Shown in pieces: positions 1 through 41,566 of a DNA stretch of 41,566 nucleotides (position 1 is the stretch's first letter; each line of letters begins with the position of its first letter). The notes beneath the pieces are model-generated. The model did not search any database. It was given only the letters and a program-made list of their open reading frames with translations, and had not been told where the DNA came from. This stretch comes from an uncultured Methylococcaceae bacterium (lineage in GTDB: Bacteria > Pseudomonadota > Gammaproteobacteria > Methylococcales > Methylomonadaceae), in assembly GCA_903927955.1 (NCBI GenBank), contig CAIYOW010000024.1, forward strand, positions 1-41,566, given 5' to 3'. The position numbers and the translations under genes were made by a program.

Positions 1-449
1 CTGAAAAAGTGTGGGCCATCATCAAGGATTACGGCGACATGTCCTGGCTGCCCGCCGTCAAAAGCACATCCGTTGAAGGCGGCAACAAAAAAGGCGCGGT
101 GCGGGTACTGACCCTGAAAGACGGCGGCACCATCACCGAAGAGCTGAAAAAATACGACGAGGCCAAAATGACCTACGCCTACAAGATCACCGACATCAGC
201 ACCGCCAAGACCATCAGCCACTCCGGTGCCGAAGAAAAAGTGCCGGTGCTGCCGGTTGACAACTACGCCGCCAGCATCGAAGTGGAAAGCCAAGGCGGCG
301 GTGCGTTGGTGTCCTGGAAGGCCGGATACTACCGCGCCTACATGAACAACAACCCGCCCGAGGAAATGAACGAGGAAGCCGCCAACACCGCCGTCAATGC
401 CGTGCTGAAGTCAGGCTTGGATAACCTGAAAGCATTGGCTGAAAAATAG
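1..449 (+). CDS. MxaD-like SRPBCC-family protein, 5' end cut by window edge
   Basis: The reading frame is open to the left edge. The GTG at position 9 is probably not the start, because the residues around it (EKVWAIIKDYGDMSWLPAV) match the first helix of SRPBCC/polyketide-cyclase-like proteins, normally preceded by a signal peptide and a short strand. About 146 C-terminal residues are visible. The pattern (VW..i.dyg....W.Pav, then DGG.ITEEL, then a C-terminal helix ending LKALAEK) is that of MxaD-like proteins, periplasmic proteins found near methanol dehydrogenase genes in methylotrophs and suggested to help electron flow from the dehydrogenase to its cytochrome. The neighbouring beta-propeller gene, 8 bases downstream, fits a PQQ-dehydrogenase context. 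The dehydrogenase itself would lie outside the window. Family assignment is fairly safe; the MxaD role is inference. Confidence 0.7.
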   Translation, partial: EKVWAIIKDYGDMSWLPAVKSTSVEGGNKKGAVRVLTLKDGGTITEELKKYDEAKMTYAYKITDISTAKTISHSGAEEKVPVLPVDNYAASIEVESQGGGALVSWKAGYYRAYMNNNPPEEMNEEAANTAVNAVLKSGLDNLKALAEK

Positions 450-457
450 GCCATACG

Positions 458-1417
458 GTGTTTAAACCATATTTTCGTGCCATAGCCATAGCCATAGCCA
501 GTACCGTATTAAGCCCTGCGGTATGGGCAGCCCCTTTTGCTTACATCAGTAACCAATTGGCTGGCAGCGTCGCTATTATTGACACCGCACAGGCAAAAAC
601 TATCGCCACCGTGGCGGTGACCGGCAAACCGGCGGGTATCGCATTGTCACCCGATGGACGTTTTTGTTACGTCAGCACCCCTGAAGCCAAAAGCTTTGCG
701 GTATTGGATACGGCAAAGCATGAAGTCATCGCCACCGTTGCCGTTACTGAAGGTACATTAGGGATTGCCGCCAGCCCCGATGGCACACGCATTTACGTTG
801 CGGATTGGTACCGCAATACGGTAACGGCATTGGATGCCCATAGCTTTAAGACAATAGCCTCCCTTGCCGTAGGCGAGTCCCCTTCTGGCTTGGTGGTCAG
901 CCCCGATAGCCGTTGGCTTTATGTAGCCAACCGCATCAGTAATTCGGTTTCAAAAATTGACACTGAAAAATGGCAGCTCACTAGCACCGTAAAAGTCGGC
1001 AGCCACCCGTTTGGGCTGGTGCTGGATAGCCGAGGCGAGCGGCTGTATGCGGCTAACGTAAAAAGTGATGATGTGACGGTATTGGAAACGGCGCGGATGC
1101 AACACGTGGCAACCGTTAAAGTGAACATGCTGCCCTACGCGCTAAGCTTGGCACAAAACGACAGCCGGCTGTTAGTCACCAACCAAGATGACAACTCCGT
1201 GTCGGTGGTCGACACCGCCACGCTCAAAGAAATTGCCTTGATAGAAGTGGGCGGCAAACCTGAAGGCATCAGCACCCATCCCGATGACCGCCATGTTTAC
1301 GTCGCCAATTGGTTTGACGGCACTGTATCGGTGCTTGATGCCCGCACCCTTAAAGTGACCGGCACCATCAACGCCGGAGAAGGCAGCCGCGCCTTTGGGC
1401 AATTTATCGGCAAATGA
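458..1417 (+). CDS. YVTN-family beta-propeller protein, exported (PQQ-associated type)
   Basis: The 319-residue product starts at GTG 458 with a signal peptide (hydrophobic stretch at about residues 8-24, probable cleavage after AVWA). The rest is a run of about 40-residue repeats with the YVTN pattern: each has G..P.gia.sPDgr..YV.n and then sv.viDt....ia.i.vG. This is a seven-bladed beta-propeller of the kind annotated as PQQ-dependent catabolism-associated beta-propeller protein. Such proteins sit in the periplasm beside quinoprotein dehydrogenases; their exact function is not established. The gene follows the MxaD-like gene by 8 bases, so the two are probably co-transcribed. GTG was chosen because it gives a complete signal peptide; no strong Shine-Dalgarno sequence is visible. 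Confidence 0.8.
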   Translation: MFKPYFRAIAIAIASTVLSPAVWAAPFAYISNQLAGSVAIIDTAQAKTIATVAVTGKPAGIALSPDGRFCYVSTPEAKSFAVLDTAKHEVIATVAVTEGTLGIAASPDGTRIYVADWYRNTVTALDAHSFKTIASLAVGESPSGLVVSPDSRWLYVANRISNSVSKIDTEKWQLTSTVKVGSHPFGLVLDSRGERLYAANVKSDDVTVLETARMQHVATVKVNMLPYALSLAQNDSRLLVTNQDDNSVSVVDTATLKEIALIEVGGKPEGISTHPDDRHVYVANWFDGTVSVLDARTLKVTGTINAGEGSRAFGQFIGK

Positions 1418-1487
1418 CACCCTACCACCATTGGCTGGTGCATCCCAACAGCCAATCATTACAAACTGACCGAAAACGAGGAACAAC

Positions 1488-1772
1488 ATGGCTGAAACAG
1501 TGGACGAACTGACCGTCACCTACGAAGACGGCGGCATAGAAACCGTAAAAGAACTGGATAAAAAAGTACTCACCAAAGGCGCTTGGGCGACCGTGATGTA
1601 CCGTTACCAAGACTGGAACCGTGCCAAAGAAGAATACGGCCCGGACAAGTACACCATCCGCCGCTACCAAAAACGCAATGGCGAATACCAGCAAAAATCC
1701 AAATTCAACATCTCCAGCAAAGACCAAGCGAAAAGCATTATCGCCGCTTTGGAGGACTGGATTAAGGATTGA
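1488..1772 (+). CDS. Small soluble protein of unknown function
   Basis: I do not recognise this 94-residue protein. It starts at ATG 1488 behind a good ribosome binding site (gaggaac, about 6 bases upstream). It is highly charged, has no signal peptide or membrane segment, and reads as a beta-rich N-terminal part (DELTVTYEDGGIETVKELDK), a basic/aromatic middle (YRYQDWNRAKEEYG, YTIRRYQKRNGEYQQKSKF) and a C-terminal amphipathic helix (DQAKSIIAALEDWIKD). The composition and RBS make it a real gene. It lies 70 bases after the beta-propeller gene on the same strand and may belong to the same methylotrophy-related unit, but nothing in its sequence shows a function. Confidence 0.75.
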   Translation: MAETVDELTVTYEDGGIETVKELDKKVLTKGAWATVMYRYQDWNRAKEEYGPDKYTIRRYQKRNGEYQQKSKFNISSKDQAKSIIAALEDWIKD

Positions 1773-1816
1773 TTTTTCAATATTCTTTAGAACCAGCCTA
1801 GTTTAAACGAACGCCC

Positions 1817-2998
1817 ATGCCTGAGCTACAGACGGCCCATCTTCGTCATGTCAAATTGAAAGGGTTTAAATCAATAAAAGACTTAGACCTGAAGATGAAC
1901 GCCATCAACATTCTGATTGGTGCCAACGGTGCAGGCAAATCCAATTTTATTTCACTGTTCACTTTTTTAAGGAATTTGTCCGAAGGCAAACTGCAAACCT
2001 ATATCGAAAAACAAGGTTATGCCAGCACCTTCTTTCACTTTGGCCCCAAACACACACCCAGCATAACCATTGATATAGACATAGGTAATAATGGTTACCA
2101 CGCTGAATTTGTCCATGGTGAAGCTAATGACACACTAGTGTTTAACACTGAATATTGCACTGTTAAATGGTCAAACAAAAAATGGAACATTAAAGGTCAA
2201 TTAGGCGAAAGTGGCTTGCTGCCAGGATCGGAGGCTTTAAGCGTACCTGTTCGGGACTATACTCGAGGCTCATTTGCGGGGCCGCCAAGCCTACCCCTTG
2301 GCTGGGTTTTAAGCGTACCTGTTCGGGACTATACTCGAGACTATATGCGACAATGCAAAGTCTATCACTTTCACGATACCAGCCCCACAGCGGGCTTTAA
2401 AAAGGCACACCCCATCGATTCAAGTGCGTTGCTTGCTACTGATGCCAGCAACCTCGCACCTTTCTTGCTTTACATGAAAAAGCACAACCCAGCTAATTAT
2501 CAAGACATCATTGCCACCATCAAAACGGTAGCCCCCTTCTTTCATGACTTTTACCTTGTACCGAGTGGCGAGCCAGGCAATGAATCGGTCTTGCTAAGAT
2601 GGCTGCATCGAGATTATGACGAGCCTTTTTCAGCCAACCAACTTTCTGATGGCACAGCCCGCTTTATCTGTATGGCAGTATTGTTCCTTCAGCCTGAATG
2701 GTATCGCCCAAAAACAATTGTCTTGGATGAACCGGAACTGGGCTTACATCCTGCCGCACTGGATGTACTGGCAGAACTGGTCAAAACCGCAGCAAAAAGC
2801 AACCAAGTGATTTGTTCAACACAATCGGTGGCTTTTGCCAATCACTTTGCCCCGGAAGATTTCATTGTTGTCGATCAAGAACAAGGGGCATCGACATTCA
2901 AAAGACCCAATGGAAAAGAACTTGGGCATTGGCTTGAAGATTATGGCATGGGTGATATTTGGTCGAAAAACCTGATTGGGGGCCGCCCCGAATGGTAA
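1817..2998 (+). CDS. AAA-family ATPase (SMC/ABC-like, AAA_21 type), partner of DUF4276 protein
   Basis: This 393-residue ATPase has an SMC/ABC-like head: Walker A GANGAGKS at residues 35-42, an LSDGTARF signature near residue 276, Walker B KTIVLDEPELGLHP near 300 and a switch region QVICSTQSVAF. That is the AAA_21 (OLD-like, RecF-like) group. Its stop codon overlaps the start of a DUF4276 protein, a standard two-gene pairing. ATPase plus Toprim-like effector pairs such as PARIS and AbiL act in phage defence; a similar role here is inference. The odd point is residues about 140-175, where a short peptide SVPVRDYTR occurs twice because a 32-base sequence is duplicated in frame (see repeat). The protein is otherwise intact. 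No strong RBS is visible before ATG 1817. Confidence 0.85.
   Translation: MPELQTAHLRHVKLKGFKSIKDLDLKMNAINILIGANGAGKSNFISLFTFLRNLSEGKLQTYIEKQGYASTFFHFGPKHTPSITIDIDIGNNGYHAEFVHGEANDTLVFNTEYCTVKWSNKKWNIKGQLGESGLLPGSEALSVPVRDYTRGSFAGPPSLPLGWVLSVPVRDYTRDYMRQCKVYHFHDTSPTAGFKKAHPIDSSALLATDASNLAPFLLYMKKHNPANYQDIIATIKTVAPFFHDFYLVPSGEPGNESVLLRWLHRDYDEPFSANQLSDGTARFICMAVLFLQPEWYRPKTIVLDEPELGLHPAALDVLAELVKTAAKSNQVICSTQSVAFANHFAPEDFIVVDQEQGASTFKRPNGKELGHWLEDYGMGDIWSKNLIGGRPEW
2236..2339 (+). repeat. Duplicated 32-base repeat inserted in frame in the ATPase gene
   Basis: The sequences at 2236-2267 and 2308-2339 are identical over 32 bases (beginning tttaagcgtacctgttcggg). They are 72 bases apart (24 codons), so the reading frame is kept. 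Between them lies a GC-rich stretch containing a short inverted repeat, GCCAAG (2284-2289) and CTTGGC (2297-2302). The element encodes a peptide lying in a region between the ATPase core strands and looks foreign to the fold. It could be a small mobile palindromic element or a tandem duplication. Confidence 0.8.
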
Positions 2999-3612
2999 GG
3001 CTTGCCATTTCTGTGGAAGGCACGACAGAAGAGCTTTTTGTCAAAAAGTTACTCGTACCTTACCTGGGTGAAAAAGGTATATATGCCACTCCGATTTTAC
3101 TCAATGGCAACGTTAGCATTGACCGTATCAAACATGAGCTAAAAAAGATAAGCTACAGCTTTGATTACGTCAGCACCTTCTATGATTTTTACGGTTTTAA
3201 GCACAAAGCGCTGGGAGAAACAAAAACCAGCTTAGAATCCAAGATCAGTGAGTCGATCAACCCAGAGTTAAAGGCAAAACTGATACCTTACATACAGATG
3301 TATGAATTTGAAGGCTTGTTGTTCTCATGCCCTGAGGCTATCGCCAAAGAGCTGCAAGACGATAAACTGAATGCATGGGCGAGCGACATCTTAGCGGCAT
3401 TTAATCAGAACCCTGAAAAAATTAACGATTCCACCGAAACTGCTCCATCAAAGCGCCTAGAAAGACATACGGATTACCGGAAGACCACCCACGGCCCGAA
3501 CATTGCAAAGCACATGGGGTTAGCAAAAATACGGGGAATGTGTTCAGGTTTTGACGCGTGGTTGACAAAATTAGAGCAACTGGGTTGCCCTAACCCCAAT
3601 AAGCTGAGTTAA
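2992..3612 (+). CDS. DUF4276 family protein (Toprim-like), candidate defence effector
   Basis: This protein of 206 residues begins at ATG 2992, overlapping the last 7 bases of the ATPase gene (translational coupling). Upstream in-frame codons in the ATPase tail would give a longer form but do not fit the family. The family pattern is clear: N-terminal VEGTTEELFVKKLLVPYL, an acidic STFYDFYGF motif, and YIQMYEFEGLLFS in the middle. DUF4276 proteins are related to Toprim nuclease domains, with acidic residues (here Glu in VEG and Asp in YDFYG) as possible metal ligands. Because they are nearly always coupled to an AAA ATPase, I infer an ATPase-controlled nuclease or toxin role in defence; no experiment is known to me for this pair. 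Confidence 0.8.
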   Translation: MVRLAISVEGTTEELFVKKLLVPYLGEKGIYATPILLNGNVSIDRIKHELKKISYSFDYVSTFYDFYGFKHKALGETKTSLESKISESINPELKAKLIPYIQMYEFEGLLFSCPEAIAKELQDDKLNAWASDILAAFNQNPEKINDSTETAPSKRLERHTDYRKTTHGPNIAKHMGLAKIRGMCSGFDAWLTKLEQLGCPNPNKLS

Positions 3613-3801
3613 AACTTCCCCGTCAAAAATTAACCACCGTATCGCCAACAAAATTTCCTTGTATTGATCACTTGTCCAGTTTAGTGCTATTACATACCTA
3701 TTTCGTAGCTGGCCTGGCCATTGCTGAGGCAAAGCCACCAGCCTAGGGCTACATGCAGCGCAGCATATTGCGCAGTATGAAGCCCTAGCCATTGATTAAA
3801 A

Positions 3802-5037
3802 TTAAATCCAAGGATGACGGGGTGGATTGATGGCGTTCAACACATAATTCCCCACCGCATAATATTTCCAGCGTACCGGATCATGCAGCGTATGGGTGCG
3901 GGCATTGCGCCAGTGCCGGTCCAGATTGAACTCTCCCAGCGTTGAACGGGTGCCAGCCAATTCAAACAACTTACTGGCGGCAAGCAGAGCAGTTTCGGTG
4001 CTGAAAATTTTTGCCTCGGCAACAGCAATCGAAGCCGCGCCTACAGAATCATCATTGGGATGCAACTGGGCGTAATCTATCGCATCCCCAGCACGTGCCA
4101 ACAATGCCTCGGTGGCATGTAACTGGGTCTGGATATGGCCAATATCCTTCAGCGTCAACGGGTCTTCATAGCCAAATTCCAGATCAGTGTCTATCCAAGG
4201 CCGGGTATGGTTGCGAACAAAGTATAGGGTATCCTTAAACGCCGCCCTCGCTATGCCGGTATCGACAGCGGCTTGGATGATTTGGGCGATAGGCCCCATG
4301 GTGGTCGGGTTTTCAAATGCCAGATAGTGGGGCAAGACAAAATGAGCGGGTACAAAGACATTTTCCAAAATGGTTGTGCCACTGGCGGTCGTGCGCTGGC
4401 CAAAACTAGACCAGTCATCAATAATGGCCAAGCCCTCGGCATCCCGTTTAACAAAAGCCACCACGGTGTTATCGTGTTCATCTTTTGCCACTACTGGCAC
4501 CCAGTCTGCCAACAAAGCCCCCGATGAATAGAATTTTTTTCCGGACAGCAAATAACCGTCTTGAGTAGGGGTAAGGCGGGTGTTTACATCGGTGACTTTC
4601 TTGGTGCCTATCTCAGAAAAAGCATTGCCGAACCTTACCCCGCTCAGCACCAGATCAAAGAAATACCGTTTTTGATCCTCGCTACCGTCCAGACGGATGG
4701 CTTCCACCATATAAAGATGATTTTGCGGAATTTGCCCGACATTCGGGTCGGCCTCGGAAATAATGGCAATCACTTCCGCCAAGGTTTTGTTTGACACAAA
4801 CGCGCCACCATACTCTTTTGGCACCGTAATGCCCCATAAACCGCTTTGTGAAAACAAATCCAGTTCTTGACGCGGTAAAATCCGCTCTTTGTCGCGCTGG
4901 GCAGCATTTTTGGCAATTTCCACCGCCAGCTGCTTGGCAACCTCGATAGCCTCTTCATCAGACTTGATGACAGGGACGTTTGCCCCGGAAATGTAATCCC
5001 GACTTTCATTCGCGCCAATCTGTAATTGCGATGACAT
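3802..5037 (-). CDS. sfnB: SfnB-family sulfur acquisition oxidoreductase (acyl-CoA dehydrogenase fold)
   Basis: The 411-residue product has the acyl-CoA dehydrogenase-like flavoprotein fold: an N-terminal helical domain, a central beta domain (NAFSEIGTKK, then DWSSFGQRTTASGTT) and a C-terminal four-helix domain ending with the diagnostic HWRNARTHTLHDPVRWKY. This is the SfnB group, associated with use of sulfones and sulfonates as sulfur sources. Members are thought to be FMNH2-dependent monooxygenases rather than dehydrogenases. The ATG at 5037 has a plausible Shine-Dalgarno sequence (tctaggagc on the coding strand). The gene lies downstream of the porin on the same strand, with 227 bases between them. 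Unlike five other units in this region, I found no correctly spaced sigma-54 promoter before it; it may be read through from the porin or use another promoter. Confidence 0.88.
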   Translation of the reverse strand: MSSQLQIGANESRDYISGANVPVIKSDEEAIEVAKQLAVEIAKNAAQRDKERILPRQELDLFSQSGLWGITVPKEYGGAFVSNKTLAEVIAIISEADPNVGQIPQNHLYMVEAIRLDGSEDQKRYFFDLVLSGVRFGNAFSEIGTKKVTDVNTRLTPTQDGYLLSGKKFYSSGALLADWVPVVAKDEHDNTVVAFVKRDAEGLAIIDDWSSFGQRTTASGTTILENVFVPAHFVLPHYLAFENPTTMGPIAQIIQAAVDTGIARAAFKDTLYFVRNHTRPWIDTDLEFGYEDPLTLKDIGHIQTQLHATEALLARAGDAIDYAQLHPNDDSVGAASIAVAEAKIFSTETALLAASKLFELAGTRSTLGEFNLDRHWRNARTHTLHDPVRWKYYAVGNYVLNAINPPRHPWI

Positions 5038-5195
5038 AAATGCTCCTAGATATATTGATAGTTAAAGGTGTTGGCCTAGCCTGTAAAATACACACGAATA
5101 GTCCAACGCACTGACTGCGCAAAAATACAAACCATTGATAAATTTAGCTTATAATAATTATGGCTTAAGCGGCATTGCTGTATTGACCTCATTAT

Positions 5196-5223
5196 GCTGC
5201 TACCCCGCTGACAGGGCAGCAGC
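5196..5223 (-). terminator. Hairpin after the porin gene (weak terminator or attenuating stem)
   Basis: GCTGCT-a-CCC and GGG-c-AGCAGC form a nine-pair stem with one mismatch and an eight-base loop, 42 bases after the porin stop codon. No T-run follows on the minus strand, so it may only lower read-through into sfnB or protect the porin mRNA 3' end. Confidence 0.4.
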
Positions 5224-5264
5224 CTTAAGTATTAACGGCAAGGCTGACTTGCTTTGCAGGCGGC

Positions 5265-6746
5265 TTAAAAATAGACTTGCCCTTGCAGCCTGAAGCGATT
5301 GTCTTCCAAGTTATTATTGAGCCAGTTTTCACCGCTGATACGGCTGTAATCAGTCTGCAATTTAAAGTGATGGTCGTAAAAATAATAGTTAAGGCCAACA
5401 GAACCGACTGTTTCATTTTTGTAACTACTGCCGTTTTGGTGGTCAAACGTCACTTGGTTTACCGTACCGGCTAACTCAAAACGCTTAGGCACCAAGTAAT
5501 AACCCGCTTGCCAATACCAGCCGTTGTTGTTGCTGTTTGCCGTGCCAGGCACTAGGCTGTGTGAGTTGTAGTCCTTACGCCAAAAAAATGCCCCCTCGGC
5601 GCTGAGTAAATTGCGGCGATAACCTATATCACCTGTAAAGGTATAGGTGTCCATACCGGCAACGGTATTCTGCAAACCGGAATTGGCATCAACAGGGTTG
5701 TAACCGGCAGCCACGCCTACCGACAATTGTGGTTTATCGACATTGTCCGGTATGGTTTCCTGAACATAGGTGTACGGTTCCAACACATCGTAGACAATTC
5801 GCCCGATACCAGCCAATTTTGTGCCTACATTTTGTTGGGTGACCGAATCTAACGCCCGAACGCTGTTGGCAACGGTAAAGCTGCTGTTCCATTTGCCGGA
5901 TTTCCAATTCAGCTCAATACCGGGTGTACGTTGCAAACTGAAGGCATATTCAGGTTGTTGCAAGTCCATGAACAGATATTTACCTATGTCGGTATAAAAC
6001 TGCCGCGAAAATTGTGGCAATATACGGCCCGCCTTAATGCCTAAATTACCCAGTTGGTATTTGCCCCACCAATCTATCGTCTGAACGGTATTATTATTGT
6101 TCAGTGTGCTGCTTTGATAGAAAAAGAAGTAAGACAGATTGGGATCAAAGGCAGTGCCGGAGAAGAATAACCTGCCCAACGCCAAATCGAAGCCTTGGCT
6201 ATCTTTTCCAGTATATTTATTGCTCGGCAAGTCCAAGGTATAGCGCGCCTGCACTAACCCATTGATAGCCAATGAAAAGCGATTGTCATTGGTCTTTAAA
6301 ACAAAGCCGTTATCGTAAAAGCCGCCCAAACGATGCCCTTTAGGTACTTTGGCGGCATCCGCATCTTCTAAATCCGGCTCATCCTGCACGTTGCGTTTCT
6401 TTGCCGTATCGGTTTCTTGGACAACGGCTGTGGCATTACTATTTTTAATAGAGCCATTAATACCACCCAAGCTATTATCATTTATATCCGGGGTGAGTTT
6501 TGAAGATTCGCGTTGCTCCAATTCCCTCAGGCGCTCATTAGTGGCTTTAATTTGCCGCTCGTATTCCTGCATTTGTTTAAGTAATTTGCGCGTTTCGGCA
6601 TTAGGTTCTTTAGCGTCACCCATAACCGGAGATAATAAACAGCTAGTTATTATTGTGTAAAAAAACGCTTTCTTTAGCATACTATCGCAGTGCAGACGAT
6701 TATTCACAATATAATTGGGTGCATGATGATCTAATAAAATACTCAT
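5265..6746 (-). CDS. OprO/OprP-like outer-membrane porin
   Basis: The 493-residue product has a hydrophobic signal segment (about residues 28-42, cleavage probably after VMGDA), a short coiled coil (residues about 50-80, KLLKQMQEYERQIKATNERL) and then a long beta-barrel with alternating aromatic strands ending in QVYF, the normal outer-membrane C-terminal signal. Strand pattern and the motifs FSLAINGLVQARYTLDL and GIKAGRILPQFSRQF fit the phosphate-selective porin O/P family. A substrate cannot be read from the sequence; its sigma-54 promoter and neighbours suggest uptake of organosulfur anions. ATG 6746 has a strong RBS (aggag, 7 bases upstream) but gives an unusually long n-region; ATG 6680 gives a normal signal peptide but has no good RBS. 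I keep 6746 with reserve. Confidence 0.85.
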   Translation of the reverse strand: MSILLDHHAPNYIVNNRLHCDSMLKKAFFYTIITSCLLSPVMGDAKEPNAETRKLLKQMQEYERQIKATNERLRELEQRESSKLTPDINDNSLGGINGSIKNSNATAVVQETDTAKKRNVQDEPDLEDADAAKVPKGHRLGGFYDNGFVLKTNDNRFSLAINGLVQARYTLDLPSNKYTGKDSQGFDLALGRLFFSGTAFDPNLSYFFFYQSSTLNNNNTVQTIDWWGKYQLGNLGIKAGRILPQFSRQFYTDIGKYLFMDLQQPEYAFSLQRTPGIELNWKSGKWNSSFTVANSVRALDSVTQQNVGTKLAGIGRIVYDVLEPYTYVQETIPDNVDKPQLSVGVAAGYNPVDANSGLQNTVAGMDTYTFTGDIGYRRNLLSAEGAFFWRKDYNSHSLVPGTANSNNNGWYWQAGYYLVPKRFELAGTVNQVTFDHQNGSSYKNETVGSVGLNYYFYDHHFKLQTDYSRISGENWLNNNLEDNRFRLQGQVYF

Positions 6747-6787
6747 AAATAACTCCTATAAAATTTGAAAATTACAAAATTATAGAT

Positions 6788-6803
6788 TGCATTAAATATG
6801 CCA
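6788..6803 (-). promoter_or_regulatory. Sigma-54 (-24/-12) promoter of the porin gene
   Basis: On the minus strand the sequence is TGGCATATTTAATGCA: GG at -24 and GC at -12 with exactly ten bases between. It is 41 bases upstream of ATG 6746. The stretch from 6804 to 7053, up to the end of ribBA, holds no gene that I can see; at 6880-6915 it has several TTGCTGAA/GCTGC words that may be activator sites. Confidence 0.75.
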
Positions 6804-7053
6804 GATATGAATATTTTATTTTAATTTTTAAATCAGTTAGTTATCTATTTTATTTGATTTTGTCAGAAAGGTAATTTAATGCGGCTGCTGAATTGTTGTC
6901 TATTTTGCTGAAACGCTGCCGCTCTATCCGCAGTAAAAGATAAAAATTTACGATGGTCAAATTCACCCAAATCACCACCGCAGCTAATATTATTTAATCC
7001 ATACCGTTTATTTATTATCAACTGACCTGAACAACAAATTCATGAAAACCAAA

Positions 7054-8286
7054 TTAACCCAACACGTTATCGCAACTGACACTACCTAAATTAAGTAAAT
7101 GCCCTAATTTCTCGGATTTAGTACGTAAATAAATGATATTCTCGCTGTTAGGGGTGGACTCCAAAGCAACCCGACCCACTATTTTTAGCCGGTAACCCGC
7201 CAGTTCAGTAAACTTTGCCGGGTTATTGCTCATTAGCCGCAAAGTAGTCACGCCCAAATCACATAAGATTTGGGCACCTATGTCGTAACTTCTGGCATCG
7301 ACCGGCAAGCCCAAATCCAAATTGGCCTGCACCGTGTCCCTGCCTTGGTCTTGCAATTCATAGGCACGCAGCTTATGCGCCAAACCAATGCCGCGCCCTT
7401 CATGACCGCGCAAATAAACCAGCACCCCGCACCCAGCCTGTTCAATTTTGCCCAAAGCCATCTTCAACTGACTGCCGCAATCACAGCGCAAAGAATCCAA
7501 TATATCGCCGGTCAGGCACTCGGAATGCACCCGCACCAGAATATTTTTTTGCCCGGCTATTTTTCCTTTGACCAAAGCCAAATGTTCCGAACCGTCCAGT
7601 ATTGAGCGGTAAACGTATGCAGTGAACACGCCGGCGGCGGTAGGTAACCGGGCTTCAGAGAGCTGCTCCACCAGCTTTTCATTACGTCGCCGGTAGGCGA
7701 TAAGATCGGCGATGTGTATAAATGGCAGCTGGTGTTGCGTGGCAAATTCCCGTAACGTCTCGCCACGCATCATACTACCGTCGTCGTTGACAATCTCGCA
7801 TAGCACACCGGCAGGGGACAACCCCGCCAAGCGCGCCAAATCGCCAGCCGCTTCGGTATGCCCCGGCCTTTCCAGCACGCCATGTTTTTTCGCCCGCAAT
7901 GGAAAAACATGGCCCGGGCGGGCAAAATCCCCCGCTGTAGTATGAGGATTGGCAAGTGCCCTCAGGGTGGCGCTGCGGTCGGCGGCAGAAATGCCCGTGC
8001 TGGTGCCTTTGTTTAAATCCACCGATACTGTAAAAGCCGTGCCATGGGGATCCGTATTGCGGGCTACCATAGGGTCAAGCCCTAGCGCATCGATACGTTC
8101 TCCAGTTAACGACACACAAACCACGCCACTACTGTACCTGACCAAAAAGGCCATTTTTTCCGGCGTAATTTTTTCAGCGGCCATAATGAGATCGCCCTCA
8201 TTTTCCCGTCCGGCATCATCTGCCACGACCACGAAGCCACCATTGCGGATAGCCGTCAGGGCAGTTCCAATACTATCGAATTTCAT
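7054..8286 (-). CDS. ribBA: Bifunctional riboflavin biosynthesis protein RibBA
   Basis: The 410-residue protein fuses 3,4-dihydroxy-2-butanone-4-phosphate synthase (RibB, residues about 1-200; [28 protein letters not shown]) with GTP cyclohydrolase II (RibA, residues about 205-400). The RibA half looks active: it keeps the zinc cysteines in [17 protein letters not shown] and the [16 protein letters not shown] loop. The two activities feed both branches of riboflavin, FMN and FAD synthesis. The gene stands alone between porin and regulator, inside the organosulfur region, and has its own sigma-54 promoter. I infer that it is a dedicated copy raising flavin supply for the FMNH2-dependent monooxygenases encoded around it. 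A main riboflavin operon would be expected elsewhere in the genome. Confidence 0.93.
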
Positions 8287-8298
8287 TGTTTGCAGCCT

Positions 8299-8370
8299 TT
8301 GGTTTGATTAAAACAAATAATTTCCTAAGAGCAGGGTGTGGCAATAGGCCGAAGCTCTCACCCGCCACAG
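8299..8370 (-). promoter_or_regulatory. Leader of ribBA with mutually exclusive hairpins
   Basis: The transcribed leader from the sigma-54 promoter to ATG 8286 (about 93 bases) can fold in more than one way: GTGGC with GCCAC, GGGTG with CACCC, and AGAGC with GCTCT share the same bases. It does not match the FMN riboswitch consensus. A regulatory role is possible but unproven. Confidence 0.25.
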
Positions 8371-8390
8371 CCAGCTTCTTCAGGATATAA

Positions 8391-8406
8391 AGCAAAAACC
8401 AGGCCA
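8391..8406 (-). promoter_or_regulatory. Sigma-54 (-24/-12) promoter of ribBA
   Basis: Minus-strand sequence TGGCCTGGTTTTTGCT, with GG and GC separated by exactly ten bases and a TTTGC -12 element close to consensus. It lies 105 bases upstream of ATG 8286. The rest of the 8407-8596 gap contains the palindrome listed below and no convincing gene. Confidence 0.7.
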
Positions 8407-8564
8407 ATTTACAATTCTTTGATTAATATGATAAAAATACGGGTATGCAATAAAATGATGCTGGCTTTGCAGCACTCTGTAAGATAGGTGCTGTGGTTGC
8501 AGCGTTGGTGCGGTTTTTGCGGGGCTTAAAAATGCCAGTGGGGGCGTGAAGTGCTTTTGTAGCA

Positions 8565-8579
8565 GCAGGCGATGCCTGC
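8565..8579. repeat. Short perfect palindrome downstream of the regulator gene
   Basis: GCAGGC-GAT-GCCTGC lies 18 bases after the stop codon of the sigma-54 activator. It may act as a weak terminator or be a REP-like element; no T-run follows it. Confidence 0.4.
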
Positions 8580-8596
8580 GCCACTCCAGCCGCAAT

Positions 8597-9781
8597 TTAT
8601 CTCAGTGCACTAATCATGCCCAATTTAATCAGTCTTGCCCGTACAATATTGCGGCTTACGCCTAATAATTTGGCTGTTTGGGCGGCATTGTTATGGCAAT
8701 AGTTATAAGCCGCTTTGATGATGGACTCTTCCAGATGACCATACAAATCTTCCCGTCCGTCTTCAAAAAAGTGATACAGTGCCTCATTCAAATGATCATC
8801 GATACTCGCACCATTACCAGCACTATAATCCTCCCGTGGCCTTTGTAATTGGATGCTGGATAACTGCAAATCTTCGCTACGCACCAGATTATTTTTGCAG
8901 ATCAGCAGGGCATGATGAATCACATTCTCTAGCTCGCGGATATTGCCCGGCCAAGAATGCTTCAATAATTTCTTTTTGGCCTCCTCATCCAGCTTAATTT
9001 CGCTGTAGCCTAACCGGCGCCGGTATTCAGAAATAAAAAAATTCGCCAAAGGCAGAATATCGCCCGGGCGATTCCTTAAATTGGGTAGTTCAATATGGGC
9101 CACCCGTAAGCGATAAAACAAATCCTCGCGGAAATGCCCCGCCAACACCGCCTCTTCCAGCCTAACGTTAGTGGCTGCCACCAGCCTGACATCAATAGGA
9201 ATCGGCTTTCTGGACCCTAGCCTGACCACTTCACGCTCCTGCAAAACGCGCAGCAGTTTCACCTGGATGCTTAACGGCAAATCACCAATTTCATCCAGAA
9301 ACAGCGTGCCAGTATTGGCTGCTTCAAACCAACCGACTTTGGTCGAAAAAGCCCCTGTGAACGCCCCTTTTTCATGCCCGAACAATTCGCTTTCCACCAG
9401 GCTTTCTGAAAATGCCCCGCAGTTGACCGCGACAAAAGGCTTGTCTTTGCGGTGGCTCAGCTCATGCACATAGCGGGCGATAAGCTCCTTGCCAGTGCCG
9501 GTCTCACCAATCACCAGCACATTGGCATCACTGGGGGCAATCAATTTGATCCGGTTCAGCAGTGCCAACGATACAGGGTCTTCAAATACTTGGGCAGTAC
9601 CTCTGATGGAAGTCGTCAGCTCATGGGAATTGGGCAGTGACAGCAAATTTGCCTGCTTCTCTATCCGTGCCGGTTCAGTTTTTTGCTCAGGCTTCTGTTC
9701 AGGCTGATAGTCAAAAAAATGCTTAGCCGAATTATTTATGAATAAAACGTCGGGTTTGGGTAAGACTTGTTCAGTGCCCAT
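8597..9781 (-). CDS. sfnR: SfnR-type sigma-54-dependent transcriptional activator
   Basis: The 394-residue protein is a bacterial enhancer-binding protein. It has a short N-terminal part of about 60 residues with no recognisable sensory domain (QPEQKPEQKTEP low-complexity stretch), an AAA+ core with Walker A GETGTGKE (92-99), the sigma-54 contact loop GAFTGA (139-144), Walker B TLFLDEIGDLP (about 159-169), arginine-finger region FREDLFYRLRV, and a C-terminal Fis-type helix-turn-helix (NAAQTAKLLGVSRNIVRARL). Lack of a receiver or ligand domain is typical of SfnR, the activator of sulfone-use genes under sulfate limitation. Its start (strong RBS aggag) lies 46 bases inside the end of the sfnC gene, so both are one operon from a sigma-54 promoter; SfnR probably activates its own transcription and the four other matching promoters here. 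Confidence 0.9.
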   Translation of the reverse strand: MGTEQVLPKPDVLFINNSAKHFFDYQPEQKPEQKTEPARIEKQANLLSLPNSHELTTSIRGTAQVFEDPVSLALLNRIKLIAPSDANVLVIGETGTGKELIARYVHELSHRKDKPFVAVNCGAFSESLVESELFGHEKGAFTGAFSTKVGWFEAANTGTLFLDEIGDLPLSIQVKLLRVLQEREVVRLGSRKPIPIDVRLVAATNVRLEEAVLAGHFREDLFYRLRVAHIELPNLRNRPGDILPLANFFISEYRRRLGYSEIKLDEEAKKKLLKHSWPGNIRELENVIHHALLICKNNLVRSEDLQLSSIQLQRPREDYSAGNGASIDDHLNEALYHFFEDGREDLYGHLEESIIKAAYNYCHNNAAQTAKLLGVSRNIVRARLIKLGMISALR

Positions 9782-10944
9782 TCTCCTAGCTCCTTAATTT
9801 TGTAATCCAAAGGGTCATGTAAGGTATGTGTTCTTAAATTCCGCCAATGCCGGTCCAGCCGTAAACCACCATGAGTTGACCTGGAACCCATCACAGCGAA
9901 CATATTGTTGGTAATGTCCAAACCGGTCTTGGTGGCCTGCACTTTGGCAATACTGATTGCAATAGCCACATCCCCCCGCTCAGCCTCGGTAAGTCGGGAC
10001 TGTTTTTCCCAAGCGCTGTCCAGTTTGACGGCGGCAACATCACACAGCACACGGGTGCTTTCTAAGCCAACCAAAAAATTGCCGTAGTGGTTAAGGACAT
10101 ACGGGTCATGCTGGGACGAAGCCAGATTAGCGGCATGCCAAGGCCGGGATTCATGCAAGGTATAATGTCGCGCATCCTGAAAAGCCCCCTCGGCGATGCC
10201 TAAATAAATATTGGTCAATACCAATTGCGCCACCAAAGGTCGCAAACAAGAAAAGGGGGTGCTTAAAGGGCCGGGTTCCAATAACACTTCATTGGTTTCC
10301 ACTCGGACTTTTTCGAAATTGACACTGCCGCTATCAGTCTGGCGCTGGCCTATATTGTCCCAGTCTTGGCATACCGTTATACCCGTCCTACCAGTGGGTA
10401 TGGCGGCAATCAGCAATTGCCCGTCCGAATTAGACTTGGCCGACACAATCAGCATCTCAGAATCGGTAGCACCCGAACAAAAGCTTTTTTGGCCTGAAAA
10501 TTCGTACCAACCGGGGTAAGACTTAGCTAGGCATCTGTCGTCCAGCGGATTTAAGGCATTACCCCAAAACCAATTGAGTTGGGCGGTCAGCCTGAACCAG
10601 CGTTCCCATTGCTCAGGCTTGGAAAACAGCCGCACGGTGGCCAGCATTAACTGCTGAAACCCGAAAACATGCGCAATTGAGCTATCGGCTTTGGCGATTT
10701 CCCTAATGCATTGCATAGTCAGCAGCCAATCTGCGCCCAGACCACCATATTCCACAGGAATGATTAAGCCCAATAAGCCGCTGCTACGGATTTCATCCCG
10801 TTCCAGCTTAGGCGTGCCACCCAAAAAGTCCCTTTCTGCCGCCGTCAGCGCAAATTGTCCCGCCAGATTTTTAGCAATATCCAGCGGGCTTTCAACAGCA
10901 TTGTCTGTAAAGGTGTTATCAAGGCTAAAAATATTACTGTTCAC
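9736..10944 (-). CDS. sfnC: SfnC/DszC-like flavin-dependent monooxygenase (copy 1)
   Basis: The 402-residue product has the acyl-CoA dehydrogenase fold of the SfnC/DszC group: N-terminal helices, central beta domain (FCSGATDSEMLIVSA, DWDNIGQRQTDSGSV) and a C-terminal helical domain with LDRHWRNLRTHTLHDP. Such proteins use FMNH2 from a separate reductase to oxygenate sulfur compounds, or serve with SfnG and SfnB in sulfone use. The gene is transcribed away from ssuD, from a sigma-54 promoter 34 bases upstream of ATG 10944, and overlaps the regulator gene by 46 bases. It is clearly paralogous to the protein at 12575-13777, with long identical runs in the beta domain. Confidence 0.88.
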   Translation of the reverse strand: MNSNIFSLDNTFTDNAVESPLDIAKNLAGQFALTAAERDFLGGTPKLERDEIRSSGLLGLIIPVEYGGLGADWLLTMQCIREIAKADSSIAHVFGFQQLMLATVRLFSKPEQWERWFRLTAQLNWFWGNALNPLDDRCLAKSYPGWYEFSGQKSFCSGATDSEMLIVSAKSNSDGQLLIAAIPTGRTGITVCQDWDNIGQRQTDSGSVNFEKVRVETNEVLLEPGPLSTPFSCLRPLVAQLVLTNIYLGIAEGAFQDARHYTLHESRPWHAANLASSQHDPYVLNHYGNFLVGLESTRVLCDVAAVKLDSAWEKQSRLTEAERGDVAIAISIAKVQATKTGLDITNNMFAVMGSRSTHGGLRLDRHWRNLRTHTLHDPLDYKIKELGEWALNKSYPNPTFYS

Positions 10945-10977
10945 CGCAATTTCCAGTTGTGGGCATGTTTTATTAAT

Positions 10978-10993
10978 AGCATATAGTGTGCCA
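10978..10993 (-). promoter_or_regulatory. Sigma-54 (-24/-12) promoter of sfnC-sfnR
   Basis: Minus-strand sequence TGGCACACTATATGCT, with an exact consensus -24 half (TGGCAC) and GC at the right spacing. It lies 34 bases before ATG 10944. Confidence 0.78.
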
Positions 10994-11022
10994 TTTTTTT
11001 AAATCTGATTGAAATGGCATGC

Positions 11023-11322
11023 TTTGGTGACCTAAAACAAGCTCTGTATGGGTGTTCCATTGCCTGCCATAGGCCGGCCCATCGAATGGGGCTACCGCCA
11101 GACAAGCCAACGCAAATGCCAGATCGCATGATTAACGGTCAGCACAACAACACCTGCTGATTATGCAGCAACACTTTGGCGACAGCGAAAGCAAAAGCCG
11201 CTGATCATCCGATAGACAGATTTTATTAACGTCAACACCCTCCATAGTCCTATCAAAATGCCGCTATAGCAGCAGGTTCAGCGCAATGCCGCTGCAAAGC
11301 CAGCAGCGTTTGGTGACAAAAC
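11023..11322. promoter_or_regulatory. Divergent control region with repeated TTTGGTGAC words and a CCTGCTGATTATGCAGCA palindrome
   Basis: Between the two back-to-back sigma-54 promoters there is no gene, but there are repeats: TTTGGTGAC followed by AAAAC at 11023-11038 and 11309-11322, a near copy TTTGGCGAC at 11175-11183, the TGCTG/CAGCA inverted repeat inside 11153-11170, and GCTGC/GCAGC arms at 11291-11307. These are candidate binding sites for the SfnR-type activator. A sequence resembling the 11153-11170 element (14 of 18 bases) occurs at 14984-15001 before the msuE promoter. Confidence 0.35.
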
Positions 11323-11355
11323 CGTTGGAACAGCCATTTTCCTATAGCCAAATGC

Positions 11356-11371
11356 TGGCATGTTCTTTGCA
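11356..11371 (+). promoter_or_regulatory. Sigma-54 (-24/-12) promoter of the ssuD operon
   Basis: TGGCATGTTCTTTGCA: GG and GC separated by ten bases, with the strong TTTGCA -12 element. It lies 50 bases before ATG 11421. Confidence 0.8.
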
Positions 11372-11420
11372 ATCAAAGAAATAAACTGTAACTGTAATTG
11401 TTTTTCTCATAGGTATTAAT

Positions 11421-12572
11421 ATGGAAATATTTTGGTTTCTGCCCACGCATGGGGATAACCGCTATTTGGGCACCGATGTCGGTGTCAGGCCGGTGACCCA
11501 TTCCTATCTTAAACAAATCGCACAGGCGGCTGATAACTTGGGCTTTAAAGGTGTTTTAGTGCCTTCAGGACGCGCCTGCGAAGACCCGTGGGTTACTGCG
11601 GCGTCACTGATTAACCAGACTAAACAACTAAAGTTTCTGGTGGCGTTGCGCCCAGGATTCACTTCACCCACCGTTTCCGCCCGCATGGCCTCCACACTAG
11701 ACCGGATTTCCGGTGGCAGGCTATTGATTAATGTTGTCGCCGGTGGTGATCCTGCCGAACAACAGGCCGATGGCAGTTTTTTGCAACACGACCAACGCTA
11801 TGCCGAAGCCGGAGAATTTTTAACCGTCTGGAAAGCCGTACTAGAAGGCGAGACAGTGGATTTTGATGGCGAGTTCATTAAGGTAAAAGCAGCCAACCTA
11901 CCATCGGGCAGCTTCCAGAAACCTTATCCGCCGTTGTTCATCGGTGGTTCTTCCGATGCCGCCATAACGCTAAGCGCACAACATATCGATGTGTATTTAA
12001 GCTGGGGTGAAACACCCTCCGCAGTGGCGGAAAAAATAAGTCGGGTACGCGCCGAAGCAACCAAACTGGGCCGCAGTGTAAAATTTGGCATCCGTTTGCA
12101 CGTCATTGTCAGAGAAACCAGTGCTGAAGCCTGGGCCGCTGCTGATGGGCTAATCTCACATGTCACCGACCAGACCATAGCCGCCGCCCAAGCCGCAATC
12201 GCCGGTTTTGAATCGGTGGGCCAGCAAAAGATGACCGAATTGCATGGCGGCAAGCGCGATAATCTGGAGGTTGCACCCAACTTATGGGCTGGTATCGGGC
12301 TGGTGAGAGGGGGCGCGGGTACGGCTTTGGTTGGCAATCCGCAAGAAGTGGCCGACAGAATCCTAGAATATGGCAATTTAGGCATTGATTACTTTATCTT
12401 TTCCGGTTATCCGCATCTGGAAGAAGCCTATCGGGTTGCCGAGCTACTGTTTCCATTGTTGCCGATAGAGCTACCACAGGTTTCAGAAGTCGGTATACAA
12501 ACCAATCTGACCGGGCCGTTTGGTGCGGGCAAAACAGTACAGCCGCAGCCAGAGGCTGCCATAAGGATTTGA
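11421..12572 (+). CDS. ssuD: FMNH2-dependent alkanesulfonate monooxygenase SsuD
   Basis: The 383-residue protein belongs to the bacterial luciferase-like (LLM) flavin monooxygenases and to the SsuD branch: [12 protein letters not shown] at the N-terminus, [18 protein letters not shown], the phosphate/flavin-binding [11 protein letters not shown], and the C-terminal [21 protein letters not shown]. SsuD cleaves the C-S bond of alkanesulfonates with O2 and FMNH2, giving sulfite and an aldehyde. It does not bind FMN tightly and needs a reductase; the MsuE/SsuE-type gene at 15137 can supply this. Length is normal for the family. It is the first gene of a sigma-54-driven operon and is followed after 2 bases by the second SfnC paralogue. 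No ssuABC transporter is present in the window. Confidence 0.93.
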
Positions 12573-12574
12573 TC

Positions 12575-13777
12575 ATGACATTAGTAGGCGAAAACGGAAC
12601 GACCAACCCGGCATTAACCGCTGAATTGCTCAAGCAAGTCGAACAGTTAACGGCCTATTTTTACGACACTGCCGCAGAACGTGACCTTAAGGGCGGCACA
12701 CCGCTGGAACAAAGACAAGCCATCCGTAGCACCGAGTTGCTAAAACTTTTGATTCCCAAAAACTTAGGTGGTCTAGGGGTTAGTTGGGCAGGCATTTATC
12801 AGATTATCCGCAGCTTTGCCCGTGCCGATAGCTCCTTAGCCCATGTATTTGGCTTTCAATTTTTAATGTTGGCTTCAGTGCGCTTATATGGCACAGCTGA
12901 ACAATGGCAAGCGCTATTTAAAGAAACCGCCCAACAAAACCTATGGTGGGGCAATGCCCTTAATCCACTGGACACCCGGACAACTGCCACAAGCACAGGC
13001 CAGCATAGGGTTTTCAACGGCTTTAAAAGCTTTTGCTCAGGAGCCACTGACTCTGATCGCCTGATAGTGTCAGCGATAGCTACCGAAAACCAACAATTTA
13101 TCGTTGCCGCCGTGCCAACCCAGCGTACCGGCATCCATATCAATGATGATTGGGACAATATGGGGCAACGCCAAACCGACAGCGGCAGCGTCGAATTCCG
13201 CAATCTTCAGGTCGAAGAAAGCGAATTGCTCATTAACCCGGGCCCCCTAAGCTCGCCGTTTTCCAGCCTTAGGTCGCTAGTCGCGCAACTGATTTTCACC
13301 AATATTTATCTGGGCATCACCGAGGGTGCATTGCAGGAAGCGGTCAAATACACGCAAAGCAATTCCCGCCTATGGTCAGGCTCATTGGCTAAAAATATAG
13401 CGGAAGACCCCTTCACCCTTTTGCACTATGGCGAATTCTGGTCGAGTATTGATGCCGCCAGGGCATTAGCTGATAGAGCGGCGGCACTATTGGACAGTGC
13501 TTGGCAAAAAGAATTGCGGTTGACCGAAGCTGAACGCGCCGAAGTGGCCCTAGCAGTATTTTCCGCCAAGGTTAATAGCACTAAAGCCGGTCTGGATGTC
13601 ACCTCGCGGATATTCGAGGTATCGGGTGCGCGGGCCACAACGGCAAAATTACGTATGGACCGCTTCTGGAGAAATTTGCGCGTTTATACCCTGCACGATC
13701 CGGTCGATTATAAGTTAAAAGACTTGGGTGATTGGGCTTTGAATGGCAATTATCCGACTCCCAGCTTTTACAGCTAA
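12575..13777 (+). CDS. SfnC/DszC-like flavin-dependent monooxygenase (copy 2)
   Basis: Starting at ATG 12575 (RBS aagga, 7 bases upstream; a TTG at 12569 would overlap ssuD but is less likely) this gives a 400-residue protein. It shares the SfnC/DszC fold and signature motifs with copy 1 (DWDNMGQRQTDSGSVEF, LVAQLIFTNIYLGITEGA, MDRFWRNLRVYTLHDP). In the last motif His of HWRN is Phe (FWRN), a difference at a position conserved in SfnB and copy 1, so substrate or mechanism may differ. It sits between ssuD and the amidohydrolase gene in one operon. The exact substrate is unknown; dependence on FMNH2 is inferred from the family. Confidence 0.87.
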   Translation: MTLVGENGTTNPALTAELLKQVEQLTAYFYDTAAERDLKGGTPLEQRQAIRSTELLKLLIPKNLGGLGVSWAGIYQIIRSFARADSSLAHVFGFQFLMLASVRLYGTAEQWQALFKETAQQNLWWGNALNPLDTRTTATSTGQHRVFNGFKSFCSGATDSDRLIVSAIATENQQFIVAAVPTQRTGIHINDDWDNMGQRQTDSGSVEFRNLQVEESELLINPGPLSSPFSSLRSLVAQLIFTNIYLGITEGALQEAVKYTQSNSRLWSGSLAKNIAEDPFTLLHYGEFWSSIDAARALADRAAALLDSAWQKELRLTEAERAEVALAVFSAKVNSTKAGLDVTSRIFEVSGARATTAKLRMDRFWRNLRVYTLHDPVDYKLKDLGDWALNGNYPTPSFYS

Positions 13778-13813
13778 TCCATGAAATAGATAAAAAAGAA
13801 ATAGAGAAAAAAC

Positions 13814-14665
13814 ATGCCAAAAATAATTGATATGAGAAACCGCCCCGCCTTCCTGCACGACTTTTTCGGAGCCAATCCAGGCACCGCAGGTTATGCCACC
13901 GCTAAATGGCTAAACCAACGGGTCGGTTCAAAAGATACCGAACACTTTACCCGTTCTTATACGCTGGGCGGGTATCTGGCTGAAATCGAACGGGCAGGCA
14001 TTGATAAAGCCGTGGTGGTTGGCAGAGAGACCCCCAGCCTCACCATCGATAACGATACCATTGCCGATTTGGTTGGCAAAAGTGCCAAATTCACCGGTAT
14101 TGGCTCCGTAGACATCCAAGCCAGCGGCGAGCCAACGGCATTGGCAGAAATTGAACGGGCTATCCAGCAACTCGGCTTCAAAGCCATCAATATCGAACCG
14201 GGATTTGGAGAGCCGGCCTTACAGGCTGATGATCCAGTATTTTTCCCCGTCTATGAAGCCTGTATCCATTTTGATGTGCCAGTCTGTTTAATGAGTGGGC
14301 CCACCACGCCAGATTTTGACTATGCCCATCCCAATGCGGTGGCGAGAGTGGCCAGAAAATATCCATCCTTAAATATTATTTGTTTTCATGGCTATTACCC
14401 GTTTGTCAATGAAATCATTGGGGCGGCATTCCGCTATGACAATATTTATCTAGTGCCGGACATGTATCTTTTCCAACCCGGCTCGCAACTCTATGTAGAA
14501 GCCGCCAACAGCTTTCTAGGCGAGCAATTCCTGTTCGGTTCATCTTATCCCTTTCGTGACATGAAGCAGACCGTCGATGATTTTGCCGCACTGGGTTTCC
14601 ATGAAGCGCTATTGGATCAGTTATTTTATAAAACCGCCGCGCGGCTGTTGAAGATACCCGCCTAA
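13814..14665 (+). CDS. Amidohydrolase-family (Amidohydro_2) protein with altered metal site
   Basis: The 283-residue protein has the TIM-barrel pattern of Amidohydro_2 (ACMS-decarboxylase-like) proteins: PKIIDMRNRPAF at the first strand, a middle VDIQASGEPTALAEIE, the strand IICFHGYYPFVNEI with a conserved His, and the late strand FLFGSSYPFRDM. Most members have HxH after the first strand and Asp in a GTDyP motif as metal ligands. Here these are absent: the first strand reads DMRNRP and the late motif is GSSYP. It could belong to a non-metal or differently ligated subgroup that travels with organosulfur genes. It is third in the ssuD operon, 36 bases after SfnC copy 2. No reaction can be assigned. 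Confidence 0.8.
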   Translation: MPKIIDMRNRPAFLHDFFGANPGTAGYATAKWLNQRVGSKDTEHFTRSYTLGGYLAEIERAGIDKAVVVGRETPSLTIDNDTIADLVGKSAKFTGIGSVDIQASGEPTALAEIERAIQQLGFKAINIEPGFGEPALQADDPVFFPVYEACIHFDVPVCLMSGPTTPDFDYAHPNAVARVARKYPSLNIICFHGYYPFVNEIIGAAFRYDNIYLVPDMYLFQPGSQLYVEAANSFLGEQFLFGSSYPFRDMKQTVDDFAALGFHEALLDQLFYKTAARLLKIPA

Positions 14666-14697
14666 ATAAGCAAAAGCCATTACACCACCCAAACACA

Positions 14698-14717
14698 GGC
14701 TTCGACTACGCCCAGCC
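14698..14717. repeat. REP-like palindrome, first copy
   Basis: GGCTTCGACTACGCCCAGCC has GGCT/AGCC ends around a TTCGACTACGC core related to the next element. The pair lies just after the end of the ssuD operon and may shape its mRNA 3' end. Apart from this pair and the regulatory sites below, the 14666-15136 gap holds no gene. Confidence 0.4.
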
Positions 14718-14755
14718 AACGTGCCTCTATTAAGTTCTAAAAAGCATTACCCTAC

Positions 14756-14781
14756 GTTCCCTGAGCGAAGTCGAAGGGAAC
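14756..14781. repeat. REP-like palindrome, second copy
   Basis: GTTCCC and GGGAAC flank a core reading gcgaagtcgaa, giving a 26-base imperfect palindrome of the widespread CCCTTCGAC-TTCGCTCAGGG type. It is a dispersed repeat candidate and possibly a factor-independent mRNA end. Confidence 0.55.
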
Positions 14782-15053
14782 ACCCAGCCTTGCCCACCGC
14801 AATCGCTTAAACAAGCCACATAAATTACTGGCTGAGTAACCTCAGTTATTAATAACAAGCTCAATTGATTACCCTCAAATCATTACAATAATTTTTAAAT
14901 AAACCTTGGCATTTTATCGGTCGCCTATTTTACCGCTAAATATCATTATCAGAAATGCTGCCAGTGCAGCGATGCATCAGCAACCTGCCAATTATTCAAC
15001 ATCATAAAATAACAGTATATATATAACCAATTGAAATATAAATTAAAATAAAT

Positions 15054-15069
15054 TGGCACAATAACTGCA
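15054..15069 (+). promoter_or_regulatory. Sigma-54 (-24/-12) promoter of the msuE-sfnG-ABC transporter unit
   Basis: TGGCACAATAACTGCA, with exact consensus TGGCAC and ten bases between GG and GC. It lies 67 bases before ATG 15137. A putative activator site (14984-15001) is 52 bases upstream. Confidence 0.8.
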
Positions 15070-15136
15070 ATTAATACTATAAATAATATCTTAATCGATA
15101 ACTAATCAACCAACCCAATGATAACCTGGAGCTATT

Positions 15137-15679
15137 ATGAGCAATAAACTGAAAATAACCGCAGTGTCAGGCGGTGCCGGCAAACCATCAAGAACATCGG
15201 CACTACTTGAAGAAATAACCCACCGTATTAACCAAGCCACGCCTATCGACTTGCACTTAATCGAACTAAGCCAAATCAGCGCGCAATTGGGGGCCACCTC
15301 CATCCGTACTGAGCTGCCCGAAGCCATCCAAGCCGACCTTGCCGCCATAGAATCAGCCGATGCCCTAGTGGTGGCCACTCCCGTCTATCGGGCAACTTAT
15401 ACCGGCATTTTTAAGCATCTGTTCGACTTGGTTGACCAGAACGCCTTGCTGGATGTGCCGGTGCTGTTAACTGCAACCGGTGGCAGTGATAGACATGCAT
15501 TGATTATTGACCACCAGTTGCGCCCCTTGTTCAGTTTTTTTCAGGCATTGACCTTGCCTGTTGGTGTGTACGCAACCGAAGCCGAATTTGTTGACTACAA
15601 ACTTGCCAGCAAAAGCTTGGATGAGCGCATTGACCTAGCTGTTAGTAGGGCGTTGCCGTTTCTAAAGTTTCGGCAATAA
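15137..15679 (+). CDS. msuE: NADPH-dependent FMN reductase, MsuE/SsuE type
   Basis: This 180-residue flavodoxin-like protein has the family's phosphate loop region (VSGGAGKPSRTSALLEEI), the ADALVVATPVYRATYTGIFKHLFDLVD segment that contacts FMN, and LLTATGGSDRHALIIDHQLRP in the C-terminal half. It reduces FMN with NAD(P)H and hands FMNH2 to two-component monooxygenases, here most likely SfnG immediately downstream, SsuD and the SfnC-like proteins. The ATG at 15137 has a good RBS (tggagc). The gene is first behind a sigma-54 promoter and 55 bases before sfnG. MsuE and SsuE cannot be separated with certainty by eye; pairing with sfnG favours MsuE. Confidence 0.88.
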   Translation: MSNKLKITAVSGGAGKPSRTSALLEEITHRINQATPIDLHLIELSQISAQLGATSIRTELPEAIQADLAAIESADALVVATPVYRATYTGIFKHLFDLVDQNALLDVPVLLTATGGSDRHALIIDHQLRPLFSFFQALTLPVGVYATEAEFVDYKLASKSLDERIDLAVSRALPFLKFRQ

Positions 15680-15734
15680 ATGATGTTCACAATTTTCGTC
15701 TTAAAACCCCGTTAACTTTACTGAGAGATTAATT

Positions 15735-16823
15735 ATGAGTTCAGAAAAAATAAAATTCGCCTATTGGGTGCCTAATGTCAGCGGCGGGCTGATTGTCAGT
15801 AATATCGAGCAACGCACCAGCTATGACTTTGACTATAACCGCAAGTTAGCGCAAATTGCCGAGCAGAGCGGTTTTGAATACGCGCTCAGCCAAATCCGCT
15901 TCACTGCCGGTTATGGCGCGGAATATCAGCATGAATCGGTGTCATTTTCCCATGCCTTGCTAGCGGCCACTACTAAGCTAAGAGTGATTGCCGCTATCTT
16001 GCCAGGGCCATGGGATCCAGTAGTGGTTGCCAAGCAATTAACCACCATTGACATTTTAACGGGCGGGCGCATTGCCGTGAATGTGGTTTCCGGTTGGTTC
16101 AAGGGCGAATTTCAAGCCATCGGACAGCCTTGGTTGGAGCATGACGAGCGTTATCGCCGGTCTGAAGAGTTTATAGACGTGCTGAAAGGTATTTGGACCA
16201 CTGATAATTTTAGCTATAGCGGCGATTTTTACCGTTTCCATAACTTCACCTTAAAACCCAAGCCATTGCAACAACCGCATCCTGAAGTATTTCAGGGCGG
16301 CAGTTCGCGCGCAGCTAGGGATATGGCATCCAGAGTATCCAATTGGTATTTCACTAACGGCAACACCGTGGACGGCATTAAAGCGCAAATTGACGACATC
16401 AAAAGCAAAGCCGCCGTGCATAACCATAAAGTCAAAATTGGCGTCAATGCCTTCATTATAGCCCGCGACACCGAAGCAGAAGCCAAGGCCGTGTTGGCGG
16501 AAATTATCGAAAAAGCGAACCCTGAGGCGGTCAATGCTTTCGGTCACGAGGTAAAACAGGCGGGAGCTGCCAGTCCGGAAGGTGAGGGCAATTGGGCAAA
16601 ATCCACGTTTGAAGATTTGGTGCAATACAACGATGGCTTCAAAACCAATCTTATCGGCACACCACAACAGATTGCCGAGCGCATTGTGGCACTAAAGGCA
16701 ATTGGCGTTGATTTGATATTGTCCGGTTTTCTGCATTTCCAAGAAGAAGTGGCCTATTTCGGTGAAAAAGTTCTGCCGTTGGTGCGCGAATTGGAAGCAC
16801 AGCAAACCGCATTACCGGCCTGA
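15735..16823 (+). CDS. sfnG: FMNH2-dependent dimethylsulfone monooxygenase SfnG
   Basis: The 362-residue LLM flavin monooxygenase matches SfnG: KFAYWVPNVSGGLIVSNIEQ at the N-terminus, AAILPGPWDPVVVAKQ, the flavin phosphate region AVNVVSGWFKGEFQAIG, and the C-terminal LILSGFLHFQEEVAYFGEKVLPLV. SfnG oxidises dimethyl sulfone to methanesulfinate using FMNH2; methanesulfinate is then converted to methanesulfonate and sulfite. Length and motifs are normal. It follows the FMN reductase by 55 bases and precedes the acyl-CoA-synthetase-like gene by 27 bases, so it links the sulfone enzymes to the ABC transporter genes in one unit. The methanesulfonate monooxygenase role could be met by the SsuD at 11421, but that is inference. 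Confidence 0.93.
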   Translation: MSSEKIKFAYWVPNVSGGLIVSNIEQRTSYDFDYNRKLAQIAEQSGFEYALSQIRFTAGYGAEYQHESVSFSHALLAATTKLRVIAAILPGPWDPVVVAKQLTTIDILTGGRIAVNVVSGWFKGEFQAIGQPWLEHDERYRRSEEFIDVLKGIWTTDNFSYSGDFYRFHNFTLKPKPLQQPHPEVFQGGSSRAARDMASRVSNWYFTNGNTVDGIKAQIDDIKSKAAVHNHKVKIGVNAFIIARDTEAEAKAVLAEIIEKANPEAVNAFGHEVKQAGAASPEGEGNWAKSTFEDLVQYNDGFKTNLIGTPQQIAERIVALKAIGVDLILSGFLHFQEEVAYFGEKVLPLVRELEAQQTALPA

Positions 16824-16850
16824 TAGCCTATTTTACCGCAGAGTCATGTC

Positions 16851-18008
16851 ATGAGCGCAGATACCTTACCGGAATGGTTAAATTTTCAGGCCAGCCACCG
16901 TCCGACCCAGATTGCCATCCGGCATAAACGGTTGGGTGTTTGGCAGGAAAAAACCTGGCAGATGATACAGCATGAAACCCTACAACTGGTCTCGGCCCTG
17001 CAGGCTCGTGGTTTTGCCAGAGGTGACACGTTGTACCTGTTTTCCAATCCAAGGCCAGAAGCGTTACTGTTGTCACTGGCAGCGCATTGGTTGGGAGGCG
17101 TATCTGCACCATTGGACAGCGACAGTCATGATGCTGACTTTCTGGTTTTGTTGCAGCAGTTGCAACCGGCATTTGTGTTTGCAGAAGGGCAGCACCAAGT
17201 TGATTTTCTGCAACAACAAGGACTAGGGCAAACCCTGATCATCTATGCCGATGCCCGTGGGCTAGCGGGTTATCAGCAAGGCATTTTGCAGCCCTATGCC
17301 GGATTCATCAACCCCAACAACAACCATTTTTATCAGCCACCCGTTAGTGGAGCGGCTAACGATGCCTTTGTGTTTTTCCGTCTCAATCCGCAACAACGGA
17401 TTGAAAGAAAGAAATTGAGCCACAAAAAATTGTTGACCCAAGGACGCTTGCTTATCGAATTGGAAGCCTTGACCGAACAAGAGGAAGCACTGGCGGCCCG
17501 CGCTTTTGCCGCTAGCGGACATCTGAAATATTTGCTGGCCCCTTGGTTGCAAGCAGGTTTCAAACTCAATTTTCCTGAAAACATCAACACCCGCGACAGT
17601 GACCGGCGCGAATTGGGGCCGACCTTGGTGGCTGGCACTAGCTTGACTTACCAACGCTTGGAGTCCTTGGTGAAATCTCGCCTGCCTTTGGCAGGAACCT
17701 GGCGCCGGGCCTTATTGGACTGGTCGTTAGCCACCTCGGCAAAATCCTCGCCGCTACGGAGAGCGTTGGCCTATAGCCTAATGATAAGGCCATTACAAGA
17801 TGTCATCGGCTTAAGCCGTACCCGTGTGCCGCTGCTGGTCGGCGAGGCTTTGCCTGAGCCATCCGCACAATTCTTTCTGTCTATAGGTATCAACATCAGA
17901 AATTGGCCGGATGCCCCCGCTTGGGAAACAGAGGGCATTAACGCGCCCGCCGGGCATAACGGCCAAAGTTTTAACCCAAACCTTTCAGTTACGCAGGGAA
18001 TCAGCTAA
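16851..18008 (+). CDS. Degenerate acyl-CoA synthetase-like protein (probable pseudoenzyme)
   Basis: The 385-residue product resembles the N-terminal part of AMP-forming acyl-CoA synthetases of the long-chain type: LPEWLNFQASHRPTQIAIR, GVWQEKTWQMI and ARGDTLYLFSNPRPEALLLSLA align with their start. The catalytic parts are gone. Where the P-loop YTSGTTGxPKG should stand (about residues 170-191) it reads FFRLNPQQRIERKKLSH; where YGxTE should follow LLVGEALPE it reads IRNWPDAP; and the C-terminal domain of some 200 residues is missing. The frame is nevertheless intact, and its stop codon shares a base with the start of the ABC ATPase gene (TAATG). Acyl-CoA synthetase genes often accompany this type of ABC transporter. 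I infer either a retained non-catalytic role with the transporter or an early stage of gene decay. Confidence 0.75.
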   Translation: MSADTLPEWLNFQASHRPTQIAIRHKRLGVWQEKTWQMIQHETLQLVSALQARGFARGDTLYLFSNPRPEALLLSLAAHWLGGVSAPLDSDSHDADFLVLLQQLQPAFVFAEGQHQVDFLQQQGLGQTLIIYADARGLAGYQQGILQPYAGFINPNNNHFYQPPVSGAANDAFVFFRLNPQQRIERKKLSHKKLLTQGRLLIELEALTEQEEALAARAFAASGHLKYLLAPWLQAGFKLNFPENINTRDSDRRELGPTLVAGTSLTYQRLESLVKSRLPLAGTWRRALLDWSLATSAKSSPLRRALAYSLMIRPLQDVIGLSRTRVPLLVGEALPEPSAQFFLSIGINIRNWPDAPAWETEGINAPAGHNGQSFNPNLSVTQGIS

Positions 18009-18796
18009 TGAACACAACGCAGCCATTGCCCCCCCCTTTGTTGCAGCTGGAACACATCTCATTGTCTTTCAAAGCCGTCAAAGCCATCACTAATATCAGC
18101 TTTGCCGTGCAGCCCGGCGAAATTTGCGCATTGATTGGCCCTAATGGTGCGGGTAAAAGTTCATTACTCAATGTTATCAACGGTGTGTACCGACCGGATG
18201 AAGGGGCTATCAGCTATAACGGCGAAACACTGCACATCATGCAACCCCAGCACGCCGCCGAACGGGGTATTGCCCGCACCTTCCAAAACATTGCCTTGTT
18301 CAAGGGCATGACCGTGTTGGATAACGTGCTGACCGGCCGCAACCTGCATGTGCACAGTAGCTGGCTGGAGCAAGTGTTCAATCTGGGTCGGGCACCACAG
18401 GAAGCCGTGCGGCAAAGAAAAAAAGCAGAAGAAATTATTGATTTTCTGGATATTCAACCGTGGCGCAACAGCGTGGTCGGCAATTTGCCATACGGCTTGC
18501 AAAAACGTGTGGAACTGGGCCGTGCATTGGCGGCTGAACCCAAGCTGTTGCTGCTTGATGAACCAATGGCAGGCATGAACGCCGAGGAAAAACAAGAAAT
18601 GAGCCGCTTTATCCTCGCGACGCAACGCGAGTTTACCACCACCATTGTGTTGATCGAGCATGATATTGGTGTGGTGATGACGCTATCCAATCATGTCGTC
18701 GTGCTGGATTACGGCAAAAAAATTGGTGATGGCAAGCCAGAAGAGGTGCGCCAAAACCCGCAAGTCATTGCCGCTTATTTGGGCACCAAACATTAA
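18008..18796 (+). CDS. ABC transporter ATP-binding protein, branched-chain amino acid type (LivG-like)
   Basis: The 262-residue ATPase has Walker A GPNGAGKSS, Q-loop RTFQNIALF, a signature of the form PYGLQKRVELGRAL, Walker B LLLLDEPMAGMN and the H-loop VLIEHDIGVV. The length and the TFQN Q-loop place it with LivG of the HAAT (hydrophobic amino acid uptake) transporters. It energises import together with the two permeases and the second ATPase encoded downstream. Its start overlaps the preceding gene by one base. The ligand is not shown by the sequence; membership in the sfnG unit under a sigma-54 promoter suggests an organosulfur compound rather than leucine. Confidence 0.92.
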   Translation: MNTTQPLPPPLLQLEHISLSFKAVKAITNISFAVQPGEICALIGPNGAGKSSLLNVINGVYRPDEGAISYNGETLHIMQPQHAAERGIARTFQNIALFKGMTVLDNVLTGRNLHVHSSWLEQVFNLGRAPQEAVRQRKKAEEIIDFLDIQPWRNSVVGNLPYGLQKRVELGRALAAEPKLLLLDEPMAGMNAEEKQEMSRFILATQREFTTTIVLIEHDIGVVMTLSNHVVVLDYGKKIGDGKPEEVRQNPQVIAAYLGTKH

Positions 18797-18810
18797 CCGG
18801 AGCAACCACC

Positions 18811-19692
18811 ATGAGTTTTTTCTTTGAAGTTTTAGTCGGTGGATTACTGGCCGGTGTCATGTACTCCTTGGTCGCCATTGGCTTCGTACTGATCTACAAA
18901 GCGTCTGGCGTCTTTAATTTTGCCCAAGGCTCCATGGTGCTGTTTTCCGCACTCACCTTTGTCAGTTTGTTAGAACGTGGCTACCCATTCTGGTTGGCAT
19001 TTTTGTTGTCGCTGCTGATTATGCTGGTGTTAGCCTGGGCCATAGAACGCTGGGTATTGCGTAAGCTGGTCAACCGCTCGCCCATCACTCTGTTTATGGC
19101 AACGCTGGGGCTGAGCTACATCATTGAAGGATTGGCACAATCGCTCTGGGGAGCCCAAGTGCACGGCCTTGATTTGGGCATCAATGATGAACCTTTTGAA
19201 GTGTTTGGCTTGCTGCTGTCGCAATTCGACCTGTTTGCCTCTGCAGTGGCGGGTACTTTAGTCATTATCCTGTCGATATTTTTTAACAAAACCCGCACTG
19301 GCATAGCCCTTAGGGCTGTAGCAGACGACCCATTGGCAGCGTTAGCCGTAGGCATCAATTTACAACGGCTCTGGCTCATTGTCTGGGCGGTGGCCGGTTT
19401 TGTCGGCTTAGTGGCCGGCTTGCTATGGGGTGCCCGTTTGGGTGTGCAATTTTCGCTGTCGCTGGTGGTGCTAAAAGCCTTACCGGTTTTAATTATCGGC
19501 GGATTCACCTCCATTACGGGCTGCATTGTCGGTGGTTTGATTATCGGGGCATCGGAAAAACTCGCAGAAATATTCATAGGGCCTTACCTGGGTGGCGGCA
19601 TTGAAAATTGGTTTCCTTACGTCTTGGCTATGCTGTTCCTGCTGGTCAGACCGGCTGGTTTATTCGGCGAACGTCAAATAGAACGTGTTTAA
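18811..19692 (+). CDS. ABC transporter permease, LivH-like
   Basis: This 293-residue integral membrane protein shows about eight hydrophobic segments and the LivH signature: GLLAGVMYSLVAIGFVLIYK and ASGVFNFAQGSMV near the N-terminus, ATLGLSYIIEG, and VLKALPVLIIGGFTSITGC near the C-terminus. It forms one half of the translocation channel with the LivM-like protein. A good RBS (ggagca) precedes ATG 18811, 14 bases after the ATPase gene. The gene order ATPase, H, M, binding protein, second ATPase is that of the transporter type commonly accompanied by an acyl-CoA synthetase gene. Confidence 0.92.
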   Translation: MSFFFEVLVGGLLAGVMYSLVAIGFVLIYKASGVFNFAQGSMVLFSALTFVSLLERGYPFWLAFLLSLLIMLVLAWAIERWVLRKLVNRSPITLFMATLGLSYIIEGLAQSLWGAQVHGLDLGINDEPFEVFGLLLSQFDLFASAVAGTLVIILSIFFNKTRTGIALRAVADDPLAALAVGINLQRLWLIVWAVAGFVGLVAGLLWGARLGVQFSLSLVVLKALPVLIIGGFTSITGCIVGGLIIGASEKLAEIFIGPYLGGGIENWFPYVLAMLFLLVRPAGLFGERQIERV

Positions 19693-19703
19693 AGGAGAAC
19701 GTC

Positions 19704-20771
19704 ATGTTATATCGGGAAGCGGGACAATTCATCAGCCATTATCGGGCAGACCAACGCCTTTTTCGGCTACGTCAGGACAGGATAGGGTTCTATCTGCTGT
19801 TGGCATCAGCTTTTGTGTTAGTGCCGTATTGCGGCAATGATTATTGGTTTAGTGCCATTCTAATCCCTTTTCTGGTGTTGTCCTTAGCAGGTATGGGGCT
19901 TAATTTCCTCACTGGCTACGCAGGACAGTTGTCGCTAGGTTCAGCGGCCTTCATGGCGGTGGGGGCATTTTCAGCCTATAACTTTAATTTGCGGGTGGAA
20001 GGCTTGCCTTTTTTGCTCAGCATCTTGTTGGGTGGTGTGGTCGCCGGATTGACCGGCGTTATTTTTGGACTACCCAGTTTAAAAATCAAAGGCTTTTATG
20101 TACTGGTCTCAACCTTGGCAGCACAATTTTTCGTGCAATGGGTGTTCACCAACTTTGCTTGGTTTTCCAATGACAGCTCATCAGGCGTGATCACCGCCCC
20201 ACCGTTGCAAGTTTTCGGCCTGGATCTCAGTTCGCCTGCCGGACGCTATCTGTTGACTTTGACCATTGTGACCGCACTGGGTCTGCTGGCAGCCAACATC
20301 GTGCGCAGTGAGCTGGGTAGAAACTGGATGGCGGTACGCGACATGGACACCGCCGCCGCAGTGATCGGCATTGCCATACCCAAAACCAAATTGCTGGCTT
20401 TTGCCATCAGTTCATTTTACTTGGGCATTGCCGGTTCATTATGGGCCTTCACCTATCTGGGTACGGTTGAGCCGCATGGGTTCGATATTAACCGTTCCTT
20501 TCAGATACTGTTCATCATCATTATTGGCGGCATGGGCAGCATCTTGGGCAATTTTTTAGGCGCCGCCTTCATTGTCTTGTTTCCTGTGCTGATGTCCCAT
20601 ATCGCCAACGGTTTATTAGCTGGTGTCATTGATGCCGGGCATTTGGAAAACTTTCAGAAAATCGTGTTCGGGATGTTGATTATCGGATTTCTGATTAAAG
20701 AACCCAACGGACTCGCCAGCATTTGGCAGACCTTTAGGCAACAGCTTCGGGTCTGGCCGTTACGCTACTGA
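19704..20771 (+). CDS. ABC transporter permease, LivM-like
   Basis: ATG 19704 with a strong RBS (aaaggagaac) gives 355 residues. The open frame extends upstream into the LivH gene but that part is not family-like. The protein has many hydrophobic helices and LivM hallmarks: GLNFLTGYAGQLSLGSAAFMAVGAF, LPSLKIKGFYVLVSTLAAQF, GRNWMAVRDMDTAAAVIGI and IIIGGMGSILGNFLGA, the EAA-like loop contacting the ATPase. It begins with a cytoplasmic stretch of about 30 charged residues, longer than the core family start. It pairs with the LivH-like permease 11 bases upstream. Confidence 0.92.
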   Translation: MLYREAGQFISHYRADQRLFRLRQDRIGFYLLLASAFVLVPYCGNDYWFSAILIPFLVLSLAGMGLNFLTGYAGQLSLGSAAFMAVGAFSAYNFNLRVEGLPFLLSILLGGVVAGLTGVIFGLPSLKIKGFYVLVSTLAAQFFVQWVFTNFAWFSNDSSSGVITAPPLQVFGLDLSSPAGRYLLTLTIVTALGLLAANIVRSELGRNWMAVRDMDTAAAVIGIAIPKTKLLAFAISSFYLGIAGSLWAFTYLGTVEPHGFDINRSFQILFIIIIGGMGSILGNFLGAAFIVLFPVLMSHIANGLLAGVIDAGHLENFQKIVFGMLIIGFLIKEPNGLASIWQTFRQQLRVWPLRY

Positions 20772-20842
20772 AGCTATTAAAAAGCAAGTTTTTTGTTGTA
20801 GAAGTTGTTAACTGATGTTTATTAATCTAAGAGGTATTAACT

Positions 20843-22180
20843 ATGAGAAGTAATATAAATAAATGTGCCGGATTATTGCTGGCGCTCGGCTTAACGGTGA
20901 CAGCCACCACCCACAGCGCCCACGCCGACGGTGAACAATATTTTCCATTGCAAAGTTACCGTATCGGCCCTTATGCAGCCGGTGGCAGTGGCTTTTTCGG
21001 CGGGTTTATCGACTACTTGCAATATGTCAACTTAAAAGAGGGTGGTGTCAATAATGTCAAACTGACCTGGAGCGAGTGCGAAACGGAATATGTCGTGGAA
21101 AAAGGCGTTGAATGTTACGAGCGTCTCAAACACGGCTTAAATGGTGCGCCTGCTGCAGCCACCAACCCCTTGTCAGTGGGCATTGCCTACGCAACGCTGG
21201 ATCGTTCAACCGCCGACAAATTGCCGCTGATCACCATAAACCACGGTCGTACTGACTCCACCGACGGCAGCGTATTCCCGTATGCCTTCCCGCTGCAATT
21301 AAATCCATACAGCGAAGTGTCCGCCATTATCAATTATATCGGCACAGAATCTGGTGGGCTGGAAAAACTCAAAGGCAAAAAAATTGTCGCCTTATTCCAC
21401 GGCTCACCTTATGGTAAAGAAACCAACGGCATTTTGGAGCTGCTGGCGAAAAAATACGGCTTTAAATTAACCCTGCTGGAAGTGCCACATCCCGGCAACG
21501 AACAACAATCGCAATGGTTGAACATTCGCCGCATCAAACCGGATTGGGTTATTTTACGCGGCTGGGGGGTTATGAATCCGGTGGCTTTAAAAACCGCTCA
21601 GAAAACCGGCTTTCCCGCTGACCATATCATCGGCAATATTTGGAGCAATTCGGAAGACGATGCCGCGCCCGCCGGTAATGCCGCCAAGGGCTTCATTTCC
21701 ATCACCACCCACCCATCCGGCACCAATTTTCCAGTCTTACAAGATATTGACAAATATGTGATAAAAGCCAATAAGGGCAATCTGGAAGATGCCAAACGTT
21801 TCGGCACGGTTTATTACAACCTCGGCGTGGTCAACGGCATATTGAACGTGGAAGCAGTACGGGTGGCGCAAGAAAAATACGGCAAACGTCCACTAACCGG
21901 CGAAGAAGTCCGCTGGGGCTTTGAAAATATCAAGCTGGATGATAAACGACTGGCAGAATTGGGGGCTTTAGGGCTGGTGCAACCGCTTAGACTGACTTGC
22001 TCAGACCATGAAGGCGGCGGCGCAGTGCGCTTCCAACAATGGGATGGCAGCAAATGGAATGTGATCTCCGATTGGGTACAAGCAGACCGTGCCTTGTTGC
22101 GCCCGATCATTGAAGAGTCTTCCCATAAATACGCCAAAGAAAAAGGCATCACGCCGCGCGATTGTTCCAAGGAATCATAA
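20843..22180 (+). CDS. Periplasmic substrate-binding protein of the HAAT-type ABC transporter
   Basis: The 445-residue protein has a Sec signal peptide (cleavage probably after HSAHA, residue about 28) and a type I periplasmic binding fold: YRIGPYAAGGSGFFGGFIDYLQYVN at the start, then KKIVALFHGSPYGKETNGILE, PDWVILRGWGVMNPVALK and VYYNLGVVNGILNVEAV. It belongs to the branched-chain amino acid-binding-like group accompanying acyl-CoA-synthetase-linked transporters, which is poorly characterised. The mature protein has few features of a leucine binder. An RBS (aagaggt) precedes ATG 20843. Its ligand is the key unknown of this locus; sulfones or sulfonates, or their carboxylated derivatives, are candidates by context only. 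Confidence 0.88.
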   Translation: MRSNINKCAGLLLALGLTVTATTHSAHADGEQYFPLQSYRIGPYAAGGSGFFGGFIDYLQYVNLKEGGVNNVKLTWSECETEYVVEKGVECYERLKHGLNGAPAAATNPLSVGIAYATLDRSTADKLPLITINHGRTDSTDGSVFPYAFPLQLNPYSEVSAIINYIGTESGGLEKLKGKKIVALFHGSPYGKETNGILELLAKKYGFKLTLLEVPHPGNEQQSQWLNIRRIKPDWVILRGWGVMNPVALKTAQKTGFPADHIIGNIWSNSEDDAAPAGNAAKGFISITTHPSGTNFPVLQDIDKYVIKANKGNLEDAKRFGTVYYNLGVVNGILNVEAVRVAQEKYGKRPLTGEEVRWGFENIKLDDKRLAELGALGLVQPLRLTCSDHEGGGAVRFQQWDGSKWNVISDWVQADRALLRPIIEESSHKYAKEKGITPRDCSKES

Positions 22181-22281
22181 CCCTCTTAACCTCACTGCAC
22201 AGGTGCGGGGCGGATACCCTGTGCCTGTGCAGCATCATCCAGCAGCGTATCAAGGGAGCGCAAAAGCCCAAGGAGTTCGAC

Positions 22282-23025
22282 GTGTCAGCCACACCGCTAT
22301 TAAGCATCAAAAATATCGAAGTCATTTATGAGCAAGTCATTCTGGCTGTCAAGCATATCTCGCTGGAAGTGACCGCCAACAGCATAGTCTCGCTGCTGGG
22401 GGCCAACGGTTCGGGCAAAAGCACCACGCTTAAAGCCATTTCCGGTTTGGTACATGCCCAGCGCGGCGAAATAGCCGATGGGCACATTGAATATTTGGGC
22501 GAAGTGGTCAACCACAGCGCACCGCACCGGTTGGTCAAACAAGGCTTGGTACAGGTATTGGAAGGCCGTCATTGTTTCCCGCACCTGTCAGTCGAAGAAA
22601 ATTTGCTGACCGGCGGTTACATACATCGTCCATCCAAAGCCAGACTGAACGCACAGCTTGATAATATTTATAGCTATTTCCCTAGGCTAAAAAAAATCCG
22701 CAAAAGCTTGGCAGGTTACACCTCCGGCGGCGAACAGCAAATGGTGGCTATAGGCCGCGCCCTAATGAGCGACCCAAAACTGGTGCTGCTTGATGAACCT
22801 TCTATGGGCTTAGCACCGCAAATAGTTGAAGAAATATTTGAAATCATCAAAAATCTAAGGGATAACCACGGTGTCAGTTTTTTGGTTGCCGAACAAAATG
22901 CCGCCGTGGCACTCAGATATACCGATTATGCCTATGTGCTTGAAAACGGCAGAATCAGTGATGAAGGCACTGCCCAAAAAATCAACCAATCCGGTGAACT
23001 GCTGGCCTCTTATTTGGGTAGGTGA
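22282..23025 (+). CDS. ABC transporter ATP-binding protein, LivF-like
   Basis: GTG 22282, with an ideal RBS (aggag at 22271-22275), gives 247 residues, the usual LivF length. A longer frame from TTG 22162 would overlap the binding-protein gene and add 40 residues with no family similarity. It has Walker A GANGSGKST, signature SGGEQQMVAIGRAL, Walker B LVLLDEPSMGL and the LivF-like VAEQNAAVALRYTDYAYVLENG. It is the last gene of the unit that starts at the sigma-54 promoter at 15054. No clear terminator follows; the next gene is convergent. Confidence 0.92.
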   Translation: MSATPLLSIKNIEVIYEQVILAVKHISLEVTANSIVSLLGANGSGKSTTLKAISGLVHAQRGEIADGHIEYLGEVVNHSAPHRLVKQGLVQVLEGRHCFPHLSVEENLLTGGYIHRPSKARLNAQLDNIYSYFPRLKKIRKSLAGYTSGGEQQMVAIGRALMSDPKLVLLDEPSMGLAPQIVEEIFEIIKNLRDNHGVSFLVAEQNAAVALRYTDYAYVLENGRISDEGTAQKINQSGELLASYLGR

Positions 23026-23064
23026 ACAGCAGGGCAGGGTGGAACAACTGTCCGTTTTCAGCCG

Positions 23065-23259
23065 TCATGGGTGGGCAGTTCGATAGGCATTGCGAACCTG
23101 AATGACCGCTTCGAGCAATTGCTGGCGCATCCACGTATCGGATTGCTGTTTTCTGGCTAAAACCAAATCCAGAGCTTCTTTCATCACGATATGTAATTCT
23201 TCATCGGTAGGTTCAGTTTCCGGTGTCATTAAATCACGCTTATTAGATTGGTTTATCAT
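23065..23259 (-). CDS. Small protein of unknown function
   Basis: I do not recognise this 64-residue protein (ATG 23259; an upstream in-frame ATG at 23280 would add 7 residues). It is acidic and helical, with an unstructured start (KRDLMTPETEPTDEELH) and a helix pair (IVMKEALDLVLARKQQ, MRQQLLEAVIQVRNAY) that could be a dimerising or partner-binding module. It lies convergent to the transporter operon and 161 bases downstream of cysH on the same strand. A weak aggg RBS precedes it. It could be a spurious frame, but its composition is protein-like. Confidence 0.5.
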   Translation of the reverse strand: MINQSNKRDLMTPETEPTDEELHIVMKEALDLVLARKQQSDTWMRQQLLEAVIQVRNAYRTAHP

Positions 23260-23420
23260 GTTGTTTGCCCTAGTTATCACGCCTAGCTTGTTTTAAGTCA
23301 GCGGTTAAGTTGGTAAAAACCGAACCAAGTCAGAATTAATGATTTTTCTTCAGTCGGTTGGATACCTTGCAACGGTATAGAGCAATTGCAACAGCGTATT
23401 GTGTGGCATGGGCCACCTCC

Positions 23421-24167
23421 CTAACTCTCCAAAAACCCCGAAGCATCCTGCTCAATATTGCCCGCATGCAAACCGCATTCTTTTTTAGTTTCGTCTTCCC
23501 ACCACCACCGCCCTGAGCGTTCATGCTGGTTAGGTAAAATGGCACGGGTGCAAGGTTCGCAGCCTATGCTGATAAAACCTTGGCGGTGCAGTGCGTTGAA
23601 AGGCACTTGATAGGCTTCTATGTAATCCCAAACTTGTGCCGATGTCCAGTTAAGCAGGGGGTTGAATTTAACCAGAGTATGGCCTTCGGTGGAGAAGCTG
23701 TTGTCGATTTGCACCTCAGGGATGGCTTGCCGTGTTTCCACGCTTTGGTCCCTGCGCTGTCCGGTGATCCACGCATCTAAACTGGCGACCCGTCGTGCCA
23801 AGGCATCCACTTTGCGGATACCACAACATTCGTGATGCCCATCTTCATAAAAACTGAACAAGCCTTTACGCTTGACAAAGGCATCCAATACATTGGTGTC
23901 TGGTGATAACAGTTCGATGTCAATTTGGTAATGTTTCCTGACCTGTTCAATGAACCGATAGGTTTCTGGGTGCAGCCGTCCGGTGTCCAGTGAAAACACT
24001 TGGATGTCTTTGCGGATAGCCACTGCCATATCAATCAGCACCACATCTTCCGCGCCACTAAAAGAAATGGCGATGTTGTCGTAAAGTTCCAAGGCTTTTT
24101 TTAGGATAGCCCTAGGTTTTTTTTGATTCAGCTCAATTTGTAATTGTTGTATGTCAATCGGGGTCAT
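23421..24167 (-). CDS. cysH: Assimilatory adenylylsulfate (APS/PAPS) reductase, [4Fe-4S] type
   Basis: The 248-residue protein reduces activated sulfate to sulfite. It has the PP-loop ISFSGAEDV, the [11 protein letters not shown] motif, and the iron-sulfur cysteines of the APS-reductase subtype, HECCGIRK and GCEPCTR, plus the C-terminal catalytic ECGLH. The four cluster cysteines mean it probably uses APS rather than PAPS, unlike E. coli CysH. It overlaps the end of gshA by 14 bases, so the two form an operon. The product sulfite is the same compound released by the nearby sulfonate and sulfone enzymes, giving a common entry to cysteine synthesis. Confidence 0.92.
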
Positions 24168-25761
24168 GATGTTTACAACCTATTTGTGAGAAGTATCGGT
24201 TCAAGAATTCTTGGAAAGGCAGCTGGGGGGCTGCTTCTATTTCTTGTTGTTTGGTATGGGATTGCCGAGCCATGTCAAGCATCTGTTGGTGGGTCGCGTT
24301 ATCCAACTGGCGGCCCGCAAAGTAGGCTTGATGCTGGCGGGATTGGTTAATGCCAAACGCGGCGAACGGTATTTTTTCTTTACCCAAAATTTGTAGCATT
24401 TGTGCCGAAGCGGTCAGGTCAGGATTATTGGCGACCGCCTGTTGTTCCTGCAATGCCTGGCTATAAGGCCGGTCGGGGTTGTTGTGGTCGAGTATGGCGC
24501 AAACCGGTTGCATGGATTCAACAATTTCATTCGCCCAATCTTGCAAAGGGATTTTTTGGTCATTTTTTTCTAGCATCAGCCCCGGCATCCTGCCTGAATT
24601 GGCGACTGCCAGTTGGTTGTTGTTGAAGGTTTCCCTATCCGTGTCCAGCACGGCAGGGCTATCAGTTAACAGGCAGGTCAGCAATAAAGCTTCGATAAAG
24701 CGGGCGGTGTTTTCATCGATGCCGATGGGGTTGAACACATCCAAATCCAGCGAGCGCATTTCAACATAGCGGACACCACGGCGTTTAAGCGCCAAGGTGG
24801 GTTTCTCGCAGGATTCGGCAATTTGTTTGGGGCGGATGGTGCTGTAAAATTCGTTTTCTATTTGCAAAATGTTGCCATTGAGCTGCTGGTATTCACCATC
24901 GACCAACACACCCAATTGTTCATACTCAGGGTAGGGTGTGCTAATGGCTGCCGTTAAGGTATCTACATAACCCTCAATGGAGTTGTAATCAATCTTCAGG
25001 TTTGCTTGGTTTTTGCTTTTATAGCCAATGTCGCTCATGCGTAATGAGGTGGCATAAGGGTGGTATACCGTGGCGGAGTCGAATTCTGCAAATTGCGCCA
25101 TCAACGATGGGCGGCTTTTGAAGAAGTTCTTACAAATGGCGGGGGATGCGCCGAACAGATACAAAATAATCCAGCCAATACGCTGAAAATTGCGGATCAG
25201 GCCAAAATACGCTTGGGAGGTGAATGCGCCAAGCTCAAGCGGGCTGCTTTCTTGCTTGAGCAACACGGCCCACAAGGCTTCCGGCACTGAATAATTAAAA
25301 TGGATACCAGCAATAGCCTGCATGGTGCGCCCATAACGATGCCACAAGCCTTGCCGATAGACATTTTTCATCCGCCCGACATTGGAGCTGCCGTATTCGG
25401 CAATCCTAATGCTTTCATCACCGTCGATGCCACAAGGCATAGAGGTGGCCAGCAGCATCTCAGAGCCTAATTGGCTATAGACAAATTGGTGGATATTGTC
25501 CAAATACGCCAAGGTATCGTTAATATCGGCAAACGGCGGGGTGATCAGTTCAATCAGCGCTTCGGAATAGTCCGTGGTGATATAGGCATGGGTCAGCGCA
25601 GCACCCAATGCGGCGGGGTGCTGGGTTTGGGCAATTTTGCCATTGCTGGCAATGCGTAGGCTTTCTTTTTCTATGCCCTTAAGGCCGCCGCACAGTAGCG
25701 CGGATTGGTCACTGTCGAGCAGGCGCTGCAAGCGCCGGGAAGGGTTGTTGCAATGGTTCAT
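24154..25761 (-). CDS. gshA: Glutamate-cysteine ligase
   Basis: The 535-residue protein joins glutamate and cysteine with ATP, the first step of glutathione synthesis. It is the gammaproteobacterial (type I) enzyme: [16 protein letters not shown] near the start, [46 protein letters not shown] in the middle, where substrate and metal residues lie, and a long helical C-terminus. Length is close to that of E. coli GshA. It is the upstream gene of the gshA-cysH pair, overlapping cysH by 14 bases, which couples glutathione synthesis to sulfate reduction. It is divergent from recQ across a 143-base gap. Confidence 0.95.
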
Positions 25762-25854
25762 AAGATAAATTGGGTTACGCTGCCAATGGAGTGTGCCCGT
25801 CCGCTTGAACCATAAAGCTTATCACCCAAGGTAGAAGTGCCTGCTCCGCAGTCA

Positions 25855-25862
25855 TGTATAAT
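25855..25862 (+). promoter_or_regulatory. Possible -10 element of recQ
   Basis: TGTATAAT lies about 43 bases before the GTG start of recQ in the short gshA/recQ gap. A second TATAAT follows at 25870. No convincing -35 box accompanies either. Confidence 0.3.
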
Positions 25863-25904
25863 CGCACCATTATAATGGCTTTGACAGATAGATGAAATAT
25901 TAAC

Positions 25905-29626
<3,722 letters not shown>

Positions 29627-29631
29627 GGTCA

Positions 29632-30834
29632 ATGTCGGCTAGAAAATTTTTAGATAGCATAGAGCCGCATTTTACGAAAGGCGGCAAATTTGAGAAGTAT
29701 TACGGCCTTTATGAAATGGTCGATACTTTCATCTACACCCCTGCCGACGTGGCGCGGGGCACTACGCATGTGCGTGATGGCAACGACCTGAAACGCACCA
29801 TGACCTTTGTGGTGATTGCCACCGCATTATGCGTATTTATGGCGATGTACAACACCGGTTACCAAGCCAACTTGGCTATGGAAGCATTGGGCAAGGCCGA
29901 AATTGATGGCTGGCGCAATATCCCCATGACGCTGTTCGGCTTCAACCCGATGAATCCGTTGTCTTGTATGGTACACGGCGCGTTGTACTTCTTGCCCATC
30001 TATATCGTCACCTTGGCAGTGGGCGGTGTTTGGGAGGTGCTGTTTGCCACCGTGCGTGGCCATGAAGTCAATGAAGGCTTCTTGGTATCATCCATGCTCT
30101 ATACCCTGATCATGCCGCCCGATATGCCACTTTGGCAAGTCGCTTTAGGCATTTCATTTGGTATTGTCATTGGTAAAGAAGTGTTTGGCGGAACCGGCAA
30201 AAACTTCCTGAACCCTGCCTTGACGGGTCGTGCTTTCCTGTATTTTGCTTACCCAGCCTCCATTTCCGGTGATTCGGTGTGGGTTGCCGTTGACGGCTAT
30301 ACCGCAGCAACCCCATTGGGTTTGGCAGCTAACGGCGGACTTGAAGCGGTTTATAACGCCCATTACACTTGGCTGCAAACCTTTTTTGGCTTTGAACCCG
30401 GTTGTTTAGGCGAAACCTCCACCTTTGCCATTCTGATTGGCGCGGCTTTCCTGTTATATACCCGTATCGCCTCTTACCGCATCATGGGCGGCGTGTTGGC
30501 AGGTATGGTCGCCACATCCTTGCTGTTCAACATCATTGGTAGTGACACCAACCCCATGTTCTCGCTGCCTTGGTATTGGCATTTGACCGTCGGTGGTTTT
30601 GCGTTTGGTATGGTCTATATGGCTACAGACCCTGTCAGTGCCGCGATGACCAATTCCGGTCGTTGGGTGTTTGGCGCATTGGTAGGTGCCATGACCGTAC
30701 TCATCAGGGTGGTCAATCCGGCATTCCCTGAAGGCATCATGTTGGCTATTCTGTTCTCCAATATGTTCGCCCCCACTATCGACTACTTTGTCATTCAGGC
30801 CAATATCAGAAGAAGGATAAAACGTCATGCCTAA
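29632..30834 (+). CDS. nqrB: Na+-translocating NADH:quinone reductase subunit B
   Basis: This 400-residue membrane subunit has many hydrophobic helices. The covalent FMN site is the Thr in [10 protein letters not shown] (Thr227), corresponding to the SGAT-type flavinylation motif of Vibrio Nqr[17 protein letters not shown] lies shortly before it. NqrB also carries riboflavin and part of the sodium path. It follows nqrA by 5 bases and overlaps nqrC by 8. Flavinylation needs an ApbE-type transferase, which is not in this window. Confidence 0.95.
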
Positions 30835-31762
30835 TGCAACAACACAATCAGGGCAAATGGCAAAACTTTGTGCTGCCCTAGAGAAATACGAAAGTTACCG
30901 AAAATTTAAGGCTTATGCCGAGAAAATTCTGGCGTTAGGCAATGACAGCCTAGAAAAAACCATAGCCATTGCAGTAGCCTTATGCTTGGTGTGTGCCGTT
31001 TTGGTTTCTTTTGCCGCCGTGGCATTAAAACCACTGCAAGTTGAAAACAAAGAACAGGATATGAAAAAAAATATTCTGGATGTGGCTGGTTTGCTGGATG
31101 AAGGCAGCAATATCGATGCCGCCTTTGCTGAAAAAATCGAGCCAAAAATTGTTGACTTGGCAACCGGCGAATACGTTGATAGCGTCAATGTAGCCGAATA
31201 CGACCAACGTAAGGCCGCCAAAGACCCTGCCCAAAGCGTGGCTATCCCTAAAGAGAAAGACATCGCCCACATCCGCATCAAAGCCAAATACGCCAAAGTG
31301 TTTTTGGTCAAAGAAGGTGGGGCAATCAAATCCATCATTTTACCGATCAACGGTTATGGATTGTGGTCAACTCTTTATGGCTTCCTGTCTTTAGATGCTG
31401 ATGGGCAAACCGTACAAAGCATCAACTTCTACGACCAATCCGAAACACCGGGCTTGGGCGGCGAAGTGGTCAACCCCAAATGGCGCGCGTTATGGAAAGG
31501 CAAAAAAGTGTATGCCGAAACAGACCAGCCATCTTTGGACAAAGGCCTGATTACCGAAGCCGATAAAGGCGAGCCTGCCTTAAGCCTTATAAAAGGTGTG
31601 GTGGACAACAGCAAACCTGGCTCACAATATCAAGTTGACGGTTTGGCGGGTGCAACCCTTACCAGTACCGGTGTAACCAATTTGATCAGATACTGGATGA
31701 GTACAGAAGGTTTTGCCCCGTATTTGAATAAAGTAAGAACGGTTAAAGGAGTGAAATCATGA
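30827..31762 (+). CDS. nqrC: Na+-translocating NADH:quinone reductase subunit C, with N-terminal extension
   Basis: The 311-residue subunit has one N-terminal membrane helix (about residues 46-68, [22 protein letters not shown]), a periplasmic domain and the covalent FMN site [11 protein letters not shown] (Thr277). The motifs [15 protein letters not shown] and [12 protein letters not shown] are typical. Most NqrC proteins begin a few residues before the membrane helix; here about 40 extra charged residues precede it ([21 protein letters not shown]). No ATG, GTG or TTG start nearer the helix is visible in frame, so the extension seems real. It overlaps nqrB by 8 bases and nqrD by 4. Confidence 0.95.
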
Positions 31763-32439
31763 GTGCCGTAATGAATGATGAAACAAAAAAAGTACTTGTC
31801 GAACCTTTAGTCAGCAACAACCCAATCACCCTACAAGTATTGGGTATTTGCTCGGCATTGGCGGTTACCTCGCAAATGTCCACATCGCTGATTATGGCTT
31901 TGGCTTTGACCTTGGTGACGGCATTTTCCAGTGCCGCCATCAGTGCCATCAGAAACCATATCCCCAGCAGCATCCGTATTATTGTACAGATGACCATTAT
32001 CGCTTCATTGGTTATCGTGGTTGACCAGATACTGAAAGCGTTTGCTTACGATGTCAGCAAACAATTGTCAGTGTTCGTCGGCCTGATCATCACCAACTGT
32101 ATCGTAATGGGTCGTGCCGAAGGCTACGCCATGAAAAATCCACCCTTGGAAAGCTTCATGGACGGTATCGGTAACGGCTTGGGTTATAGCCTTATCCTGA
32201 TCGTGGTGGCTTTCTTCAGGGAAACCTTAGGTTCCGGCAAATTGTTGGGCATCGAAGTGTTCAAGCTCACCAAAGACGGCGGCTGGTACGACCCCAATGG
32301 TCTGATGCTGTTGCCACCCAGCGCATTTTTCATTATTGGCTTGATCATCTGGGGTGTCCGTGTCTGGAAACCTGAGCAAGCCGAAAAAGTGGAATTTAAA
32401 ATTTTGCCGATTGCTCATGGTGAAGGAGGGCATCACTAA
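31759..32439 (+). CDS. nqrD: Na+-translocating NADH:quinone reductase subunit D
   Basis: This 226-residue membrane subunit (related to RnfE) has six hydrophobic helices and the conserved [18 protein letters not shown] segment holding a cysteine of the intramembrane 2Fe-2S cluster shared with NqrE. The start codon overlaps the nqrC stop (ATGA). The frame ends with a histidine-rich tail (AHGEGGHH), slightly longer than usual. Confidence 0.95.
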
Positions 32440-33047
32440 TGGAAGCGTATATCAGTTTATTTGTTAAAGCCGTTTTCATTGAAAACTTGGCATTATCGTT
32501 CTTCTTGGGCATGTGTACCTTTATTGCCGTATCCAAAAAGATTTCCACTGCAATGGGCTTGGGCATTGCCGTTATGGTGGTGCAAGCCATCACCGTGCCT
32601 GCCAACAACATTGTTTACCATGCCTTGTTGAAAGAAGACGCGTTGTCTTGGTTGGGCATCACCGGCGTTGACCTAAGCTTTTTGGCACTGCTCAGCTGTA
32701 TCGGCATGATCGCCGCCTTGGTGCAGATTCTGGAAATGGTGCTGGACAAATTCTTTCCAGCCCTTTATTCAGCCCTGGGCATTTTCTTGCCACTGATCAC
32801 GGTAAACTGCGCCATTCTCGGCGGCAGCTTGTTCATGATCGAGCGTGACTATAACTTTGGCGAAAGCGTCACCTACGGTGTCGGTAGTGGCTTGGGCTGG
32901 GCCTTGGCTATTACCGTTATGGCCGGCGTGCGCGAAAAACTAAAATACAGCGATATACCGGCTGGCTTACAAGGCCTGGGTATCACCTTTATTACTGCGG
33001 GTCTGATGTCGCTTGGCTTCATGGCTTTCTCTGGAATCCAACTTTAG
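32439..33047 (+). CDS. nqrE: Na+-translocating NADH:quinone reductase subunit E
   Basis: This 202-residue membrane subunit (related to RnfA) has six helices and the motifs [13 protein letters not shown] and [11 protein letters not shown], whose cysteines complete the intramembrane cluster with NqrD. The start shares one base with the nqrD stop (TAATG). Length is normal. Confidence 0.95.
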
Positions 33048-33059
33048 GAAGGTATCGTA

Positions 33060-34280
33060 ATGCTGGAAATTTTATTAGGCATTATTATTTTCACGGCTTT
33101 CGTGATTGCACTGGTGTTCATGATCATCGGTGCCAAAAGCAAACTGGTTGCTGCGGGCGATGTTGAAATTCTGATCAACCACGAAAAGAAAATACATGTG
33201 CCGGTCGGCTCCAAACTGTTAGGTGCGTTGGCCGACAACGGCCTGTTCGTGTCATCAGCCTGTGGTGGTGGTGGTACTTGTGCACAATGCCGTGTAAAAG
33301 TGTTTTCGGGTGGCGGTGACATTTTGCCAACAGAAACCTCGCACATCACCAAACGTGAAGCGGCAGAAGGCGAACGTCTTTCTTGCCAGGTCACGGTCAG
33401 AAACAACATGTCCATCGAAGTCGAAGACAGTGTTTTTGGTGTCAAAAAATGGGAATGCACCGTTAAGTCCAACCATAACGTGGCAACTTTCATTAAAGAA
33501 CTGGTGTTGGACTTGCCTGAAGGCGAAGCCATCAACTACCGTGCCGGTGGTTACATCCAAATTGAATGCCCGCCACATGTGATCAACTACAAAGACTTCG
33601 ACGTGGAAGAGCGCTTCCGTGACGACTGGGACAAATTCAACTTGTGGCGTTATGTCTCCACAGTTAAAGAACCCGCCTTACGCGCATACTCCATGGCTTC
33701 TTATCCAGAAGAAAAAGAAATCATGTTGAACGTGCGTATTGCCACACCACCGCCACGCGCACCCGAAAACGTGCCGCCAGGTATTATGTCATCATTCATT
33801 TTTAACCTGAAACCAGGCGACAAATGTATCGTGTCCGGTCCTTATGGTGAGTTCTATGCCAAAGAAACCGAAGCGGAAATGGTGTTCATCGGTGGTGGTG
33901 CTGGTATGGCGCCCATGCGTTCGCATCTTTTCGACCAGCTACGCCGGTTAAAATCAAAACGCAAAATTACCTTCTGGTACGGTGCCCGTAGCAAACGCGA
34001 AATGTTCTATGTGGAAGATTTTGACATGCTGGCGCGGGAAAATGAAAACTTCACATGGCATTGCGCCTTGTCCGACCCATTGCCTGATGACAATTGGGAT
34101 GGCTACACAGGCTTTATCCATAATGTAGTTTATGAAAACCACCTAAAGAACCATCCAGCCCCTGAAGACTGTGAATTTTACATGTGCGGCCCGCCAATCA
34201 TGAACACTTCGGTCATCAAAATGCTGTTGGATTTGGGTGTTGAACCTGAAAACATCATGTTGGATGACTTTGGCGGTTAA
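33060..34280 (+). CDS. nqrF: Na+-translocating NADH:quinone reductase subunit F
   Basis: The 406-residue subunit is the NADH entry point. It has an N-terminal membrane helix ([20 protein letters not shown]), a plant-type ferredoxin domain with cysteines in [12 protein letters not shown] and SCQ, an FAD domain (RAYSMASYP) and an NADH domain ([16 protein letters not shown], ending [15 protein letters not shown] and LDDFGG). Electrons pass from NADH through FAD and the 2Fe-2S centre to the membrane subunits. It is last in the operon; a strong terminator follows, so nqrM and apbE are not co-transcribed here. Confidence 0.96.
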
Positions 34281-34307
34281 TCTTACCCGCTGTTAGGATT
34301 GCCGTTT

Positions 34308-34345
34308 AAAAACTCCCCTTAGCATTGCTATCGGGAGTTTTTTAT
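34308..34345 (+). terminator. Rho-independent terminator of the nqr operon
   Basis: AAAACTCCC (34309-34317) pairs with GGGAGTTTT (34333-34341) and a T-run follows. It lies about 28 bases after the nqrF stop codon. Confidence 0.85.
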
Positions 34346-34441
34346 TGCCTGATAGATGGCGATAGGGGGGAAGGTTTCGATTTGATGATTTAAATATATG
34401 GTAACGGCACTGATAATTTAGTATGATGTAAGATCATGAAA

Positions 34442-34819
34442 GGGGGCGACATGGCTTCGACGTGGGTAGCAAAACCTTGAGTGCATGCCGAGGACTGTAA
34501 ATCTCGTAAAATATACAGAAAAAAAGTATTCGCAAACGACGAAAACTACTCAATGGCTATCGCTGCTTAAAACCAGCACCATTCCTTTGACTATCTGTGC
34601 TTATGCGGGTAGAGCCTGTTTTATTGGGCGCTCAGAGGTCATTTACATAAGATCGCGCTGAAGTCTGTCCGGTGTGGATGCGCTAAAACCTTACGGAATC
34701 GCTGGTGGTTTTCTTGGCCCGACGGGTAGCCATTAGCTAAATCAAAAGCTCGGGATAAGCATGTAGACCTTCAGGCGGAGTGCTTGCGGACGCGGGTTCA
34801 ATCCCCGCCGCCTCCACCA
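34442..34819 (+). ncRNA. ssrA: Transfer-messenger RNA (tmRNA)
   Basis: The 5' end GGGGGCGACATGG and the 3' end GGGTTCAATCCCCGCC...CCTCCACCA form the tRNA-like domain: GGGGGCG pairs with CGCCTCC, the T-arm is normal and CCA is encoded. The tag reading frame runs from GCA 34532 to TAA 34568-34570 and encodes ANDENYSMAIAA. tmRNA with SmpB frees stalled ribosomes and marks the unfinished protein for proteolysis. Pseudoknot-like GC-rich segments follow the tag. The Met at the eighth position is less usual than the Leu of many gammaproteobacterial tags. Confidence 0.97.
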
Positions 34820-34852
34820 AACACAGTTCCAGCAACACCCAACACAGTCCAG

Positions 34853-34887
34853 AAACCCTTGATTATTAAAATAACAAGGGTTTTTTT
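34853..34887 (+). terminator. Rho-independent terminator after tmRNA
   Basis: AAACCCTTG (34853-34861) and CAAGGGTTT (34875-34883) form a nine-pair stem followed by a run of T. It lies 33 bases after the tmRNA CCA end. Confidence 0.88.
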
Positions 34888-34934
34888 ATGTCCAATATCA
34901 TCCAACGGCAACCATTGACAACTTGCCAAATGTG

Positions 34935-34955
34935 GGGGGTATAACTGGGGGTATA
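34935..34955. repeat. Two direct GGGGGTATA words, possible scar of an integrated element
   Basis: GGGGGTATA occurs at 34935-34943 and 34947-34955. Similar G5TA(T) repeats are often seen just before P4-type integrase genes, which commonly insert at the 3' end of tmRNA. No integrase frame survives. Apart from this and the terminator, the 34820-35158 gap holds no gene that I can support. Confidence 0.3.
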
Positions 34956-35158
34956 TCAGTATGCCCCGCGAAGATGGTGAATTCGATCGCATGGATATTC
35001 AGCTTAGGGATTTTGGATAATGCCTTATTTGCTGTATACCGATTTAATGATCGCTGCCACCGAATTGGCACATAAGCTGACCGTTGCCATATAATGCCCG
35101 CCATTTCCAGCCAGCTCACATGAGCCTAATCAACTCCTGCTTCTAACCATAACAGATT

Positions 35159-36202
35159 ATGACCCACATCACTATGAGACGTTTTCCCGCCGAATGGGAA
35201 CAGCAAGCCGCTGTTTTAATAGCTTGGCCGCACCACAGCGGCGACTTCAGCAACCGACTGGCAGCGGTCGAGCAATCCTATTGCTTTATTGCCCTGACCA
35301 TTAGCCGCTACCAACCACTGATTATTGTCTGCAAAGACGACACCCATCAACAACGCATTTTGTCCATAGTGGGCGACAATGCAGCCATTACCTATATCCA
35401 AGCGGATGTTAACGATATATGGGTGCGCGACACGGCTTTTATCAGTGTTGAAACCGATGGCAAAGCCGAATTGGTCAACTTTACCTTTAACGGCTGGGGT
35501 GAAAAATATCCGCATGATGCCGACAACGCCTTAAACAGCAAGCTTTTGCAAAGCCACCCTTTCCAAGGCTTGCCTAACCGGACTGTTGCTTTTATTTTGG
35601 AAGGCGGCAGTGTCGAGAGTGATGGTGCGGGCACAGTGATGACCACCCGGCAATGCTTGCTCAACCCTAACCGTAACAGCCACTTGGATCAAGCAGCTAT
35701 TGAACAGGCATTGCATCAGTATCTAGGGGCGGAGCGCATCTTTTGGATAGACCAGCCCAATTTGAGCGGTGACGACACAGACGCACACATCGACACACTG
35801 GCGCGCTTTTGTTCCGCCAACACAATTGCCTACACCAGTTGCGACGACACCACAGACCCGCACTACGCTAGCCTAAAAAACATGGAAGCGCAATTGCATG
35901 CTTTACGCACCGCAGCGGACGAGCCTTACCAACTGGTGCCGTTACCTATGCCCAGACCGATATTTGACGAAGACAAGCGCCAATTACCTGCCAACTACGC
36001 CAATTTTCTGCTTATCAATGGTGCAGTGATGGTGCCGGTATATGAAGATGACCATGACGCACTGGCTTTACAGCGTTTGGCGGGCTGTTTTCCTGGCTAT
36101 GAGATTATCGCCACCCCTTGCCGTCCGCTGGTGCATCAGTATGGCAGCTTGCATTGTATGACAATGCAGTTTCCTGATGGGGTAGGGTTGGTGTTTCGGT
36201 AG
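35159..36202 (+). CDS. aguA: Agmatine deiminase
   Basis: The 347-residue protein hydrolyses agmatine to N-carbamoylputrescine and ammonia in putrescine synthesis. It belongs to the guanidino-group-modifying (pentein) enzymes: MRRFPAEWEQQAAVLIAWPH at the start, DVNDIWVRDTAF, FILEGGSVESDGAGTVMTT, the catalytic GDDTDAHIDTLARF (His) and a C-terminal catalytic Cys333 in LHCMTMQFP. All expected residues are present. ATG 35159 was taken; ATG 35174 is possible since neither has a strong RBS. The usual partner aguB (N-carbamoylputrescine amidase) is not next to it. Confidence 0.93.
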   Translation: MTHITMRRFPAEWEQQAAVLIAWPHHSGDFSNRLAAVEQSYCFIALTISRYQPLIIVCKDDTHQQRILSIVGDNAAITYIQADVNDIWVRDTAFISVETDGKAELVNFTFNGWGEKYPHDADNALNSKLLQSHPFQGLPNRTVAFILEGGSVESDGAGTVMTTRQCLLNPNRNSHLDQAAIEQALHQYLGAERIFWIDQPNLSGDDTDAHIDTLARFCSANTIAYTSCDDTTDPHYASLKNMEAQLHALRTAADEPYQLVPLPMPRPIFDEDKRQLPANYANFLLINGAVMVPVYEDDHDALALQRLAGCFPGYEIIATPCRPLVHQYGSLHCMTMQFPDGVGLVFR

Positions 36203-36338
36203 TTGGGTTGTTTTAGGACTAGGATTGGTTTTCGTTATGACCGAAGCGCCTAGCTGGGCAGGCTGCAAACTTACCGGACTTAACAAAAACTCGCCATTTA
36301 TAAACAAAATAGAAACAATTCATCTTTTGAAGCTAGTA

Positions 36339-36367
36339 TTGTCAACAAATAAATCCTTATGTATAGT
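36339..36367 (+). promoter_or_regulatory. Sigma-70 promoter of the small membrane protein gene
   Basis: TTGTCA (36339-36344) and TATAGT (36362-36367) are separated by exactly 17 bases, 48 bases before ATG 36415. Confidence 0.6.
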
Positions 36368-36414
36368 TACATCGTAGTTTGGAGTAACTTTAATTTTTTT
36401 AAGAGGATTTATCC

Positions 36415-36591
36415 ATGAACAATTATTACAGAGATATTTTAACCGCCATCGTTTTTTTGATGGGTTTGTTTGGCTTCATTTCCGGTGAATTTATTATTTC
36501 ATCCACTTTGTTTGCCACGGCAGCCATTGCCAGTAACGTCAACATGAACCGTAAAGAACAAGAAAGCGGCCATGTGACATGCGAGCAATAA
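36415..36591 (+). CDS. Small membrane protein of unknown function (58 residues)
   Basis: The frame ATG 36415 to TAA 36589-36591 has an excellent RBS (aagagga, 7 bases upstream), a well-spaced promoter and a terminator-like hairpin behind it, so it is a compact stand-alone gene. The protein has one or two hydrophobic segments (TAIVFLMGLFGFISGEFIIS and TLFATAAIA) and a charged tail (NMNRKEQESGHVTCEQ) with a single cysteine. I do not recognise the family and assign no function. Confidence 0.7.
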   Translation: MNNYYRDILTAIVFLMGLFGFISGEFIISSTLFATAAIASNVNMNRKEQESGHVTCEQ

Positions 36592-36629
36592 AACCAACCC
36601 CATCCCTTAACGTCTTTCCAATTGAAAAC

Positions 36630-36662
36630 ATCCAGGGTCTGCAACAGACCTTGGATATTTTC
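36630..36662 (+). terminator. Hairpin terminator after the small membrane protein gene
   Basis: ATCCAGGGTCTG (36630-36641) and CAGACCTTGGAT (36645-36656) pair almost fully around a three-base loop, followed by attttc. The stem is strong and the T-run short. Confidence 0.7.
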
Positions 36663-36751
36663 TCCATCGGCTAACGCCACACACTGTTAAACGGGCATCG
36701 TGGCGTTATCTACGCGATGGTTATTTAGCCTCTTTTTGGGGAGAAAAGCCG

Positions 36752-37387
36752 TTAAAATGTCTTCATCAAACCATCTAATGTCAAACCACAACTGGGTGCA
36801 AAGGTTTTCATAAAAAACAGCACTTCCGGCTGTTGCGATTCGCCAATGGTTAAGGCCAATTGTGCTGCTGCGGTGACAAATTCAGCATTGCCCGCTTTAA
36901 GTTCTGCTTGGCACTTCAAGTATGCGGATATTTTATCAGCGGCTTTTATCAGTTGGGCGTGTTCTTCCGGCAGCTTGTCATGCTGGATTAAAACGGCAAA
37001 ATCTTCGCGTAATGCCGATGGCAACTGGTTAAGCAATTCGCCTTCCGCTTGTGCTTCAATTTGTTTGTAAGCATTACGGATGGCTTCGGAATGGTATTTG
37101 ATCGGCGTGGGCAAATCGCCGGTGATCACTTCAGTGATATCATGGTATAAAGCGGCTGTCGCCACGGCATTGGCATCCACGTCGCCTTGGTAATAACGGT
37201 TTTTAATCAAAGCCAAAGTATGGGCAATCACCGACACTTCCCAACTGTGTTCCATGACATTTTCATCATGGGCATTACGCTTTAAGCCCCAGCGTTTAAT
37301 CCACCTTAAACGTGACAAGTAGGCGTAAAAACTACTGCTTAGCCCATTCTCGTGCATACTAGAGCCTATTTCCTGTCTGTCATTCAT
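36752..37387 (-). CDS. yfbR: 5'-deoxynucleotidase, YfbR-like HD-domain phosphohydrolase
   Basis: ATG 37387 (211 residues) follows a good RBS (agaggt); a GTG at 37396 and an ATG at 37357 are alternatives, the latter closest to the start of E. coli YfbR. The core motifs are SSFYAYLSRLRWIKRWGLKR, the first metal His in ENVMEHSWEV, the HD pair in ALYHDITEVITGDLPTPIKY and the late Asp in KAADKISAYLK. YfbR removes the 5'-phosphate from deoxynucleoside monophosphates in pyrimidine salvage. It is divergent from ylqF over 40 bases. Confidence 0.9.
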   Translation of the reverse strand: MNDRQEIGSSMHENGLSSSFYAYLSRLRWIKRWGLKRNAHDENVMEHSWEVSVIAHTLALIKNRYYQGDVDANAVATAALYHDITEVITGDLPTPIKYHSEAIRNAYKQIEAQAEGELLNQLPSALREDFAVLIQHDKLPEEHAQLIKAADKISAYLKCQAELKAGNAEFVTAAAQLALTIGESQQPEVLFFMKTFAPSCGLTLDGLMKTF

Positions 37388-37427
37388 TCTGGACACCTCT
37401 TTTAACTTTTAAAACACGATAATCATT

Positions 37428-38348
37428 ATGCTTATTCAGTGGTACCCCGGTCACATGCACAAGGCCAGCAAAGAGCTTAAAGCCATTTTGCCGCAGGTCG
37501 ATTTAATTATTGAGGTGTTGGACGCGCGTATTCCGTTCAGCAGCCAAAACCCTATGCTGGCAAGTATACGCGGTGACAAGCCGTGCATAAAAGTGCTCAA
37601 CAAAAGCGATCTTGCCGACCCCGAACAAACCGCTGTGTGGCAAAGCTATCTGGAGCGGGAGCAAAGCATCAGAACATTGCCGGTCACCAATGAGCAACCG
37701 GAAAAAATCAGACAATTGCCCGATTTATGCCACAAGATGCTGCCAGACCGTAGTGAAGGCAAATTGCTGAACACCCTGATTATGGGTATACCTAACGTCG
37801 GCAAATCCACGTTAATCAACATTTTGGCGGGGCGCACCATTGCCAAAACCGGCAATGAACCAGCCATCACCAAAATGCAGCAGCGCATCGCCTTGGACAA
37901 CGATATTGTGTTGTTGGATACGCCCGGCATGTTGTGGCCTAATTTGGACAATAAAAACAGTGGTTATCGCTTGGCAATCACGGGGGCCATTAAAGATACC
38001 GCGATCAATCACGAAGACATTGCTTTTTTTGCCGCCGACTATTTTTTGAAGCATTATACCGATTGTTTACAAACGCGCTTTGATTTGCCGGAAAAACCGA
38101 CCACGGAACAACATTTGCTGGAAATGATAGGCAAGGCACGCGGCTGTTTACGGGCAGGCGGGCAAGTCGATATGGATAGGGTGGCTAAAATCTTGCTCAA
38201 TGAGTTCCGTACGGGGGCGTTGGGCAGAATCAGTTTGGAAACACCGGCCATGATGGAGCAAGAGCTGGCGGAGTTGGTGATTATTCGGGAAGAGAAGGAA
38301 GCCAAGAAAAAAGCCCGCCAGAAGAATGCTAAGCAACGGCGGGGATAA
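37428..38348 (+). CDS. ylqF: Ribosome biogenesis GTPase YlqF/RbgA
   Basis: This 306-residue GTPase has the circularly permuted motif order of the YlqF/YawG group: G4 (VLNKSDLADP) comes before G1 (GIPNVGKSTLIN) and G3 (LLDTPGMLWP). It begins with the family's IQWYPGHMHKASKEL. In Bacillus the homologue acts in late assembly of the 50S subunit; the role in Gram-negative bacteria is less well studied. The C-terminus ends in a basic tail (REEKEAKKKARQKNAKQRRG), fitting rRNA contact. Confidence 0.92.
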   Translation: MLIQWYPGHMHKASKELKAILPQVDLIIEVLDARIPFSSQNPMLASIRGDKPCIKVLNKSDLADPEQTAVWQSYLEREQSIRTLPVTNEQPEKIRQLPDLCHKMLPDRSEGKLLNTLIMGIPNVGKSTLINILAGRTIAKTGNEPAITKMQQRIALDNDIVLLDTPGMLWPNLDNKNSGYRLAITGAIKDTAINHEDIAFFAADYFLKHYTDCLQTRFDLPEKPTTEQHLLEMIGKARGCLRAGGQVDMDRVAKILLNEFRTGALGRISLETPAMMEQELAELVIIREEKEAKKKARQKNAKQRRG

Positions 38349-38352
38349 ATCC

Positions 38353-38547
38353 ATGAAAACAGTACGCGTAACGATTGATGCAAATTCAAATGGCGGACGC
38401 ATTGATCCGGCACGGGTTGATGCCAGCACAGAACATGACATCGCAAGGCAAATGGTAGAAGATGAAACCGAAGCCCTGCTAGATGCCGCCAAATTTGCCC
38501 GAAGGGCGAGTAGGTCTTCGGAACAAAGCCCCAGAAGCGGCACTTAA
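38353..38547 (+). pseudogene. Antitoxin-like HTH protein, truncated
   Basis: The 64-residue frame (ATG 38353, 4 bases after ylqF) begins like the N-terminal part of helix-turn-helix antitoxin-type regulators: MKTVRVTIDANSNGGRIDPA, then TEHDIARQMVEDETEALLDA and AKFARRASR. In such proteins this leads into an HTH (RLGLSQ.EFA). Here the similarity ends after FARR, the tail becomes SSEQSPRSGT and the frame stops. Another frame over the next bases (LRNKAPEAALNALKI) resembles the end of such regulators, which would fit an internal deletion with frameshift. No toxin gene is adjacent. A real short protein cannot be excluded. Confidence 0.45.
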
Positions 38548-38571
38548 TGCCCTAAAGATAACGCCCCCTCT

Positions 38572-40191
38572 TTACGAGCTACAAGACAACATAGAACACC
38601 CCGCCCGTGATCTTGCCCAATCGGGGCGTTTGGCGGCAAACTCGGTTTTATCCGGTTGTTCATCATAGGGGTGGCGCAACACTTCCAACAATTCATTAAC
38701 CCCCGAAAAGTCGCCCTGTTCCGCCTTGTCGATAGCCAATTGGGCAAGGTAGTTCCGCAATACATACTTTGGATTAACGGCATTCATTTTCTGGCGTTTT
38801 TGTTGCTCAGGCAGGCCATCGGTTTGCAAACGGCGGCGGTAACGTTGCAGCCAGTCGCCTAGGCGTTTTTGGTAATCAGCGGTCAGTTGTTCGGGCACAT
38901 AAAAAGCATCTTGCAGGGGCGCGGTCAAGGTATCGTTATCAGGGTATTGCCGATAGGTTTCAATCAGCGCCAGTTTGCGGTAGAAAATGCTCATATCCGT
39001 TTCCACACTCTGCAACACGTTTAAAAGGTCTGCAAACAAATCATCGTCGGTGTTGGCCTGATAGGCTATCAAGCCCAATTTGTCCGCCATCATGGTTTGC
39101 CAACCTACCGTAAAGGCTTGGCTATAGCCGCTCAAGGCTTGTTTGAGTGGTTCGACCTGTTGTATCAGCGGGTATAAGGCATTGGCGAGCTGGCTCAAGT
39201 TCCAAAAGGCAATTTGTGGCTGGTTGCCAAAACGGTAGCGCCGGTCTCGTGCATCGGTGGTGTTAGGTGTCCAGTCCGAGTCGTAATTTTCCAGCCAACC
39301 GTAAGGGCCATAGTCAATGGTCAAGCCCAGTATGGACATATTGTCGGTGTTCATCACCCCATGCACAAAGCCCACCCGTTGCCAATGCACAATCATGCTG
39401 GCGGTGCGGCGGCATACTTCGGCAAACCATTCTGTATACACCGATGGGGATAATTCCACTGAAGGGGCTAGCCAGTCGGCAAAATCGGTGCGGATAGTGT
39501 AATCGAGCAGTGCTTTTAACAACCCCAGGTCATCGCGTGACACGGGCAGTTGGAACGAGCCAAAACGGGTGAATGACGGTGCCAGGCGGCAAACAATGGC
39601 GCCTTGCTCAACTTGCGGGTTGCCATTGTAAAACATATCGCGGACGACCGATTCGCCGGTCAGCACCAAGCTTAAGGCTCGGGTGGTCGGCACACCCAAA
39701 TGGAACATCGCTTCACTGCATAAAAATTCGCGCACGGAAGAACGCAACACCGCCAAGCCGTCGGCACTGCGTGAATACGGGGTTAGCCCCGCACCCTTCA
39801 ATTGCAAGGCCCAACGCTGGCCTTGGCCATTGACCACCTCGCCCAGATTAATCGCCCGCCCATCACCCAGCTGCCCCGCCCAATAACCAAACTGATGGCC
39901 ACCGTAACAAGTGGCATAAGGCATCATGCCCTCTGCCAAACGGTTACCGGCAAAAATCTGGGCAAAATCCTCCGACAGGCAATCAGTGGCACCCAAACCA
40001 AGCAGCTCTGCCGCTTCTGTGCTAAAAGCCACCAAGCGGGGTTGGCTAACGGGGGTGGGTGTTACATACGAATAACACGCCCCATAGACTTGCCGCCGAT
40101 AATTATCGGTTTCAGGGTCGCCCGGCAGTTCGCTTACAAATCGGTTGTCGAAAGTTAGCTTATCAAGTGGGGTGGTGTGTTTTGGGGGCAT
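38572..40191 (-). CDS. selO: SelO/YdiU family protein AMPylator
   Basis: This 539-residue pseudokinase-fold protein transfers AMP to protein side chains and is linked to redox control. It has the family motifs YATCYGGHQFGYWAGQLGDG, LQLKGAGLTPYSRSADGLAV, the active-site segment HGVMNTDNMSILG and DYGPYGWLENYD. The C-terminus ends MLSCSS, with Cys where the eukaryotic members have selenocysteine. Length and ending match the bacterial YdiU/SelO proteins. The 3' end is convergent with the antitoxin-like remnant. Confidence 0.94.
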   Translation of the reverse strand: MPPKHTTPLDKLTFDNRFVSELPGDPETDNYRRQVYGACYSYVTPTPVSQPRLVAFSTEAAELLGLGATDCLSEDFAQIFAGNRLAEGMMPYATCYGGHQFGYWAGQLGDGRAINLGEVVNGQGQRWALQLKGAGLTPYSRSADGLAVLRSSVREFLCSEAMFHLGVPTTRALSLVLTGESVVRDMFYNGNPQVEQGAIVCRLAPSFTRFGSFQLPVSRDDLGLLKALLDYTIRTDFADWLAPSVELSPSVYTEWFAEVCRRTASMIVHWQRVGFVHGVMNTDNMSILGLTIDYGPYGWLENYDSDWTPNTTDARDRRYRFGNQPQIAFWNLSQLANALYPLIQQVEPLKQALSGYSQAFTVGWQTMMADKLGLIAYQANTDDDLFADLLNVLQSVETDMSIFYRKLALIETYRQYPDNDTLTAPLQDAFYVPEQLTADYQKRLGDWLQRYRRRLQTDGLPEQQKRQKMNAVNPKYVLRNYLAQLAIDKAEQGDFSGVNELLEVLRHPYDEQPDKTEFAAKRPDWARSRAGCSMLSCSS

Positions 40192-40216
40192 AAGAGTAGT
40201 CTATTAAAGCACGGGG

Positions 40217-41122
40217 TTACCGACCGCCAAAAGCGCGAAAAAATCGCCGGTAAAAAGGTTGCCCCGGTTGGTCACTTAGCTGGTCTTTATTTATGTAATT
40301 AAGACTAATTGTCCCATCCGCTTTCAACGTAGCCCCTTTAGCGGCGTGTACCTCACGTTTTCCATCAACCATTTGGCTGCTAGTGAGTCCAGTCGCACCG
40401 TAGACACGGCAAATATAACCACGCCCTGCCAGCGTTCCCGCAAGGCGTTGCGCGAAGCACTGAACAGTCTGAAGTTCGCGTGTCTCTAAACCACCGCTGT
40501 AACAGGCAACTAATGAGATATCGAATTTGACTCCCGGTGGTAGTCCCTCGTTGATCAACAGGCTAGCAAGTGTGACTGGGTCAATATGGCGCTTTTCGCA
40601 GTGCTGCCATCCCTCGCAAATCGTTTTATCGTGAGCAAGTGCCGGACATTTATATGTTAGATTACCACCGAGTGCATTCGAATGGCCGATAATGTAAAGA
40701 GTATCGCCTTTGGCAATGTCGGCTAGAGCCTTTGTTTTTACCGTGGACGGCATCGCTTGAGCGATATACTCCGGTGCGGTGCAGGGTTTCAGTGCTACCC
40801 CCACACTCATCTTCATGGGTTTGGGAGCAACTCCAGCCTCAAGCGATAGGATATTATCGGAAGGCCGCCCTAGGATTTTTAAGGCTTTTGCTGTTCCTTT
40901 TACAGCTTCTCCAGCTCTAGGTATCTCAATCCAGATGAGGGATTGACGGCAGTCTGTGGGAATTGCCCCCTTGTTTATGATGGTCTCCACCATGTCGATG
41001 ATGTAAGCATCGCCTTCAAATGCAAGACTAATCTTATCCTTAAATGCCTGTGCCGATTTTACCTGCTTGCAGACCAAACTCATCATGGCTAGACCGGGAA
41101 CATAGATTAATGATTTTGTCAT
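40217..41122 (-). CDS. Protein of unknown function with caspase-like (clan CD) His/Cys pattern
   Basis: I do not recognise this 301-residue protein as a named family. It has no clear signal peptide. The middle shows a pattern typical of clan CD cysteine peptidases and CHAT domains: a hydrophobic strand ending in His (DTLYIIGHSNALGG, His147) and, about 60 residues on, a strand ending in Cys (FDISLVACYSGG, Cys207). These would be the catalytic dyad. Several other cysteines (158, 169, 175) lie between them. Residues 1-100 are of unknown fold. The gene stands alone between selO and an IS-disrupted region, so it may be accessory. A peptidase role is inference from two motifs. Confidence 0.65.
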   Translation of the reverse strand: MTKSLIYVPGLAMMSLVCKQVKSAQAFKDKISLAFEGDAYIIDMVETIINKGAIPTDCRQSLIWIEIPRAGEAVKGTAKALKILGRPSDNILSLEAGVAPKPMKMSVGVALKPCTAPEYIAQAMPSTVKTKALADIAKGDTLYIIGHSNALGGNLTYKCPALAHDKTICEGWQHCEKRHIDPVTLASLLINEGLPPGVKFDISLVACYSGGLETRELQTVQCFAQRLAGTLAGRGYICRVYGATGLTSSQMVDGKREVHAAKGATLKADGTISLNYINKDQLSDQPGQPFYRRFFRAFGGR

Positions 41123-41377
41123 TGTAGGTACTCATTGTAAATATAGGATTAATGGGAGTGCCAGTGGTATCAGCATAAAGTAAATCCCCCTTTTCCTTTT
41201 TTCTCTATCGTAAATGACGACAAGCACTTTTTGCCTTAAACCAAATCCGGGGGGGGTGTCGATTCACAAAAAATACCTATCAATATGATTTTAAGATAGA
41301 TTATGTTATAAAATAGGCTCAACGTATATTCATTTATTGAGAGTGGTATGACTTATTTTATCCACGAAGAATAGACT

Positions 41378-41461
41378 GTGGAAATATATACCCAAAACAT
41401 CACCATTGTCCAGATAATTGGAAGCCTACATTCAGACAGATCGTTTTTGGGTGGTGGTTAA
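41378..41461 (+). pseudogene. 5' fragment of a possible STAS-domain gene, cut by an IS1-like element
   Basis: From GTG 41378 the frame reads VEIYTQNITIVQIIGSLHSD, resembling the first strand and turn of STAS (anti-sigma-factor antagonist) domains, then SFLGGG and a stop. The terminal GGG-stop codons are those of the presumed left end of the IS element (GGTGGTGGTTAA from about 41450). The region 41123-41377 upstream contains no other gene; a possible -10 TATAAA lies near 41310. Confidence 0.35.
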
Positions 41462-41566
41462 ATTTATAGTGATGATAGATAATTCACCACATGATAGAAG
41501 AAAAAATCACCTACCGATGTCAGGCTTGTGAAAGCACTGATTTGATAAAAAATGGCCATTCCGGCA
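41450..41566 (+). mobile_element. Left end of an IS1-like insertion sequence, continues beyond the window
   Basis: GGTGGTGGTTAAATTTATAG at 41450 resembles the GGTRATG-type ends of IS1 elements and precedes the transposase start by about 40 bases. The right end and any target duplication are outside the window. Confidence 0.45.
41491..41566 (+). CDS. IS1-family transposase (InsA-like) N-terminus, partial
   Basis: The 25 visible residues from ATG 41491 (MIEEKITYRCQACESTDLIK) contain a CxxC zinc-ribbon half followed by a KNGHSG turn, as at the start of IS1 InsA proteins, where a second CxxC comes about 20 residues later. The gene runs off the right edge. IS1595 or other zinc-ribbon transposases begin in a similar way and cannot be excluded. 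Confidence 0.65.
   Translation, partial: MIEEKITYRCQACESTDLIKNGHSG

Follow-up and report, generated by a model that had tools for sequence, protein, structure and literature searches.

The window, a 41,566-nucleotide stretch of an uncultured Methylococcaceae genome (contig CAIYOW010000024.1), probably carries a sigma-54 regulon for organosulfur scavenging that is predicted to be activated by its own SfnR. We place the probability of this reading at about 0.8. The cluster looks like one regulon because its boxes match and most of them have recognisable activator sites. The initial annotation had proposed a single sigma-54/SfnR regulon from five promoter boxes, and the boxes, enhancer repeats, spacing and protein-DNA covariation support that proposal well, but the claimed novelty of its HAAT transporter did not survive and the activator of its porin gene is less sure. 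What began as promoter-like boxes is thereby a regulon open to testing, for which an enhancer, a favored geometry and a rule of protein-DNA recognition are proposed.

Sigma-54 boxes and the units behind them

The genes and boxes of the locus are as follows, where "nearest relative" denotes locus L001.

3802..5037, minus: sfnB, SfnB family oxidoreductase (TIGR04022, 632 bits, cut-off 431)
5265..6746, alternative start 6680, minus: outer-membrane porin-like protein (remote homologues match Porin_O_P)
6788..6803, minus: sigma-54 box of porin (pattern scan; TGGC-N8-TGC in 6/6 orthologues)
7054..8286, minus: ribBA, sfn-type paralogue (TIGR00506 and TIGR00505 over cut-off; separate group)
8391..8406, minus: sigma-54 box of ribBA (pattern scan; nearest relative)
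8597..9781, minus: sfnR, enhancer-binding protein with GAFTGA and C-terminal HTH (translation, Pfam, alignment)
9736..10944, minus: msuC/sfnC-type flavin monooxygenase, overlapping the sfnR start (SfnB and DszC families below cut-off)
10978..10993, minus: sigma-54 box of msuC-sfnR (pattern scan; nearest relative; other sfnR units)
11356..11371, plus: sigma-54 box of ssuD (pattern scan; nearest relative)
11421..12572, plus: ssuD/msuD alkanesulfonate monooxygenase (TIGR03565, 575 bits, cut-off 518)
12575..13777, plus: second MsuC/DszC-like monooxygenase (families below cut-off)
13814..14665, plus: Amidohydro_2 family protein (Pfam)
15054..15069, plus: sigma-54 box of the msuE-sfnG operon (pattern scan; nearest relative)
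15137..15679, plus: msuE FMN reductase (TIGR03566, 246 bits, cut-off 212.5)
15735..16823, plus: sfnG dimethylsulfone monooxygenase (TIGR04021, 621 bits, cut-off 383)
16851..23025, plus: AMP-binding protein and HAAT transporter (livG, livH, livM, binding protein, livF; domain search)

All five TGGC-N8-TGCW boxes lie where the initial annotation had placed them, in the correct orientation and with ten bases between GG and GC. The distances to the start codon, given there as 34-105 bases, came to 33-107 bp on recount: 33, 49, 67 and 104 bp, with the porin box at 41 or 107 bp depending on the choice of start.

The pattern by itself is a weak signal. The window has 14 matches compared with a mean of 6.5 and a largest value of 12 in shuffles, and the 2.94 Mb genome has 624; genome-wide counts here come from pattern scans. 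Box position is what chance explains poorly. A same-strand box lies within 130 bp of 5/6 unit heads at the locus versus 23 of 535 control genes (4.3%), which have no match to cluster proteins, at least 100 bp of intergenic DNA and mechanically called starts, and some of which adjoin sfn clusters. At the control rate, five boxed unit heads out of six would arise with a probability of about 1e-6 by our own post hoc arithmetic. A sigma-54 matrix trained on relatives' boxes, with the nearest relative excluded, ranks the five boxes 1, 2, 4, 6 and 9 among all window positions on both strands, a ranking that is partly built in because the same pattern picked the training boxes.

The nearest relative keeps all five boxes although the intergenic DNA has diverged, and the N8 spacer has changed in every box except that of ssuD. 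Strict boxes are by no means general before the orthologues, being present at sfnG (46/80), msuE (26/33), sfnB (5/19), msuC (4/18), ribBA (2/7) and ssuD (2/16), counts that include some operon-internal genes. The genome has one copy of rpoN. The window msuC is 62-66% identical to the sfnR-adjacent gene in six Pseudomonas loci (L023, L031, L036, L051, L054 and L066). Units of the window's msuC-sfnR type have a box and an enhancer in G158, G080, G108, G153, L047 and L065; that of G180 has no strict box.

The HAAT transporter had been considered a new member of such a regulon. However, by our own table count 19 of 80 named loci, 10 of these being Pseudomonas, already have an AMP-ligase and HAAT set after sfnG, and the transporter lies behind sfnG in many Pseudomonas and beta-proteobacteria. 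Furthermore, PMC8234197 notes that in P. putida the interval from sfnA to sfnB contains predicted ABC transporters.

Proposed enhancer repeat and the SfnR recognition helix

The initial annotation had overlooked the predicted enhancers and a putative promoter of sfnB. An inverted repeat, TGYYG-N6-CRRCA, accompanies the boxes, most often ~82-86 bp upstream and sometimes also at ~51 bp. We first spotted it by eye in the window, and a search for 5-base inverted repeats upstream of boxes ranked it first. The sites at four of the five boxes are listed here; the porin site is degenerate.

8459..8474, minus: enhancer of ribBA, gap 52
8489..8504, minus: enhancer of ribBA, gap 82, one mismatch
8552..8567, minus: possible third enhancer of ribBA, gap 145, one mismatch
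11155..11170, no strand assigned: enhancer between msuC-sfnR and ssuD, gap 161 to msuC-sfnR and 185 to ssuD
11259..11274, no strand assigned: enhancer of ssuD, gap 81; 265 bp from the msuC box
11290..11305, plus: enhancer of ssuD, gap 50, one mismatch
14956..14971, plus: enhancer of msuE, gap 82, one mismatch

With at most one mismatch, the repeat occurs upstream in 73 of 80 boxed regions of named relatives and is absent from the other seven, versus 0/80 coding controls. Of the 118 sites in these relatives, 48 lie at a gap of 82-86 to the box, and paired gaps near 51-53 and 82-86 recur. Among unrelated upstream regions, 41/535 have an enhancer and 4/535 have both enhancer and box. One-mismatch matches number 17 in the window compared with a shuffle average of 7.5, and the genome has 72 exact TGCYG-N6-CRGCA sites. 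Genome-wide, an enhancer core at a gap of 40-101 accompanies 11 distinct boxes. Three are in the window, each heading genes; seven of the remaining eight are inside reading frames, and for the eighth, the next frame of at least 120 codons starts ~445 bp away. A box and enhancer at contig 9 was considered as a further promoter and ruled out, as the site is inside rplA. It is this accompanying repeat that makes the boxes appear to be genuine sigma-54 promoters within an SfnR regulon.

The locus does encode its own SfnR-type activator, as first proposed: GAFTGA is readable in the translation, and the protein has a Sigma54_activat domain and an HTH, the latter read from alignment since Pfam gave no HTH match. 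We assigned orthology from sequence identity and from the msuC/msuEDC neighborhood of the gene in Pseudomonas loci, rather than against a characterised SfnR sequence. Across genomes, the enhancer half-site tends to track the SfnR helix class, with SRNxT paired with TGTTG, SRNIVR with TGCTG and SRHxxR with TGCCG, a covariation confounded by clade and, in Pseudomonas, noisy. G058 departs from the rule, G090 has an SfnR and one weak enhancer, and no enhancers were found in SfnR-bearing G210 (on a short contig) and L002. The half-site thus follows the helix with exceptions, which points to SfnR as the predicted binder, and we infer that it binds the repeats.

RibBA, sfnB and the porin

The sequence comparisons make RibBA a well-supported predicted addition to the regulon, in agreement with the initial annotation: it is a distinct paralogue, is sfn-linked in relatives, and has its own box and predicted enhancers. 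Both its RibB and RibA domains score above curated cut-offs, as expected of a bifunctional DHBP synthase/GTP cyclohydrolase II. It is a second copy, ~44% identical to the copy beside riboflavin synthase, and falls in its own group. Among the 22 genomes of the order with SfnG, 17 place the gene within the sfn stretch, and in G158 and G080 a box and enhancers of its own precede it. In G108, ribBA is unlinked from sfn, and a box and enhancers head the gene before it; in G061, where ribBA is also unlinked, it lacks the combination of box and enhancer. We also considered whether an FMN riboswitch controls the other copy and leaves the sfn-type RibBA free; this was not supported, as no such riboswitch was found in the window (gathering threshold) or in 6 kb around the other ribBA.

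By layout and spacing, sfnB fits a sixth promoter whose -24 element is damaged, having lost one G of the GG. The sfnB of G153 has no strict box.

5107..5122, minus: damaged sigma-54 box of sfnB, TTGCGCAGTCAGTGCG, which aligns with TGGCGCAGTAAATGCA in the near relative
5206..5221, minus: SfnR-type enhancer of sfnB, TGCTGCCCTGTCAGCG, one mismatch, gap 83 to the damaged box
6917..6932, minus: degenerate enhancer of porin, TGCGGATAGAGCGGCA, gap 113

The porin probably belongs to the regulon via a weaker site. Pfam (Porin_O_P, PF07396 included) and PDB sequence searches with it gave nothing relevant; its homologue L095 (E 7.6e-11, 26% identity) matches PF07396 at 4.8e-7, while the window porin has no direct match. 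A structure model from two sequences reached a pLDDT of 30, too low to be of use. The box claimed at the outset is conserved in all six orthologues, every one near sfnG (the porin is near sfnG in only 5/21 relatives). The activator is less certain because the enhancer is degenerate: none of the six orthologues has a site within one mismatch of TGYTG-N6-CARCA, only a degenerate conserved block.

It is possible, although we consider it unlikely, that the boxes are real sigma-54 promoters while the porin, and perhaps others, answer to a different enhancer-binding protein, giving two overlapping regulons. The abundance of boxes in the genome would allow this, as would the variant block upstream of so well-kept a porin box. 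However, the porin of G029 opens a same-strand sfn run whose last gene is sfnR, and the porin box there is accompanied by TGCCG-N6-CGGCA (gap 115) and a near match (gap 85), the class of that genome's own SfnR; the window block at gap 113 equals 82+31. Quite improbable is dominance of CysB or sigma-70 promoters, with sigma-54 boxes contributing little in nature: the title of Endoh 2003 describes P. putida SfnR as CysB-regulated, but conservation of boxes and enhancers argues for their importance. That the boxes are chance matches chosen for lying near starts is hardly credible, since, for all the genomic matches and the 9 of 14 window matches outside the original five, the nearest relative keeps the boxes, with altered spacers in four of the five, and boxes recur upstream of orthologues with enhancers at preferred gaps.

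Predicted circuit and related systems

Under the single-regulon reading, SfnR would bind inverted repeats TGCYG-N6-CRGCA in this genome, paired ~31 bp apart at two promoters, ~51 and 82 bp upstream of the -24 box. It would drive msuE-sfnG-transporter, ssuD-msuC-amidohydrolase and ribBA, and sfnB would share this layout behind its damaged box. SfnR would also drive its own operon, msuC-sfnR, and so we propose a positive feedback loop. During synthesis of the FMNH2-consuming monooxygenases, the dedicated RibBA would increase the supply of FMN, which suggests that riboflavin/FMN cofactor synthesis is tied to expression of reduced-flavin monooxygenases. We infer the operon extents, low sulfate as the signal and this FMN rationale. 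The locus also suggests that some methane-oxidising bacteria have the equipment to obtain sulfur from dimethylsulfone and sulfonates.

Published work lists sfnFG, sfnA and msuEDC-sfnR as gene sets of the Pseudomonas SfnR/sigma-54 regulon. Its enzymes and regulator are orthologous to those of the window, with SfnR 60-65% identical to that of 13 Pseudomonas loci, and Pseudomonas likewise has boxes upstream of sfnG or msuE with enhancer repeats at the same gap. The window differs in its half-site, TGCTG rather than TGTTG, with the helix changed to match, and adds RibBA and the porin. Furthermore, its sfnR unit lies behind a box and enhancer, whereas 0/13 sfnR units of the Pseudomonas loci do (one has a box alone). 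We lean slightly toward a rewired methanotroph SfnR regulon, in which SfnR self-activation, a dedicated RibBA FMN supply and three co-evolved SfnR/enhancer versions may amount to a natural recognition code.

Other Methylococcales sfn clusters, such as sfnG-msuC-ribBA-sfnR in Methylobacter sp. BlB1 (L012), have the same enzymes, the same RibBA group and, like the window, paired enhancers at ~52 and 83 bp. They carry more genes per same-strand run, compared with five units in the window, and their half-site is TGCCG with an SRH helix, unlike the TGCTG seen here.

Sigma-54 boxes at the unit heads

A pattern search of the window confirmed all five TGGC-N8-TGCW boxes, which the initial annotation had placed ahead of the porin gene, ribBA, msuC-sfnR, ssuD and msuE-sfnG as promoters of an organosulfur regulon. 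The pattern is common (624 matches in a scan of the 2.94 Mb genome), and the evidence for the boxes therefore lies in position and conservation. Five of the six unit heads in the window have such a box, versus 23/535 unrelated genes when same-strand boxes are counted up to 130 bp away and 30/535 when counted up to 200 bp; these comparison genes lack a match to the cluster's proteins, have intergenic DNA of 100 bp or more and had their starts called mechanically. All five boxes are kept in L001, the nearest named relative (an uncultured Methylococcaceae bin with 97% identity in SfnG), where the N8 has changed in all but the ssuD box and the flanking intergenic DNA has diverged. With a matrix from the relatives' boxes (L001 left out), the five rank 1, 2, 4, 6 and 9 in the window.

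The named relatives are 80 sfnG loci, the top 80 among over 580 rather than a census. Strict boxes were counted up to 200 bp upstream on the same strand, for genes whose upstream stretch was at least 150 bp. They precede sfnG in 46/80, msuE in 26/33, sfnB in 5/19, msuC in 4/18, ribBA in 2/7, ssuD/msuD in 2/16 and sfnR in 1/18, many of the genes counted sitting within operons. Opposite-strand boxes precede sfnG in 2/80 and msuE in 4/33.

Proposed enhancer repeats and SfnR

An inverted repeat, TGCTG-N6-CAGCA, was first spotted by eye in several intergenic regions of the window. We performed a pattern-free search for inverted repeats in the 220 bp preceding each box, using 85 regions of the named loci. 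Regions shorter than 220 bp were dropped beforehand, as were seven boxed genes that are likely intra-operonic (three livG; one each of livM, AMP-ligase, amidohydrolase and sfnR). TGTTG-N6-CAACA ranked first among 5-base half-sites (41/85 regions versus 0/85 controls), and TGCTG-N6-CAGCA was found in 16/85 versus 0/85. Within one mismatch, TGYTG-N6-CARCA, the proposed SfnR enhancer, occurs in 73/80 boxed regions (L001 left out) versus 0/80 control coding stretches: sfnG 41/46, msuE 22/24, sfnB 5/5, msuC 3/3, ribBA 1/1 and ssuD 1/1. In a stricter control, the 300-bp upstream regions of those 535 unrelated genes, 41 have an enhancer and four an enhancer plus box. The gap from enhancer to box is 82–86 bp for 48 of the relatives' 118 sites.

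Enhancer-to-box gaps (bp) in the window
ribBA: 52, 82 and 145
ssuD: 50, 81 and 185
msuC-sfnR: 161 and 265, in the region shared with ssuD
msuE: 82

A one-mismatch search of the window gave 17 matches versus 7.5 in shuffles, and single matches elsewhere therefore mean little. Three matches are exact, all within these intergenic regions; the genome total is 72 places. Four genome scans for the core GCYG-N6-CRGC followed by a box at 40–101 bp, a range that excludes the porin and msuC gaps, returned 14 rows and 11 distinct boxes, three being those of ribBA, ssuD and msuE. Seven of the other eight pairs lie inside reading frames (the one on contig 9 in rplA), and the last, on contig 136, is ~445 bp from where the next frame of at least 120 codons starts.

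SfnG scored over the cut-off in 22/301 sampled genomes of the order, and sfnG surroundings were examined in the 21 besides our own, with short contigs in G083 and G210. Four window-type relatives (G158, G080, G153 and G108) share much of this arrangement, boxes and enhancers included. G003, G028, G037 and G049, among others, have a head box with paired TGCCG-N6-CGGCA-like enhancers at gaps of ~52 and 83 bp. The sixth unit head, sfnB, has an enhancer at gap 83 in the window and TTGC where TGGC is expected; sfnB of G158, G080 and G180 has both box and enhancer at that gap, and no strict box was found upstream of G153 sfnB. The window's sfnB promoter may be weak or dead, or the deviant base may be an assembly error.

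The enhancer half-site tends to go with the SfnR recognition helix across these sequences. Half-sites are CC (73/110) or CT (28/110) with an SRH helix (14 genomes), CT (66/90) with SRN plus V, I or L (10 genomes or loci), and most commonly, if noisily, TT (33/102) with SRNxT (13 Pseudomonas loci). Each class is mostly related species, so few independent changes lie behind the pattern. The exceptions are G090, with one weak site, and G058 (SRNVLR), with TGTTG-like sites; no enhancer sites were found in G210 and L002.

A box plus enhancer precedes msuC-sfnR in the window, the four window-type relatives and two named loci (L047 and L065); the pair was not found ahead of G180 msuC-sfnR. In contrast, the sfnR units of Pseudomonas loci have both in 0/13 and a box alone in one (L039), with unit heads drawn from matched genes only, such that an unmatched head gene could escape. 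The wiring differs in that SfnR here appears to activate itself.

RibBA and the porin

The initial annotation proposed RibBA and the porin as new members, and neither is described as one in the titles and abstracts of the literature searched, among the matches listed. An sfn stretch includes ribBA in 17/22 SfnG genomes (16/21 relatives plus our own), the G180 match being partial with an internal stop. In a tree of 40 rows, with five shorter matches dropped beforehand and the housekeeping copies of two genomes absent, sfn-type RibBA forms one group separate from housekeeping copies (support 100/100). The housekeeping ribBA (G000:C50, L085:61-3392) sits between riboflavin synthase and nifE.

G108 ribBA lies ~66 kb from the closest gene of its sfn cluster, in this unit:

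L204:3289-5995: acyl-CoA-dehydrogenase-fold gene, then sfn-type ribBA, with an SfnR-type promoter ahead

In this promoter, TGGCCTGATAACTGCA is accompanied by enhancers at gaps of 80 and 50. The first gene could encode another flavin monooxygenase, although its best family match is acyl-CoA dehydrogenase, below the cut-off. In G080, a separate box lies ~300 bp upstream of ribBA and is accompanied by enhancers at gaps of 82 and 52. No box-plus-enhancer promoter was found for the unlinked ribBA of G061, which counts against membership. Reduced FMN is a cosubstrate of SfnG, MsuC and MsuD (PMC8234197); co-induction of flavin synthesis with these FMN-dependent monooxygenases is therefore a sensible putative reason for RibBA.

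A porin match of any kind occurs in 29/301 genomes, 23 of them at 24–34% identity. Close orthologues (64–91%) occur in five genomes besides our own, all with SfnG over the cut-off and sfnG 0.3–12.5 kb from the porin gene. TGGC-N8-TGC precedes the gene in 6/6, window included, three ending in TGCG or TGCC, and the enhancer is a degenerate yet conserved block at a gap of roughly 105–118 bp (G080 by alignment only). In G029, the porin gene heads a same-strand run, porin-sfnG-msuC-ribBA-ssuD-sfnR. The product is a putative porin, as remote homologues match Porin_O_P (2/2 scanned).

The HAAT transporter and neighbouring genes

The HAAT transporter (livG, livH, livM, binding protein and livF), also put forward as a new member, is a common sfnG companion and no novelty. 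AMP-ligase and HAAT genes follow sfnG in 19/80 named loci, including Pseudomonas, Azotobacter, Zoogloea and Methylophilus, and the set lies elsewhere within the locus in L047 and L065. P. aeruginosa strongly induces sfnG and msu genes when starved of sulfur (PMC12581299).

Other features of the window
13814-14665, plus strand: Amidohydro_2 protein gene, beside ssuD
23421-25761, minus strand: CysH (adenylylsulfate/PAPS reductase) and glutamate-cysteine ligase genes, immediately following the sfn cluster, on the opposite strand
34442-34819, plus strand: tmRNA gene (Rfam RF00023, 213 bits)

Genes for assimilating sulfate and for making glutathione thus adjoin those for organosulfur scavenging. 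The Amidohydro_2 protein is recurrent among sfn clusters; where its gene diverges from msuE (G028, G032 and G094), it carries a box and enhancers to itself, which points to a likely, uncharacterised regulon member.
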